Source of the DNA: Pseudomonas moorei
Lineage (GTDB): Bacteria; Pseudomonadota; Gammaproteobacteria; Pseudomonadales; Pseudomonadaceae
DNA length: 64,000 bases
Direction of reading: 5' to 3'
NCBI RefSeq assembly: GCF_008801475.1
Contig: NZ_VZPP01000002.1
Location: 434,001 to 498,000, forward strand
Positions 1 through 64,000 of this stretch are shown here, piece by piece. The stretch's first letter is position 1. Each line of letters starts with the position of its first letter. The notes under the pieces are model-generated. The model was not told the origin of the DNA. It made no database searches and saw only the letters and a program-made list of their open reading frames with translations. The position numbers and the translations under genes were made by a program.

Positions 1-755
1 AGCATATCCAGATCACCAACATGGTCGGCCCGGACGCCGATGCCCACACGTACGAACCGTCACCAGATGACGCGCAAGCGCTGTTGAAGGCCAGACTCAT
101 TATCAAGAATGGCTTGGGTTTCGAACCATGGCTGGATCGCCTGGTGGCCAGCACTGAAACCAAAGCACCGGTGATCAGCGCCAGCCACGGCGTCATTCCG
201 CGCTCACTGGATGAGGACGGCAAAACCATTCCAGACCCCCATGCCTGGCACAACCTGGCGAACACCGAGCTGTACATCAGTAACATCACCCAAGCGCTGA
301 TCGCCGCCGATCCCGCGAACGAGGCCGACTACCAACGCAACAGCCAAGCCTACCTGAAGCAGATCTACGCATTGCTGGCCGACGCCAAAGCCAAGCTCGG
401 CTCGCTTCCTCCAGGCAATCGCAAGATCGTCACGTCCCATGACGCCTTCGGCTATCTCGGTCAGGCTTATGGAATCGACTTCATCGCGCCTCAGGGCCTG
501 TCGACCGAACGCGAACCTTCGGCCAGCGAAGTCGCTGCGCTGATCACCCAGATTCGTCAGGCCAGGGTCAAGGCGGTGTTCATGGAAAACATCAAGGACG
601 CCCGCCTGCTCAAGCAGATCGCCGACGAAAGTGGTGCGCAGATTGGCGGCACCCTGTACTCCGATGCGCTTGCATCGAGCGGCCCGGCCAGTACGTTTAC
701 CGGTTTGTTCGAGCACAACCTCAATACCCTCTACAACGCGTTGAGCAAACCATGA
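1..755 (+). CDS. Zinc/manganese ABC transporter substrate-binding protein (ZnuA-like, 5' partial)
   Basis: Periplasmic solute-binding protein of the cluster A-I type that hands Zn2+ or Mn2+ to an ABC importer. The frame is open from the window edge, so the signal peptide and first lobe are missing. Visible family marks are the early segment VGPDADAHTYEPSP, the DPHAWHN metal-ligand motif near residue 80, the central TSHDAFGYL helix and the IKDARLLKQIADE stretch of the second lobe. It ends in LSKP before TGA. The rest of the transporter should lie left of the window. Its neighbour, a ThrRS paralogue, is a type of gene often found in zinc-starvation clusters, which favours zinc over manganese. 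Metal specificity is inference. Confidence 0.85.
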   Translation, partial: HIQITNMVGPDADAHTYEPSPDDAQALLKARLIIKNGLGFEPWLDRLVASTETKAPVISASHGVIPRSLDEDGKTIPDPHAWHNLANTELYISNITQALIAADPANEADYQRNSQAYLKQIYALLADAKAKLGSLPPGNRKIVTSHDAFGYLGQAYGIDFIAPQGLSTEREPSASEVAALITQIRQARVKAVFMENIKDARLLKQIADESGAQIGGTLYSDALASSGPASTFTGLFEHNLNTLYNALSKP

Positions 756-822
756 CCGTGCAGAACGAGTTCTAAGCATGGTCATCGGGCACTCTGATCT
801 GGTCCGACAAATGTCTACATGA

Positions 823-838
823 CAAACGACAACGTTTG
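823..838. promoter_or_regulatory. Inverted repeat upstream of the ThrRS-like gene
   Basis: The 16-bp sequence CAAACGACAACGTTTG has 6-bp inverted arms around a 4-bp spacer, 47 bp before the ThrRS-like start codon. It could be an operator. It does not resemble the AT-rich Zur palindrome, so the regulator is unknown. Confidence 0.25.
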
Positions 839-885
839 CCTCTAATGTTTACGCGTGTGATCGAAGCATTTGAGAACAATAAACC

Positions 886-1791
886 ATGATCAAGATCACC
901 CTGCCCGATGGTTCGTTGCGTGAATACGATCAACCGCTATCCGTCCATGAGGTTGCTGCGAGTATTGGTCCAGGGCTGGCCAATGCGGCAGTAGCAGGAC
1001 GGGTCGACGGTGCGTTGGTGGACTGCGAATTCATGATCAAGGCGAACGCCAGGGTCAGTATTGTCACGCCGCAGGAGCCCGATGGGCTGGAGATCCTCCG
1101 ACGATCCTGTTCGTTGATGCTGGCGATGGCGGTCAAGCAACTCCATTCCCATGCACAGATGCGGACGGGCTCGGTGCTGGGTGACGGATTCTTTTGCGAG
1201 TTCGCCGTTGAGCGCCCCCTGACGTCGACCGATCTGCCCCTGATCGAAGCGCGCATGCAGTCACTGGCCGCGACCAACCACTCGATACGACGCCGTGACA
1301 CACCCTCTCCATCCCTGCACCCTGAGCACTTGTCGGTCTACCGACTGGGTGACTCCGAGTATTTGACGACCGGCCCGCATGTGCCCACCACCAAGGTCCT
1401 GCAGGCATTCGCCCTTGATCACATCAGCGGGACCTTGCAGCAAAGGATCTACGGTACGTGTTGGTCCAGTCACCAAGAGTTGCAACAGTGGCGCCTGCCC
1501 CCCCATGTGATGGTGGTGAGCATCGATGAAAGTCAGGCCAGTTATGCACAATCGGTCACCGAAACCTTGCGCCGCACGGGCGTGCGCGCCTTGGCGGATC
1601 TGCGACATGAAAAAGTCGGTTACAAGATTCGCCAGCACAGCCAAACGGTGCCCTACCTGGTCGTGATTGGCGAGAAAGAGCAGGCCGGTGGGTTTGTCAG
1701 TGTGCGCAGTCGCAGCGGTGAGGATTTCGGCAGGATGAAGGTTGAAGTAGCTTGTGAATGGTTAAGGCAACCGGGAAATGGGCACGTGTGA
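886..1791 (+). CDS. Threonyl-tRNA synthetase paralogue lacking the catalytic core
   Basis: A 301-residue protein made of ThrRS parts. Residues 1-65 are a TGS domain (MIKITLPDGS start). Residues 70-195 match the N2 editing-type domain, but the HxxxH motif is degraded (the segment reads LMLAMAVKQL). Residues 180-200 keep the TTGPHVPTTKVLQAF and QRIYGT landmarks. The chain then jumps to the C-terminal anticodon-binding domain (from about 205; the LADLRHEKVGYKIR segment is typical). The whole class II aminoacylation core, about 330 residues, is absent, so the protein cannot charge tRNA by the usual route. The frame is intact, which argues either recent internal deletion or a kept non-enzymatic role. 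ThrRS paralogues are known from zinc-starvation (Zur) clusters, and the neighbour is a metal-binding SBP. Confidence 0.8.
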   Translation: MIKITLPDGSLREYDQPLSVHEVAASIGPGLANAAVAGRVDGALVDCEFMIKANARVSIVTPQEPDGLEILRRSCSLMLAMAVKQLHSHAQMRTGSVLGDGFFCEFAVERPLTSTDLPLIEARMQSLAATNHSIRRRDTPSPSLHPEHLSVYRLGDSEYLTTGPHVPTTKVLQAFALDHISGTLQQRIYGTCWSSHQELQQWRLPPHVMVVSIDESQASYAQSVTETLRRTGVRALADLRHEKVGYKIRQHSQTVPYLVVIGEKEQAGGFVSVRSRSGEDFGRMKVEVACEWLRQPGNGHV

Positions 1792-1868
1792 ACACAATCC
1801 CTTCGCAAGCCAGCCTCATTCCTGTCAATCAGTGACATCTGCAGGAACAAGGCTGGCCCGCGAAACTT

Positions 1869-2390
1869 TTAGGCCCTTGGCTTTACGGTTCCGCAATCCT
1901 GACCCAACCATACGGCGCGGGTATCGAGACTGCCCTTCTGCTGAATACCGGTGGCATTGAAGGTACCGTTGACCTTGGTCGTGAACTCACGATCACTGAC
2001 GAAAGTAGCGACACCCGCACCTTGAGCCTTCGGACAACTGAAGCGGAATTTCCACTGGTTGCCATTGCGATCAGTGATTTCCTGCTTGCAGCCCGACTGC
2101 GGGTCCGTGAGTGGAATGTTGTCAGTCTTGACCTGCTCCGGGGTCAAGCACGCGCGGATTCCCTTACCGCCCATGGTGATGCCCTGCTTTTCCAGCTGCG
2201 CGCGCTGTTCAGGGGTCATTTGACTTTGAAGCTGACCGAGGATCAATTGCAGATCCGGCAGGTTCTGGTCATCGACTTTCATATTGCTTGAGGTCAATTC
2301 CCACAAGCCTGGCTGAAGCATTTGCGCCTGAGCGGCCACAGGAAGCGCCAAACCCAGTGCCATGGCCAAACCCAGCAGACGAACGTTCAT
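1869..2390 (-). CDS. DUF3617 family periplasmic protein
   Basis: Small secreted protein of unknown role. The start at 2390 is chosen over an upstream in-frame ATG at 2408 because AGGAG lies six bases before it. Residues 1-23 are a clear signal peptide (LGLAMALGLALPVAAQAQ). The mature part begins with the family mark LQPGLWELTSSNM and contains Cys residues in RACLTPEQV, SGCKQEI and FSCPKA, consistent with disulfides in the periplasm. It stands alone, convergent with the ThrRS-like gene. Confidence 0.8.
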   Translation of the reverse strand: MNVRLLGLAMALGLALPVAAQAQMLQPGLWELTSSNMKVDDQNLPDLQLILGQLQSQMTPEQRAQLEKQGITMGGKGIRACLTPEQVKTDNIPLTDPQSGCKQEITDRNGNQWKFRFSCPKAQGAGVATFVSDREFTTKVNGTFNATGIQQKGSLDTRAVWLGQDCGTVKPRA

Positions 2391-2522
2391 CGTGAAACTC
2401 CTGATCAATAGTGGCCGTTAGACGTCAGCCACGGTCTTCGGTTCATGGGTCAATTAATTAGCGACATTCTGCCCGGAACATGGTCTGTTACGCATTGAAT
2501 CTTCAGGAGCAAGGCTGCCCCC

Positions 2523-3962
2523 ATGGATTATTTTGGCCCTCATATTTTTGGCTACACAATCGCCCTGCTGCATTTTCTAGGCATGATCGCGGCAATACAC
2601 GCGGTGTTGACCGTTCGCACCGCCCAGGGATCGATCGCATGGGCCCTGTCGCTGGTTTTTATACCCTACCTGACGCTTGTTCCTTATCTGGTATTTGGCC
2701 GCAGTACTTTCGATGGTTACATCAAGGCCCGGCGCCAGGCCAACGAAGAGATGCGCAAGGCCATCTCCGAGCTCAACTGGCGGCCATGGGTAGAAGAAGC
2801 ACTCACCGCTCGCGCCTCAATCGCCTACGCCTCTTTAAGAGCAATGCCAAGGCTGGGCCGCATGCCGTGCCTGGCCAACAATGAAGTGCGACTGTTGATC
2901 AACGGCCGCGCCACTTTCGATGCGATATTCGACGCCATCAGTCAGGCGAAAGAAGCCGTACTGATCCAGTTCTTCATCGTTCACGACGACCGCCTCGGGC
3001 AACGTCTGCGTGATTTGCTGCTGCAGAAGGCCGCCGAAGGCGTGGCGATTCACTTGCTGTACGACCGGATTGGCAGTCACACCCTGCCCCACAGTTATGT
3101 GCAGTCGCTGCGTGAGGGGGGCGTCGAGGTCAAAGCCTTCGCTACCCGCAGCGGCTGGCTTAACCGCTTTCAGGTCAACTTTCGTAATCATCGCAAGATT
3201 GTCGTCGTTGACGGGGTGCTGGGCTTCGTCGGCGGGCACAACGTCGGCGACGAATACATGGGCGAGAAACCACCCCTGGCGCCTTGGCGCGATACCCATG
3301 TGCGAGTGCGCGGCCCAGTGGTGGCGTGCATGCAGGAATCCTTTGCCGAAGACTGGTTCTGGGCTGCGCGCGAACTACCGCCCCTGATCCTGCCCGATGT
3401 GTACCCGGATGCCGGAGTACTCTGCCAATTGCTGGCCAGCGGGCCGGCGGATTCCTACGAGACCTGTTCGTTGTTCTTCGTCGAAGCCATTCATGCGGCA
3501 ACCGAACGGGTATGGATCACCAGCCCGTATTTCATTCCGGACGAAGCGGTGTTCGCCGCCTTGCGCCTGGCGGTGTTGCGTGGGGTGGATGTGCGGCTAC
3601 TGCTGCCGTCACGACCCGATCACCGAATCGTCTACGCAGCCTCCAGCCTCTATGCCTTCGAAGCCGTGCGTGCCGGGGTGCGCGTGTTCCGCTACCAACC
3701 CGGTTTCCTGCATCAGAAGGTGGTCTTGATCGACAGCGAAATCAGCGCCATAGGCAGCGCCAACCTGGACAACCGTTCGTTCCGGCTGAATTTCGAAGTG
3801 ATGTTGCTGACAGTCGATAGCGACTTTGCTGCCGAGGTGGAGCGGATGCTCAACGATGACTTCGCCCAGGCTCACGAAATCGCCAAAGAAGAAAGCCGGG
3901 AAACCCACCGCCTGCAACAGGTCGGCATGCGGGTTGCCCGGCTTATTTCGCCGATTCTTTAA
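2523..3962 (+). CDS. cls: Cardiolipin synthase
   Basis: Inner-membrane phospholipase D-family enzyme that makes cardiolipin from phosphatidylglycerol. The 479-residue length is normal for the family. Two N-terminal membrane segments (about 8-30 and 38-58) precede two PLD domains. The first HKD motif is [10 protein letters not shown] near residue 222 and the second is HQKVVLIDS near residue 397, followed by [15 protein letters not shown]. Its stop codon overlaps the stop of the convergent cfa gene by two bases, so the two membrane-lipid genes share their 3' ends and no terminator separates them. Confidence 0.93.
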
Positions 3963-5146
3963 GGCGTGTAGATGTCGTCACGGGTCCATGGCAGTTCATG
4001 GCTGCCATCCGGATGGGTCTTCACTGCAAGGATCTGATGCAGATTGATCCAGCCCCTGGCGAACGCGTAGGCGCAGCCGGCCAGGTACAGCCGCCAGATC
4101 CGCAACGCTTGATCCGGCACCTGTTTGGCGGCGGCTTCAAGGTTGTCTTCCAGGCGTTCGCTCCAATGGTCAAGGGTGCGCGCGTAGTGCAGACGCAAGC
4201 TCTCGACATCAACAATCTCGAGTCCTGCCTCGCTGATCTCGGCAGAGATCATCGACAGGTGCGGCAGTTCGCCATTGGGGAATACGTATTTCTCAATGAA
4301 ATCCCCAGCGCCACGTCCCACCGGACGACCATCGGTGTGCTTGGCCGTGATCCCGTGGTTCATTACCAGGCCGCCCTCCTTCACCGCTCCGAACAAGGTT
4401 TTGCAGTACTCGGCCAGGTTGGCGTGACCCACGTGTTCGAACATACCGACGCTGACAACCTTGTCGAAACGACCGTCTTGCGGCAAATCGCGGTAGTCGA
4501 GCAATTGCAGTTCGACCAGGTCCTCCAGCCCTTCCTCTTTTACGCGTTCACGGGCCAGGGCCAGTTGCTCCTTGCTCAGCGTGATGCCGAACACTTTCGC
4601 GCCGAATTCGCGGGCCGCATACCGCGCCAGCCCGCCCCAGCCGCAGCCGACATCCAGCAAATAGTCACCCGGTTGCAGGCGTAACTTGCGGCACAGATGG
4701 CGGAATTTTGCTTGTTGGGCTTGCTCAAGACTCTCGCTGCCGGTCTCGAAATAAGCGCAGGAATAGGCCATGTCGCTGTCGAGCCACAGCTGATAAAACG
4801 CATTGGACAGATCGTAGTGATAGGAAATCGCCTTGGCGTCGGTTTCCTTGTCGTGGAGGGTACGTACAGGCTGACTGCCATCGTCCTCTGCTATCAGCGC
4901 CTGACTCCATTCATCGCACACGCGAATCACGTCGCTGATGGAACCCTCCAGCTCCAGTTTGCCCTCGACAAACGCTGCTCCGAGCGCGTCCAGGCTTGGA
5001 TGAGTGAACTGGGTAACCATTTGTGGGTCCTTGACCACAATCGTGACGCTGGGCGTCGGCCCCAGATTGAATTCATGGCCGTCCCAGAGTCGCAGGCGTA
5101 GCGGTAACTGCAGATTCTGTAAGGCCGGTGGAAGTTGCGCGAGCAT
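3959..5146 (-). CDS. cfa: Cyclopropane-fatty-acyl-phospholipid synthase
   Basis: SAM-dependent methyltransferase that adds a methylene bridge to unsaturated acyl chains of membrane lipids, typically on entry to stationary phase. The start at 5146 is preferred to an upstream ATG at 5191 because AAGGGGG sits just before it. The SAM-binding motif is [16 protein letters not shown] near residue 165, with the upstream signature [13 protein letters not shown] and the downstream [10 protein letters not shown] and MNHGITAK segments. About 395 residues, the usual size. It meets cls tail to tail with overlapping stops. Confidence 0.93.
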
Positions 5147-5373
5147 GGATAATCCCCCTTGTTTCAGACGTCTGATCAGAGGGTAGACCATCTTGAAAAA
5201 ATAGCTGGCTATCGAACTAATAGCCGCTTTCTATGATTCGCGGCAAAAGACCGCTTGTTACCGCGAATACACAAAATGCCGAGCCCTCACTTTAAATGAC
5301 TGCGAACAGCGCACACAGTTCTGAAATCTTTCCACCGAGCATCCCGCGTGCTAGAGCCGCCGCCGAATGGAAC

Positions 5374-7281
5374 TCACTCCTCATCCTTTAACTTGAGCAG
5401 CGGTTCTTGAAAGCGCAGCAGCCGCCCTGCATTGCCCAGCACCAACAATGTACTGAGGTTATGCAACAACGCCGCAATCATCGCGCCCGCCGCACCGAGC
5501 CAGCCGAACGCGGCAAAGGCCACAATCGCCAGGGTCCAACCCAGGCCGATGATCACGTTGACCTGCAAAGTCTGTCGGCATTGCCGACTCAAGCGCACGC
5601 AGGTACCGAGGCGACGCAGGTCGCTGCCGATCAGCACAACATCAGCCGACGCCAACGCGATATCCGCCCCGCCTGCGCCCATCGCAACACCCACTACGCC
5701 AGCCTTGAGTGCCAGCGAATCGTTGATGCCGTCCCCCACCACCATCGGCCGGAAACCGTTGCCGATCTCCTTGAGCACGCGATTCAGTTTGTCCTCGGGC
5801 AAGGCCTGCGCTTCGACATCACTGATGCCGACATCCCGAGCGAGTGTATGAGCGACACTTTGACGGTCACCGGTCAGCAACAGCTGCCGACCCAATCCAA
5901 GTTCGCGCAACTCATTCAAGGCAAATTTCGCTTCCGGTTTAACGCTGTCGGCCAACAACAGCCAGGCGAGGAATTCACCGTTGAGCGCCAGCCCGGCAAT
6001 CGGACCGTCGTGGTCTGGAACGCTTGAGGTGGCGATGCCCAACTGGGCGAACAACTCCGGTCGCCCCAGTGCGGCTTCGCCTTGCTCCGTCATGGCCACC
6101 ACACCCAAGCCCTGACGCTCGTGAATGTTCGACAGCAGCAAAAAATGATCTTGAGTCACCAGCCCGGCCAGCGCCCGACTGACCGGGTGGCTGCTGGCGG
6201 AGCCGAGGCTGGCGGCGAGTTTCAAGACGTGGCTGCGGTCCTCCAGCGGACTGTCGATGGCTTGCAGGCGCAAGGTGCCGAAAGTCAGGGTTCCGGTCTT
6301 GTCGACCACCAGGGATGTCAGGTCGGCCAGCTCCTCAAGGAACGCCGAACTGCGAATCAGAATGCCGTGCCGCGCCGCCACCGCCACCCCGGCAATTGCC
6401 GTCGCTGGTGCCGACAACACCAGCGCACAAGGACAAGCCGCCACCAACACCGCCAGCATGGCTTGAGCGTCGTTGGTGATGAACCAGGTCACTGCGGCCA
6501 GTAGCAATACCAGCACCATGTAGCTTCCGGCATAACGCTCCAGCAACCGGGTGATCGGCGGCTTGGAGCGTTCGGCGTTTTGCATCAGCGCGATGACTTT
6601 ACCCAGAGTCGATTCGCGCCCCGTTCGGGTCACTTCGATGCGCAGCAAGCCATCGAGATTAATCGCACCACCGAACACCGGCATGCCGACGCCGGCCTCG
6701 ATCGGCACCGATTCACCGGTGATGGACGCGGTGTCCAGACTCGCCTGACCGGACAACACGAGACCATCCGCCGGCACCCGGTCACCGGCACGAACCTCCA
6801 CCCGATCGCCCGCCTTCAGCGAACCGTTGTCCACCTCGACGATGGAGCCATCCGCCTGAACCTTGCGTGCATGGCTGCGAGTCAGTTTGCCCAGGGCGTG
6901 AATGGCTTCTTGCGAGCCAATGACACTGCGTTCTTCCAATACGTGGCCGAAGATCATGATGATCGGAAGCAACGCCGCCGTCAGCAGATCGCCTGTCGCC
7001 CAGGCACCCAGCATGGCCAGGGCGATCAATTGATCGGTGATCCCGTGCAAACTCGGATACCTCAGGCTGTACCAGGCCGAACGCATGACGGGCACGGCCA
7101 CCAGCACGGAAGCAAAACCCAGGAGTAACTGGCTGACACCGATCTGTTGCGGCGACAACCAGCGCCACAAGAGTCCCAGCGCAAGCAAGCCGAGAGCAAG
7201 CATGGCGAGGGTCAATTGACGGGCAGCGCTGCGCTGTTCTGCCGAGGACAACATGCTCGGCGCAGCAGTTTGAGCGGTCAT
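5374..7281 (-). CDS. Heavy-metal P-type ATPase (P1B type, no N-terminal metal-binding domain)
   Basis: Membrane pump moving a transition-metal cation at the expense of ATP. Motifs in order: TGES near residue 190, the intramembrane metal site ACPCAL near 285, the phosphorylation motif DKTGTLT near 330, and GDGINDS near 515. At 635 residues it lacks the usual N-terminal HMA domain. It is the last gene of a four-gene operon; the start overlaps the stop of the SPFH gene upstream by four bases (ATGA). The His-rich tail two genes upstream and a Zur-like site before the operon suggest zinc or a related metal. The CPC motif fits Zn/Cd/Pb or Cu classes; the ion cannot be fixed from sequence alone. Confidence 0.88.
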   Translation of the reverse strand: MTAQTAAPSMLSSAEQRSAARQLTLAMLALGLLALGLLWRWLSPQQIGVSQLLLGFASVLVAVPVMRSAWYSLRYPSLHGITDQLIALAMLGAWATGDLLTAALLPIIMIFGHVLEERSVIGSQEAIHALGKLTRSHARKVQADGSIVEVDNGSLKAGDRVEVRAGDRVPADGLVLSGQASLDTASITGESVPIEAGVGMPVFGGAINLDGLLRIEVTRTGRESTLGKVIALMQNAERSKPPITRLLERYAGSYMVLVLLLAAVTWFITNDAQAMLAVLVAACPCALVLSAPATAIAGVAVAARHGILIRSSAFLEELADLTSLVVDKTGTLTFGTLRLQAIDSPLEDRSHVLKLAASLGSASSHPVSRALAGLVTQDHFLLLSNIHERQGLGVVAMTEQGEAALGRPELFAQLGIATSSVPDHDGPIAGLALNGEFLAWLLLADSVKPEAKFALNELRELGLGRQLLLTGDRQSVAHTLARDVGISDVEAQALPEDKLNRVLKEIGNGFRPMVVGDGINDSLALKAGVVGVAMGAGGADIALASADVVLIGSDLRRLGTCVRLSRQCRQTLQVNVIIGLGWTLAIVAFAAFGWLGAAGAMIAALLHNLSTLLVLGNAGRLLRFQEPLLKLKDEE

Positions 7282-8336
7282 TGTGCAGCTCCCTGAATGA
7301 TCAGGCGGGAATCGTCTTTCGGATCAACCGTGGTGACCGAGCCTGCCTGGCCAAGAATCTTCGGTATCCGTTCGCGGTAGATCCGCATCAACATTTGCGG
7401 GTCGGTGCCCTGTTGTTGCGCGGTGGTCAGGCTCAACACCGTGGCCGTATCCGCCGAGGCTTTTGCCAGTCGTTCGCTCGCCTGAGCGTGGGCGACCTGC
7501 AGTGTGCGGTCGGCTTGTTCGTTGGCGGTCTGGGTCAGCTTCTCGGCGTCAGTGCGCGCGTTGGCCACGGCTTTGTCGGCTTGTTGACTGGCCGTCAGTA
7601 CGGCGTTGAAGGCATTGACCGCAGGGTCCGGCAGACTCGATTGCACATCGACCCGCGATACTTCGATCCCCAGTCCCTGCCCCGTCGCCGATAATTCAGC
7701 CAGGCGTTGATTGATACCTTGCACCAGATCACCGCGCAGACGTTCACGCCTCTCGGCGGCCTGATTATCCGCACCGATCAATTCCGGGCGGGCGACCAGA
7801 ATAGTGTCCAGGTCACGTGCAGCGGCAAGCGCCACCGCACTGCGGGTCACGACGCGGTCCAGCGCCGGCAGTACATGCTCGCCTTGAAGCACGAAGGCAT
7901 ACGGCTCAGTGACCTTGTAGAAGACCCGCACATCCAGTTGCACCACACCGGCATCACCCGTCAGCAGGTAACCGGAACCTGCCAGCGCATCGCTGATCGG
8001 CGTTGCGAAACTGGCCACGCGATCAGCCTGCAATGCGGCGTCCGTGCGCAGCAGATTTTCCACGCGACGCTCGATCACCCGGTCCGCCGCCGGCAGCAAA
8101 ATCACCTGCTCAAACGGTCGAGGCCAGGCCAACAGCAAACCGGCATTCTGGATGCGATCCAGCGCGCCAAAGTGCAAAACCACCGCACGATTTTGCGGAT
8201 CTATTTGCCGCACGTTGGAGAACGCCCACGCCAGAGCGGCCAGAACCGTTACCGCGTAAAGCGCGAGAAATGCCAAGCGCCCGGCCTGTATCCAGGGGCT
8301 GCTCAACTCATTTGTTCCACGTGGAACCCAACTCAT
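7278..8336 (-). CDS. SPFH/band-7 protein, HflC-like
   Basis: Membrane-anchored SPFH protein of 352 residues. One N-terminal membrane segment (about 15-40) is followed by the band-7 domain (NRAVVLHFGALDRI near residue 52; VQLDVRVFYKVTEPYAF near 130) and a long Ala/Gln/Glu-rich helix (about 230-310) typical of HflC or prohibitin coiled-coil tails. HflK/HflC complexes surround the FtsH protease. This copy is not in the usual hflX-hflK-hflC setting but sits between another SPFH gene and a metal ATPase with four-base overlaps at both ends. It is probably a paralogue dedicated to the metal operon. Confidence 0.82.
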   Translation of the reverse strand: MSWVPRGTNELSSPWIQAGRLAFLALYAVTVLAALAWAFSNVRQIDPQNRAVVLHFGALDRIQNAGLLLAWPRPFEQVILLPAADRVIERRVENLLRTDAALQADRVASFATPISDALAGSGYLLTGDAGVVQLDVRVFYKVTEPYAFVLQGEHVLPALDRVVTRSAVALAAARDLDTILVARPELIGADNQAAERRERLRGDLVQGINQRLAELSATGQGLGIEVSRVDVQSSLPDPAVNAFNAVLTASQQADKAVANARTDAEKLTQTANEQADRTLQVAHAQASERLAKASADTATVLSLTTAQQQGTDPQMLMRIYRERIPKILGQAGSVTTVDPKDDSRLIIQGAAQ

Positions 8337-9376
8337 GGCTGAGATCCGGACTTGTTATCGAGCGTTGGCGGACCATCAACCAATACCCGGAAAGGCGCGG
8401 CATCGGTGCGCAGAATCAGCTTCGTACCCGGCGTGACCACGGTGCCCAAGGTATCGAGCGAACGCAGCAGGTTGTATAGCTGTGGTGAACCGGCATAGGC
8501 GCGGCCATAAATCTGCGCGGCTTCGACTCGGGATTGCGCCTCGATGTCAGCCGCTTTCACGGTCGCATCGGCCTGGACGATTCGCGCATCACGTTCCGCT
8601 GCGGAGCGGATTTGCGCGGCTTCGCGCTTGCCGATGGCCGTGCGTTCGGTGGCGATGGTTTCACGCTCGGCGCGCATGCGATCGACCGTCGCGCTCAGGG
8701 TCACCGAAGGTAAGGTCAGGCGTTCGATACCCACTTGCAGTACCCGCACGCCGTAGGTGGTCAGCAACTGCTGATCGATTTGCTTACGCAGTTGCGCCTC
8801 GAAATCAGCGATGTGAACTTGACTGGCGTCGGTGTTCACCAGATTGGCGAGATCAAAACTGCTGGCCGTGGTCTCCAGTGCCGAGCCGACAAAAGTACGG
8901 ATCTGTCGCGCCGCTTCGTCTGGCTGATTTTGCACCGCGCGCATAAAGCGCTGCACATTGTCAGGGTCACCCTGCACCTGCCAGGCCACGTAGGCCTGGA
9001 TAATGATGCGCAATCCGTCGCGCGTGCCGACATCCTGCAAACCGCTGGACGTGGTGCGCAGACGCAGATCAACCGGAATCGCCGCTTCGAACGGGGCCGG
9101 CCAACGCCACCCCAGACCGGGTTCAAGCAAGACCCGCGACGGGTTGCCGAAACGGGTAATCACCGTCGCTTCACCCGAACGCACTTGCACCAGGCTCGCA
9201 GCCGCCACCGCAAACGCCACCAGCAATGCAGCCCACCCCATGCGTCGCCAAGGGAATGGACCGGCCTCTTGCGGATCGCCGTGGTGGTGATGGTGATGAC
9301 CGTGGTGGTGATGCCCGCCATGACCGTGATCGTGGCCACTGTGGTCATCGTGATCGTGGGTATGTGACTGGCTCAA
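8333..9376 (-). CDS. SPFH/band-7 protein, HflK-like, with His-rich N-terminus
   Basis: 347-residue SPFH protein. Residues 4-33 are an almost pure His/Asp/Gly tract with more than fifteen histidines, a probable metal-binding tail on the cytoplasmic side. One membrane segment follows (about 46-65), then the band-7 domain (GEATVITRFGNPSRV near residue 70; VAWQVQGDPDNVQRFM near 130) and an Ala/Glu-rich coiled coil (about 230-290). The combination of HflK-like body and His-rich tail fits a metal-responsive membrane scaffold. Translationally coupled (ATGA overlaps) to genes on both sides. Confidence 0.82.
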   Translation of the reverse strand: MSQSHTHDHDDHSGHDHGHGGHHHHGHHHHHHGDPQEAGPFPWRRMGWAALLVAFAVAAASLVQVRSGEATVITRFGNPSRVLLEPGLGWRWPAPFEAAIPVDLRLRTTSSGLQDVGTRDGLRIIIQAYVAWQVQGDPDNVQRFMRAVQNQPDEAARQIRTFVGSALETTASSFDLANLVNTDASQVHIADFEAQLRKQIDQQLLTTYGVRVLQVGIERLTLPSVTLSATVDRMRAERETIATERTAIGKREAAQIRSAAERDARIVQADATVKAADIEAQSRVEAAQIYGRAYAGSPQLYNLLRSLDTLGTVVTPGTKLILRTDAAPFRVLVDGPPTLDNKSGSQP

Positions 9377-11367
9377 TGGGCGGCTCCTGGCTGAGAGGAT
9401 TGACGCGACGACGCAGGGTCAGCCGGCAACGTGAACGTACGGAGATCGATGGTCGGCGCATTACTGCTGCCGCCCAGGCGATGATCGAGGACCAGCAACC
9501 TGGCATTGGCCAGGCCCTGGGAAAGTTGATCGAGGTATTGCTCAAGCACGAAGGCCTGGCCCGCACTGGCATAAGCCTTTTTCTCGGCGGCGAATTTCAG
9601 GTCGGCAGCCTTGGCCGTCGCATTGATTTCCCGGGCATTCGCCGTGGCTTGATCGCGGGCCATGCTGGCCTGTAACTGGGCCTGATTGGTGGCTTCGGCG
9701 GCGGCGCCGCGTTCACGGGCGATCAGGGCTTGCGCGCCGATCTGCGCCGCTTGTACGCCGTGATAAGCATTGGCCGCCCCTGCCGGTGGATGAATCGCCT
9801 CGACCACCGTGGCGAGAATTTCCACGCCGCTGTCGAGTTTCTTCAGGTCGGCCTGCACCGCCCGGCCAATTTCTTCGGCGAGCCCTACCCGGTCCTCACC
9901 GAGCAAACCGTCAAGAGTCCGCGAGGCGAAGTCGTGGACCAGAATGCGGCTGGCGGTGCTGCGGATCAGCGTCGGCACATCCGCGCTGTTGTAAGTCGCC
10001 GCCAACGCCGCCTGATCATCCAGACCGATGCGATAGACAAAACGGACGTCCATGTTGACGATCTGGAAGCTCTGTTTGTCGGCACGGCTGCTGGCAATCA
10101 CCTGGGATTTGTCATTCACATGGCTGGCGTCCCATAACCGGTTGGCCGTTATCGGCGCCGGACCTTCAGCGGGGTCGGCCTGCACAGGGGCTGACGTTTC
10201 GCCCACGCTGGTGGCCAATTCATGAACCACGCCGTTTTCGACACTTATCACCCTGCCCAACGGCCAGGGTAAACCTGCATGTAATCCAGGGCCGAACACC
10301 GCCACGGGTTTGCCGAAACGCTCGTAGATCCCCCGCCCTTGCAACGGTATTTCGTGAACACCGGTCAGCGACCAACCGACGATGGCGACAACACCCAGCA
10401 CCGGCAAAAACGCCCGACGCATGTAAGTGAAGGCCCAGATCTGTCGCAGGTCGATGCCGAAGCGGTTGTGCAATTCGTGCTGCAAGGCCAGCAAGGGTTG
10501 CGGTGGCCAGCGCAGCAAGTCGGCAACAAAGCTACGCGCCAGCAATGCAGGTTCGAGTCGATCCCGACGAGGACTGAACAATGACAACACGGCACGCAGC
10601 AACAATTCGAAGGCGACGAGCCCCGGCAGCAGGCCGATCAGTACGGCCAGGCGCACTGGCCAGACCGAGGTTTCATTGCCAAACAACAGGCATAACGCAC
10701 TGAGTATCAGACTGATGATTGCCACACGGGTGAGTTGCGCCAATGCGCCTGCTTCGGGCCATTGGGCACTGCCTTCCTGTGTCAGCTGACGCTCCAGCAC
10801 CAGCAAGCCGAAGGCCAGCAACAGCGCCAAGGCAGCGCCGACAGTGGCCGACATCCCCAGGGCGGCGGGCGGTAAATCAAGGTTCCATGCTTGTTCGACG
10901 CTGAGCAATGCAAGCAGTGCCCAACCACCCAACCACAGCGTTGGCGTACCGATATGTCTTAGCAGATTCAGCCAGCGCTGACTGATCCGCTCCAGCAGCC
11001 GTTCGTACCAGCCCAACGGGGCTTCGGCCTCTTCAGAAGCGACCACCAACGGCGCCAGCGGACTCATCGCCCGCGCGCGCCATTGCGTCACCCACCAGGC
11101 GGATTGCAAGCCTGCAACCAGTACCAGCAACGCAGCGCTCTGATTGAACAGCAGGGCCGGCCAAAGGGATTGAGGCGCAAACAGCCCGACAAAAAAACCT
11201 GACACCAGGCCCATTGCCGCGAGTGCGCCCAGACCGATGGCGAACAAGCGCAATCGGCGCCCCTGAAAAACGGCCTGCTGAAAGCGCGGCAGTCCGGCTG
11301 CCTGCGCTCCTTCATCATCGAGATCGACTTGCATACCACCCCAGTGTTTACGTTGCTCACGTCGCAT
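9373..11367 (-). CDS. Multi-spanning SPFH/HflK-like protein
   Basis: First gene of the operon. The 664-residue protein has an unusual front half: about six hydrophobic segments between residues 40 and 330 (for example LFAIGLGALAAMGLVSGFFV and AFLPVLGVVAIVGWSLTGV). The second half is a band-7 domain (IPLQGRGIYERFGKPVAVFG near 345; MDVRFVYRIGLDDQAALAATY near 450) with a coiled-coil tail. Translation could start at 11367 or at an ATG at 11337 (MQVDLDD); neither has a strong ribosome site. A Zur-like palindrome ends just upstream at 11383. HflK proteins normally have one membrane span, so the polytopic front is an added domain of unknown role. Confidence 0.8.
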   Translation of the reverse strand: MRREQRKHWGGMQVDLDDEGAQAAGLPRFQQAVFQGRRLRLFAIGLGALAAMGLVSGFFVGLFAPQSLWPALLFNQSAALLVLVAGLQSAWWVTQWRARAMSPLAPLVVASEEAEAPLGWYERLLERISQRWLNLLRHIGTPTLWLGGWALLALLSVEQAWNLDLPPAALGMSATVGAALALLLAFGLLVLERQLTQEGSAQWPEAGALAQLTRVAIISLILSALCLLFGNETSVWPVRLAVLIGLLPGLVAFELLLRAVLSLFSPRRDRLEPALLARSFVADLLRWPPQPLLALQHELHNRFGIDLRQIWAFTYMRRAFLPVLGVVAIVGWSLTGVHEIPLQGRGIYERFGKPVAVFGPGLHAGLPWPLGRVISVENGVVHELATSVGETSAPVQADPAEGPAPITANRLWDASHVNDKSQVIASSRADKQSFQIVNMDVRFVYRIGLDDQAALAATYNSADVPTLIRSTASRILVHDFASRTLDGLLGEDRVGLAEEIGRAVQADLKKLDSGVEILATVVEAIHPPAGAANAYHGVQAAQIGAQALIARERGAAAEATNQAQLQASMARDQATANAREINATAKAADLKFAAEKKAYASAGQAFVLEQYLDQLSQGLANARLLVLDHRLGGSSNAPTIDLRTFTLPADPASSRQSSQPGAAH

Positions 11368-11370
11368 TTC

Positions 11371-11383
11371 GTTACGATATAAC
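11371..11383. promoter_or_regulatory. Zur-like operator before the SPFH/P-type ATPase operon
   Basis: GTTACGATATAAC lies 4-16 bp upstream of the first possible start codon of the operon. It differs by two bases from the palindromic Zur core GTTATANTATAAC known from gamma-proteobacteria. Together with the His-rich SPFH protein and nearby metal SBP it suggests induction on zinc starvation. No binding data; inference. Confidence 0.45.
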
Positions 11384-11452
11384 GCAATCGGTGAAATTTC
11401 CGTACATATTTGCTCTATCTAAAAATGCCCAACCTGTCCCTAGGCTGAAGCC

Positions 11453-11482
11453 TTGACCGAAATGCACTAAAACGCTCATATT
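11453..11482 (+). promoter_or_regulatory. Candidate sigma-70 promoter of lpd
   Basis: TTGACC (11453-11458) and CATATT (11477-11482) are separated by 18 bp and lie about 70 bp before the lpd start. The match is moderate. Confidence 0.35.
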
Positions 11483-11493
11483 ACGATCGTAAT
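11480..11493. promoter_or_regulatory. 14-bp perfect palindrome at the lpd promoter
   Basis: ATTACGATCGTAAT is a perfect palindrome overlapping the putative -10 region of lpd, placed where a repressor would act. Regulator unknown. Confidence 0.35.
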
Positions 11494-11550
11494 TTTTTTC
11501 AAAGACTACTTTTACCCCTCCACCATCCGCTTTCAATCCAGGAGTAATCC

Positions 11551-12951
11551 ATGAGCACTTATGACGTCGTGATACTTGGTGGTGGCCCCGGTGGCTACAA
11601 CGCAGCCATCCGCGCGGGCCAACTGGGTTTGAAAGCAGCGTGCGTAGAAGGACGCGCCACCCTGGGGGGCACCTGCCTGAACGTTGGCTGCATGCCATCG
11701 AAGGCGTTGCTGCACGCCTCCGAACTGTACGACGCGGCGATGGGTGCGGAATTCGCCAACCTGGGTATCGAAGTCAAACCCACGCTCAATCTGGCTCAGA
11801 TGATGAAACAGAAAGACGAGAGCGTGGCCGGTCTGACCAAAGGCATCGAGTTTCTCTTTCGCAAAAACAAGGTCGACTGGATCAAGGGATGGGGCCATAT
11901 AGACGGGCCGGGCAAAGTCACGGTAACGGACAGCAGCGGTGGCAAGACCGAACTGAGCGCCAAAGACATCATCATCGCCACCGGTTCGGAACCCACTCCC
12001 CTGCCCGGTGTGGATATCGATAACCAACGCATTCTCGATTCCACTGGCGCACTGTCACTGACGGAAGTCCCGAAACACCTGGTGGTGATCGGCGCCGGAG
12101 TGATTGGTTTGGAGCTGGGTTCGGTCTGGCGGCGCCTGGGGGCTCGAGTGACCGTGGTCGAATACCTGGATCGGATCTGCCCGGGCGTGGACGGCGAGGC
12201 AGGCAAAACCCTGCAGCGCTCATTGAGCAAACAAGGGATCAGCTTCAAGTTGAGTTCAAAAGTGACCCGCGCCACAACTTCCGCCACCGGCGTTCAACTC
12301 AGCGTCGAGCCCGCCGCAGGCGGCACCGCAGAGTCGATTGAAGCCGATTACGTGCTGGTGGCCATCGGACGCCGACCTTATACACAGGGTCTGGGGCTGG
12401 AGAACGTCGGCCTCAGTACAGACAAACGCGGCATGCTCGCCAACAAGGGCCACCGCACCGAAGCCGCTGGCGTCTGGGTGATTGGCGATGTCACCTCCGG
12501 CCCGATGCTCGCGCACAAGGCCGAAGACGAAGCCATGGCCTGCGTCGAGCAGATCGTTGGCAAGGCCGGCGAGGTCAATTACGACTTGATCCCCAACGTG
12601 ATCTATACCAAACCCGAACTGGCCAGCGTCGGCAAGACCGAAGAACAACTGAAGGCCGAAGGTCGTGCATTCAAAGTCGGCAAATTCCCCTTCACCGCCA
12701 ACAGCCGGGCGAAGATCAATCACGAAACCGAAGGCTTTGCCAAAGTACTGGCTGATGAGCGCACGGACGAAATCCTCGGCGTGCACCTGGTGGGCCCGAG
12801 CGTCAGTGAAATGATTGGCGAATATTGCGTGGCCATGGAGTTCAGCGCGTCCGCCGAAGACATCGCCCTGACCTGTCACCCGCACCCGACGCGCTCCGAG
12901 GCGTTGCGCCAGGCCGCGATGAATGTGGAGGGGATGGCGACGCAGATGTAA
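11551..12951 (+). CDS. lpd: Dihydrolipoamide dehydrogenase
   Basis: FAD- and NAD-dependent flavoprotein (E3) that reoxidises lipoyl groups of 2-oxoacid dehydrogenase complexes. 466 residues, normal size. FAD-binding GGGPGGYNAA is at residue 8, the redox-active disulfide GGTCLNVGCMPSK near 40, the NAD-binding GAGVIGLELGSVW near 185, the second FAD motif VWVIGDVT near 310, and the catalytic HPHPTRSEA at the C-terminus. AGGAG lies seven bases before the ATG. The gene is monocistronic and followed by REP palindromes. Pseudomonads carry several E3 paralogues; standing apart from any E1/E2 genes, this one is likely a free-standing E3. Confidence 0.93.
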   Translation: MSTYDVVILGGGPGGYNAAIRAGQLGLKAACVEGRATLGGTCLNVGCMPSKALLHASELYDAAMGAEFANLGIEVKPTLNLAQMMKQKDESVAGLTKGIEFLFRKNKVDWIKGWGHIDGPGKVTVTDSSGGKTELSAKDIIIATGSEPTPLPGVDIDNQRILDSTGALSLTEVPKHLVVIGAGVIGLELGSVWRRLGARVTVVEYLDRICPGVDGEAGKTLQRSLSKQGISFKLSSKVTRATTSATGVQLSVEPAAGGTAESIEADYVLVAIGRRPYTQGLGLENVGLSTDKRGMLANKGHRTEAAGVWVIGDVTSGPMLAHKAEDEAMACVEQIVGKAGEVNYDLIPNVIYTKPELASVGKTEEQLKAEGRAFKVGKFPFTANSRAKINHETEGFAKVLADERTDEILGVHLVGPSVSEMIGEYCVAMEFSASAEDIALTCHPHPTRSEALRQAAMNVEGMATQM

Positions 12952-12984
12952 CGCGCCTGAGTTTCCTGTGGCGGGTCCATTGCT

Positions 12985-13055
12985 TTCGCGAGCAGGCTCG
13001 CGCTCCCACATTGAAATGCATCCATCTGTGGGGGTGAGTCTGCTCGCGAAAAGAT
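12985..13055. repeat. Pair of REP-type palindromes
   Basis: Two related Pseudomonas REP motifs in inverted orientation: one around GCGAGCAGGCTCGC (from 12988) and one around CTGCTCGCGAAAAG (from 13038). They lie between lpd and the convergent lrp-type gene and may act as a bidirectional transcript end. Confidence 0.7.
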
Positions 13056-13063
13056 CGCCTTGG

Positions 13064-13537
13064 CTAAAGCGGCAAATGCCCCAAGGGCAACGCCCCCGGC
13101 GTCTTCACCGTGTGAATGGCAAAGTTGCTGCGGATATCGCTCACGCCCGGCAATTTCAACAAGCATCCCGTGAGAAACCGGTCATACGCACGCAAATCCG
13201 GCACCACCACCTGTAACAGAAAATCCGATTCCCCTGACACCAGAAACGCCGAAATCACTTCGGGCAGTGCCGTCACCGCCAGTCGAAAGGCTTCTGCCTG
13301 CTCGTCGTTATGGCGCTCGACCTTGACCCCCACGAACACGGTCAAGCCAAGCCCGACTTCATCGCGATCCAGATTGGCCTGATAGCCACGAATAACCCCG
13401 GCCTCTTCAAGCATCCGCACCCGCCGTAAACAGGGCGACGCAGACAGTCCGATTTCGTCAGCCAATTGCACATTGCTCAAGCGACCGTCCCGTTGCAGTG
13501 CGGCGAGAATCTTGCGGTCGTAGGCATCCAGTTTCAT
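13064..13537 (-). CDS. Lrp/AsnC family transcriptional regulator
   Basis: 157-residue feast/famine regulator. Residues 1-60 form the HTH (LDAYDRKILAALQRDGRLSNVQLADEIGLS, continuing through SPCLRRVRMLEEAGVI); the rest is the RAM effector domain (FLVSGESDFLLQVVVPDLRAYDRFL). It is divergent from a LysE-type exporter, a common arrangement in which the Lrp-type protein controls the exporter in response to an amino acid. Effector unknown. Confidence 0.9.
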   Translation of the reverse strand: MKLDAYDRKILAALQRDGRLSNVQLADEIGLSASPCLRRVRMLEEAGVIRGYQANLDRDEVGLGLTVFVGVKVERHNDEQAEAFRLAVTALPEVISAFLVSGESDFLLQVVVPDLRAYDRFLTGCLLKLPGVSDIRSNFAIHTVKTPGALPLGHLPL

Positions 13538-13682
13538 GGTTTGGCAGATCCCGATGGTACGAAGGTCAAAGACTGGCAGATTATGCCAAGACTGGTCGTT
13601 TTAGAAGCGAACTACGCAACCACCTGCCCCGCTCTTGCGCCCTAGACTGGCCTTACCGAATCGACAACGAATGGGGTGCAAC

Positions 13683-14312
13683 ATGGCGGGACTGTGGCTG
13701 TTTTTCATGGCATTGGCGGTGGTGTATTTATTGCCCGGCCCCGACATGATCCTGCTGTTGCAGACCGGTGCTCGCCAGGGCAAAGGCGCTGCGCTGGCTA
13801 CGGCGGTGGGCCTGGCCATCGCCCGGGCCTGCCATGTGGCGCTGGCGGCATTGGGATTGGCGGCACTGTTCAAGGCGGCGCCCTGGACCTTCGACGTGGT
13901 GCGTCTGGCCGGTGCCGCGTACCTGTTGTGGATCGGTGTTCAGTGCCTGCGCACGACCCTGCTGCCGAACCTCAATGGCGCCCATCAAACCACCGGGAAA
14001 CCGCGCTGGGCGCAGGCGATACAGCGCGGCCTGCTGACCAACCTGCTTAATCCCAAGGCGTTGTTGTTCTGCTCCGTTCTGTTGCCACAGTTCATCAATC
14101 CGCACGCCGGGCCGGTGCTCGCACAATTCGCGACGTTGGGCGTGGTGTTGGTGGCCGTCGGTTTGCTGTTCGACAGTGCCTATGCGCTGGTCGGTGCGGC
14201 CTTGGGCCGATGGCTGCAACGCAGTCCATCCGCCCAACGCCTGCAGCAGTGGCTGTTTGGCAGCCTGTTGATCGGTTTCGCGGTGCGGCTGACCTTTGTT
14301 CAGCAGGCGTAA
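13683..14312 (+). CDS. LysE/RhtB family amino-acid exporter
   Basis: Polytopic inner-membrane exporter of 209 residues. The start at 13683 gives the usual family opening (MAGLWLFFMALAVVYLLPGPDM), although an in-frame ATG at 13671 is possible. About six hydrophobic segments follow, with the family marks GARQGKGAALATAVGLA and NLLNPKALLFCSVLLPQF. Divergent from the Lrp-type regulator. It probably exports an amino acid or metabolite; substrate unknown. Confidence 0.88.
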   Translation: MAGLWLFFMALAVVYLLPGPDMILLLQTGARQGKGAALATAVGLAIARACHVALAALGLAALFKAAPWTFDVVRLAGAAYLLWIGVQCLRTTLLPNLNGAHQTTGKPRWAQAIQRGLLTNLLNPKALLFCSVLLPQFINPHAGPVLAQFATLGVVLVAVGLLFDSAYALVGAALGRWLQRSPSAQRLQQWLFGSLLIGFAVRLTFVQQA

Positions 14313-16433
14313 TTACGCCCGCTTCTTGCGCTTGTGACGGTTGATCAGCAACAGGGCGATCGCTGTAAACACCACGACCCCCCCCATCTCCAGCCACTTT
14401 TTGTAGGGCCGAAGTGTTGCACGGATGGGGGCCATAGCTTGGGTCACGTAACGCTTATCAGCATTCTCGATTTCCGGATAAGGGCAGCGCTCGCCGAAAA
14501 ATACGGCCCAATCAACATAAGGGCCTTCCTTGACGTAGCGCTGATAGAAAGCGCGTTTTTCATCAGAATCGGTATTCCACCCGGTCGCCGCACACAGCAC
14601 AGCCGCGAATGCCTGACTGGTATGAGGCAAGTAATCGGCGGCACGACTGGCCAATGCATTGGCGACATAACGGTAGTGATAACGCCGATCGGGTTGGGCA
14701 GCACTGACACGCTGGCGGATGACTTCCTGTTCGGCCACCCATGGACCAACTTTGAGTTCGTTGCTTTCGAGACTGTAATTGCCAGCCAATGTGGCGTAGT
14801 CCGGGGCCATCTCGTAACCCAAGAGTTCCATTCCGTCGAATCGGGCCAGCGTTGCGGCGTGGAAATAGGCAAATGCACGCTTGCTCGGCCACCATTTTGA
14901 TTCAGCGTCCTGGCGCAACTGCCCATACCACGTTGCCTTATTCTGTAAATCCACGCTGTCGAAGTAGGCCGGTGCCTCTTCGTAACGTGCTTCACGCAAC
15001 AAGCGCCGCCCGAGCAAATTGCGCAGCTTGGCGGCCACCGGCAGCGGTACATAGTTGTCGCGATCCTGCTGACTGAGTGCCGGTGGCGCCGGAACCTGAG
15101 TGTCGACGTAATGTTTGAGCTCATCGACGGTCAGCACGCGCTCGGCGACTGTAGCCGCATCGAACCAGTAAATGTCGTTGCTTCGATAAAGCTGATCAAA
15201 AGCCTGCAGGTAATCCCCGCGCTGCAAGGCCAGAATCGCGCTTTCGCCTTCGACCCGACACTTGGGCTGGAGCGTTTCGTAATCGTAGTCCGGCGTTCTG
15301 CGCTCACCCCAGGATTCATTCTGCGGGAAAGCCTGGGCCGCCTTCGCATAAGCGGCAGCCGCAGCATTTTTATCACCCTCGCGCACCGCCAGTTTGGCCC
15401 GCAGCCACCAAGCCAGGCCGCCATCGCCGGCGTGTTCCAGGAAGGCCTTGGCGCTGGCGTAGTCACCCTGTTGATAATTGACCGCCGCCAGGCGATCGGC
15501 GTTATCGAGCGTACCGCGCGTGCTGCTTTGAAGGAGTTTGATCAATTTCTGTTCGTTGGGCGGCTGATCGCCGAATGACCAACCCAGTCGACTGATCAAG
15601 GACGCCGTGATCAGCTGTTGTACCGCTTTGCCCTTGAGCAGTTCGGCCAGTTGATCGTCCGGCATCGCTGCAAGTTCAGCCATCAACAGCTTCAGCGAGG
15701 TGTAGCCAACCGCCGAACCCTGGAGGTTTTGCGTGGCATACAATTCGATGGCGCTGTTCCAGTCGCCCTCCTTCCGGGCAACGCGGGCTTGTTCACCCAG
15801 ACTGGCAACGCCCAACTCCAGCGGATCGCTGAAACCATCGATGCTCAGTTGCCGGGTTTGCTCGAAAGCCTGGCGCGACTGCGCCAGCACGTCGGGATCG
15901 GCGCCCGCTTCCAAGCTGATGGCAAACAACGCCCGGCCCAGCGAGTATGCGGCCCATGTGCTGCGCAACGATCGTTGATCGGCCGGCAGCGCCAATACCT
16001 TCTTAAAATACTCCGCCGCCAATCCAAAATCGCCGCCAGCAAATGCCACGGCACCGGCCAGATAGAACTTGAGCTCAGCCGGCAGCTTTTCGCCCCCAAC
16101 CTCAACCTGGCGAGCATCGGTCAACGCACGCAACTGTTGCACCAGCGCCTGCTGATCGGCCGTCAAACCAGCCTGCTCGGCCTGACTGCGCTGTTCTGCA
16201 TAGTCGGTTGTTTCCATGCTGTTGACGGCTTGAGTGACGTGTTTCAACCCGGCAATGGCATGCCCCAGGCGATTGACCTCGAAATTGAAGTTACCCTCAG
16301 GCAGTTCCGCCAGCGACTGGTTACGATTGTCGAGCAGGCGCATGGGGAAATCCGGCCCGCACGCCAGCGCCGAACCCAGCGGCAGGCTGAGACTCAGGCA
16401 AAGTAGATGGCGGGACCAGTTACGGGTAAACAT
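14313..16433 (-). CDS. Secreted repeat-rich protein of unknown function with C-terminal membrane anchor
   Basis: 706-residue protein I do not recognise by name. It has an N-terminal export signal (LCLSLSLPLGSALA) followed directly by a Cys, and a final hydrophobic helix (VVVFTAIALLLIN) with a basic RHKRKKRA tail, so the bulk should lie in the periplasm. The middle is Ala/Leu-rich helical sequence with TPR-like spacing (AAEYFKKVLALPADQRS; YAKAAQAFPQNESW). The start overlaps the end of the DUF3142 gene by 14 bases, so the two are co-transcribed. Pairing of such a protein with a DUF3142 lipoprotein points to a shared envelope role; none can be named. Confidence 0.75.
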   Translation of the reverse strand: MFTRNWSRHLLCLSLSLPLGSALACGPDFPMRLLDNRNQSLAELPEGNFNFEVNRLGHAIAGLKHVTQAVNSMETTDYAEQRSQAEQAGLTADQQALVQQLRALTDARQVEVGGEKLPAELKFYLAGAVAFAGGDFGLAAEYFKKVLALPADQRSLRSTWAAYSLGRALFAISLEAGADPDVLAQSRQAFEQTRQLSIDGFSDPLELGVASLGEQARVARKEGDWNSAIELYATQNLQGSAVGYTSLKLLMAELAAMPDDQLAELLKGKAVQQLITASLISRLGWSFGDQPPNEQKLIKLLQSSTRGTLDNADRLAAVNYQQGDYASAKAFLEHAGDGGLAWWLRAKLAVREGDKNAAAAAYAKAAQAFPQNESWGERRTPDYDYETLQPKCRVEGESAILALQRGDYLQAFDQLYRSNDIYWFDAATVAERVLTVDELKHYVDTQVPAPPALSQQDRDNYVPLPVAAKLRNLLGRRLLREARYEEAPAYFDSVDLQNKATWYGQLRQDAESKWWPSKRAFAYFHAATLARFDGMELLGYEMAPDYATLAGNYSLESNELKVGPWVAEQEVIRQRVSAAQPDRRYHYRYVANALASRAADYLPHTSQAFAAVLCAATGWNTDSDEKRAFYQRYVKEGPYVDWAVFFGERCPYPEIENADKRYVTQAMAPIRATLRPYKKWLEMGGVVVFTAIALLLINRHKRKKRA

Positions 16434-17616
16434 TCGAACCTCCTTGATCAATATGTGCACAGCGAGCCCAACCCATGGCACGCTGTCCGCCAGCCGCTAT
16501 TCGACCGTCATGCAGGCGGGTGAAGGTAAGCAGATCCGGGCCTTGTTGCAACGCATAACCGGCCAGCGCATCCGCCCCCTCACACCCTCGAACCGCCAAC
16601 GTCACACGCTCGGGCCAGGCTGTGTCGAGGTTGCCCTCGTTGTTGATGTCGATGTCATAGAGGCCTTCGTGGGCCGAGAGTTTCAGCGCCAACCGACTGT
16701 TCAGCGCGTCACCGCGTACTACAGCGCGCAAGGTCATCAGGCTCCAGGCGCGACGGTCGTTGGCCAGTGGCAGGCGAAACCAGATCAGGCCCGCCAGATG
16801 TGCCGGCGGATCGGCACGCAATTCGGCGCCAAGCTGTCTGAGTTGCAGTGGGTCGGCCAGCAATTCCTGACGCTTGCCCTCACGTTCGAGGCGAATCTCA
16901 CTTTCCACGATCGGCGCACCGCCCGCACTGGGCAACAACGCCACGCCGTATGCCGGCAACGCTAAATAGAAGGGCTTCGAAGTGATACGGCTCCATTCTT
17001 TCGCCCAGTGCCGGGCCTGCGCCGGATCGAACAGACCACGACGCGGGTCGCTGACGGCATGCACTTGCAGCACGCTGCTATCAACTGTGGATAACAATGC
17101 AGGCAATTCGCGACTGTCGAGCCACGCCGGCAACGCGGTGATGCTCAGCGGCAAAGAGGCTGGCAGATTGGCGCGCAAATGCTGCAGAAACTCACGGTAC
17201 GCCGGTAGCCGGGCGTTACCTGCATCGTGGTCGATTTCCACACCGGAGAGGCTCAGTCCAAGCGCCTGCCAATCACTGATCACCTGTTGAATCTGTGTCG
17301 TGACCTCATCCTGATCCAACGACTTGAGCTGGCCATCGAGGCGAATCACGGCAATCAGTGGCCGCCCGTCTCGCTTGAGCAATGCAGGATCAATCCGTGC
17401 CCGACTCCAGCCGGCCTGGGGAAAGGCTTGAAGCGCCAACACCCGCAAAGTGGAAAAGTCTGCGCGGCTGTCCCTCAGAGCGACGTCATGATCAGGTGTC
17501 CATTGTCGTTGCCAGACGTAGAGCTGCTGATCGAGTGGCGGAGCATCCTGTTCTTCGCAACCGCTGAACAGCGCCAGCGATGTCAGCAGGACGATCCAGC
17601 GAGCAAGAAAAACCAT
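16420..17616 (-). CDS. DUF3142 lipoprotein
   Basis: 398-residue lipoprotein. The start at 17616 gives a signal sequence (ARWIVLLTSLALFSG) with lipobox LFSGC; a longer open frame upstream has no start with these features. The body has TIM-barrel-like features of the family: LIAVIRLDGQLKSL, LSGVEIDHDAGNARLP near residue 120, and LPLSITALPAWLDS. The VEIDHD segment resembles the acidic beta-strand ends of glycoside-hydrolase-like barrels, but no activity is established. First gene of a two-gene operon. Confidence 0.78.
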   Translation of the reverse strand: MVFLARWIVLLTSLALFSGCEEQDAPPLDQQLYVWQRQWTPDHDVALRDSRADFSTLRVLALQAFPQAGWSRARIDPALLKRDGRPLIAVIRLDGQLKSLDQDEVTTQIQQVISDWQALGLSLSGVEIDHDAGNARLPAYREFLQHLRANLPASLPLSITALPAWLDSRELPALLSTVDSSVLQVHAVSDPRRGLFDPAQARHWAKEWSRITSKPFYLALPAYGVALLPSAGGAPIVESEIRLEREGKRQELLADPLQLRQLGAELRADPPAHLAGLIWFRLPLANDRRAWSLMTLRAVVRGDALNSRLALKLSAHEGLYDIDINNEGNLDTAWPERVTLAVRGCEGADALAGYALQQGPDLLTFTRLHDGRIAAGGQRAMGWARCAHIDQGGSNVYP

Positions 17617-17639
17617 TAAGGCGCCTATCCCTGAAAATG

Positions 17640-17666
17640 CAGAAAGAGCCAGTGACGGCCCTTTCG
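17640..17666 (-). terminator. Terminator-like hairpin after the oxidoreductase gene
   Basis: On the minus strand GAAAGGGCC and GGCTCTTTC can pair with one bulge, followed by a short T-containing stretch. It lies between the flavin oxidoreductase stop and the DUF3142 start. Confidence 0.45.
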
Positions 17667-17726
17667 TTCTGCGCTCTACCCTACTGAGCCATCGCTCTCC
17701 GGGCAATGATGGCTTATGACGACTCT

Positions 17727-19757
17727 TCAGATATCCAGCACCAGAGGCTGCGCGCCCTGAGCCGGAATTGCACAACAAATCAGCACCTGTCCTTCCTCCG
17801 GTACTTCGGCGGGTGGCTGTGGATAATGCACCTGGCCGCTGATCAAACGCGTCTTGCAGGTCCCGCAGGAACCCCCTCGGCAGCTGAATTCCGGGCGCAA
17901 TCCGCGACTTTCCGCCAGCTCCAGAAGACTGCTTCCATCGGGTTGCCAGCGAGCCTCTTTGGCGGAGCGCTGGAACACCACCGGTACCGAGGTGGTGGAG
18001 GCTGGCGGTTGTTCGATAACCACGGCGTCCGGGTCTGGTTGTCGACGCAATGTAGAGGGCCCGAAGGTTTCGGCGTGAATCCTTGCATCGCGGATGTCCA
18101 GCTCGCGCAATCCGTCGTACTTCGCTTGGGTAAAACTTCCCGGACCGCACAGGACGAAATCCAGAAGATCGTAGTCCTCGACCTCAAGCAGATCCTTGAG
18201 TAGCGCGACGTCAATTCGTCCGGTCAGGTCGAAATCTTCACCCTCACGCGCCGAAGGCTCTGGTTGACTGAGCAGCCGCACTACCCTGACGGCATCACCA
18301 GCGTCATCAAGCAAGCGGTCCAGTTCACGACGAAACACTTGATCGCCCAACGTACGCGAACTCTGCAAGAACCAGGTCGGCCGAATACGGCGGGTACGCA
18401 AACCTTGATAAACCACCTCACGCAGCATCGACAAAAGCGGCGTAATGCCAACTCCGGCGGCCATCAACACCAGCGGACGGCGCTCATGAGGGGCTACAGT
18501 GAAATGCCCTTGAGGTGCACGCGCTTCCAAAAGATCACCGACGTGAACCTGTTCGTGCAGGTGTGAAGACACACGTCCGTCACGTTTGACACTGATGCGG
18601 AAGAAATCATCGGACGGTGCGCTCGACAGGCTATACGTGCGGATATGCACTTCGCCATCAATGTTGAACCGCAAGGGCAGATGCTGCCCGGCGTGGAACA
18701 AAGGCAAACCGGCACCGTCGGCGGGCTCCAGGTAGATCGAGCGAATGTTGTGGCTTTCCGGTTCGATCTTCACCACCCGCAGCGGCCGCCAGCTGTCGCC
18801 CAAGGCCTGTGCTTGCAGGCGGGCCGTGGCTTGCGCCCAAGTGCCAGTCAGCAAACTGGTGGGTGACACGCCGTCGAAACGCCAGCGCAAAGCCAAGGCG
18901 GCGGGTCGACGCACCACATGTTCCACGTGGAACGTCCACAAGCGCTCGGCCCCCTGAAAGGCTTCGACCTGTGGACCTTCAAGGATGATTTCGGTGCGAC
19001 CGCTGAGTTGCAGCAGGTCACCGGAATTGAAATCGATGAACAACAAACCAGCCCTGGGATTGGCCAGAAGGTTGCCCAATGTGTTGAAAAAAAGATTGCC
19101 GGCGAAATCCGGGATGGTCAGGCGATTACCTTCTACCTGTACAAAACCGGATTGACCGCCGCGATGGGAAACATCCACCGAACGCTCACCCTCGACGTCC
19201 ACATAACTGGCGACAAAGAAGGTATCTGCCTCGGCAATCATCGCCTTGGCCGCCTCATCCAGCTCGCTGTAATGCTGCGCGAGTCGGGTTGCCGGATCTG
19301 CCAATGGCACGGATCGAAACTGCCGTAGTTGAATGTATTGCGGACAGTTGCCGTAAGACTGCTGCACCGTCACGCCAAAGCCGTTCGAGGACATTGCGCC
19401 GATACGACCATTGATACGGTTGCGACGCCGGGTGTGAAGTTCGATCCCAAGCAGACCGATCGCCGCCCCATCAGCCAATTGCGCCGGATCATCGGCAGCC
19501 GGCAAGCTGCTGAATTGCAACAGCCCTGGTTCAGGTGAATGGGCGAAGCCCGGTGCTCCTTCCAGCACGCTGGCCCACGGATTGCCATTTGCATCCACCG
19601 CGCCGTAAAGCATGAACGGCAGTTGCTGATAGAACGTACGGTGCTGGTCGGGCATCTCGGTGCGAATTACCCGACGCCCCAACACCTCCATTCGCTCAGC
19701 GACACCCACATGAGCCTGCAACTCTTTTTCGCCAGCATGCCACGGTGAACGGTCCAT
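17727..19757 (-). CDS. PNPOx-like / ferredoxin-reductase / [2Fe-2S] ferredoxin fusion protein
   Basis: 676-residue three-part redox protein. Residues 1-290 are a pyridoxamine-5-phosphate-oxidase-like split-barrel flavin domain (YVDVEGERSVDVSHRGG near 190; NPRAGLLFIDF near 235). Residues 325-560 are an FNR module with FAD motif RTYSLSSAP near 374 and nucleotide motif MAAGVGITPLLSML near 445. The C-terminus is a plant-type ferredoxin with CRGGSCGTC near 625 and a last Cys in ICCA. Electrons would pass from NAD(P)H through flavin and the iron-sulfur centre to the N-terminal flavin or a partner. A GST gene lies directly upstream, suggesting a detoxification context; the substrate is unknown. Confidence 0.85.
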   Translation of the reverse strand: MDRSPWHAGEKELQAHVGVAERMEVLGRRVIRTEMPDQHRTFYQQLPFMLYGAVDANGNPWASVLEGAPGFAHSPEPGLLQFSSLPAADDPAQLADGAAIGLLGIELHTRRRNRINGRIGAMSSNGFGVTVQQSYGNCPQYIQLRQFRSVPLADPATRLAQHYSELDEAAKAMIAEADTFFVASYVDVEGERSVDVSHRGGQSGFVQVEGNRLTIPDFAGNLFFNTLGNLLANPRAGLLFIDFNSGDLLQLSGRTEIILEGPQVEAFQGAERLWTFHVEHVVRRPAALALRWRFDGVSPTSLLTGTWAQATARLQAQALGDSWRPLRVVKIEPESHNIRSIYLEPADGAGLPLFHAGQHLPLRFNIDGEVHIRTYSLSSAPSDDFFRISVKRDGRVSSHLHEQVHVGDLLEARAPQGHFTVAPHERRPLVLMAAGVGITPLLSMLREVVYQGLRTRRIRPTWFLQSSRTLGDQVFRRELDRLLDDAGDAVRVVRLLSQPEPSAREGEDFDLTGRIDVALLKDLLEVEDYDLLDFVLCGPGSFTQAKYDGLRELDIRDARIHAETFGPSTLRRQPDPDAVVIEQPPASTTSVPVVFQRSAKEARWQPDGSSLLELAESRGLRPEFSCRGGSCGTCKTRLISGQVHYPQPPAEVPEEGQVLICCAIPAQGAQPLVLDI

Positions 19758-19794
19758 TACGGCTACTCCCCTGCACTCTCGGCGCAGCGTGAAG

Positions 19795-19813
19795 GGCCCG
19801 ACAGTGTCGGGCC
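19795..19813. terminator. Perfect hairpin between GST and fusion oxidoreductase genes
   Basis: GGCCCGACAGTGTCGGGCC is a near-perfect palindrome 8 bp after the GST stop codon. There is no T-run on the minus strand, so it may stall rather than end transcription, or stabilise the GST mRNA. Confidence 0.45.
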
Positions 19814-19820
19814 GCTAGCA

Positions 19821-20447
19821 TCAGGCAGTTTTTTGCAGGCCCGCAACGGTGCGCGGCATGCCGACAAATCCTGGCAAGGCTTCTACCCGTGCCAGCCAGG
19901 CGCGGATGTTGGCGTAGTCGTCCAGCGAGACATTGCCTTCAGGTGCATGGGCGATGTAGCTGTAGGCTGCCACGTCAGCGATGGTCGGCTCGCTGCCAGC
20001 CAGCCAAGGCGTATTGGCCAGTTCATGATCGATGATCTTCAGCACGGTATGGGCGTAAGCGATCGTTTCTTCAGCGTTGTAAGGTGCGCCAAATACCGTG
20101 ATCAACCTGGCCCTGGCCGGACCAAAAGCAATCGGCCCGGCAGCAACCGACAACCAACGCTGCACCCTGGCGGCACCCACCGGATCGGTTGGCAACCAAC
20201 GACCCTTGCCGTATTTCTGTGCCAGATAAACCAGGATCGCGTTGGAATCGGCCAATACCACGCCTTGGTCATCCAGCACCGGCACCTGACCAAAAGCATT
20301 GAGTGCCAGGTATTGCGGTTGCTTGTGTTCGCCCTTGGCCAGGTCGACGAAGATCAACTCGGTTGGTAATTGCAGTAGCGAAAGCATCAGCTCCACACGG
20401 TGCGCGTGGCCGGAACGGGGAAAGTTGTAGAGTTTGATGGCTTGCAT
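19821..20447 (-). CDS. Glutathione S-transferase family protein
   Basis: 208-residue cytosolic GST. The start at 20447 ([20 protein letters not shown]) matches the family N-terminus; a longer frame to 20504 adds unrelated residues. The thioredoxin-like domain (1-75) includes the cis-Pro segment FGQVPVLDD and glutathione-binding [10 protein letters not shown]. The helical domain ends with [15 protein letters not shown]. It lies downstream of a LysR gene on the same strand, and could be its target. Confidence 0.9.
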
Positions 20448-20576
20448 GGTCGACTCCGCAGGATGAAAAGCGCTGTTCGGTGGATCAGCGCAGGAGGCAG
20501 TCATCTTCTACCAGTCACCAAAACAACAGAATAACCAGCAAACGCAATCCATTATTTCAACCAGCGCAATAAACCA

Positions 20577-21479
20577 TCAACCACTCAGTGCGGGGTTTTC
20601 CCTGAGCGCCTTCACGGTAAAGTCCACAAAGCTGCGGACGCGTGCCGGGGCATTGCGCCCTCCCTGATACATCACATGAATGGGCAAAGCCGGCATTTCG
20701 AAGCCGGCCAGGATGATCTCCAGCTCTCCAGCCGCGACCTTGCCCGCCACCTGATAAGACAAAACCCGAGTGAAGCCCAGGCCAAGGCTCGCAGCGGTAA
20801 TGGCCGCCTGATTCGCCGTCACCACCAGCCGTGGTTCAGGACGGACATTCAGCGCCTCGCCATCGACCAGGAATGGCCAGCTTCTTTGTTGGCCTATCGA
20901 CGATGTGGCGATGATTGGCGCTTTCGCCAGGTCTTGCGGATGTCTTGGCCTTCCGTGAATGGCAAGAAACTGCGGTGACGCGCAAATCACTCGTCGCACC
21001 TCACCGACTCGAATGGCGTGCTGATTGCTGTCGGGTAGCTCACCGATGCGCACGGCCACATCGATGCCCTCCTCCACCACACTCACTATCCGATCGACTA
21101 ACAACGCATTGATCGTGACGTCGGGAAATTGCGTCAGAAAATTCACCATCAGCGGTGTGATGAACAGCTCACCAAACAACACCGGCGCCGTCAGCGTCAA
21201 TTGCCCACGGGGTTGGGCATGACTGCCCGCCACCGAATCCTCGGCTTCCTGGACCTCAGCGAGAATTCTCCGACAATCTTCAAGATAACGCTGGCCCGCC
21301 TCGCTCAGGTGCACGCTGCGCGTAGTGCGCGTCAGCAGCTGCGTACCAATACGTTTCTCCAACGCCGCCACCGCGCGGGTGACACTGGCTGCCGACATGC
21401 CCAGACGCCGCGCCGCCGCCGAAAACCCCTGGTCCTGAGCCACGGCGGCGAAGACCTGCATTTCCTGGAAGCGGTCCAT
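20577..21479 (-). CDS. LysR family transcriptional regulator
   Basis: 300-residue regulator with an N-terminal winged HTH (FAAVAQDQGFSAAARRLGMSAASVTRAVAALE, residues 10-42) and a periplasmic-binding-protein-like effector domain (90-295). Only 55 bp separate its start codon from the left edge of the Tn7-like element, and that gap holds the old glmS terminator. Its native promoter was therefore shortened or split by the insertion, or must lie in the terminator region. The likely target is the GST gene downstream. Confidence 0.9.
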   Translation of the reverse strand: MDRFQEMQVFAAVAQDQGFSAAARRLGMSAASVTRAVAALEKRIGTQLLTRTTRSVHLSEAGQRYLEDCRRILAEVQEAEDSVAGSHAQPRGQLTLTAPVLFGELFITPLMVNFLTQFPDVTINALLVDRIVSVVEEGIDVAVRIGELPDSNQHAIRVGEVRRVICASPQFLAIHGRPRHPQDLAKAPIIATSSIGQQRSWPFLVDGEALNVRPEPRLVVTANQAAITAASLGLGFTRVLSYQVAGKVAAGELEIILAGFEMPALPIHVMYQGGRNAPARVRSFVDFTVKALRENPALSG

Positions 21480-21500
21480 GGGTATGTCCTCGATTCGGAT

Positions 21501-21532
21501 AAAAAAATCGCAACCATTGGGCTGCGATTTTT
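21501..21532 (-). terminator. Original glmS intrinsic terminator, now 35 kb from glmS
   Basis: AAAATCGCA and TGCGATTTT pair around a short loop, with a T-run (seven) on the minus strand. glmS is transcribed leftwards, and removing the two transposons would place this hairpin about 25 bp after the insertion point and about 45 bp after the glmS stop codon. It is best read as the ancestral glmS terminator. Confidence 0.7.
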
Positions 21533-21534
21533 AG

Positions 21535-21539
21535 AGGGT
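21535..21539. repeat. Target-site duplication, copy 1 (AGGGT)
   Basis: AGGGT directly precedes the left end of element A. The same five bases occur at 26284-26288 and 56521-56525. Five-base duplications are the Tn7 rule. Confidence 0.8.
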
Positions 21540-21547
21540 TGAATTTT

Positions 21548-21677
21548 GAGAATTAAAGCTGTCGCGAGGAGATGGCGGATTCCGTGGCCTCCAAACCTCT
21601 ACAAATAATTCGCAAAACTGTCGCATCAGCCTAAAACGCCACTTAGGCGCAAATCGCTTGAGAATTAAAACTGTCGC
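21548..21677 (+). repeat. Left end of element A: three TnsB-type binding sites
   Basis: Three sites share the core CTGTCGC: GAGAATTAAAGCTGTCGC ending at 21565, a shorter CGCAAAACTGTCGC ending at 21624, and GAGAATTAAAACTGTCGC ending at 21677. Spacings are 59 and 53 bp, nearly identical to the left end of element B (58 and 53). The Tn7 left end also has three spaced sites. Confidence 0.85.
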
Positions 21678-22059
21678 GCCACGGTACGTAATGGATCTGG
21701 CCTATTTTTTGCCGCCATCTGGCTGCAACTCTGTGAGATGCGCGTGGGATGAGACCTCCACTGCAACAATGAAATCTCACACTGACCTGGACCAAGACCT
21801 TAGCTGGCAGATGTCGGCCTGTCCCGATGATGGTGAGAGACCTCGATCCTTGAGTCATCGCCACATACAGATCCTTCGCATCAAGCGCATCCGCATCCAC
21901 ATCGAGGATGACGGCATGGTCATACTCAAGGCCATTAACCAGGACCGTGGTCAAAATCAGCTTGCGCTGGCTGACCGGCCATCCCGAGAGCCTCATCTCG
22001 CGCTGGTACAGGTTACCCTCCTCCGCAAAAGTCGCGCCTTGGCCGTCGACAGGGTTCAC
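21643..22059 (-). pseudogene. C-terminal scrap of a UvrD-type helicase gene
   Basis: The frame encodes VLVNGLEYDHAVILD followed by DLYVAMTQGSRSLTIIG, which matches the C-terminal helicase motifs of superfamily 1 (the usual forms are KGLEFD and YVALTRA). Nothing of the N-terminal ATPase remains, and the frame has no start of its own. After about position 21800 the reading runs into the transposon end and through TnsB site 3, so the encoded tail is not real protein. It shows element A once carried helicase cargo at its left end, as element B does now. Confidence 0.6.
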
Positions 22060-22129
22060 AAAATAAATGAAAGAAGCCCACTCGCCTCACAGAATAGCTG
22101 CTTCCCAGTAGAGACGTGCTCACTTCAAC

Positions 22130-22280
22130 TGTTAGCGCTGATGCGATTTTGACCCAGGCTGCTGATTTTGCCTGACCTAAATTCGGCCTATGAATCTCGC
22201 GCCTAGACATCGTTTACTGATGTATTTAGGTGGGTTAACGATTTCCGGCAGCCTGGGTCAAAATCGCATCAGCGCCAACA
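22130..22280. mobile_element. 151-bp MITE-like element, copy 1
   Basis: Bounded by inverted repeats of more than 25 bp (TGTTRGCGCTGATGCGATTT at both termini, reading inward, continuing through TGACCCAGGCTG). A second copy of exactly the same length, in opposite orientation, lies at 39525-39675. It contains no gene and no flanking duplication is visible. Its right edge cuts tnsA of element A, so either its insertion or a deletion from it removed the rest of tnsABC. Confidence 0.75.
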
Positions 22281-22625
22281 CCCTAGCTCCTTCGCAATCT
22301 CCAAGGTTCCACTAACCGGTGCCAGATAGACACCTTTCATCAATGGATGCCCACGAAGTGGATGGCCTGACTTCAGAGGCCATAGCATTTTCTGCTCGTG
22401 AAGATCGAACAGATCAGGATGGTAAAGAGCCAACTGCGTAAACACCTTCTCAGGGGAGGAAAGCGCGTGCAATTCTCGACCGAGCTTGCGGCTGTTGAGT
22501 CTGCTGATACGGGATCCTTTCGGAGCCTCGCGTGGCATAGCCAGGGTCGAGGGGATGTATATGTCCCCCCATTCGAAGCTACTTTGACGGCTCAAGATGA
22601 GGGTTACTCGTTGTTCTGGTGTCAT
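22281..22625 (-). pseudogene. tnsA: tnsA remnant of element A (N-terminal third)
   Basis: Encodes the first 115 residues of a TnsA-type endonuclease, starting MTPEQR at 22625 as in the intact copy of element B. Shared segments include PREAPKGSRISRLNSRKLGR, FTQLALYHPDL and HEQKML. The frame breaks at the MITE right after LEIAKEL, before the catalytic Asp and Lys. Identity to the element B copy is high but clearly not complete. Confidence 0.85.
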
Positions 22626-23235
22626 ATATGCAATCCATTTTCTGGGCCTCAGAGCGTCATATTGATTGGGGATAAAACCTATAACGTCATGAAAACCCAC
22701 GTATTACGGGCTCGCGCGCGGACTAGCGCTGTGGATAACGCTAACTTTCCTGTGGACGAACGAAGCCGTGCGAGACTTGACGTCCCGCAGTTAGGAATAG
22801 AGAATGGATTGGTCAGCGTCCTAACCTGACTTATCCACAGGGGCCCAAGTTGGCGCTTGGGCTCCTGTCTCTTGGCTTCAAAAGTTTATTTTTATCAATA
22901 CATGTTAAGTATCCATTTAGCAGGTGTTAGTATTACTTCCGTGGCTAGCGGAAGTGCACGTCTAGTTCGTATGTCTCCCAAAAAAATGGCGAGATCATCG
23001 CAACCAAAAAAATGAAATATGTTAACGCCTGAAATTGTTGCGTGACAACAAAAAGAGTGGTGGCGTGGGGAGTTCGACGCCACGCTACCAGCTTTCCGAC
23101 TCCGAACAGGTGTGTCTTTTCAGGCGAATAGCGCGCAAGGAAATCAAAAAAGCTAGTTGTTATCGCTCGTTGTCATTTCCGGTAGGTTAGTAGGCTCATC
23201 TATCATACAGCCCGACCCGTTTGAGGGCTTGGGTG
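22626..23235. other. Divergent intergenic region tnsA'/tniQ of element A
   Basis: 610 bp with no convincing gene. It contains two GTGGATAA-like boxes and, at 22750-22875, a stretch that is clearly related to 44280-44395 of element B, ending in the hairpin listed separately. The last 300 bp before tniQ are AT-rich and should hold its promoter. Confidence 0.6.
22841..22864 (+). terminator. Conserved hairpin upstream of tniQ, element A
   Basis: GCCCAAG and CTTGGGC pair around six bases, followed by CTCCTGTCTC. The equivalent hairpin in element B is at 44367-44393. It sits about 370 bp before the tniQ start, so it could end a short upstream transcript or insulate tniQ. Confidence 0.5.
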
Positions 23236-24828
23236 ATGGCTCAGCCTGACGCGATACTGCGGTGGTATAACGATGAGACCTTCTTCAGTCTGTGCAGCCG
23301 TCAGCACCAATTCTTGGGCCACCTGGATACTTCCAGCACATTAAAATGGCTTTTCGGCTCACCCCGCTGCTCCACTACCCATGACTTACCCAGCAACCTC
23401 TGCTCTCTAGATAGTCGGATGACAGCCTGCTGGGGGGATGCCACATCGATCATCCTCGAGCACACCATTCTCCCCTTGTTAATCCCCTTTCAATCCAGAG
23501 ACCGAATCGACAACGCTGTTCTAGCGATGCAAAGTCCGTCAATTGGATCGATAAAGTACAGTCTGGGCCTTGTGACCGGGCGATTCGGAGCCGAACATCC
23601 TTTGAAGGCATGCACATCCTGCATGCGAGAGGATCGTCTAACCTGTGGAGCCGCTTATTGGCACCTTTCGCACCAGTATCCTGGTGTAGTGTTGTGCCCA
23701 GTTCATGAGCTGCTTTTAAAGGAGTGCATAGTGAATCGGCAATGGTCGGGGCGCTTTAAATGGATCCTTCCGAGCGAAGAGCTTTTTGAGTCGGACTCGC
23801 CACCTTACCCTAGCGACGCAGCTAAAAATGCGCTTAAAAAAATGAGTGAAGCGATACTCGACCTTGTGCATGACGGTAAGTCACGGTGTTTTGACCCGGA
23901 TAGCGTTTCCAATGTGTACAAGGATGCGCTCGATCTACTTGGAGCAAGCTTCGAAATACGAGAAAGAACAGCAAACTCATTCGCCGAATACGCATCGCTT
24001 ATTCAACCATATCCGCCATATACCTCCCTTCCAACTACGCCGTCAAAAGCATCGGCTTTTATCTCACAGATGACGCGCAAAGTTCGTGGCAGATGTCATC
24101 CCCTAAAGCACTTGGTGCTGATCACTTGGCTATTTGACCGACTTAACATGTTTATCGATCAATACGACGCAAGGAGTAAGGCTGGCTTATTAACAAAATT
24201 TAGCAATGCCGCTTTCGCGAAAAATAATCTACAACCTACTACCAGCGAGATGAATACTTTAGTCGCTCGTAGACCAAAGAAATTAAAACCACAATTACGT
24301 GTTGCAATCTTAGAAAACCTGATAAAAGGAGAAGCAAAAGATAAAATCTGCTCTAAGTTCAGAGTTTCGATTAGCACCGTTAATCGCCTTCTTTCTTCAG
24401 ATAGATTAGTAAAAACGTCAAGACAAGAGAAGCAGTTAAGGAAAAACCTACGCACCTATCGTGCACAATGGAATAGTGTGATTAAAGAAAACAGCCAAAT
24501 GTCCACGAAAGAATTACGATCAAGGACACCCAATCTATATGCTTGGCTCTATCGCAATGATCGTGATTGGCTGCTAGCGCGTAATTCAGAATTGCCGTGC
24601 GGACGACTGGGGAATTACTCATCCATAGACTGGGACAAGCGTGATATAGAACTTCAGAATCTGATACTTTCGACGATGCATCGCGCGTATGGCGAGTACG
24701 ACCAACTGAGAATATCTAAAACCGCGCTGTTCAGCCTGGTTCCAAGTTTGTCTCGTTTGTTAGAAAAACGCACCCATTATCCTAAAACCCGATTGCTTAT
24801 TAGAGAACTATTACAACGCACGGGGTGA
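23236..24828 (+). CDS. tniQ: TnsD-like TniQ target-selection protein (element A)
   Basis: 530-residue TniQ-family protein, the size of Tn7 TnsD (about 508), which binds the end of glmS and recruits TnsC. The start at 23236 (MAQPDAILRW) aligns with the homologue of element B; a TTG start 15 bp earlier is possible. The TniQ zinc ligands are CTSCMRED near residue 125 and CPVHELL near 155. The C-terminal half has an HTH (CSKFRVSISTVNRLL) and ends KTRLLIRELLQRTG. The gene is intact although tnsABC of this element are lost. Confidence 0.88.
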   Translation: MAQPDAILRWYNDETFFSLCSRQHQFLGHLDTSSTLKWLFGSPRCSTTHDLPSNLCSLDSRMTACWGDATSIILEHTILPLLIPFQSRDRIDNAVLAMQSPSIGSIKYSLGLVTGRFGAEHPLKACTSCMREDRLTCGAAYWHLSHQYPGVVLCPVHELLLKECIVNRQWSGRFKWILPSEELFESDSPPYPSDAAKNALKKMSEAILDLVHDGKSRCFDPDSVSNVYKDALDLLGASFEIRERTANSFAEYASLIQPYPPYTSLPTTPSKASAFISQMTRKVRGRCHPLKHLVLITWLFDRLNMFIDQYDARSKAGLLTKFSNAAFAKNNLQPTTSEMNTLVARRPKKLKPQLRVAILENLIKGEAKDKICSKFRVSISTVNRLLSSDRLVKTSRQEKQLRKNLRTYRAQWNSVIKENSQMSTKELRSRTPNLYAWLYRNDRDWLLARNSELPCGRLGNYSSIDWDKRDIELQNLILSTMHRAYGEYDQLRISKTALFSLVPSLSRLLEKRTHYPKTRLLIRELLQRTG

Positions 24829-24917
24829 TGGGCGCCTCATCATATTAAGCACCTGTCCGGAATCGTATCGCTACGGTGCGCTATTGGGGACCCTTGGCTA
24901 ATAAGATGAGTAGAACC

Positions 24918-26063
24918 CTATCCAAAAGCTTCCATTGGTTCGATACTCGGAATAGCGGGGTGTGGCGGATCAGCCAAGCTTGGAGCGAGTTGCCCTCTGC
25001 CTTTTTTTACATCAACAAACGAACAGCATGGATAGACTATCGAAATGCTTTTTTTAATGAAATCACCACGCCCAAACCCGAAAGATAAAGGTGATGGGTA
25101 TGGGCAATACCAGTTGCCAACTCCAAGCGAATAATCCTCGTCCACATAATGGGCAGACTCATGACCTCCGGCCCTGTATGTTGACCATAATGATGTGATG
25201 TCGCGTACTTCATCACAGGGCCCAATGACATCCGCGACAAACTCCTGAAATCCATCGTAAAGCATAGTTATAGAGTTAATAATACTGTCGAAATCGACAT
25301 ACTCAAAATAAAATGCAAGATTACTTTCAGCATGTATTTTCACTCGAGCCAGCTGAGTACTTATAATTCGCGAAATTTTTTGTAACTCCTCCTGGTTAGA
25401 TGTATTCGAAGGCATCTCTGACGGATCTGAAAAAAACCTAACTGACAGTGCTTCTAAGGCGGGTATTAATGATATATGAAATCGGCATTTGTATAAATCA
25501 TCGATTAACCGTGAGCGCTTTAGCTCCGCAAGGTCGTTGTTCACTCTTGAGTGGCTTTCGCTGAGATACTTTCCGCCACACCCCTCCCACATTACATTAC
25601 GACTATGTCCTTGAAAGGTAAATGGCTTATCGCAAGCAGGGCATACGGACTCTAAAATAACGTTATGAATTGCACATACGCCAACAGACTCTAGGGAGGC
25701 CCTGCGCCAATATGAAAAACCGACTTTCTCGAAATCAGACCTCACGCATTCAGGACAGAAGGTCAATCGCTTCGGAAAAGCAAGGTCTACATCTACGAAT
25801 TCAGCAATATATTTACTACCGGAATAAGCCATATCCTGTGAACTTTTTAATACTGAAAACAACGGTTGACAGGTGTGGTTATGCAATAGTCGGTTGAAAC
25901 CAGAGCATCCATGCCATCCTAATAATGATGCAACGTTTCTAACATCTTCGCTTGTGAGGCTCTTAGACGTATACCATTTTGGAAACCGGCCTTTGCCTAG
26001 AATAAAGATATTGCGTTCTATAAAGGAGTGAATTGTTTCATCTCGCTGGATACGTAGAAGCAT
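24918..26063 (-). CDS. Short second TniQ-family protein at the right end (element A)
   Basis: 381-residue protein with TniQ features: an N-terminal MLLRIQRDETIHSFIERN segment, two zinc-binding clusters (CPECV near residue 104 paired with CAIH; CPAC near 139 paired with a GCGG segment) and the KVGFSYWRRASLES core between them. It is much shorter than the TnsD-like protein and lacks its C-terminal HTH half. Homologue of the protein at 55329-56261 in element B: both have the FSYWRR/FSFWRR core, the same cysteine pattern, and the same place and direction next to the right end. It probably offers a second choice of target; which one is unknown. Confidence 0.75.
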   Translation of the reverse strand: MLLRIQRDETIHSFIERNIFILGKGRFPKWYTSKSLTSEDVRNVASLLGWHGCSGFNRLLHNHTCQPLFSVLKSSQDMAYSGSKYIAEFVDVDLAFPKRLTFCPECVRSDFEKVGFSYWRRASLESVGVCAIHNVILESVCPACDKPFTFQGHSRNVMWEGCGGKYLSESHSRVNNDLAELKRSRLIDDLYKCRFHISLIPALEALSVRFFSDPSEMPSNTSNQEELQKISRIISTQLARVKIHAESNLAFYFEYVDFDSIINSITMLYDGFQEFVADVIGPCDEVRDITSLWSTYRAGGHESAHYVDEDYSLGVGNWYCPYPSPLSFGFGRGDFIKKSISIVYPCCSFVDVKKGRGQLAPSLADPPHPAIPSIEPMEAFG

Positions 26064-26240
26064 TGTTAGAAGTCACTTTTATTTCATGCGCCAGTCGAAG
26101 AGCGTGGGGTATATATCAGAGCTCAAGGCCGAAGCTCCAACAACGGCCTCAATATCACGTCGCGACCTAGAATAGCCGATGAGGCTGCATCAGGTTCCCC
26201 AGCCTGCGACGTGATGTCCAAGTGATGAATGGCCGCATGG

Positions 26241-26283
26241 GACCGTTTTAATTCGCACGCGACCGTTTTAATTCTCAAAAACC
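26241..26283 (-). repeat. Right end of element A: two TnsB-type sites
   Basis: Two copies of GACCGTTTTAATTC start at 26241 and 26261, exactly 20 bp apart, then CAAAAACC at the terminus. They are the inverted form of the left-end sites (GAATTAAAACNGTC). Confidence 0.82.
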
Positions 26284-26288
26284 AGGGT
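26284..26288. repeat. Target-site duplication, copy 2 (AGGGT), junction of elements A and B
   Basis: AGGGT separates the right end of element A from the left end of element B. Compared with the outer ends, one base is missing at each side of this junction, so the edges are uncertain by one base. Confidence 0.75.
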
Positions 26289-26295
26289 GAATTTA

Positions 26296-26424
26296 GAGAA
26301 TTAAAACTGTCGCGGGCATACCCGTATTTACACGCACAAATCCAATTACGGAGGAAACGCAAAACTGTCGCCCCCCCCCCAAAAACCGGTTTAGGCTTAC
26401 GCTCTAGAGAATTAAAACTGTCGC
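26296..26424 (+). repeat. Left end of element B: three TnsB-type binding sites
   Basis: GAGAATTAAAACTGTCGC ends at 26313, CGCAAAACTGTCGC ends at 26371, GAGAATTAAAACTGTCGC ends at 26424. The middle site runs directly into a tract of ten C residues (26371-26380). Confidence 0.85.
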
Positions 26425-26488
26425 AGCCATGTGCGACGCGGTTTTGACGTACATTTCAGAGCACTGGAGGCCACCGACCACGAGTAAC

Positions 26489-26620
26489 ATGACCGGGCAA
26501 CAAGCACAGCGAGATTTCAGCCAGTACCTGATGCATCACTACAACTGGATCCGGCCTAATTAATGTAGCGACGAGTTGACCCCGGGGGAAACCGAAGAAA
26601 ATCTTAAAATGTGTCCTAGA
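26489..26620 (+). pseudogene. IS3-family transposase C-terminal scrap
   Basis: The frame reads QAQRDFSQYLMHHYNWIRPN, a stop, then DELTPGETEENL, which matches the last 40 residues of IS3-type integrase/transposases (YLxxYNxxRPH, then LxPxxxEExL). The His after RP is changed to Asn and stops interrupt it. No inverted repeats were found around it. The rest of 26425-26804 holds a hairpin near 26675-26695 and no gene. Confidence 0.55.
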
Positions 26621-26804
26621 TGAGTTGATCACTACCGTTGGCACATAGCATCCCCTTGGAGACACTTGATAGACCGTCCCTCATGGCGGGCTTTTCTATT
26701 TTCGTACCGCATATCAATCAGTGAAAAGTCCCCAGCTTCCCGGCCCACCAAAGCCACTGTGAAGCTAGGAGGCGCCTCCAAAAAGCAGAGGTGATTCAGA
26801 TCCA

Positions 26805-27833
26805 TCACAGGTCGGGGTAATCGGCTTCCTCTCTCGATTGGCTCTCATGCCATTCCGCCCAACCCTTCTTCTCTGCTTCAAATTGCTCGCGGCACACGGT
26901 TCGGGGCTTGTACTCCACAATATCTCGTGTATCAGTTGCAAACACGTAGCGACAAGCGCCGGTCAAAATCATCGTCCGGTAAAATACTGCTTCAGCAAGA
27001 CTTAACGTGGTGCCGCGCTGAGGGGGTGGAGAGCCAACACACGCAAACAGAAGATGTTTGGGGCTGAGTGGCATGAACAGTTTTGTACCTGGCACTCCCC
27101 AACCACCCTCAAGACTCAACGCTCCATCCGCACCAACTCCCACCCTCATGAACGGGTTATCGGTGGTTGGCCAGGTGACCCCAAGTGGAGCGTGCAGGAT
27201 GGTCCACCGATGATTTGGCAACCGATTGATAGTGCTCTTGAGCACATGTTCGATCTGCCAGAGCCAAAATTTCCGCCCGTTCAGGACCTGCGCTTTAATG
27301 CCGTCTTCGCCATCCTCATTTTTCACACGTTGCAGCTTCAGGGGCAGCTTGCTGTAGGGCTCTACAACTGGAGGGGGCTCAGGCTGGGCTCCAACGGCTG
27401 AAGCTGCCTCGATTTGGGCCATGGACCATTCAATGGACTCAGACAGTAATGCTTCAAGCGTTTCATTTTGGCGTTTGATAAAGCTCTGCATTTGAGCAGG
27501 CGTTCGGACCGATTGCGCAACAGCAAAGCGGAACAAATTATTCCAATCCTCTCGGGTCAATCGCGACTCGCTAACTACTTTTGCTATGGATGCGAGTCCA
27601 GGACCTTCGAAATCACGATCAAGCCAGCGCTCGACTTCATCGCTGTCTTCAGCGCCAGAGAAATAGGTATAAAGATGCGGAAGCATGGCTAAGCTTTTGG
27701 TTGAAAGCGGCTTCCAGATCGCGCTTTTTTCGTGCGGCACTATCAGTCGGTAGGCAAGGACTTTGCCATCGATCATCCACTGCCGCAGGTACGCCTGAGG
27801 TACGTAGTGGTTGTCCTTTTTGAAGCTTTCCAT
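26805..27833 (-). CDS. DUF4238 domain protein
   Basis: 342-residue protein. The start at 27833 places the family motif DNHYVPQAYLRQW at residues 6-18; an ATG at 27884 would add an unrelated leader. Further family marks are LPHLYTYF, VERWLDRDFEG and TWPTTDNPFM (the TSDNP-type motif near residue 225). DUF4238 genes are frequent in mobile islands near defence genes but their activity is not established to my knowledge. It stands alone, divergent from the 100-aa gene. Confidence 0.82.
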   Translation of the reverse strand: MESFKKDNHYVPQAYLRQWMIDGKVLAYRLIVPHEKSAIWKPLSTKSLAMLPHLYTYFSGAEDSDEVERWLDRDFEGPGLASIAKVVSESRLTREDWNNLFRFAVAQSVRTPAQMQSFIKRQNETLEALLSESIEWSMAQIEAASAVGAQPEPPPVVEPYSKLPLKLQRVKNEDGEDGIKAQVLNGRKFWLWQIEHVLKSTINRLPNHRWTILHAPLGVTWPTTDNPFMRVGVGADGALSLEGGWGVPGTKLFMPLSPKHLLFACVGSPPPQRGTTLSLAEAVFYRTMILTGACRYVFATDTRDIVEYKPRTVCREQFEAEKKGWAEWHESQSREEADYPDL

Positions 27834-28059
27834 TTCCGACTCTATCCTCAATTGCCCTGCGATATGGCAAGCCGCCATATTCATGTGCGCGACTCGTCAG
27901 CAAACCATGTCTCGAACTATCTTGGTGCTGACAACTTGCGCGGACTGGTGGATCCAGCCCTACATTTTCCTATCTGTGCCGTCTTGTAAGATTAGATCCT
28001 GTGTCCTGAATGTTGTTGCCGGTACTGTTCGCTCACGACAAACCAATCGGAGTTTTCCC

Positions 28060-28362
28060 ATGAGCCAGAACGTAGTGCTAACCCCCGGCCGTCAGATGTA
28101 CCACTTCGCCCAGCTTCGCGAGGAGATCGGTGACCTGGGCTTGATCGGCCTAATGGCCGATAGGCTGATGACCACAGCGCATCTCTCGGCCCCAATGGCC
28201 GTCCGGGCCGCAGCAGATCAATTTGAGATTCTGGGGGAAATACAAAACGGAGGCACAGTCTTTTCTGACATGCGAACGGCAAAGGGGCTGGGGCGCATGG
28301 CCGACAAAAGTGTGGTCTTGACTATCGACGCTTCGAAAAAAATCGATCATGACGGGCAATGA
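28060..28362 (+). CDS. Small protein of unknown function, first gene of a pair
   Basis: 100-residue protein that I do not recognise. ATG at 28060 has CGGAG seven to eight bases before it. It is mainly helical, Ala/Met-rich in the middle (GLIGLMADRLMTTAHLS), and lacks membrane segments and cysteines. Its end overlaps the open frame of the 507-aa gene, so the two are translationally coupled. A small protein directly before a large one often means an antitoxin, adaptor or DNA-binding partner; which, cannot be told. Confidence 0.65.
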   Translation: MSQNVVLTPGRQMYHFAQLREEIGDLGLIGLMADRLMTTAHLSAPMAVRAAADQFEILGEIQNGGTVFSDMRTAKGLGRMADKSVVLTIDASKKIDHDGQ

Positions 28363-29872
28363 TATGAGTCACCAAGAAAAACTGACTGATAGTGATACTC
28401 GCTTTGAACCGGGTGTGCCTATCAGCGCTCTTGACGAAAAGACCCGTTTTGACGGTGAGGACTTCTACAAGCACCTCACCGCAGAATTTGACGTGACAGA
28501 AAAGGCTTACCAGCCATTGAAGGAATTGCTGGCAGCGTATGGCATCGATCCCCAGGACATTTTAGGCTCTGAGTATCAAGAGGAGCCTGGCTCTCCAAGT
28601 CGCGACGACCTTATGCGGTTTGAACAGGCAAAGCTTACAGTCCTCGTGAGGCGGATGTCGGCACGTAGCAAAAAGTGGCGTCCGTATGTGTTGTTCTCAA
28701 AGCCATCGATGAGTGCCGTCCTCGGCTCCAAGGTACCCAGCAGCAAGCGCCATAAAAAAAATCGGGACGAGATGCTCCAGTATTACCTCGCCGAGCTTAA
28801 GGAGGGAATCCCAAGCTCAGCGCTGGATTCAGCCAAGCCATTGCTTGAGAAATCCATCAATTGCGAACTGCCGGGCGGAATCTTTGAGCAGCGGTCAATG
28901 CGAATGACGAAGGCTGTCTCAGATTACCTAGCCGCCCTTCAGCGCCAGCTTTTGGTACAGAATAACCGGGAAAACGGTTGCGCTGATCCATTAAAGGGCT
29001 TTGCGTTTTGGCCTACGCACGTCCCACCCGACTATGGTGCTGCTAAAGCGGTGGAATTCGCCAGAAAAGGTTTCGTCTCCACGCTTGAGGGTGTCCCGCC
29101 CGATGCATCCAGAGACATGGCAAGAGTCCGCTTGCTCAAAGATCATTTTCTGGATGCAGAAACGTCCCATTGGCGAGAAATGTGCGAGCTTAACAAGACC
29201 CTTCTTGATGATTTTCCAATTGAAATAACCAAGCTAGACCTAACGGCAACTGCAGGTGAAATTTTGGCGAATGTCGCTCAGGCTTTCGACGTTGACGTCT
29301 GCGAACTGCCCGACGATCTCGTCGGCCAGGCGGAGTGCCTTGTTCGCATCTACGGGCAAAAGCATTGTCCTAATACCGACATGATGAGCCCGTACAGAAA
29401 GGCATACTTTGATGACCTCCATGTCGCCCATCAAACAGCGATCGCCGCAGCACTGCTGTTTAGCGTGCAACGAACGTCTCGTCAGGTAACGCTCAGCCTC
29501 CCTGGTGAGACTCACTCTAAAATCTATGTGCACAAAGCTTTTCTTTCGGCGCTTGCAGCTAGCGGTGTAGATCTGAAGGAAAGTCTGGACACCAATGTTC
29601 AGAAGCTGGCTTTTATGGAAAAGCACATGGACACCAAGGTGCTGAACTACCTAACCTCCCTGTTCTCAGTCGCATCCATGGCCGATGACGGCCAGAGTAG
29701 CCACCTTAAAATGGAATACCTAGCGAGTCACCTCAACGTTAAAATCGACCGTACAACTCTCCTCGCTGAGCTTCCGCAGTTACTCAAGCCGTACAGCTGC
29801 TGTCTGGCAGATGAGCTCATGGCTCACTTCATGACTGTCTTGAATAAAAACACTGACAACCCCTTAGCGTGA
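28349..29872 (+). CDS. Large protein of unknown function, second gene of the pair
   Basis: 507-residue soluble protein with no motif I recognise. Two starts are possible, 28349 (overlapping the upstream gene by 14 bp) and 28364 (MSHQEK, one base after the upstream stop). It is acidic in the first 90 residues, basic around 105-150 (MSARSKKWRP; SSKRHKKNRDEML), and helical throughout. No Walker, HxH or PD-(D/E)XK pattern is visible. Placement between a DUF4238 gene and an Abi gene in the transposon cargo makes a defence role likely by association only. Confidence 0.7.
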   Translation: MTGNDMSHQEKLTDSDTRFEPGVPISALDEKTRFDGEDFYKHLTAEFDVTEKAYQPLKELLAAYGIDPQDILGSEYQEEPGSPSRDDLMRFEQAKLTVLVRRMSARSKKWRPYVLFSKPSMSAVLGSKVPSSKRHKKNRDEMLQYYLAELKEGIPSSALDSAKPLLEKSINCELPGGIFEQRSMRMTKAVSDYLAALQRQLLVQNNRENGCADPLKGFAFWPTHVPPDYGAAKAVEFARKGFVSTLEGVPPDASRDMARVRLLKDHFLDAETSHWREMCELNKTLLDDFPIEITKLDLTATAGEILANVAQAFDVDVCELPDDLVGQAECLVRIYGQKHCPNTDMMSPYRKAYFDDLHVAHQTAIAAALLFSVQRTSRQVTLSLPGETHSKIYVHKAFLSALAASGVDLKESLDTNVQKLAFMEKHMDTKVLNYLTSLFSVASMADDGQSSHLKMEYLASHLNVKIDRTTLLAELPQLLKPYSCCLADELMAHFMTVLNKNTDNPLA

Positions 29873-29909
29873 ACCCCATGAAGGTTAAACGACTGCTCTA
29901 CCAAGCTCT

Positions 29910-30905
29910 TCACCTCTGCGGCTCGGAAGCTTCTCGGTATCGGTGCGTTTCCGATACGAAATCGATAAATGCCACTGCTGCGGCAACCGCAAGCCGAGCA
30001 TGCCTGGGCTGCACCTTGCCATGTCCGGTACCGTACAAACCTCTCAACTGCGTGAGATTGCTGGTCAACTGAGAGAGGTTGCGGAGGATATTCTTGATGT
30101 TTTCAGCGTCCTTAGCTACTTCACTGACTCCGTCGGGAACCAGCTGCAATGCTTTGGTGACCTTTTTCGTCAGATTGCCTAGGTCATCGGCCTTGGTGAA
30201 CGGAGTTTCTCGTTTCGTGAGAATGGACTTACAGCAGCTTTTTACCAGTTCTTTGGCCGTCCCGATCGCCAATTCGGGGTCTGAATCGACGGCATATTCC
30301 CGACGTTCAATTTGCTTCGCCATCGATCCGGCGCTCAGCGTCTCAACAACAACTCTCGCTCGCATGACCGACCTGGTTGCGTTCGCTTCTGTCGAAGCGC
30401 TGCTCATCAGCCGGTAGGAAAAGCGTGGGCGGCCGGCGATTTGCTGCTCTTGGTACAACTCCCAGCCAGCGTTCTGGAGTTGATCGTTGAAATGCTCAAC
30501 TAGCTTAATCGCTTCTTCTCGTTAGGGGCGAACCACGGGATGCACCGTTTCGCAGAGAAACCGGAGAAATGCCTCAGCGCTCCCATCGAAGAGATTGAGT
30601 CTGGAGTCGCTGAAGATCCAGTCATCGTTGTTATAGCGATGCTGCCAAATGTCGCCGACGACGTCTTTTTAGCGACTGTCCGTGGAGGGAAGGGTTTCAA
30701 GCTCGTACAGCCGACTCGGGAACTCAACATCATTGAGCTCCCCATACCACGGCACGTTCTCTAGACGTAGGCCGTCCGTGATGTTTTGCCGCACCGATTT
30801 CGGTAGGTTGGAAGACTTCCCGGAACGCCAATCCACTTGGTACTCACGTGCAGGCCCGATCAGCGCAAAGTACGCGTTGCTTTGCTCGTGCTCAGTTAAG
30901 GCACT
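29910..30905 (-). pseudogene. Abortive-infection (Abi C-terminal domain) gene with two in-frame TAA stops
   Basis: One frame runs from MSALTEHEQ at 30905 to the stop at 29910, interrupted twice by TAA: at 30669-30671 (after PSTDSR) and around 30523 (after HPVVRP). Between and after the stops the protein sense is preserved (DVVGDIWQHRYNNDDWIF; AFLRFLCETVHPVVRP; LVEHFNDQLQNAGWELY). The last 110 residues match the Abi_C domain: AKELVKSCCKSIL, ILRNLSQLTSNLTQLRGLYGTGHGK, and HARLAVAAAVAFIDFV. The intact protein would be about 330 residues. A TTG at 30458 could restart the C-terminal part alone. Confidence 0.78.
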
Positions 30906-31089
30906 CATTACCAAAGTCTCCGTTCTTGCAACACGAAGGTGCACCCGGAGCTCAACGGACTGGCTCACCTAATTCATATGGCTATTTTATCCCTCGCTTA
31001 CCACAACTATTCTGCTGGGAAGCAGGAATCGACGATGCCAACAAATTGGTGATAAAACTCCTTATCGACATAAACCAAGGATATATCCC

Positions 31090-31470
31090 ATGGCTCCACG
31101 TACTCCCCCTAAAGCACCCCGCATGGCCACTGGATACGACGCAAGCTATTCGTGTTCTCACTGTGAGACCGACAACCTAGATCGCTTCGAGGATCTGAAT
31201 GACCGTACGTGGACCTGCAAAACCTGTGACCAACCGGTGCTGGTTGAGCTTGAGGATAGTGACGGCAACAAGCACTTTGTACGCCGCTGCCCAGCCCAGG
31301 ACCTCGAAGCAGGCGACTTCATTTATCAGGAGCATGATGTAGATGCCGGTGCTATCCAGGTTCTGGCTTCAAGCAAGGCGATGGTCAAAGGAAATTTTTG
31401 GCATCTAGCCTTGGAAGGGATTGGTTCTGAGCGTGTCCACCCGGATCGCTACTACAACCGCATTCCCTGA
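31090..31470 (+). CDS. Zinc-ribbon protein of unknown function
   Basis: 126-residue protein. Cysteines in YSCSHCETD (near 21-24) and WTCKTCDQ (near 40-43) form a four-Cys zinc ribbon. The rest (LEAGDFIYQEHD; VLASSKAMVKGNFWHLAL) looks like small beta strands and resembles SH3-like or Hint-like folds, but no family is recognised. Its upstream neighbour, the Abi gene, runs the other way. Confidence 0.65.
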   Translation: MAPRTPPKAPRMATGYDASYSCSHCETDNLDRFEDLNDRTWTCKTCDQPVLVELEDSDGNKHFVRRCPAQDLEAGDFIYQEHDVDAGAIQVLASSKAMVKGNFWHLALEGIGSERVHPDRYYNRIP

Positions 31471-31747
31471 GCCGCAACCAAGTCTACGTCGTGACAGCGC
31501 AACTCGAGCTCTATCTACACAGAGCTCTTTTATGTTCGACCATACGATTTGCCTGAGCCGCAGCCTACCATTTGAGCCCGTTGAATGGAGCGCAGACCTC
31601 TCCGGTATCCAAGCCGCAACATGTTGGATGATTTTGTCGGATGACAAACTCTAACAGTGGCAGGTACGCTCGGCGCTCTACCCTAGGACAACTGTATCGC
31701 CCATGCGAAACGAGCGGGCTATCCAGTCAAAGCAGGAGCGCTTATCT

Positions 31748-32344
31748 ATGCCAGACACCACTCTTTCTGATCAACAACTGATCGACACCTTCCTTCCCCA
31801 GATCTTGGAAAATGAAGCCAAAGGCGTGCTTCAGGATCTGCTCGCTCAGCCCATTCTAGCCATGCAGTTTCTTTTCTTTTCAGAAGAGGCAACCCGAAAG
31901 GCCATCAAGCATGTGGCGGGAATTTTTGACGAGTGCTACCGGTCAGGGCATCTGAAGGTTGCCATGAGCCATGAAAATGGCTGCCTCTACGGCTATGCGT
32001 TGTTGTTCGTTCATCCAGACCCAAACGTTCCACGCTATTGTCACAAAATCTTTGTTTTCCCAGAGTTTCGCGGCCACGGTATTGGCTCACAGATTCTCAA
32101 TGCGCTGATCGAAGATCCGCGCGATACCTTCCTGTTGTGCGGCTATGACCTGATAGATTTTTACGAGAATGCTGGGCTTGAGCAAAAAGGCGCATTCACG
32201 GCTCCAGGGAAGCAACAAGGATTTTCACTAACTCAAGGTATGTACGCAGACCTAGTTGTGATGGGCACACGAGGAGCAAGTGTGGCGGCAGGGGTGTTCA
32301 TGCTCAACGATGACGACGTAAAGGCGCTATTGGCTTACGCCTGA
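31748..32344 (+). CDS. GNAT family N-acetyltransferase
   Basis: 198-residue protein. ATG at 31748 has AGGAG eight bases upstream; the frame opens earlier at 31703 without a ribosome site. The acetyl-CoA motif A is KIFVFPEFRGHGIGSQIL near residues 98-115, followed by LLCGYDLIDFYENAGLE (motif B). The N-terminal 60 residues are an extra helical region. Substrate unknown. It may be a toxin-type or housekeeping GNAT; no antitoxin gene adjoins it. Confidence 0.8.
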   Translation: MPDTTLSDQQLIDTFLPQILENEAKGVLQDLLAQPILAMQFLFFSEEATRKAIKHVAGIFDECYRSGHLKVAMSHENGCLYGYALLFVHPDPNVPRYCHKIFVFPEFRGHGIGSQILNALIEDPRDTFLLCGYDLIDFYENAGLEQKGAFTAPGKQQGFSLTQGMYADLVVMGTRGASVAAGVFMLNDDDVKALLAYA

Positions 32345-32720
32345 CCTCATTTAAGCAAGCTTTGAAAAAAGCGCCGCACACCACGATGCATGAACTGATG
32401 ATCAAAGCGGGCTTCAAAGAGGCGTTCAAACGTAGTCTCGATAATTACTGACGTTTGCAAGCAAGCTTGGGGGGTGGACTGTAGCTTCGCCGAAATGAAA
32501 GTCAGCGTACAAAATCCTGACAATCACAATAAAGAGCAAATCAGGGGTAATTCAGGCCATCCTTTTTTTGCTGTGACAGAGTGCCGTTCGAAATTTGATT
32601 TTTTTCACATGTAACCAATTGATTTTAAACAAAATATTTAACAGCTGTTTTTCACCATGCAAGGAGTATAGATTTTAGATTATAAATAGCGCTCTGTGAC
32701 ATAACGTGAAGGAGGATCAA
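32345..32720. other. Intergenic region before the nuclease gene
   Basis: 375 bp. The first part holds a short frame ending in MIKAGFKEAFKRSLDNY and stop at 32451, possibly a gene tail. From 32580 the sequence is strongly AT-rich (TTTAAACAAAATATTTAAC), probably the promoter of the nuclease gene. Confidence 0.5.
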
Positions 32721-34217
32721 ATGTTCAAGGATGCGCTGGAGGAACAGGGACCTTGCCTAAGTACCAAGCTGGCGAGTTACCTAGTTGAGAAGCACGGCCT
32801 CTCTTCTGACGCGGCTCGCCAACGCATAAGCCGTGCTTCAGATGAATTTCAAAAGCTGAAGAGCTTGCCCTTCGCACGCGGCGCGACATTTGTATACCTC
32901 AAAATGCAGTATGCGACGGATGAGTACTGGGAAAACCTTTACGAAGCAATTTTCTCCGTCGATGGTGCCTACTCGTGGGCACTAGCTGCTGTACTTTGCC
33001 GTGAGATATTGCCAGTCCATCACTTTCACATCGCCTGTGGCGCACCGATAGCTCAGAAGCGGCATATTGCCTCCGCTGCTGTCCTCAAACGCATGACAGA
33101 GGCTGGCGTCTTGGTGGTGACAGACCAGCCAGGAATTGGACCATGCGTGGTGACTAGACAGATATCTATAAGCCCGGATTTGGATGCAATCTCAGCCGGT
33201 GTCCGTGCACGTCTGATGGCAGAATCAGTGCTTCTCGATAGCATCAAGGAATGGCTACGAAACCTAGCGTTCGCTAGCTACAACAGCGTCCTCCTCCGAG
33301 GAGGAATTGAAGAGAAGTTACCTAGCGTCGGCACCTTTAACTGGGATCTCAGCGCTCCGAGCTACAGCACCGCTCTAGCTGATCGTGGCAAAGGCGAACT
33401 CAAGCCTGGATTCATCGCGTGCGATGTTCTCCTACTGGACAATGTCAGCGTCAGCGCAATCAAACCTTTCCTCCACAAAGTTAAAACACTCCAAGCATTG
33501 GGGAACATTGGTCGCGTGATGTTCCTCTTGGTCGGACAGCGCTTCGAAAACGACGCATTCGCTGAACTGAGATCGGCCGGTGTCATACCCGCGACACCTG
33601 AGTCTCTTTTTGGGAAGGACGTGGCTGAGGCATTCCGCGATCTGACCAAAACACTAAAGAACGCCGTACAGGGAGTGGTGGACTCCGGAAAGCTCGACGA
33701 TGTCATCACAAGGCTAAGCAAGCTCGAGGGGGCTTTAGGGAACATGCGAGGATCCTTCTTCGAACTACTCATTGCCGAGCTCGTTCGGAAGACTTTTCCT
33801 GGGGAGGTTCAGCTCAACAAAATCTGCTCGGGTGTGGACGGTAAGGCTGAGGTGGATGTCTGGGCTGTGAAAGACGGAGTTTCAGCCCGATTCATCGAAT
33901 GTAAAGGTATGGGGCCTGGCATCCTTGTTAGTGATGAGGAGATAGACCTATGGCTAAATACTCGCATTAAGCGGGTCAGGCACCATTTGCAACACATAAA
34001 ATGGGACAAACCCAAACCACAGTTTGAACTGTGGACGAGTGGACTTCTGTCTCCTGAAGCCCAGCAACGGATCGAAAAAACACGCATCGCAAACAGTGCC
34101 AAATTTAACTTGATCGTGTGTGGCCCCGAGGATATTCGACAGGCTGCTAAATCTGTGGGGGATGCGTCTTTACTGAAAACCTTGGAGCACCACTTTATCC
34201 CTGTAATTCACCCTTGA
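32721..34217 (+). CDS. Unrecognised protein with N-terminal winged HTH and C-terminal PD-(D/E)XK-like nuclease domain
   Basis: 498-residue protein. ATG at 32721 has GGAGG five bases before it and is preferred to the GTG at 32706. Residues 1-50 look like a winged HTH (LASYLVEKHGLSSDAARQRISRA). The centre (about 70-300) has no known motif. The C-terminus resembles a restriction-endonuclease fold: Glu in GSFFELLIAELVRK near 343, Asp in GKAEVDVWAV near 378, and the E-x-K of ARFIECKG near 393. It stands alone with its own AT-rich promoter. It could be a single-gene defence nuclease; nothing shows it experimentally. Confidence 0.68.
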   Translation: MFKDALEEQGPCLSTKLASYLVEKHGLSSDAARQRISRASDEFQKLKSLPFARGATFVYLKMQYATDEYWENLYEAIFSVDGAYSWALAAVLCREILPVHHFHIACGAPIAQKRHIASAAVLKRMTEAGVLVVTDQPGIGPCVVTRQISISPDLDAISAGVRARLMAESVLLDSIKEWLRNLAFASYNSVLLRGGIEEKLPSVGTFNWDLSAPSYSTALADRGKGELKPGFIACDVLLLDNVSVSAIKPFLHKVKTLQALGNIGRVMFLLVGQRFENDAFAELRSAGVIPATPESLFGKDVAEAFRDLTKTLKNAVQGVVDSGKLDDVITRLSKLEGALGNMRGSFFELLIAELVRKTFPGEVQLNKICSGVDGKAEVDVWAVKDGVSARFIECKGMGPGILVSDEEIDLWLNTRIKRVRHHLQHIKWDKPKPQFELWTSGLLSPEAQQRIEKTRIANSAKFNLIVCGPEDIRQAAKSVGDASLLKTLEHHFIPVIHP

Positions 34218-34398
34218 TTTTTTGTACTCCTTCTAAGTTCAAGGCTCGACTCGATGGTTGGCAGTAGTAGTCAACAATTCCCGGACAAAGAATTGAGTTT
34301 TCTTCCGCAATCTCCAACAGTGCGAAGCTGTTGTGCTGATGCGGCCCTGTCCAGTTGTAACGCTGAATGAGCTTTGTTAGTGCATGGAAGTCCTAGCG

Positions 34399-35387
34399 AT
34401 AGGCGGACACCATCGCCCATGGTGATGGGATTATGAAGGTGTGATTGCTGGCCGCTTACTGCAGCGCGACGACTAAACCAAGGCAAATTTCACTGGCCCA
34501 GGATCCGCTACGGATCGGAAGTGAAGCTTGATAAAGAGCAACCTCAGTCCTGGTGTTAGGTTTGCATAGGCAGCGGGTCGGCGCAGGCGGCTCGATACGT
34601 AGGACCACACCGGCACCCCAAATGCCATCCCTGTCCAGCATCGCCTCAGTAGACCCCATATTCGATCCTCATCAGGTGATCAAGGACCTGGGAATAGCCC
34701 TTGGCATCTCCCAGTAGGCTACAGGGAGTTCGCTTGTCCAAGGCAAGAGCCGGCCTTGTAAGCCATTCAGACGCTAGTCGATCATTGCCCAGAACGTAAG
34801 CAGCCTGATACTGAACCTGATCCCGACGAGCTAGGTAACAACGATACTGGCTGCTCCAGCAACGGGCACGTGCGGAGGGACACCGACCAAGTAAATACAT
34901 CGCTGGCATATTTGCCTCCGGTAGCTCCCTGTTCCTTTGGATAAGGCTCACCTTACTGCAATAGCCACTCAGAAGCATCGTGGAGAGATGACCGGTAGCA
35001 TCGACGCGGATCATTGGGCCAGGTCACGAATGAAACACGCGCAGCCGTCCGGATCCGAGGCTGGCCACTTTACGGTGATGGATTTATCACCCAAAGGCAG
35101 CGAGATGACCACCATCTCTTCTATTGCTCACCTTGGTACCGCTTTAACCAGAACGAAAGCCGGCAAGATTGCAGGCGATTGATCCCGATATGTCGGTAGC
35201 CACTTGCGGATTACACTGGCGTTGATGCCGTGGCGGATGGCTACGCTGGAAATCGGCGCTCCAGCCTGCAGGCATTCCTAGACGACCTGAGCTTTAAATG
35301 GTTTGGGATAAGAGCTTCGTTGGCGCATGAAAACCCTGTCTATAAGGGCGATCGCGTCCGCTTAAAAATACGCGGACACCATCGCCC
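34399..35387. mobile_element. Graveyard of IS66-family remnants
   Basis: IS66-type terminal repeats GCGGACACCATCGCCC occur at 34403-34418 and 35372-35387, and the inverted form GGGCGATCGCGTCCGC at 35346-35361. On the plus strand 34448-34575 encodes a TnpB middle (AARRLNQGKFHWPRIRYGSE). On the minus strand 35328-35011 encodes an IS66 accessory protein (MRQRSSYPKPFKAQVV, stop, ECLQ; later LPLGDKSITVKWPASDPDG), overlapping ATGA-style with a TnpB start (MIRVDA) at 35014. Both genes are broken and the copies are in opposite directions. Nothing here can move. Confidence 0.75.
34646..34870 (-). pseudogene. ParS/MbcA/Xre-type antitoxin C-terminal scrap
   Basis: Encodes AAYVLGNDRLASEWLTRPAL, then a TPCSLLGD segment and IEYGVY at the stop, the C-terminal signature of the antitoxin family that pairs with RES-domain toxins. 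The N-terminal HTH is missing and no toxin gene follows; the downstream sequence is IS66 TnpB in the other direction. A toxin-antitoxin locus was probably destroyed here by IS66. Confidence 0.6.
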
Positions 35388-35543
35388 TTGATGCTGGAGT
35401 TCGGTAGGTGACTTGGCCGGACGGTTACACTAAATTACCTTCCGACCCGCTTTCTCCCGTGATAAAAGCCAATCACACCCATAGAGCGCACGGACTGCCT
35501 TACGCCATTTGGGACAGGCTTTCCAACAGGACGGAGAAGCAAG

Positions 35544-37466
35544 ATGCATTTGAAGCGGATAAGGGCGTCAAATTTTCGTGCGTTTGGCGACGGTACGGTT
35601 GCCCCATCACTTGATTGGGAGCTTGCCCCAGGACTGAACATCCTTGTCGGGGAAAACGATTCCGGTAAAACCTCTGTAATCGACGCGATTCGCTACGTGC
35701 TGTGGACAACCAGCTACGAGTTCATTCGCCTCTTCGAAACTGACTTTCACATCACGGGCACGACACGAGCACGCTCTCTATTCATCGAAGCCACACTTGT
35801 GGACCTAGACCCCGAGCAAGAAGCCTCAGTTCTCGAATGGATGACCCACGAAGCAGACGGGTCTCATAGCTTGATCGTTTTTCTGCAGGCGCGTTGGGTA
35901 CCACCGAAGGCCAACAAACGTGGACGGGTCGAGGCAATTACCTGCTCGGGCCCGAACGGCACGGGGCCAGAGATCGGCACGGCGGTTCGCGAGCTCATCC
36001 GAGCCACCTACTTGCGCCCCCTTCGAGATGCCGAAGCCGAGTTGCGCCCTGGTCGCCAGTCTCGGCTGTCCCAAATTTTGGGCGCTCATAAACGCATTGA
36101 TGGGCAGGAGCAAAATGACTTCGACCTAGCGGCTCCTGCTACCGTCCCTAGCAACCTGGTAGGGCTGATGGCGTTTGCTCAGCATCACCTGGGCGAACAT
36201 CAGGTCATCAGAGACGTCCAGGACGACATCAACGACAACTACCTGAACAAGTTCGCGTTTGCCGGCGATGCTTTGTCCTCACGTATCCAGATCGCTCCGG
36301 AGCTGGGCCTGCAGCCCATTCTGGAGCGCTTCGAATTGGCGCTGCTGCCATCCTCCACCATCGATCCAGGTGAGCGGTGCATTCGCGGACTCGGCTATAA
36401 CAACGCTCTGTTCATGGCGACCGAACTGGTTCTGCTGCGGGACGGTGATGAACTCGGACTGCTGCTGATCGAGGAACCCGAGGCCCATCTCCATCCGCAA
36501 CTGCAGGAGCGCGTTCAGCTGCTCCTCGAACGCACCTCCAAAGCGGCGGAGCCAGATAGCCGCCCTGTTCAGATCATCATGACTACCCACAGCCCATCTC
36601 TGGCGGCGGGTGCGGACATCGCAAGTCTGACCTTGGTAAACCGTGCGCGACTATTCAGCTTGGCTCACGGGAAGACCAAATTGCTGAAAAGTGATTACGA
36701 GTTTTTGAGGCGCTTTATCGATGCCACCAAAGCGAATCTGTTCTTCGCTCGCGGCGTTGCGATCGTGGAAGGGCCAGCAGAAGCGCTGCTGCTGCCCGCT
36801 CTTGCTGCGGCTTCAGGATATTCGTTCAACGAATACGGCATTTCTTGCGTTAACGTCGGCGGAGTTGGGCTTTATCACTACGCGCGAATCTTGCAGCCGA
36901 TTGATGGCTCGGCGATTCCCATTCCTGTCGCCTGTATTACGGATCGTGACATCGTTCCCAATGAGGCCACCTACATATCTCCTCCCAAGAACAATCGTAA
37001 GCGATTCGAAAAAGACTACACGCCAGAGGAAGTCGAGGCACTGGTCAAAACGAAGGTCGACCGCGCCCAGGGTGGTAGCACAATTGTCTGCGTCTCCAAC
37101 AACTGGACGCTGGAATTCGATCTCGCCCTTCATGGATGTGCCCAGTTGATGCATGACGCAATTCACCTGGCGAAGAAGGCAGATTCGAGGGGTGAGCGGC
37201 TGACGGAGGAAGATGAGAAGAAGACGCTCGTCGATGCAGGCGAGCGTTGGAAAGAACTCTCGAACGCCGGACACTCGCCAGTGGAACTGGCGTCACTCAT
37301 TTACCAGCCGCTCGTTGAAAAAGAGGCATCAAAAGCGATCACAGCCCAATACGCTGCTCACCTGATTTCAACAGGCGACTATGGGAAAGGCGATGAGTTG
37401 TTCAACAAGCTGCCGCCTTACCTACAGCAGGCGCTACGACATCTGACTGGCAGGGCTAAGCCATGA
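35544..37466 (+). CDS. OLD-family ATP-dependent nuclease, Gabija GajA-like
   Basis: 640-residue protein. The ABC-type ATPase begins with HLKRIRASNFRAFGDG, Walker A GENDSGKTS near residue 36, and Walker B LLLIEEPEAHLHPQL near 305. The TOPRIM nuclease domain starts at VEGPAEALLLPAL near 408, with ITDRDIVPN near 466 as the acidic metal site. The stop overlaps the helicase start by four bases (ATGA). OLD class 2 proteins coupled to a UvrD-type helicase form the Gabija anti-phage system, in which GajA nicks DNA and GajB responds to DNA ends. Assignment to Gabija rests on architecture; sequence divergence was not measured. Confidence 0.8.
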   Translation: MHLKRIRASNFRAFGDGTVAPSLDWELAPGLNILVGENDSGKTSVIDAIRYVLWTTSYEFIRLFETDFHITGTTRARSLFIEATLVDLDPEQEASVLEWMTHEADGSHSLIVFLQARWVPPKANKRGRVEAITCSGPNGTGPEIGTAVRELIRATYLRPLRDAEAELRPGRQSRLSQILGAHKRIDGQEQNDFDLAAPATVPSNLVGLMAFAQHHLGEHQVIRDVQDDINDNYLNKFAFAGDALSSRIQIAPELGLQPILERFELALLPSSTIDPGERCIRGLGYNNALFMATELVLLRDGDELGLLLIEEPEAHLHPQLQERVQLLLERTSKAAEPDSRPVQIIMTTHSPSLAAGADIASLTLVNRARLFSLAHGKTKLLKSDYEFLRRFIDATKANLFFARGVAIVEGPAEALLLPALAAASGYSFNEYGISCVNVGGVGLYHYARILQPIDGSAIPIPVACITDRDIVPNEATYISPPKNNRKRFEKDYTPEEVEALVKTKVDRAQGGSTIVCVSNNWTLEFDLALHGCAQLMHDAIHLAKKADSRGERLTEEDEKKTLVDAGERWKELSNAGHSPVELASLIYQPLVEKEASKAITAQYAAHLISTGDYGKGDELFNKLPPYLQQALRHLTGRAKP

Positions 37467-39373
37467 CAGTCCCTGTGATCAATGCTGCCGACCTTGCGGC
37501 TCTACGCGAACTGACACCCGACTTGAACTTCGATGATCAAGAGCGGCGCGCCGTATTGCTGGAGAACCAGTCTCGTGACATCAACGCCGCGCCAGGCAGT
37601 GGCAAGACCACGGTACTAGCCGCGAAGCTCCTGATGCTGAGCCGCAGATGGACCTCAAGCCGCGCAGGCGTTTGTGTGCTCAGTCATACCAATGTCGCCC
37701 GTGATGAGATTCAACATCGGTTAGGTACAAGCCATGACGGGAGTCGCCTGCTCACACATCCCCACTTCATCGGGACGATTCACGCCATGGTGAATCAGTT
37801 TCTGGCTCTGCCCTATCTGCGAAGCAATGGGATGACTGTCGATGTGATCGACAACGATATCTTTGCTCGCCGAGCAGTGGCGTTAGCCCAAGCTAACTTT
37901 GGCTTGAAGCTTTATATGCAAAAGAATGCGAGCGTCGCGCCCATGCTAGAGGGGTTGGTGTACAAAGGTGCCTCACTGGACCTCGCCAGCGAGTTTGGCT
38001 CGCTTCCTAAACCAGGCGCGAAAACCCTTCCGACAATCGTCGGTATCAAAGAAAAACTCGCTGCTGAAGGGGTTTTCCGGCACGCGGACATGTTCGCGTA
38101 CGCAGAACGTTTGTTGACCCTTTTCCCTAAGGTTCGCACCCTGCTATCCAGACGGTTTCCTATCGTCTTCATCGACGAAATGCAGGACACGTCCTGGGAG
38201 CAAGAGCGTTTGTTGCAGCTGATGTTCGATGAGACCGTCACCATTCAGCGCTTCGGCGACATCAACCAGCGAATCCTTGGAAGCTCGGAAGGCGCGGAAA
38301 ACCTGACTTTCCCTCGAGGCGACGTACTTCCGATCTCCTCCAGCAAGCGCTTCGGTCCCCACATCGCTAAGTCCGTGTCTAGAGCACAGCTGGCAGGTAC
38401 CGCTGTTACCGGAGAGGGCGAAGACCGTCACGCGTCCATGCTGATCGTCTACAGCACCGGGCGAGTACAGGAAGTAATCTCGACGTTTGGAGACCATGTA
38501 CTAGACCGGTTCAGCGATACCGATCTTACTAGGGGAAAAGTCAAAGCCCTTTGCGCTCGCAAACAGGGCGATGCTCTAACACAGATAGCAGGCCGTACCC
38601 TCCTGGACTACTGGCCGGCTTCGGGTGGCGACCAATCACCCGGACTCAAGCTTGTGCGATTCTGGGCGCTTCTCGGGGGGCCCAAGCCTGCCGTAAACGC
38701 ATCGTTTTCATCACGATTTGAGGAGATCCGCAGAGCGCTGTTTCTGGTACTACGCGCGGCCAAGGCAGAGATTGTCGAAGGCTTGAAAACCGATCATCAG
38801 TTAATTCGAAAACTGCGTGATGCTGATGAAGATGTTTCAGCCTTCCGGCTACTGATTCGTGATCTGTGCATGAAAAACGTGAGCAATGCGGATGAAGCTA
38901 GGCGTATCCGCATCGTGAATTTTTTATACGTGAGGCTGCGCCCTTTGCTCCCAAATCACATGACACCACAGATATTCGCCGCGCTCCCGGTTTTTGAGCG
39001 ACCAGATGCCATGGCTATTAACGGAGCCCACCGGTCCATGTGCGCTATCGAAAAAAATGGTCGCAGCTTAGATATTCATATCGGCACCCTCGCCTCGATG
39101 AAAGGCGAAACGCATCTGGCAACACTCGTCATGGAGTCTCTAGGCCATCCAAGTCGTCGCTTCGACCTACAGCTGGCATTACCCATCATTGCTGGGATTG
39201 GCACTCGCTCCGGGAAAATGCCTGAGACTCAGCTTTCTCAATTTCGAAACCTATATGTCGGTATGTCGCGACCTACCAGCTTTCTGTGCTTGGCAGTCAA
39301 TGCAGAACGGGTTTCAGACGAGTGTAAAACGGCATTGACCGATCAAGGTTGGACCATCACCCATCTGCTATAG
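37463..39373 (+). CDS. UvrD/Rep-type superfamily 1 helicase, Gabija GajB-like
   Basis: 636-residue helicase coupled to the OLD nuclease gene. Motif I is NAAPGSGKTTVLAAKLL near residue 40, motif Ia VCVLSHTNVARDEI near 73, motif II FIDEMQDTSWEQE near 234, motif III FGDINQRIL near 270, and motif VI LYVGMSRPTSFL near 595. A conserved HIGTLASMKGETH segment (about 535) occupies motif V. Length is near that of GajB. It would act with the upstream protein in the cytoplasm against invading DNA. Confidence 0.8.
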   Translation: MTVPVINAADLAALRELTPDLNFDDQERRAVLLENQSRDINAAPGSGKTTVLAAKLLMLSRRWTSSRAGVCVLSHTNVARDEIQHRLGTSHDGSRLLTHPHFIGTIHAMVNQFLALPYLRSNGMTVDVIDNDIFARRAVALAQANFGLKLYMQKNASVAPMLEGLVYKGASLDLASEFGSLPKPGAKTLPTIVGIKEKLAAEGVFRHADMFAYAERLLTLFPKVRTLLSRRFPIVFIDEMQDTSWEQERLLQLMFDETVTIQRFGDINQRILGSSEGAENLTFPRGDVLPISSSKRFGPHIAKSVSRAQLAGTAVTGEGEDRHASMLIVYSTGRVQEVISTFGDHVLDRFSDTDLTRGKVKALCARKQGDALTQIAGRTLLDYWPASGGDQSPGLKLVRFWALLGGPKPAVNASFSSRFEEIRRALFLVLRAAKAEIVEGLKTDHQLIRKLRDADEDVSAFRLLIRDLCMKNVSNADEARRIRIVNFLYVRLRPLLPNHMTPQIFAALPVFERPDAMAINGAHRSMCAIEKNGRSLDIHIGTLASMKGETHLATLVMESLGHPSRRFDLQLALPIIAGIGTRSGKMPETQLSQFRNLYVGMSRPTSFLCLAVNAERVSDECKTALTDQGWTITHLL

Positions 39374-39524
39374 CAGGCCAGGGGTTCAGCCTTCAAGAAC
39401 GAGGGCTTGCTGACAGGCTTTGAGTCGTTAGCACTTCACCGTCCAGAGCTGTGACACCATCACTATCGCCACGCGTACCCGCGTAATCCACTTTAGCCAG
39501 TAAATCACTGATCGTTAGGCTGGT

Positions 39525-39675
39525 TGTTGGCGCTGATACGATTTTGACCCAGGCTGCCGGAAATCATTGACCCTCCCGAATACAGAGCAAACGATATCTT
39601 GGCGTGGGATTTCAGAGGCCGATTTTAGGTCACCCAAAATCAGCAGCCTGGGTCAAAATCACATCAGCGCCAACA
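39525..39675. mobile_element. 151-bp MITE-like element, copy 2
   Basis: Same length and near-identical terminal inverted repeats as 22130-22280, in the opposite orientation; the interior is clearly related but diverged. It lies between the Gabija helicase and the 3' end of tnsC. The remainder of 39374-39843 shows no gene. Confidence 0.75.
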
Positions 39676-39843
39676 CATAGAACTCAATGATTCTGTTTTT
39701 AACTAACAGCGAGACTGGCATGCGTCAGCGGCATTGGAAGGAGAAATAAGATGCCGCTTAAGTGCAGATTTTTCTAAAGGTCATCCTTCGGCTGCTAGAT
39801 ATTCCTCAGACTGCGACGCCTGCTATAGACAAGGAGCCGACTG

Positions 39844-41190
39844 TTACCTCGGCTTCTTAGGCTTAGCAGTACCCATTGATTCGAGGACCTGTTCGAAAGC
39901 GTTTGCCAGATCTGTCTCCGACGCTTGGGGCACCCGAGGTCGGCGCGGAACTTTAGGTGATCGAGTGGCTTTGGATGCTTCCGGTTCGATGTGCTCCATA
40001 GCAGAACGCTCGCTTTCATTGAGGGACGAATGGAAAACCTTGTTGATGACTCGATTAACTCGATCGGTACGCGCAAACTTTACGACTTTTGACCTCAGGT
40101 CACTTGGTAGCTCAAAAGGGCAACGCAGATCCATCCGACTCCCTGTTGTACGGTTTTGAAGTGCCTGCAGGTGTAACTCTTCCACATCTTTTTGGTTGGT
40201 TGCGTAGGCTGGCGAGCGGTATGCACGAGTAATATCGTTGATGTCTATGCACAAACGACCAGATGATCGAGCTTCTATATATGCAAGCTTTATCAGCTGA
40301 ACGACAAGCCGCTTAATACCAAAGGTAGATCTATATATCTCATTCACGAGATCATCAAGCGGTGCCTGAATATGGCCAGCACTGACCCTGACGCACTCAG
40401 CGACATAAGTTCGCCAATCCAAGCCGTCCGGAGCATCCGGCAGCATAATTCGCGGCTCTGAAAGCAAACGTTGCTTGTCCTCGCTGTTCCGACCGAGCAG
40501 CTTATGCACCAGACTGTAGTTAGAGACGTATATCATCGGCGGACCGATCGCCGCCATCGTCAACAGAATGTCGGTAACCTTAGAAGCGCCCTGGCCTGTA
40601 TTAATATGCTGGGTTTCCTCTAATATCAACATTGAAACACCGTCTCTATTTACACGCCGGCGACACTCAATTAACAGCTTTGCAGAGTTATAACTGGATC
40701 TTTGTTGTCCATCTAACACAAAATCTGCAAGCAACTGTCGACCCCCGGCTTTCCCTCTGGCACTTGCATACCAGTAAGAGACCAATTGGAGCGTTCCCTC
40801 GAAGTGGTCACACGTGAAGCCAAGAGGTGGCGGTAGAACTTTCCGTAAAGCGGTAATAGTCTGGCTTTTGCCAATGCCTGCTAAGCCTGTTAGACAAACA
40901 GGTGCAACCTCCACATCCGGAGGGTTGTAAACTCGGGAAAGGTACGCAGTCTGGCTCTCGAACAGCTTTCGACTGTACAGTGACGCCCGGGCCACCATCT
41001 CCTTAATAAATTCTAGAGAAAACTCATTCGGTAAATAGATTTGTCTTAGAGCATCAGCAAGGACCTCTGCCCCCATCAAAGCATCCAGACTACCTAAAGC
41101 CTGGACCGGGGCGGGACTGACCGTGACCCTCTCACGGATCTGTTCAATGTCGGAGCATCCATCGAACCGAGCGAGAATTCTCTCATTCAT
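39844..41190 (-). CDS. tnsC: TnsC-like AAA+ ATPase (element B)
   Basis: 448-residue ATP-dependent regulator that links target selectors (TniQ proteins) to the TnsAB transposase. Walker A GLAGIGKSQT is near residue 107 and Walker B MLILEETQHI near 188, with a sensor-like IYVSNYSL near 222. The C-terminal tail is Pro/Arg/Lys-rich (SPKVPRRPRVPQ), a likely contact with TnsA or TnsB. It overlaps the tnsB stop by 8 bp. Confidence 0.9.
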   Translation of the reverse strand: MNERILARFDGCSDIEQIRERVTVSPAPVQALGSLDALMGAEVLADALRQIYLPNEFSLEFIKEMVARASLYSRKLFESQTAYLSRVYNPPDVEVAPVCLTGLAGIGKSQTITALRKVLPPPLGFTCDHFEGTLQLVSYWYASARGKAGGRQLLADFVLDGQQRSSYNSAKLLIECRRRVNRDGVSMLILEETQHINTGQGASKVTDILLTMAAIGPPMIYVSNYSLVHKLLGRNSEDKQRLLSEPRIMLPDAPDGLDWRTYVAECVRVSAGHIQAPLDDLVNEIYRSTFGIKRLVVQLIKLAYIEARSSGRLCIDINDITRAYRSPAYATNQKDVEELHLQALQNRTTGSRMDLRCPFELPSDLRSKVVKFARTDRVNRVINKVFHSSLNESERSAMEHIEPEASKATRSPKVPRRPRVPQASETDLANAFEQVLESMGTAKPKKPR

Positions 41191-43195
41191 TTCGCTGCCC
41201 TCTAAAACGATTGTAGTCCGCTATATCGCGCTGCGCTGGCGCTCCCTTACCCGCTCGACCGAGCTTACGTACCCCACTGCCCCATTCTTCTCCAGTATTT
41301 CTATTGAATCTGTCTATATACTCCTGCTGCATAGCCGGCCTTTCTTCCCTAAGTGCGGCTGCGCCTGCACGACGCATCGTATCGATCTCTTTTAGGTCTT
41401 GCAGGGATATATCAATGCTACCAGGCAAGGTACTCGCGGAGCGGACAATATCCAATTCAAACAGTACCCCTTCTACTTCAACCCATATATGCCGTACACA
41501 CATGGTCATAGCGAAAGCTGTAATCTTGATTGCACCATTCCTGGCAACCCGATCAAATACCCGAGTATTCATCAGTGCTTGAGATCTATATTTTCGTCCA
41601 TAAAAATAAACGGCGTCTTTCTGTATCATAGCGGAATGCTGTGTAAGGAAAGTTCTCACTGCCGTATCAAATGGCATTCCAATAGAGCTGTTCCTACAGC
41701 GACTATCTAAATAATTCCAAATGTTGTGAGGTGTCGGCTTGAAACCAGTCAGCAACATCTCCTCCGACATACGACGCCCAGCATCAGAGGTGTGGTTGTC
41801 CCATAGAACCTGAAAAATTTCACGCTTGGCCATTTCGACGAAATTAAGCTTGCTGTGGAAGTATGTTGGTTGTTCAAAGCTCTTTTTATCCCTCGGGTGG
41901 GAAGATTCAACAGTGGCCTTGGACTGCCCAGAATAAACCGGTGTCAACTCAAAACTCCCCAGCCAATTTATCTCAGGCTCGCATTTTAACCCTGCTCCTG
42001 GGCCTCTATCGAAAACGACACCTCCAGAAAGGCCGACACATGGCCACTCGCCTGGCTTGATCTCCATGCCGAATAGCTCGCCAAACCTCACCTTATCTAC
42101 TGCCATTGAAAACAGAGCCATCCTATAGGCAGCCATATTCTCCTTCCCTTCCGAGAATCCTATGCCAACCACCGCTCCGGATAGACCGCATACAGCACGC
42201 ACGACGCAAAAGCTATCCACGGCGCTACCCTCTGTAAGGCCAGTTAGCTTCTCCGAGATGTAATAGCCGTCGAACTCTACGCGCTGGTTCACATTGGTCA
42301 ATCGCTCAGAAAAACTCCCCTGCGAGCCCGATTGCGCACGCTTTTTGTGCGCTCCTTTCAACTCGCGTGCAAGCGCATCTGGACTGATCATTTTCTTCAG
42401 CCAGTATTTGAACTGCACCTGAGACGGAAAAGGCTGGCCTTCCGGGTGACCGAACACTCTAGTGCCGTCCTTCTTAATATGGACAACACACTTAAACTCC
42501 CTAGTAAGAACGACGTTGTATAGGCTCTCTTGCGTCTTGTATGAGGATTTAAATTTCAGAAATCCAGAAAGAATCTTTTCCTTCATGTCTGCCGTGACGG
42601 GATACCCAAATTTACGTCCTTTTGAAGATGGTCTACCTAGTTTCCGCACGCGAGAAGGATCACCCCGATTCCAACCACCTATTCGGTGAAATTTTGGTAG
42701 TAGAGCCCATTTGTTATGGCCGAAAATAATGTAACTGTAAAACCAAAATCTAAGTCGCCCAGCATTTTGCTGGGGGCGTTGACTCTTAGCGTGAGCATTG
42801 ATTATGGCGTTTGGGTTATCACTCGCCAAGATCTCTAAAAAACGACTTACCAATTCCGCAATAGCCATATACCGGCGATCAACTTTTTGGTCATAGCTCT
42901 CTTTCTTCGATCTCCGCAGACTTTCAAGATGTGGAATAGCAACACCCTGTACGGGCTCGAGCCAAGGTGGATAGATCCCGCTAGAATTGTCACAAATCAG
43001 CAAGTCATTCTCGAGTGCCTCCTCAAACTCTACTGCTGATATTGTAACGAGCTGAGCACTGACATCATTCCCATCATCGGCGAAAAGAATGAGCCTAACT
43101 CGGTTTCGAGCCGAGTCACTCTGCAGAAAATGATATACGGCTCCTTTTGATAGACAGAGGAACCCCTCTGGAGCGATTACACGCCCGCCAATCAT
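41183..43195 (-). CDS. tnsB: TnsB-like DDE transposase (element B)
   Basis: 670-residue transposase that binds the end sites and joins the 3' ends to target DNA. The catalytic triad is visible as D in VEFDGYYI near residue 307, D in VVFDRGPGAG near 393, and E in ATVESSHP near 429. The C-terminal beta-barrel region contains MCVRHIWVEVEGVLFEL. The start is the ATG at 43195 inside the TGATG overlap with tnsA; a GTG at 43198 is possible. Middle gene of tnsABC. Confidence 0.9.
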   Translation of the reverse strand: MIGGRVIAPEGFLCLSKGAVYHFLQSDSARNRVRLILFADDGNDVSAQLVTISAVEFEEALENDLLICDNSSGIYPPWLEPVQGVAIPHLESLRRSKKESYDQKVDRRYMAIAELVSRFLEILASDNPNAIINAHAKSQRPQQNAGRLRFWFYSYIIFGHNKWALLPKFHRIGGWNRGDPSRVRKLGRPSSKGRKFGYPVTADMKEKILSGFLKFKSSYKTQESLYNVVLTREFKCVVHIKKDGTRVFGHPEGQPFPSQVQFKYWLKKMISPDALARELKGAHKKRAQSGSQGSFSERLTNVNQRVEFDGYYISEKLTGLTEGSAVDSFCVVRAVCGLSGAVVGIGFSEGKENMAAYRMALFSMAVDKVRFGELFGMEIKPGEWPCVGLSGGVVFDRGPGAGLKCEPEINWLGSFELTPVYSGQSKATVESSHPRDKKSFEQPTYFHSKLNFVEMAKREIFQVLWDNHTSDAGRRMSEEMLLTGFKPTPHNIWNYLDSRCRNSSIGMPFDTAVRTFLTQHSAMIQKDAVYFYGRKYRSQALMNTRVFDRVARNGAIKITAFAMTMCVRHIWVEVEGVLFELDIVRSASTLPGSIDISLQDLKEIDTMRRAGAAALREERPAMQQEYIDRFNRNTGEEWGSGVRKLGRAGKGAPAQRDIADYNRFRGQRNE

Positions 43196-44157
43196 CACTT
43201 TTCTGACTCCTCAAAAAGCGTTCCATAGACAGAGAGCAGATCTTGCTGTTCGCTAGTTAACGGATGATCGATGAGTATTGGTTCGAATAGATTTACTAGA
43301 AGTTTGCGGTTCCAGACATCTTGGTAGAACCTAGCAATAAATTGATCGCGATTGCCCCAGCGTGCTCCATATCTAATCATGACCTGCGCTACCGGGTATC
43401 CCGCTTTAACAGCTTCCTGAATATCACAACTGAATTCCTCAAACAATTCCAGGCTATGCGTGGCAGGTAAGTCGTGCATGGAAAATAGTAAATCCAGATT
43501 TGCTATTACCGCTGATTCTATTAAATCTAAAGAAACCTGCACTGTTCTTATCCCGGCGCTGGAATAGTATTCTTTCTCCAGTTTGGCTCTAAGCTGGGCG
43601 TGCTCTCGGTCTTTTCTCTGCTGTACCGGTGTTTTGACACTGGATCTTCTTCTCTCAGTAAATGATTCTATTTTATCCTTTACCGACCAGTTCACTGCAT
43701 AGGGAATTCCATCATGTCCTTTCATGTACAACAAAAGATCGCCCTGGTACGGGTAAGGAACTTTATGCCGATTACCTTCCTCGTTATCAATGGCGATTTC
43801 ATAATGTTTAAATCCTATTTCAGTCGCGATTTCTAATGTCCCACGCAGAGGGTTAGGAAATGTGCCTTTGATCAACGGGTGACCACGAAGGGGATGCCCT
43901 GTAGTAACAGGCGAAAGCATCTTCTGCTCATGTATATCGAGCAAATCAGGATGATAAAGCGCGAGTTGCGTAAACACCCGCTCTGGTGTGGACAGCGTAT
44001 GTAAGGTGCGGCCGAGTTTCCGACTGTTCAACCTACTAATACGAGAACCTTTAGGAGCTTCCCTAGGTACCGCCATCGTAGACGGGACATACACATCTCC
44101 CCATTTGAAACGGGCTTGGCGGCTCACTATCAGTCCAAATTTTTGCTGCGGTGTCAT
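43195..44157 (-). CDS. tnsA: TnsA-like endonuclease (element B)
   Basis: 320-residue endonuclease that cuts the 5' ends so that the element moves by cut and paste, unlike TnsA-less relatives that form cointegrates. It has the PD-(D/E)XK pattern of TnsA: Glu in DIHEQKM near residue 77, Asp in GDLLLYM near 138, and Lys in WSVKDK near 157. The C-terminal domain (from about 180) should contact TnsC. First gene of tnsABC, divergent from tniQ. The N-terminal third is closely matched by the remnant in element A. Confidence 0.9.
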   Translation of the reverse strand: MTPQQKFGLIVSRQARFKWGDVYVPSTMAVPREAPKGSRISRLNSRKLGRTLHTLSTPERVFTQLALYHPDLLDIHEQKMLSPVTTGHPLRGHPLIKGTFPNPLRGTLEIATEIGFKHYEIAIDNEEGNRHKVPYPYQGDLLLYMKGHDGIPYAVNWSVKDKIESFTERRRSSVKTPVQQRKDREHAQLRAKLEKEYYSSAGIRTVQVSLDLIESAVIANLDLLFSMHDLPATHSLELFEEFSCDIQEAVKAGYPVAQVMIRYGARWGNRDQFIARFYQDVWNRKLLVNLFEPILIDHPLTSEQQDLLSVYGTLFEESEK

Positions 44158-44366
44158 TTTTGCATTCCAATGTCCTTGAGCCTTTCACCCAGTAGCCAGG
44201 AAATCACTAGGAGAAGACCGCATACTTCAAAAAGCAGGCACACTTAGGCCTCGCTATTCACGACAAGTACTTTTCTCGGGATGAGCGGAGCCGCGCAGGG
44301 CTTGACGCCTTACGCGAAGGGGATAGACAATGGATTTGTCAGGGACGAAAATCTGACATATCCACG

Positions 44367-44393
44367 AAGGCCCAAGCTGACACTTGGGCCTTT
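44367..44393 (+). terminator. Conserved hairpin upstream of tniQ, element B
   Basis: GGCCCAAG and CTTGGGCC pair around six bases, then TTTGTCT. It corresponds to the hairpin at 22841-22864 in element A and lies about 500 bp before the tniQ start. Confidence 0.55.
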
Positions 44394-44406
44394 GTCTATC
44401 TGACTC

Positions 44407-44634
44407 CTAGCTCCTCTGTTTAGCTAGATGCCATGACAATTCCTCATTCTGATTCCACATACGCTCACCTGAGATGATCCGAAAGGACGCCTTCGGCGGC
44501 TTATCGATTTGGACCATCTCTCCCAAGGCTGGGTCTTCACCTTCACGTAATGCGGGCAGTTCAGTTGGCGTTTTCGCCGATTCCTGTCCTGGATAGTTCT
44601 TTGGAGAAGTTTGGTAAAGCGAATCATGTTACCG
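44407..44634 (-). pseudogene. Gene tail or short ORF without start codon
   Basis: A minus-strand frame of about 75 codons has protein-like composition (SPKNYPGQESAKTPTELPAL; KASFRIISGERMWNQNEEL) and ends in AKQRS. It opens right after a TAA and has no early ATG. It may be the tail of a lost cargo gene. No family recognised. Confidence 0.25.
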
Positions 44635-44899
44635 CTAGAAAATGCTCGCTGACAACCTAAAAAGTTTGAAAAAATACACTTTCATAGGCACGCCTAAGGG
44701 ACTTTCTCGCTAAGTTACTACCTAAAAATTATTGAATTCTCCCCCAGACAAAATCTTAAAACACAAAACATTCGTTTTGATTATCTCGCCTTTATTATAA
44801 TAATCCGCTGAAAAGCAAAACTTTATAACTTAAATGACTTTTACCATTTGCGCTAACATGAGTAACGTAAAGAACTTACCTTATGTGTGAGCTCAGGGC

Positions 44900-46525
44900 A
44901 TGAACCTCGCATCAGCCGGCTATCTAGATCAACAGTTGAACGTAACTTTGCGCTGGCTTGAGGATGAAACATTTTTCAGCCTTTGCAGCCGTCATCACTT
45001 CTTTAATGGCCAATTGGCTTCCGCGATGACATCCATGCGGCTAACGAACCCCTCCCCACTCAAAATTAAACATGACTTTCCATATAACCTAGATACTCTT
45101 GATGAACAATTGCTATCCGCATGGGGAAATCCGGAGACTATCATCTCTAAACACACAATACTTCCAATGTTTTTCCCTTTTCAGTCGGATTCGAATATCA
45201 ACGCTGCTATTTTGGCATTGCATAGTTCAAAGCTTGGCTCGATTAAATACTGTCTAGGCCTCATCACAAGTCGCTTTGGTGCAGAGCACCCCTTGAAGGC
45301 ATGTCGGGCATGCATAAAAGCCGATGCCGCAGCTTATGGGGTTTCCTACTGGCACCTTACTCATCAGTATCCAGGCGTCATAGTGTGTCCAGTCCACCGT
45401 AAGATGCTAATGGAGAGTCATCACAATCGCAGATGGTCTGCGCGTTTTAGTTGGGTTCTACCAAGCCAAGACTCATTAACTGATCACTTAGAAACTGTGT
45501 TCGAATCTAGAACTCAGGATTTACTTGTACAATTGGCAACGGCCGTAATTGAACTTGCAGCTCTCGGACTGCACCGGCGCTTTGACCTTCAGCTTGTGAA
45601 AACTGTCTACCGAAATGCATTAGGCCGATTTTGCAGTTCCGGGCAAAATTTGAAGAGCATTGCCTCTTCCCTATCCCACCTTACTTCACTGCTCCAGCCT
45701 TATCATCCGCTCACATGTCTTCCAACGACAGCGGAAGGTGCAGCTTCCTACATTGAGCAACTAACCCGCAGCCCGCGAGGGCATTGCCATCCGTTGAAAC
45801 ACTTGATCATGATTATCTGGCTTTTCGGCGATATGGACTCGTTTGTGGAAGCCTACGATCACCAAGAAGCTAAGGAAGGCCAAGCGGTATTAACCATTGG
45901 CGGAAGGGACAGGATTTCACCGGGAACTGAACGTATACCGGAAAAATCTTTGGCGCAAAAGAGTATACGCAGGCCAAAAGTGCTAAAGCCCCGTCTCCGC
46001 ATTCAAATATTGGAGCGTTTGGCAGCTGGCAAGCCGAAGACTCAAGTTTGCTCAGAGTTCGAGATTTCTATATCTACTGTAAATAGATTACTTCGTGAAG
46101 AGCCTTTGGTAGAACGCTCATGGGCTGAAATTCAGCGCAAATCTGCATTGATTCAGCATCGAAAAAATTGGATGGCTACAGTTAAAGAAACCACACACCC
46201 TAGCGCTAAGACTGTCCGCGCTCGCACCCCTGAGCTTTATGCATGGCTCTATAGAAACGATAAAGCCTGGCTTCTCTCGCAAACTACTAAATTACCTTCC
46301 GGTCGGATTGGAAATAATTCGCGTATCGATTGGGAGGCACGGGATGTAGACTTAGAAATATTCATTAGAAAATCCCTGATTGAAAAGTTTGGAAGCGATA
46401 AAAACCTTAGATTAGATAATTTTGAGATCTTCTCCTTAGCTCCGACCCTATCATCTTGTTTAGAAAATAGAAGTCGATACCCTCGTACCCGCGCGTTGAT
46501 TTCACTAATAAAAAAGAACAGTTAA
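44900..46525 (+). CDS. tniQ: TnsD-like TniQ target-selection protein (element B)
   Basis: 541-residue TniQ-family protein, homologous to 23236-24828 over its whole length (shared LEDETFFSLCSRHH-type start, RFGAEHPLKAC, HLTHQYPGV). Zinc ligands are CRACIKAD near residue 136 and CPVHRKM near 163. The C-terminal half carries an HTH (CSEFEISISTVNRLL) and RARTPELYAWLYRNDKAWL. By size and by the position of the element it should bind the 3' end of glmS and direct insertion 24 bp beyond it. Confidence 0.9.
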   Translation: MNLASAGYLDQQLNVTLRWLEDETFFSLCSRHHFFNGQLASAMTSMRLTNPSPLKIKHDFPYNLDTLDEQLLSAWGNPETIISKHTILPMFFPFQSDSNINAAILALHSSKLGSIKYCLGLITSRFGAEHPLKACRACIKADAAAYGVSYWHLTHQYPGVIVCPVHRKMLMESHHNRRWSARFSWVLPSQDSLTDHLETVFESRTQDLLVQLATAVIELAALGLHRRFDLQLVKTVYRNALGRFCSSGQNLKSIASSLSHLTSLLQPYHPLTCLPTTAEGAASYIEQLTRSPRGHCHPLKHLIMIIWLFGDMDSFVEAYDHQEAKEGQAVLTIGGRDRISPGTERIPEKSLAQKSIRRPKVLKPRLRIQILERLAAGKPKTQVCSEFEISISTVNRLLREEPLVERSWAEIQRKSALIQHRKNWMATVKETTHPSAKTVRARTPELYAWLYRNDKAWLLSQTTKLPSGRIGNNSRIDWEARDVDLEIFIRKSLIEKFGSDKNLRLDNFEIFSLAPTLSSCLENRSRYPRTRALISLIKKNS

Positions 46526-47331
46526 CCTGAGAGGAGCACCTGGTAAAAGTTACTAGTGTGAATTCGGACGGGGCGACCAGCTTTCGGCGAGCATGGCGGC
46601 CACCGCTGCGGCCCGGCCGTGCCGACCACAAGCCGCTCCGTCCTGTCTGTACTACGACTTACCACGCCCTCCACACTGCGAGCTAAAGAAGCGGCCGGAT
46701 TAATCGACGCTGCCTTGCTAGTCCCCGACGATTAGGGTGCCGATATCTGGCAAAGCGTGGGCTCATAACCGCATGTTCCCACTACTGCTCTATCACTCTC
46801 AATGATCGGAACAAGAAGGCGGCCAACCAAATATAGGATTTTCTAACGATATATAGTGAATTTTGCTACACATCGCTATATTTGCGTATTGGTCGATCAT
46901 CGCTATGAGCGTTGAATAAATTGCAGTGCAACGCGACAGGCAGCTCTTGGCCAGGTCCAGCCACTTGTGCGGGAGTGCCACGTAAGCACCCTTTATCCGT
47001 TGATATAAATGCAAGCGCAGAGCCTCTAGCTCAGGCGTTCCCGGAATTTCTAGTCCTCCAAAAACGGAAAAACCGGCTAGCGCCGGCTTTTCCCCCCTCC
47101 AACCAGATGGTCAAGCCACGCCGGTCATGAGGGTTAGTTGTTGCGCGAACTATGGCGCAATAGAGGCCGTAATACAAGGGAACACAAAGCAGGCTACGAC
47201 GCACGTCTGGTACTGGCCCGTCTCTGCCTTACGAAGGCGGTTCTGGCTTGGTTGCGTCCTTCGCGACAGGCACAAAACGGCCAAAAGCGGTCAACTGCAG
47301 TTAAAGGTTAGCGGCTACCTGCTTACCCAAT
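46526..47331. other. Intergenic region between tniQ and the kinase gene
   Basis: 806 bp with no supported gene. It is a patchwork of GC-rich (46560-46720) and AT-rich (46800-46920) pieces. A hairpin lies at 47068-47092, and at 47245-47300 there is a fragment (GCGACAGGCACAAAACGGCC) related to the repeat near 53100 and 53840. Confidence 0.5.
47068..47092 (+). terminator. Intrinsic terminator-like hairpin
   Basis: CCGGC and GCCGG pair around four bases, flanked by an A-run before and TTTT after, so it could work in both directions. Confidence 0.5.
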
Positions 47332-50300
47332 TCATTTATCCTGAATGAGCTGCAAGGCGCGATCAAAGTCGAACAGTTCCACCTGCGCCGCGGCGAGTGC
47401 CAGCCGTTCTGCCAACGCTCGATCAAGTGGCATATTGCGCAGTGCCGCCAGCACGTCCAAAGCCGTCGTATCACCCTCCTCCAATAGTCTGATCAGCCTA
47501 TTCAGTTGCTCGCTGATTGCCGAGTCGTCCAGCGGATAGCCATCCATGGAGGCCGGTGTGTTTGCCTTAAGGTTGGCCAGAGCCGCCAGGGTCGGGAGCA
47601 AGGAATGCTCGACCTGCATCGCTAGCGCTTGCACTACCGAACCCGGCTCGCCGTTCTGGCAGGCCTGTTCTAACAACGTGCAAGCCTGCGCCACGGCCTT
47701 GGCGCCGATGTTGCCGGCGGTGCCGCGCAAACTGTGCGCCAGCCGTCCCGCGGCACCAGGATCCGGATCGATTCGTGCGGCCTGGAATTGCTCCGCAAAG
47801 TCTGTCTGAGTATCGCGAAACTTGCAGAGCAGACGTAAATAGAGATCCCGCCGCCCCATGCAGGTGGCGAGACCCGCCACCACATCAATGCCCTCAAGAC
47901 GATCTGGCAATCCATCGGCGAAGCCTGCGTTCAGCGGTGCTTGAGCGGCTCGTGGCTTGATCCACTTTGCCATTGTGGCGAACATGGTTTCGACATTCAG
48001 TGGCTTGGAGATATGGTCGTTCATGCCGCATTCGAGCGCACGCTCGCGGTCACCGTCCATAGCGTTGGCGGTCATGGCGATCACTGGCAGAGTGCTGAAG
48101 CGCAGTTGCTGGCGAATTTGCCGGGTGGCCGTGTAGCCATCCATCACTGGCATCTGGCAATCCATCAACACTCCATCGAAGTCGCCATCCTCGCCAAGGA
48201 TATCCAGGGCCTCTTGACCGTGCGTAGCGAGTCGCAAGCGTATGCCGACACTTTCCAGCAGTTCGCTGGCCAGTTCTTGATTTAGCTCATTGTCTTCGAC
48301 CAAAAGCAGCCGGGCGCCGTTGAGACTGGCAACGGTACTGGCATTCTGTTGGGAGCGTTCGCCAGCCCGCGTATCGCTGTGGGTGTCTCTGCCCAGCACG
48401 ACACCGATGGCTTCGAGTAACGATGACGGCGTGACGGGTTTGGTCAGTACCACCGGTAACTGGATGCCCTGGCGTTCGGCTTCTTCGCGGGCTTCTTCGC
48501 GGCCAAAAGCGGTGATCATGATCACCGATGGTGTGCGCATCAGACTCGCAGAATGCATTCTGCTCACGGCTTCCATGCCATCCATGCCCGGCATCCGCCA
48601 GTCCATCAAAACCAGATCGTAAGGCAGCCCCTTATGCTCGGCGTCGGCCAACAGGCGCAGCGCCAGACTACCGCTCTGCGCGACATCCACTTCCAGGCCA
48701 AAGCTGCGCGCCATGCCCGAGAGAATTTCACGGGCACTCGCGTTGTCGTCCACGACCAGAACCCGCATGCCGAGCAGTTCGCCGGCCTTGAACATACGAC
48801 GAGGTTGCAGTCCTTGCTGCACACCGAGTTGCATCTGGAAATGGAACGTGGAGCCGAATCCCGGCTGGCTTTCAACCCAGATTCGGCCGGCCATCAACTC
48901 CACCAGCTTCTTCGAGATGGACAATCCCAGCCCGGTGCCCCCGTACTTGCGCGTGATCGAACTGTCAGCCTGACTGAACGACTGAAATAAGCGTGAACAC
49001 TGCTCGACGGTCATGCCGATGCCCGTGTCGCGCACCCAGAAGTGCAGCTGCACGTGTTCGTTATGAGAAGCCATTTCTTCAACGCCGACCACGATCTCAC
49101 CGTGTTCGGTGAACTTGGCGGCGTTGTTGCCCAGGTTGACCAACACTTGCCCCAATCGCAGGGGATCGCCAAGCAGAGCTGTGGGCAGGTCGGGCGGGAT
49201 CTGAAATAACAATTCCAGCCCCTTGTCCTCGGTCTTCAGGCCGATCATGGCAGCGAAGCTGTCGAGCACATCTTCCAGTCGGAACGGGATCTGCTCGAGA
49301 CTCATCCTGCCGGCTTCAATTTTTGAGAAGTCGAGAATGTCGTTGATGATGCCCAGTAGGTTCTCCGCCGAGCGGTGCACCTTTTCAATGTAATTGCGCT
49401 GGCGATTGTCCAGCGAAGTACGCAGCGCCAGATGGCTCATCCCGATGATGGCGTTCATCGGCGTGCGGATCTCATGACTCATGTTGGCAAGGAACTCACT
49501 CTTCGCTTGAGTGGCTTCTTCGGCCGCTGCTCGAGCCTCCGCCAGAGCCGTCACGTCGATGTTGATGCCGGTTGCGCGCAATGGCTTGCCGTCTGGTGTG
49601 CGTGAAAAACGGTTGAGCGAGCGGAACGTGCGCACCCGACCATCATTTTTGCGCACGATGCGAAAATCGAATTCGGCCCGATCATTGCCACTCTGGACGG
49701 CACTCTCGAACGTGCTGCTGACCCTCGCTACATCGTCGGGATGCACCAGCGCCTGCCAGTGCGCCAGCGTGCCACCGAAGCCGCCAGGCTCCAGACCAAA
49801 CAGGGTTTCGAGCTGTGGCGTCCAATAATTTGTGCCGCTGACCAGATCGACGTCGAACAGACCGATGTCACCCGACTCCTGTGCCAGGTTCAGGCGATCG
49901 CTGGCAGTGCGCAACCTGGCTTCAATCGCCCTGCGCTCACTGACATCGCGCACCGAGGCGCACACGCAGACGCCACGCCCCTCCAGACGGGGCAAGTGGG
50001 AAAGGCCGATTTCCACGGAGAACAAGCTGCCGTCCTTGCGCACGCCGCTCAGATCGTCCAGATCGCCGCCCATCTGCCGGGTTCCGCCGCTGGCAATGAA
50101 GCCGTCGCGTAACTTGACATGCCGCTCGCGGGCAGCCTGCGGTACCAGACGCTCAATGCTGGCGCCAATCAGCTCGCCGGGGGCGTAGCCAAACAGGGTG
50201 TCCATTTGCGGGTTGGTCATCAGGATGCGGCCATCGGCTCCCAGCACCAGCATGCCGTCCGGTGCGGCCTCGATGATGCCGCGATACCAGGCCTCGGTGG

Positions 50301-51711
50301 CGCGCAGTGCTGCCTGCTGGGCCTCCAGCTCGCTGGCCTGGTGTTCCAGTTGCAAGGCTTGCGCGCCCATTTCGTCTGCCTGACGGCGAGTTTCCAGCAG
50401 CAGCGCCTGGGCTGCCTCACTGCGTTCCATAATGGCCATGGCACCGGCCAGCCTGGGCAGGACTTCTTGCAGCAGCAGCGCTTCGTTCTCTTCCAGTTGG
50501 CGAAAACCGGCCATTTCCATAACCCCGAGCAGGCGTTCGCCACGCAACACGGGCTGAACCAACAGGACGCTGGCGGGGGCTGCGCCCAACGGCGTACGCA
50601 CATGCCAAAACGGTTCGGGTAGATCCTCAAGCTGACGAGGTTGGCGATCCAGCGCGCACTGGCCAAGCAACCCTTCCCCGAGATCTAGTTCTGTGGGTAG
50701 CGGGTGCGCACTGTCCACCGCATAACCGCTCACCAAGCGCAGGCGTGCCGCGCCTTCATAGAGAACGTAAAGCGCTCCTTGGCACATGCCCAACTGCGGC
50801 GCGATGTGGCTGAAAAAAGCCTGAGCCAACTGCTGCGGCGTCTCCGCCTGTTGCAGGCCCACTTGCAGAAGTGAGGTGTGGTTTTTCACCCAACGCTGAC
50901 GCTCAAGCTGACAAGCCTCCAGCTGCAGCGTGGCGATGGCACGCGCCAGGTCGCCGGTTTCGTTGCGAAGATCGGTGTGAGGGATCTGGCCGTCCAGCTT
51001 GCCGGACGCCAATTCGTCCACCGCCACGCGGACGCGATTCAACGGCACGCGAATCGAATAACTGACCAGCCAGGTCAACAGCAAGGCCAGCGCCGAACCA
51101 CCCAGCAGCAAGATGTACGTGATCGCAGTACTGCGCTCTGCGTATTCCGCCAGGTTCTTCGCCGTATCGTGGATGTCGGTTTCCTTGTTTTTCTCGATCT
51201 GCGAGAGCAGCCCGTCGCCGCCCTGCTCCAGCGCAAGAAAATCCTTACTGTTGAGCAACATCAAGGCCTGTCCCAAGGAGCCCTTGCCAGCCAGTTCCAG
51301 TGCCTCATCGCCATTTTTTTGCAGACGCTGTAATAACACTTCGAATTCCACCAGGCTGCTGATGCTGCTCTGTCGGCGCAGTGTCGGACGAACCTGCTCC
51401 AGCGCTTCATGGAGTCGCTGTTGGGCGATATCCATCTGGGCTCTGGCGCTGATACGGATGTCCGCGTTGTTGGTAGCGATTGCACGTTGCATGGCGAGCA
51501 ACAGATGCGGCAACTGCACCCGAACTTCCTGCACATGCTGAATACCCACCAGATCCTGCTGGTACAACTGCTGCATTTCATTTTTGAGCGAATACTGAGT
51601 GCGCAGGCTTTGCACACCCAATATCAGGATCAATATCAGCAGCGCAGCGAAGCCGATGATCAATTTACTGCGCAGAGACAGGCGCTCGAGCATCTCGAAC
51701 AGTCTGTTCAT
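47332..51711 (-). CDS. Hybrid sensor histidine kinase (HAMP-GAF-PAS-PAS-HisKA-HATPase-REC-REC-HPt)
   Basis: 1459-residue membrane sensor. Two membrane helices (about 17-35 and 195-217) enclose a four-helix periplasmic sensor. HAMP (218-270) and GAF (about 285-430) follow, then a coiled coil and two PAS domains (about 480-735). The phospho-acceptor His is in [15 protein letters not shown] near 746, N-box [11 protein letters not shown] near 864, and GTGLGLS near 927. REC1 (Asp in [10 protein letters not shown] near 1034), REC2 (Asp in [10 protein letters not shown] near 1182) and HPt ([11 protein letters not shown] near 1325) complete a phosphorelay. It lies 43 bp after a HD-GYP response regulator gene on the same strand, its likely output. 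Unusual cargo for a Tn7-like element. Confidence 0.9.
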
Positions 51712-51754
51712 AAACGGCCTCTTTCAACGGGATGTGCAAACGGATGCGTGGGGC

Positions 51755-52912
51755 TCAGGGACGGTCGGCGATCTGCTCAAGCAGGGCTAACTGCCTGGCC
51801 ATGTCCTGGTCGCTGTCGGCAAATTGTTCAGCAATTGCGCGGAACTGCTCGGCATTGGCGAGAAACGCGTCGCAGATGTCCGGATCAAAGTGCGAGCCCC
51901 GGCCTTCGCGGATGATTGCCACCGCCTGCTCATGGGACATGCCGGGCTTGTACACGCGGCGGCTGATCAGTGCATCGTAGACATCTGCCACCGCCATCAA
52001 CCTGGCGCTGATCGGGATGTCGTCGGTGGCCACGCCTTGCGGATAGCCACTGCCGTCCCACTTTTCCTGATGGCCGTAGGCAATTTCCTTGGCCAAATGA
52101 AGGAAGTCGACGTTGATACCTAATTGATCCTCGGCGTGCTGGATGGCGTCGCGCCCTAACGTGGTGTGGGTCTTCATGACCTCGAATTCCTCCGGGGTCA
52201 GGCGTCCCGGTTTGAGCAGGATACGATCGGGAATACCAATCTTGCCGATATCGTGCAGCGGGGCTGATTTGAACAGCAGTTTGATGGTGTCCTCGTCGAG
52301 GAAGTGACAGAAGCGCGGGTGATTGCTCAACAGTTCAGCCAGCCGTTTCACATAGTGCTGGGTTCGACGAATGTGGTTGCCGGTTTCGTTGTCACGGGTT
52401 TCCGCCAGCGAGGCCATGGCGTGGATCGTGACATCCTGGATGGCGATCACCTCCCGGGTGCGGCGCTGCACTTCCTGCTCGAGAAATTCGTTCTGATTGC
52501 GCAGGAAATCGGCAACGGACTTGAGCTTGATCTGCGTCTCAACCCTGGCCATGAGCACGGGGGGAATGATCGGCTTGGTAATGTAATCCGCAGCCCCCAG
52601 GCTCAAGCCGCGAATCTCGTCCTCCGTAGCGGTCATGGAAGTCAGGAAAATGATCGGTATGTGGCGAATGCGGGCATCACGTTTGAGCTGCTCGGCGACG
52701 TCATAACCGGACAGGCCCGGCATCATGATGTCCAGCAGGATCAGGTCGGGCAGTGGATCAGCCTGCAGAAGACGCAGGGCCTTCTCGCCGCTATTGGCGG
52801 CCTTGACCCGATATTTGTCCTTCAGCAACTCGGCGATCAACATCAGGTTGTCGGGGGTATCATCGACCACCAGAACGGTCGCTGATGGATAAACGCCCTG
52901 AGTGCTATCCAT
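51755..52912 (-). CDS. Response regulator with HD-GYP domain (c-di-GMP phosphodiesterase)
   Basis: 385-residue regulator. The start at 52912 is chosen because AAGGGAG lies eight bases before it; the frame opens to 53089 without a good site. REC domain 1-130 with phospho-Asp in LILLDIMMPG near residue 60. HD-GYP domain about 165-370: HDIGKIGIPDRIL near 218, HTTLGRDAI near 250, HQEKWDGSGYP near 287. All metal ligands are present, so it should degrade c-di-GMP, with activity set by the hybrid kinase encoded downstream in the same operon. Likely effect is on biofilm or motility. Confidence 0.9.
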   Translation of the reverse strand: MDSTQGVYPSATVLVVDDTPDNLMLIAELLKDKYRVKAANSGEKALRLLQADPLPDLILLDIMMPGLSGYDVAEQLKRDARIRHIPIIFLTSMTATEDEIRGLSLGAADYITKPIIPPVLMARVETQIKLKSVADFLRNQNEFLEQEVQRRTREVIAIQDVTIHAMASLAETRDNETGNHIRRTQHYVKRLAELLSNHPRFCHFLDEDTIKLLFKSAPLHDIGKIGIPDRILLKPGRLTPEEFEVMKTHTTLGRDAIQHAEDQLGINVDFLHLAKEIAYGHQEKWDGSGYPQGVATDDIPISARLMAVADVYDALISRRVYKPGMSHEQAVAIIREGRGSHFDPDICDAFLANAEQFRAIAEQFADSDQDMARQLALLEQIADRP

Positions 52913-53046
52913 GGTTGTTGGCTCCCTTGCCAGACAATTAACGAGTCGGCGTACTTGCACCAATCTCTTGCTGGCAAGCGTAGCTAGAAAAGCTGCAATC
53001 GCTAGGTGAAGATCGGCAGGTTGGTTCGAAGAGTCACTAAATCGAA

Positions 53047-53142
53047 TGTCTGCTATTGGCCGATATTCGCCTGTCTCGACAGGCTGCAATGGGTCGATTT
53101 CTGCCGGTCACGACAGGCAGAAAACGGCCAATAGCAGACCAT
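53047..53142. repeat. Inverted-repeat element and related half copy
   Basis: GTCTGCTATTGGCCG and its inverted form (CGGCCAATAGCAGAC) bound about 95 bp with further pairing (CCTGTCTCGACAGG). Partial copies of the right half lie at 47259-47295 and 53836-53872 (GACAGGCACAAATCGGCC). This is a family of dispersed Pseudomonas repeats; here three copies surround the right-arm cargo. Confidence 0.55.
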
Positions 53143-53261
53143 GGACACGCAGCTAACACGTCAGTAATGTGCTAAGTAATATGTCGCTTTCCCCCTTCTT
53201 GATGTCGCGTTTACAATTTCGATTTTTTGATTGCTCAAGGGATTACGCATGAACATAGGAT

Positions 53262-53820
53262 GTTATGCCAAAAGCCGTTCGGCATCTAAAAGTTGAATTT
53301 AAGGAGCAATAAAATGGAAATCAAGATTGATGTATTGGGTTCTCCAACAGAAAAGGATAAAGGAGTTCTGAATAATAGGTTTTCAGAATATCTTCGAATT
53401 CAATATCCAAATCTGCCACCAGAATCGGAAGATAAAATATTCATGGTGGTTGCACACGATGAAGTAGGCGACTACATCGGTGCAATAAGCTGTAACTGTT
53501 ACTGGGATGGCTTAGAAATTGACACCTTTTGGGTTAAGGAATCTCATCGCGGTAAAAAAGTAGGATCTATGCTTTTGGAAAAAGCAGAAGCGATTGGTGC
53601 CAACAATGGAGCAGTAGTTGCATTCTTAAAAACCGTTGATGCTAAAAAGTTCTATGAGCGGCATGGATATGAGATTTATGGTGTTCTTGAGGATCGCCCA
53701 ATCGGGACTAACCTGTATCATTTAAAGAAACGGCTAGTAAAACATGCATAACAACTGGTTCAAATCGTTCACTTCGCTCAATGGGACGGGCTAAAGCCCC
53801 CCTTAACCAAATGCTGGTCA
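53262..53820 (+). mobile_element. Integron-type gene cassette with partial attC
   Basis: GTTATGC at 53262-53268 matches the cassette core (GTTRRRY). GCATAAC at 53746-53752, overlapping the GNAT stop codon, is its exact complement, as at the start of attC sites. The following TTCAAATCGTTCACTTCGCT and GGGACGGGCTAAAGCCC resemble attC/VCR-type hairpins. The closing core is damaged (AACCAAATGC). No integrase gene is nearby. Confidence 0.55.
53314..53751 (+). CDS. GNAT family N-acetyltransferase (cassette gene)
   Basis: 145-residue acetyltransferase. ATG at 53314 has AAGGAG nine bases before it. The acetyl-CoA motif is FWVKESHRGKKVGSMLLEKA near residues 73-92, followed by VDAKKFYERHGYEIYGVLED, typical of the family. 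The gene is AT-rich (near 40 percent GC) in a 60 percent GC neighbourhood, showing foreign origin. It is the only gene of an apparent integron cassette. Substrate unknown; not an obvious drug acetyltransferase. Confidence 0.82.
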   Translation: MEIKIDVLGSPTEKDKGVLNNRFSEYLRIQYPNLPPESEDKIFMVVAHDEVGDYIGAISCNCYWDGLEIDTFWVKESHRGKKVGSMLLEKAEAIGANNGAVVAFLKTVDAKKFYERHGYEIYGVLEDRPIGTNLYHLKKRLVKHA

Positions 53821-53915
53821 GAGTCCGCTTCGGGTCGACTACTGCCGGTCACGACAGGCACAAATCGGCCAGAAGCGGGCACCCACTTCCGTCAAAAACT
53901 GAGACTGTAATTACT

Positions 53916-54792
53916 TTATTTGACCGCCAACATCGCCGATATTACTTTACGCATATTTTTGTTTCTGCCAAGTGAAAGTCGTGCATAAAAATTCATTATA
54001 TTTCTGATAAGCATATTTTTTGGCAATTCTTTGGCGAGATCTGATAATTTTTTATTTCCCGTTTTTTGAAAGTCATAACCATAATCATTTAAAAATGACA
54101 TCAAAGTAAAATGAAAGCCATTCAAGGCGTACCAGCGATTGCAACTCCGATCAGTCGAAATCCCGGAAAAATATCTAAACACAGGCGCAAATTCTATTTC
54201 AGGATTTTTATCTTTAAATTCGGAAAAATTTATAAACCCATTATCCCCCTCTAATTTATTAATGAGTTCTCGAAAATCATCTCCAAAAAAAATGATCGGT
54301 AGGTTTCGAATGGTCGTAATTTAGCCCTTCGAATATTCCGGCGTCACAGAAGAAATGCGGAAAGCACTTCAAATATTTAAGTAACTCTAGATCTTCTTTT
54401 GTACTTACCGTGCTATCTAGAAACACAAGTTCTAAATCGACCTTCCTGCAGATCGCAAAAAACAATAAAAACCTATAGCAAAATGATTGCAAATAATACT
54501 TATCCTTAATTTGCTCATCGGCACTTTTAACATGCCAAGCTTCAGGCGCATTTTTAGAGAAATTCCAAAGTCGGTGATTAAGATACTCTGCAGAATTTAG
54601 TAACGGCACTTTATATTTTGAGATAGCCTCTCTAACCCTCTTTCTTTGGTCGTATCTGTAATCGCTTTCTAGCTTGAATTTGTGGAAGCTTCGCTCCCAG
54701 ACCGGTTTTGCCAGAGCTCGAAGAAATAGAACAGTTAATGTAGTCGACGCAGCAATTAATGCTGATTGAACATTTGGGTCGGTCAAACTCAT
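53916..54792 (-). pseudogene. Membrane-anchored protein of unknown function, split by a frameshift in an A8/T8 tract
   Basis: Two frames join into one protein of about 290 residues. The first (54792-54277) starts MSLTDPNV, has one membrane helix at about 10-27 (ALIAASTTLTVLFLRAL), and reads to KPTDHFF. The second continues from GDDFRELINKLEGDNGF to MLAVK at 53916. They are separated by eight T residues on the coding strand (near 54286-54293); seven would restore one frame. AT-rich, no family recognised. It may be a true pseudogene, a phase-variable gene or a sequencing error. A membrane anchor with a cytosolic body is common among defence effectors, which is only suggestive. Confidence 0.65.
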
Positions 54793-54898
54793 AAGTCAGC
54801 CTTCAATATATAACATTAAAATTTTTGACATGTGAATTACATGAAAATAGCAAATTAATCACTCCAGTGAATCATTAATAATTTTAGATCGAAATACG

Positions 54899-55180
54899 TC
54901 AGCTATAAACCGCTGATTTTAACCGAGCTCTTGTATCTTTCAGGGACAATAGGAAAATCTCGTCGTAACAGTTCGGCCAGCTCCTGATGTTCATAGCACA
55001 TCCGCTATCAGTAACTTCGATCTGGTTGTCGGTTCCATAATCCTTTCGGTCATAGGCCTGTAGCACAAGGACTTCGGAGGCTGATATCAAACTTCGAAAA
55101 ACCGCTTCCGCTCTGTCTTCCACTACATGATTAGTGTGACGTTTTGGAAGATCGTTGAAGTTACCAATTCTGTATCCCAA
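54899..55180 (-). pseudogene. DUF4365 domain protein, N-terminal fragment
   Basis: The first 60 residues (NDLPKRHTNHVVEDRAEAVF, then DRKDYGTDNQIEV) match the start of DUF4365, a nuclease-like domain. A full domain has about 130 residues; here the frame loses similarity after DSGCAMN and ends at 93. The remainder is missing or shifted. It lies between the frameshifted membrane protein and the second tniQ. Confidence 0.55.
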
Positions 55181-55328
55181 GCACCAAGCATTTTTGTGGG
55201 AATAGTAGCAGGATTAGTGATGGCAATCGTTGCGCTGCAATCTGGACAATGCGCGAAAACAGCTAAATGCCGTGTCCAGCAGGTCTGACGCACGCTGCTG
55301 TGGCAGTTGTTTGGTAAAGTTTACGTTT

Positions 55329-56261
55329 CTAACTAACAAGGCTCGCACGTTTCTCTGTCATACTTTCGAACTGTAGCGACTTTTTTTCCAAGATATATTT
55401 GAAGGAGCGGATAAACTCTTCAAAGTCTGCGAACAACAAAAATATAAGTGTAGCGACAATGTAACAACACACCCTAAGATGTTCCGGCCCAAAGCTTAGA
55501 TATGTTTTGATTTCATAGTGCAAATCAGATTTTGTCCAAGGAAACAAAACACGATCAAAACGAGAGTCAGTCACTTCATTCCACAGTTCTTTATATCGCT
55601 CATTACAATTTAGAGCGATTAAAAAAGATTCATAGGCGATTACGCAATCAAGTTTACGGTCAAAATTCAATATAGCTGCATTAAGTTTTGATCTTTTGAA
55701 CTCCAAACTGCATTCATTGATCTCTGTTTCCGACTCTAGGATATACCTGCCGCATTTACAACCACTCCACAATACATTGAGGCAGTGATTTTCTACGCGA
55801 AAAGCACGATCACAGAATTGGCACTTCTTGAGTAATTTTACGTTATGTGTAGCGCAGACATTAATTTCATTTTGATGACTTCGCCTCCAAAAAGAGAAAC
55901 CTACTCGTTCAATATCATCCTTTACACATTCGAGACATATAGCAACATTTTTACCCTTAGTAACATAACCAAAGTCACAGTTGCTCTTTTCTAGAAACCT
56001 GTGTCTCAAAAGCATAGATTCGACATCATCAACGATTAGACGATAACTAAAATAAACAGTGTGCTGCTGAACTAGCTTAATGAATCCGGCAAAGTGATGC
56101 CAGCTCATTAGATCTGCGACCAATATTAAGTCTTTGATCGACCATTCATCACCTTGCAATGACTTAAAAGGATCTTCGACTTCAAATTTATCTTTTAAAA
56201 ACAGCCTATTTCTTGAGATGTAAGAATCTAATGCCTCATCGGTTTGTATTTTTAAAAGCAT
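55329..56261 (-). CDS. Short second TniQ-family protein at the right end (element B)
   Basis: 310-residue protein; the start at 56261 (MLLKIQTDEALDSYISRN) aligns with the homologue in element A, an upstream ATG at 56270 is possible. Zinc clusters: CLECVKDD near 115 with CATHNV near 138, and CQFCDRAF near 150 with a GCKCG segment. Core VGFSFWRRSHQNE is shared with element A. The gene is AT-rich and sits 214 bp inside the right terminus, transcribed inward. Position, direction and zinc pattern are the same in both elements although everything between differs, so this second TniQ is a standard part of this transposon type. Confidence 0.75.
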   Translation of the reverse strand: MLLKIQTDEALDSYISRNRLFLKDKFEVEDPFKSLQGDEWSIKDLILVADLMSWHHFAGFIKLVQQHTVYFSYRLIVDDVESMLLRHRFLEKSNCDFGYVTKGKNVAICLECVKDDIERVGFSFWRRSHQNEINVCATHNVKLLKKCQFCDRAFRVENHCLNVLWSGCKCGRYILESETEINECSLEFKRSKLNAAILNFDRKLDCVIAYESFLIALNCNERYKELWNEVTDSRFDRVLFPWTKSDLHYEIKTYLSFGPEHLRVCCYIVATLIFLLFADFEEFIRSFKYILEKKSLQFESMTEKRASLVS

Positions 56262-56474
56262 ATTAATCACAATTAGCGAATTTGGCTGTCAGCGCTATAT
56301 TAATAGAAACGCGATATTCGCCTCGGTAAAACGAAAGAAAGGGAAGAGGGCCCCCTGCTTTAGGTTCTCAGCGACTCAAAGCATCGAGGGGGCAGTCCCG
56401 TCTCGAACTGAAACAGACCTTCTCAACGGCAGTTCTCGCAACGCAAGGAGACGAGCGGCACCTCCCTGCGTGTT

Positions 56475-56520
56475 GCGACAGTTTTTATTGTTCCGCGACA
56501 GTTTTTATTGTCTAAAACCA
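56475..56520 (-). repeat. Right end of element B: two TnsB-type sites
   Basis: GCGACAGTTTTTATTG occurs at 56475 and 56495, exactly 20 bp apart, then TCTAAAACCA at the terminus. Read inward from glmS it is GACAATAAAAACTGTCGC starting eight or nine bases in, the Tn7 layout. Confidence 0.88.
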
Positions 56521-56525
56521 AGGGT
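56521..56525. repeat. Target-site duplication, copy 3 (AGGGT)
   Basis: AGGGT follows the right terminus of element B and precedes the glmS 3' flank, 19 bp from the stop codon. Confidence 0.8.
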
Positions 56526-56580
56526 TCGATCAGCTGTGGATAACTTATTCCACAGTCACCGATTTCGCCAGGTTGCGTGG
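56526..56580 (-). other. attTn7 recognition region at the end of glmS
   Basis: Tn7 TnsD binds the last codons of glmS and inserts about 25 bp past the stop. Here the end of glmS ([10 protein letters not shown]) is intact and the insertion is 24 bp past the stop. Confidence 0.8.
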
Positions 56581-58377
56581 CTGGTCAACGTCGGTGCCTT
56601 TCAGCACAGCCACGTAGTACGACAGCAGCTGCAGCGGGATGGTGTAGAGGATCGGCGACAGGATGTCGTGGATGTGCGGCATATGCACAACGTGCGTGCC
56701 TTCACCATTGGTCATGCCAGCCTGCTCGTCGGCGAAGACAATCAGCTCGCCACCACGGGCGCGGACTTCCTGAAGGTTGGACTTCAGTTTTTCCAGCAGC
56801 TCATTGTTCGGCGCAACGGTTACGACTGGCATGTCGTTATCCACAAGCGCCAACGGACCGTGCTTCAGCTCGCCAGCCGGATAAGCCTCGGCGTGAATGT
56901 AGGAAATCTCCTTGAGCTTGAGCGCCCCTTCCATCGCAACCGGGAATTGCGCACCACGTCCGAGGAACAGGGTGTGATTTTTTTCGGCGAACAACTCAGC
57001 GATTTTCTCCACGGTGCTGTCCATGGCCAGCGCTTCACCGAGGCGGGTTGGCAAGCGACGCAACTCTTCGACCAGCGTTGCTTCAACGCTTTTGCTCAGC
57101 GTGCCGCGCACCTGCCCCAGAGACAGGGTCAACAACAGCAATCCAACCAATTGCGTGGTGAAAGCTTTGGTCGAGGCCACGCCGATTTCGCGACCGGCCT
57201 GGGTCAGCAAGGTCAGATCGGATTCTCGCACCAGCGAGCTGATGCCGACGTTACAGATTGCCAGGCTGGCGAGGAATCCCAATTCCTTGGCGTTGCGCAG
57301 CGCGGCCAGAGTGTCGGCGGTTTCGCCGGATTGGGAGATGGTCACGAACAGTGTGTCCGGCTGTACCACTACCTTGCGGTAGCGGAATTCACTGGCAACT
57401 TCGACCTGGCACGGAATGCCAGCCAGCTCTTCCAGCCAGTAACGAGCGACCATCCCTGCGTGATAGCTGGTGCCGCAGGCGACGATCTGTACGTTGCGTA
57501 CTTTGGCGAACAGCTCGGCCGCTTGTGGACCGAAGGCCTGCACCAGGACTTGAGTTTGGCTCAGGCGCCCTTCCAGGGTTCGCTGTACAACAGACGGTTG
57601 CTCATGGATTTCCTTGAGCATGAAATGACGGAACTCACCCTTATCGGCCGCTTCTGCGCCATCACGGTACTGGACGGCTTCGCGCTCGACCGCCTTGCCG
57701 TCAACGTCCCAGATATGCACGCTGTCGCGACGAATTTCGGCGATATCGCCTTCTTCCAGGTACATGAAGCGGTCGGTGACCTGGCGTAACGCCAACTGGT
57801 CGGACGCGAGGAAGTTTTCACCCAGCCCCAGACCGATCACCAATGGGCTGCCACTGCGGGCAGCGACCAGGCGATCTGGCTGCCGAGCACTGATCACTGC
57901 CAGGCCGTACGCACCGTGCAACTCTTTGACAGTTGCCTTGAGGGCTGCGGTCAGGTCTTCCAGGTCCTTGAGTTTGTGGTCCAGCAGGTGGGCGATGACC
58001 TCGGTGTCGGTGTCCGAAGTGAAGGTGTAACCCAAGGCTTTGAGCTGTTCACGCAGGGCTTCGTGGTTTTCGATGATGCCGTTGTGCACCACCGCCAGGT
58101 CGCCGGAAAAATGCGGGTGCGCATTACGCTCACACGGGGCGCCATGAGTCGCCCAACGTGTGTGGGCGATACCCAAACGACCAACCAGCGGCGCTTCGGC
58201 CAGGGCCAGATCCAGCTCACTGACTTTGCCCGGGCGACGCAGGCGTTCCAGTTTTGCGTCATTGGTGTAGACCGCCACACCGGCGCTGTCATACCCACGG
58301 TATTCCAGACGCTTCAGGCCTTCGACCAGGATGGCGGTGATGTTACGTTCTGCGACGGCGCCGACAATTCCACACAT
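56545..58377 (-). CDS. glmS: Glutamine-fructose-6-phosphate aminotransferase
   Basis: Makes glucosamine-6-phosphate from fructose-6-phosphate and glutamine, first step to UDP-GlcNAc for peptidoglycan and LPS. 610 residues. The N-terminal nucleophile Cys follows Met (MCGIVGAV), with the RGYDSAG and HTRWATHG motifs of the glutaminase domain; two SIS isomerase domains follow ([38 protein letters not shown]). It starts one base after the stop of the DeoR-type regulator gene, with AGGAGAA inside that gene. Its own terminator was separated from it by the Tn7-like insertions. Confidence 0.97.
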
Positions 58378-58378
58378 G

Positions 58379-59155
58379 CTATTTCTCCTGACTGACAGTC
58401 GCGCAGATCACTGTGATTCCACGCGCCTGTATCTGATTTCGTGCCTCAAGTGGCAGGCGATCATCGGTAATGAGGGTATGGACGCTGCTCCAGGGCAGTT
58501 CCAGGTTTGGGATCTTGCGGCCAATCTTATCGGCCTCCACCATAACGACCACTTCGCGGGCCACTTCAGCCATGACCCGGCTCAGCCCAAGCAATTCATT
58601 GAAGGTGGTTGTACCGCGGACCAGATCGATGCCATCGGCACCAATAAACAGCTGATCAAAGTCGTAAGAGCGTAGTACCTGCTCGGCCACCTGACCCTGA
58701 AAGGATTCGGAGTGCGGATCCCAGGTGCCGCCGGTCATCAACAGCACCGGCTCATGCTCAAGTTCGCTCAAGGCGTTGGCGACATGCAGGGAGTTGGTCA
58801 TCACCACCAGGCCCGGCTGCAGTCCGAGTTCCGGGATCATTGCCGCGGTGGTGCTGCCGCTGTCGATTATGATTCGCGCATGTTCGCGAATACGCGCCAC
58901 TGCAGCACGGGCAATGGCTTGCTTGTACTTGGAGACCGGCTGACCGAGGTCTGCAACCAGCTCCTGGGGCATGGTGATGGCGCCACCATAACGACGAAGC
59001 AGCAGGCCGTTACTTTCAAGGGCTGCCAGATCCTTGCGAATCGTAACTTCAGAGGTTTCGAAGCGCTTGGCCAACTCATCCACACTGACTTCACCCTGCT
59101 CATTGAGCAAGGCAAGAATGTTGTGGCGGCGTTGAGGTGTGTTGCGTTTCGACAT
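58379..59155 (-). CDS. DeoR family transcriptional regulator upstream of glmS
   Basis: 258-residue sugar-phosphate-responsive regulator. HTH at residues 6-55 ([37 protein letters not shown]) and a DeoR sensor domain with [15 protein letters not shown] near 95 and [10 protein letters not shown] near 170. It directly precedes glmS with a one-base gap, so both form one transcript. Such genes are found between glmU and glmS in pseudomonads and probably sense an amino-sugar phosphate. Confidence 0.9.
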
Positions 59156-59350
59156 GACTTGGTAAGTTTCGTTTCGAAAGATAACGAAACCAATAAAAAC
59201 CCATTAACGAAACTTCGTCAAGCCTGGTGCGATAAAGAGGTGCTGTGGATAAAAACAGCGCGGCAAATCCCGCTCCGGTGGGAGCGAGACTTGCCCACAA
59301 CGCTACTGAGTGCCTGTGAATAACTTCAGGCGATCACCGATGTGGATAAC

Positions 59351-60718
59351 TCAGTTCTTCTTGATTTTCTCAGGCCGTTTCCAGCCATCGATATTCTTTT
59401 GGCGGGCACGACCCACAGCCAACTGCGCCTTATCCACATTCAGGGTAATGGTCGAACCAGCCGCAGTGGTTGCTCCGGAAGAGATATCCACAGGTGCCAC
59501 CAATGAATTGTTGGAGCCGATGAACACATCTTCACCCAATACCGTTTTCCATTTATTCACACCATCGTAATTGCAGGTGATAGTGCCGGCGCCAATGTTG
59601 GTACGAGCGCCCACTTCGGCGTCTCCCAGGTAAGTCAGATGACCAGCCTTGGCACCTTCGCCCAAGTGGGCATTTTTCAGCTCAACAAAGTTACCCACAT
59701 GCGCGCGAGCCTCCAGCACCGTACCTGGACGCAAACGTGCGAACGGCCCGGCATCGCTGCCTTCACCCAGAATGGCGCCTTCGATGTGGCTGTTGGCCTT
59801 GACCACCACGCCTTTGCGCAAGGTACTGTCCTTGATCACGCAGTTAGGACCGATCACAACGTCGTCTTCGATGACGACCTTGCCTTCAAGGATCACGTTG
59901 ATATCGATCAACACGTCTCGGCCAACCGTAACTTCACCACGGACATCGAAACGAGCCGGGTCACGCAGCGTAACGCCCTGCGCCATCAAACGGCGACCGG
60001 CACGCAATTGATAGTGACGCTCAAGTTCCGATAGCTGCTTGCGGTCGTTGGCGCCCTGCACTTCCATGGCGTCATGGGGTTGTTCGGTGGCCACCACCAA
60101 GCCGTCACTCACCGCCATGGCAATCACGTCAGTCAGGTAATACTCGCCTTGGGCGTTGTTGTTGGAGAGCCGGCTCATCCAGCCGCCAAGGCTTTGGAAT
60201 GGCAGGGCCAGAATACCGGTATTGCCTTCGGTGATTGCGCGCTCGGCTTCGCTGGCGTCTTTTTGCTCGACGATAGCGGTGACATTGCCCGCGGCGTCAC
60301 GCACGATGCGGCCATAACCGGTCGGATCGTCAAGATTAACGGTCAGCAAACCCAACTGCTGTGGCGCAACTTTCTTGAGCAGGCGTTGCAGGGTTTCCAC
60401 TTCAATCAGTGGCACGTCCCCATAAAGAATCAGCACCGTATCGGACTTGATGAAGGGTACGGCCTGGGCCACGGCATGTCCGGTGCCCAGTTGTTTGTCC
60501 TGAAGGACAAAATTCAGATCATCGGCCGCCAGACGCTCACGAACAGCATCGGCACCATGACCAATGACCACGTGAATGCGCTGTGGATCAAGTTGTCGGG
60601 CGCTGTGGATAACATGACCGAGCATCGAATTGCCAGCAATCGGGTGCAGGACTTTCGGCAAGGCCGAACGCATGCGCGTGCCTTGACCGGCAGCGAGAAT
60701 AACGATTTCAAGAGACAT
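59351..60718 (-). CDS. glmU: Bifunctional GlcNAc-1-P uridyltransferase / GlcN-1-P acetyltransferase
   Basis: 455-residue enzyme for the last two steps to UDP-GlcNAc. The N-terminal pyrophosphorylase domain starts [28 protein letters not shown] is near residue 103. The C-terminal left-handed beta-helix shows hexapeptide repeats from about 250 ([13 protein letters not shown]) and the acetyltransferase signature [10 protein letters not shown] near 385. It lies between the atp operon and the regulator-glmS pair. Confidence 0.97.
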
Positions 60719-60780
60719 GACTGGCTACTAATCCTGGGTGGTCAGCGGCTGCGACCATAGTGGTGGACATCAGAAAAGAA

Positions 60781-60808
60781 AAAAGGGTAGCCGAGGCTAC
60801 CCTTTTTA
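60781..60808. terminator. Terminator of the atp operon
   Basis: AAGGGTAG and CTACCCTT pair around six bases with A and T runs on both sides, 25 bp after the atpC stop. It can end transcription in either direction. Confidence 0.85.
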
Positions 60809-60832
60809 ATCAATCACACAACAAGCGCTGCC

Positions 60833-61258
60833 TTAGCGGCCGAACTTCTTGCGGATCTGCTGGACGGTGCGCAGCTGAGCTGTAGCCTCGGCCAGACGTA
60901 CGGAAGCAGAACCGTAATCGAATTCCGCGCCACGCTCATGCAATGCCTTCTCGGCAGCCTTAACGGCTTCCTTAGCGGAGGCTTCGTCCAGGTCGGCAGC
61001 ACGTTGCACAGTATCGGCAAGGACCTTGACCATGTTCGGCTGAACCTCGAGGAAACCACCGGAGATGTAATACACCTCCTCTTCCCCGCCCTGCTTGACC
61101 AGGCGGATCGGGCCTGGTTTCAGGTTAGTGATCAGCGGCGCGTGACCCAGAGCGATACCAAGATCACCCAGTGCACCGTGCGCAATCACCATCTCGACCA
61201 GACCGGAAAAAATTTCCCCTTCCGCGCTGACGATATCGCAATGGACTGTCATAGCCAT
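60833..61258 (-). CDS. atpC: F1 ATP synthase epsilon subunit
   Basis: 141-residue subunit of the F1 central stalk. N-terminal beta-sandwich ([50 protein letters not shown]) and C-terminal helical hairpin rich in Ala/Glu. Last gene of the atp operon, followed by a strong terminator. Confidence 0.96.
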
Positions 61259-61303
61259 CTGATTGCCTCAACCTAAATTAGCGCCCGTTGCCGGGCGCCG
61301 GGA

Positions 61304-62707
<1,404 letters not shown>

Positions 62708-63568
62708 TTAAACCGCGGCAGCGCCGCCGACGATTTCCGAGATCTCTTGGGTGATCGCAGCCTGACGCGCCTTGTTGTAGACCAGCTGCAATTCGCTGAT
62801 CAAATCACCGGCGTTGTCGGTAGCGTTCTTCATCGCGATCATCCGCGCAGCTTGTTCAGCTGCGTTGTTCTCGACCACCGCCTGGTACACCTGCGCCTCC
62901 ACGTAACGCACCATCAAGCCGTCAAGCAGCTCTTTGGCATCAGGTTCGTAGAGATAGTCCCAGTGGTGCTTGAGTGCTTGATCCGGGGTTGCCACCAGCG
63001 GAACCAACTGCTCCACGGTAGGGTGTTGTGTCATGGTGTTGATGAACTTGTTGGATACCACGGACAAACGGTCAATACGGCCGTCCAGATAAGCATCCAG
63101 CATCACCTTGACGCTGCCGATCAGATCATTGATCGACGGCTCTTCACCCAAGTGGCTGATAGCTGCAACGACGTTACCGCCGAAGTTGCGGAAGAAAGCC
63201 GCACCCTTGCTACCAATCACGCACAGATCGATCTCGACACCGTTTTCGCGGTTTACCGCCATGTCCTTGACCAAAGCCTTGAACAGGTTGGTGTTCAAGC
63301 CACCACACAGACCACGGTCACTGCTCACCACGACATAACCGACGCGCTTTACTTCACGGTCGATCATGAACGGGTGGCGATACTCCGGGTTAGCGTTGGC
63401 CAGATGACCAATAACCTGGCGGATGCGCTCCGCATAAGGACGGGTAGCAGCCATGCGCATTTGTGCCCTGCGCATTTTGCTGACCGCCACTTTTTCCATG
63501 GCGCTGGTAATTTTTTGCGTGCTTTTGATGCTCGCAATCTTACTGCGAATCTCTTTTGCGCCTGCCAT
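62708..63568 (-). CDS. atpG: F1 ATP synthase gamma subunit
   Basis: 286-residue rotor subunit. N-terminal [20 protein letters not shown] and C-terminal [18 protein letters not shown] coiled-coil helices, with the Rossmann-like middle ([19 protein letters not shown]). Confidence 0.98.
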
Positions 63569-63618
63569 GTAACACCTATCAGGTTAGCAAGCGGGAGCCT
63601 TGCGGCTCCCGCTGCGGC

Positions 63619-64000
63619 TTACCAGGTTTGGGTGGCCTTGAACTTCTCGATACCGGCTTTCAGGCCGCTATCGATTTCGTCATTGAAGTCACCCTTCACG
63701 TTGATCTTCGCCATGAGGTCGGCGTGATCGCGGTTGAAGTAAGCAATCAGCGCTTGCTCGAAGCTGCCGACTTTGGTGATTTCTACGTCAGTCAGGAACC
63801 CACGCTCAGCGGCATACAGCGACAGCGACATGTCGGCGATCGACATTGGCGCGTATTGCTTCTGCTTCATCAGCTCGGTAACGCGCTGACCATGCTCAAG
63901 TTGCTTACGGGTCGCTTCGTCCAGGTCAGAAGCAAACTGGGCGAATGCCGCCAGTTCACGGTACTGAGCCAGAGCGGTACGGATACCACCGGACAGCTTC
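63619..64000 (-). CDS. atpA: F1 ATP synthase alpha subunit (3' part only)
   Basis: The last 126 residues of the alpha subunit; the frame stays open to the window edge. Visible segments: [37 protein letters not shown], and the end KFKATQTW. Confidence 0.97.

Follow-up and report, generated by a model that had tools for sequence, protein, structure and literature searches.

One Tn7-like element of Pseudomonas, about 35 kb long and carrying TnsABCD together with a short TniQ protein, occurs practically unchanged at glmS and in two plasmid backbones. We lean towards the view that the short TniQ of this lineage, which is also encoded in both Tn7-like elements of the Pseudomonas moorei DNA analysed here, acts in Pseudomonas Tn7-like elements as a second selector of targets, or as the part of such a selector that the transposon contributes.

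Two tandem Tn7-like elements downstream of glmS

In the window, by which we mean the whole 64,000-nt stretch of P. moorei DNA that was analysed, two Tn7-like elements, A (21540–26283) and B (26289–56520), were identified in tandem downstream of glmS (56545–58377, minus strand), the chromosomal attachment gene that served as the reference for the insertion sites of relatives. The left end of element A (21546–21678) has three GAATTAAAACTGTCGC-like repeats, and three repeats were also found in that of element B (26292–26424). Each right end (26234–26280 in A and 56477–56520 in B) has two repeats 20 bp apart, those of B at 56477–56510, and the right end of B lies 24 bp from the glmS stop codon. 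AGGGT is present at all three junctions in the window (21535, 26284 and 56521), which is compatible with 5-bp duplications, though the end positions differ by a base.

Element B consists of its left end, cargo, the tnsCBA genes (39844–44157, minus strand), tnsD, further genes, the short tniQ and the right end. Its TnsD (44900–46525, plus strand, 541 aa) and that of element A (23221–24828, plus strand, 535 aa) both combine a TniQ domain with the TnsD domain PF15978 (E 1.3e-31 and 1.6e-35, respectively). TnsC (39844–41190, minus strand) was assigned from gene order and an AAA domain (E 7e-4, below the Pfam cut-off), TnsB (41183–43198, minus strand) from conserved order and from tblastn hits on plasmid genes with a transposase annotation, in one case that of Tn7 TnsB, and TnsA (43195–44157, minus strand) from order, size and conservation in relatives; no Pfam or NCBIfam model matched TnsA or TnsB at E 0.01. 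With TnsA and TnsB named in this way, the layout is that of attTn7 elements, with tnsABC and tniQ/tnsD genes between end repeats.

The short tniQ of element B (55329–56261, minus strand) encodes 310 aa from an ATG, with an in-frame GTG 9 bases upstream, and is separated from tnsD by 8.8 kb; in 16 of 30 named relatives this distance is at most 1.5 kb. Its counterpart in element A (24918–26063, minus strand) encodes 381 aa. The preliminary description had placed a TnsD-size gene and a short TniQ-like gene in each element, the short one pointing inward beside the right end, and the ORFs, Pfam matches and end repeats agree with this. It had also stated that element A lost tnsBC and kept both tniQ genes. 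Both parts stand, with the correction that about 300 bp from the 5′ part of tnsA (22333–22632, minus strand, 71% DNA identity to 43865–44164) remain as well, so that the loss comprises tnsB, tnsC and most of tnsA. Since only the ends, the tnsA remnant, TnsD and the short TniQ are kept, element A is a shrunken element.

Element B has a Gabija defence pair in its cargo at 35544–39373 (GajA, E 2.8e-218; GajB, E 4.1e-229), and an Abi_C/AbiJ-like ORF lies at 29910–30458. A unit of about 150 bp with 33-bp inverted arms (GCAGCCTGGGTCAAAATCGCATCAGCGCCAACA) occurs once per element (22130–22283 and 39522–39675), on the left-end side of the tns genes, and looks like a small mobile repeat or a terminator. 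No Rfam RNA was detected at gathering thresholds in the window, in 7 loci of relatives or in 3 plasmid or right-end loci, and no tRNA in the window or the 7 relatives' loci.

The short protein is a TniQ with a predicted TnsC-facing fold

Pfam TniQ (PF06527) matched the short protein of element B at E 6.7e-6 (27.2 bits, with a cut-off of 27) and that of element A at E 4.4e-5 (24.6 bits, slightly under the cut-off of 27), and no NCBIfam model names either of them. The two are 32% identical (E 3.2e-33), and the Pfam model matched 22 of 23 relatives (E 0.001). Across the 23 aligned short TniQs, W165 is invariant, as is a zinc-binding Cys/His pattern (C109, C112, C136, H139, C147, C150 and C168), so by sequence the zinc-binding pattern of the TniQ core is present. 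A profile of the short TniQs matched the Tn7 TnsD chains in PDB at 5.8e-6. Membership in the TniQ family, for which an HMM search had been proposed, is supported by the Pfam match of the B protein at the cut-off and by this profile match.

The AlphaFold2 single-chain model of the B protein, predicted from a small alignment of 23 sequences, had a mean pLDDT of 80.9 and a pTM of 0.81. Its best match among solved structures was TnsD(1–318) in complex with TnsC (Z 15.9, rmsd 4.1, 259 residues aligned); the top 18 rows of this comparison were all TniQ or TnsD, and the next row was unrelated (Z 4.1). In Foldseek, TniQ/TnsD entries made up the top 16 rows, and E was 0.001 or better for 4 of these. 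A missing TniQ fold had been named as grounds for rejecting the preliminary description, and the prediction returned that fold. PF15978, the DNA-binding half of TnsD, matched neither short protein, and the 310-aa model aligned to TnsD(1–318) only. The B protein is thus predicted to be the TnsC-binding half of TnsD without the DNA-binding half; TnsC binding by the short TniQ would follow from this model, and a protein of this kind probably needs a partner. Longer relatives (about 370–410 aa) have an extra C-terminal stretch that contains Cys residues.

Short TniQs form a conserved and probably old lineage

A search of genome contigs with the TnsB alignment yielded 40 loci, of which 30 were from Pseudomonas (48–67% TnsB identity) and 10 were distant loci of other taxa (27–38%). 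The short TniQ alone as query gave no match in genome contigs, and no TnsB relative was found in the viral contigs searched. Of the 30 Pseudomonas genomes that have this TnsB, 29 also have a strong short TniQ, within the locus in 21 and elsewhere in the genome in 8 (L117 in G002, L120 in G180, L115, L130, L146, L114, L116, with one in-frame stop, and L140); L124 had a weak 277-aa match only (E 1.1e-12). In a sample of 298 Pseudomonas genomes, the window's short TniQ matched 50 and TnsB 51 at E 0.001, counts that include weak matches to distant Tn7-like elements.

In the phylogeny that the preliminary description had called for, a branch with 98/94 support separated the 23 Pseudomonas short TniQs from all TnsDs. 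The second TniQs of the distant taxa grouped with the short TniQs (100/99, midpoint root), which suggests, at the level of sequence, that the short TniQ/TnsD pair stems from an old split rather than a local duplication. For the short tniQ, dN/dS was 0.16–0.29 in 12 of 15 pairs, two of which share one sequence under two names; of the other three, two were saturated and one was identical. By this measure of sequence divergence, the short tniQ is under purifying selection.

The same hosts and plasmids also harbour a second, distant Tn7-like class, whose TnsB is 22–27% identical where matched and whose members have two TniQ/TnsD-type genes each (L180 1744–9916, L094 6005–14950, L099 8048–14059 and L112 from 43042).

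The short tniQ is exchanged as a module

The short tniQ has been swapped between elements independently of tnsD. G119 and G031 have TnsDs and TnsBs that are 97% identical and short TniQs that are 74% identical, and their synonymous divergence is 0.02 for tnsA, 0.03 for tnsD, 0.13 for tnsB, 0.23 for tnsC and 0.57 for the short tniQ. G292 and its group share 88–94% of TnsB and 76–81% of TnsD, with short TniQs that are 25–26% identical (30–31% pairwise). In the tree, the TnsDs of element A and L118 are sisters (path 0.23), and their short TniQs are 1.9 apart. In L126, L127 and L129 (equated with L282, L083 and L079, respectively), the tns genes are inverted with respect to the short tniQ, which stays beside the glmS-proximal end.

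As homing to glmS is unchanged by such swaps, they argue against the short TniQ as the glmS selector. They also bear on the possibility that the short TniQ is an obligatory co-selector with TnsD at glmS and that plasmid insertions are rare accidents. In its favour, a short TniQ is present in 19 of the 19 glmS-inserted elements among the 30 named loci, a count that is partly circular because the site was often recognised by the short tniQ and its end, and TnsD and the short TniQ are just the two proteins that element A retained when it shrank. Yet very different short TniQs all occur at glmS, and in the G119–G031 pair the exchange left homing as it was. Tn7 TnsD is not known to need a second TniQ at glmS, which counts against this reading too, and the same element at the same motif distance on two plasmid backbones, as described below, is not the pattern of an accident. 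We hold an obligatory co-selector to be improbable.

Relatives are inserted at glmS, elsewhere and on plasmids

Insertion sites were assigned for the 30 named Pseudomonas loci. In 17 of them, it is the right end, carrying the short tniQ, that lies at glmS; these include L115 and L146, in which tnsABCD is on another contig and the link is inferred. Two more, L132 (equated with G292) and L138, are inverted at glmS, with the left end adjoining the gene. These inverted insertions are seen at L096 2440–2700 with L088 10600–10760, and at L176 859–971; the first is flanked by a short duplication (AAACT or AAAAC). An earlier idea that G292 had been driven from glmS by a foreign short TniQ was dropped when the extended contig showed the inverted glmS insertion. 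That the short TniQ sets the orientation was ruled out as well, as the short TniQ of the inverted L138 is 88% identical to that of the normally oriented G057.

In L130, about 42 kb of one contig separate the right end from glmS, where a different Tn7-like element occupies the attachment site. Nine of the 30 loci lie away from glmS (L114, L116, L121, L123, L124, L125, L137, L140 and L149), and L135, the remaining locus, falls in none of these site classes. In the nine, glmS is on another contig, except in L124 (about 96 kb away), and no end repeats of this kind were recognised beside it. The glmS site is occupied by another Tn7-like element in the case of L125, and 5.4 kb of other DNA lie between glmS and its usual neighbour in that of L124. 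Among the right flanks, that of L121 matches plasmid NZ_MN310372.1 at 99.6% identity, that of L123 matches Pseudomonas megaplasmids at about 73%, and that of L125 matches, at about 77%, a metal cluster that occurs on Pseudomonas plasmids. The other six non-glmS insertions (L114, L116, L124, L137, L140 and L149) were not placed on plasmids; the gene content of L140 suggests a chromosomal location, and end-type repeats that belong to another element lie beyond the right end of L137. 

AATAAAGGTTGTCAC repeats, which resemble the ends of another element type, were also seen within about 200 bp past the right end in L065 upstream of 8524 (G038) and in L081 upstream of 8751 (G149). The right end of G038 lies away from glmS, and in this genome glmS is directly followed by its downstream neighbour LysR.

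Among PLSDB records, this TnsB was found at more than 55% identity in two, CP027478.1 and NZ_CP087161.1, each with a short tniQ at the right end. In CP027478.1, the short tniQ is broken into two frames, and so is tnsC. The second target pathway of the preliminary description is borne out as far as the lineage occurs in plasmids and the survey of non-glmS sites goes; the short TniQ rather than TnsD may be what chooses the plasmids.

One element at glmS and in two plasmid backbones

G057 has its element at glmS, and NZ_CP087161.1, a conjugative plasmid (MOBF, MPF_F), has one that is 99.96–99.98% identical over a 9.3-kb core and 99.99–100% identical over the 24 kb reaching to the left end; in the plasmid copy, tnsB contains an IS5-family gene. 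The L121 element, on a 93.5-kb contig of P. capeferrum, has an identical short TniQ, TnsA and TnsB, is 100% identical over the 17,094-bp left half, and its tnsD is interrupted. On both sides it is flanked by DNA matching p716811-VIM, which is also conjugative and belongs to the same plasmid family. The L121 flank is present in NZ_CP087161.1 too, about 100 kb or more from the insertion there, so that the two are insertions at different places. Empty sites were found in pSTY (NC_022739.1) and p716811-VIM (NZ_MN310372.1), and comparison with them gave the target duplications ACAGA and AGCGC for the two plasmid insertions, with an uncertainty of one base at the ends. Among 398 genomes, three more G057-type right ends were found (G025, G076 and G081); they are all at glmS and add no plasmid site. 

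The inner region of the G057-type right end (L111 11664–11919, query positions 120–375) is 74–89% alike in dozens of Pseudomonas genomes and gave no Rfam match.

Two plasmid insertions lie at a fixed distance from a repeated motif

The right end of G057 lies 26 bp past the glmS stop codon, and the right ends at the two plasmid sites lie 27 and 26 bp from a promoter-like motif of about 22 bp that is close to TTATGCGTACGYGTTATGTATC. When the two plasmid sites were aligned with a one-base shift, 7 of 26 positions agreed in the spacer, 19 of 24 in the motif and 3 of 30 beyond it. NZ_CP087161.1 contains 21 copies of the motif at up to 4 mismatches, 20 of them outside the element, compared with 0 in the reversed sequence, and all 11 copies in the 49 kb for which gene positions were checked are intergenic. 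A flank scan blind to the motif peaked at the same place, with 22 further copies; among 150 random plasmid windows used as control, the 99th percentile was 6 and the maximum 23, and at least one was repeated as often as the insertion-site window (22).

The chance of an insertion 25–28 bp from a copy with the right end facing it is 1.1e-4 for any plasmid site and 1.6e-3 when limited to the gene-free DNA of the motif-rich 49 kb, figures in which one of the two insertions serves as the definition, as the distance was taken from these same two. The rule is drawn from two insertions of one element type. Beside P19E3 p1 (398 of 468 kb used) and the P. arcuscaelestis megaplasmid-like contig (L123), where the short TniQs are others, no repeated motif was found, and no copy lies within 30 kb of the second Tn7-like element on NZ_CP087161.1 (TniQ gene from 121041).

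A copy of the motif is also present in the tnsA–tnsD intergenic region of 4 of 31 elements, namely the G057/L121 type, L138, L118 and element A of the window (22892–22913, plus strand, 5 mismatches, 24.0 bits), and is absent from the other 27. These copies score 20–27 bits, and none of 60 shuffles scored as high. The tnsA–tnsD regions of L130, L131 and L137 have in common, at offset 269, a GCGTTAAGTAAC-containing site that is reminiscent of the tail of the plasmid motif.

Perhaps TnsD makes both kinds of insertion, the plasmid sites being relaxed TnsD sites, and the short TniQ tunes TnsD/TnsC as an inhibitor or by setting a balance. The glmS and plasmid sites do share the 26–27 bp geometry. 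The glmS 3′ end agrees with the motif at 9–10 of 24 positions, one of the plasmid sites giving the 10 (P 0.057), and the TniQ of the type I-D CAST CyCAST lowers TnsD homing from 0.008% to 0.0006% (PMC10293859). However, the plasmid motif is a repeated plasmid element and is not significantly like glmS, and TnsDs as similar as those of the G292 group accompanying short TniQs as dissimilar as theirs would be odd for a co-evolved modulator. We think it rather unlikely that TnsD serves both sites.

Relation to known targeting systems

The dual TniQ–TnsD architecture and the idea of targeting through a small TniQ are already known in principle. Faure et al. 2023 (PMC10293859) counted 2,905 loci that have a single tniQ/tnsD gene and 1,048 that have at least two. 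They proposed that TnsD provides direct targeting and that a small TniQ acts as an adaptor for another selector in an indirect one; in the accessible part of that paper, this role in dual elements was tested within CASTs and Tn6022 only. Like those dual transposons, the Pseudomonas elements have one long TnsD and one short TniQ each. No target outside CASTs is given in that part of the paper, whereas natural sites and a plasmid motif are available here, and the Pseudomonas pairs seem to come from an old split common with beta-proteobacterial relatives and not from recent duplication in situ.

In CASTs (types I-B1, I-B2, I-D and dual I-F3), a short TniQ core connects TnsC with an external DNA-binding module, and a TnsD for homing is present as well; in contrast, no Cas domain was detected among the 19 window proteins scanned with Pfam, a set that excluded the small ORFs and the histidine kinase. 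The TniQ of Tn5053/Tn402 directs insertion into res sites, common on plasmids, according to the available text of a 2024 review that also describes the two-pathway lifestyle (PMC11406308); unlike Tn5053/Tn402, the Pseudomonas elements also have TnsD. Tn6022 uses a short TniQ as an adaptor with a separate DNA-binding selector, TnsF, whereas the compact Pseudomonas elements leave no room for another gene beside the short tniQ.

With Tn7 (TnsABC, TnsD and TnsE), the Pseudomonas elements have in common the glmS attachment site, ordered end repeats, the 5-bp duplication and life on plasmids. They differ in having a second TniQ and no TnsE that was found: none is annotated in NZ_CP087161.1 78000–125000, the stretch that spans the element, and TnsE_C (PF18623) matched 0 of 11 genomes or records, with the control genomes equally silent. 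Benler et al. 2021 (PMC8649781) described plasmid insertions without an identifiable tnsE and, in the text available, left open how such elements reach plasmids, naming unknown plasmid selectors and trans-acting TnsE among the proposed causes.

Another factor, either an unrecognised gene of the element or TnsE in trans, could accordingly select the plasmids, with the short TniQ in some other role. The silence of the TnsE_C search in the control genomes leaves space for it, and the conservation comparison covered the genes from tnsC to the right end. In the compact L073 and L125, on the other hand, the short tniQ, tnsD, tnsA, tnsB and tnsC fill the stretch from the right end to tnsC, except for a gap of about 600 bp that separates tnsD from tnsA. 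According to PMC10293859, TnsE targets DNA irrespective of sequence, unlike the two plasmid insertions of one element type at a fixed motif distance. We find selection by another factor very doubtful. The literature covered, which includes few subscription papers, contained, as judged by title and start of abstract, no report of the Pseudomonas pair or of a plasmid motif at fixed distance.

A possible second route to plasmids

We return to the short TniQ as a second selector. TnsD would bring TnsABC to glmS and anchor the element there, and the short TniQ would recruit the same TnsABC, docking TnsC at other DNA, chiefly plasmids. The short TniQ may recognise DNA some 26 bp away from where the element inserts, either by itself or via a protein bound there; in one element type this DNA would be the promoter-like motif repeated about 20 times in the plasmid, with a geometry as at glmS. 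DNA-bound partners are to be expected, since the short TniQ has the TnsC-facing core only, and both the motif and its glmS-like spacing would be accounted for if a regulator of the plasmid were bound to the motif copies; such a motif-binding partner is a putative one.

A more specific version, which we put forward only tentatively, is that the short TniQ is a plasmid-homing selector that reads sequence and not replication structure, docks the transposase at a promoter or operator motif that the plasmid itself has in many copies, either directly or by way of the plasmid regulator on it, inserts 26–27 bp from there and is module-swapped for each plasmid family. If this is true, the different exchanged short TniQs would be keyed to different plasmid families, TnsD would keep the glmS anchor, and the element would track its vehicles by swapping the short tniQ; the motif in the tnsA–tnsD promoter region of some elements might then serve to sense the plasmid. 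The element at glmS, the two motif-bearing plasmid sites, the empty sites and the duplications make up a defined set of substrates for testing how elements without an identifiable tnsE reach plasmids and what the small TniQ of dual elements does. Reading of the motif through TniQ, if confirmed, would be a protein-guided, sequence-specific pathway to plasmids, and the lineage may be a source of swappable insertion modules.
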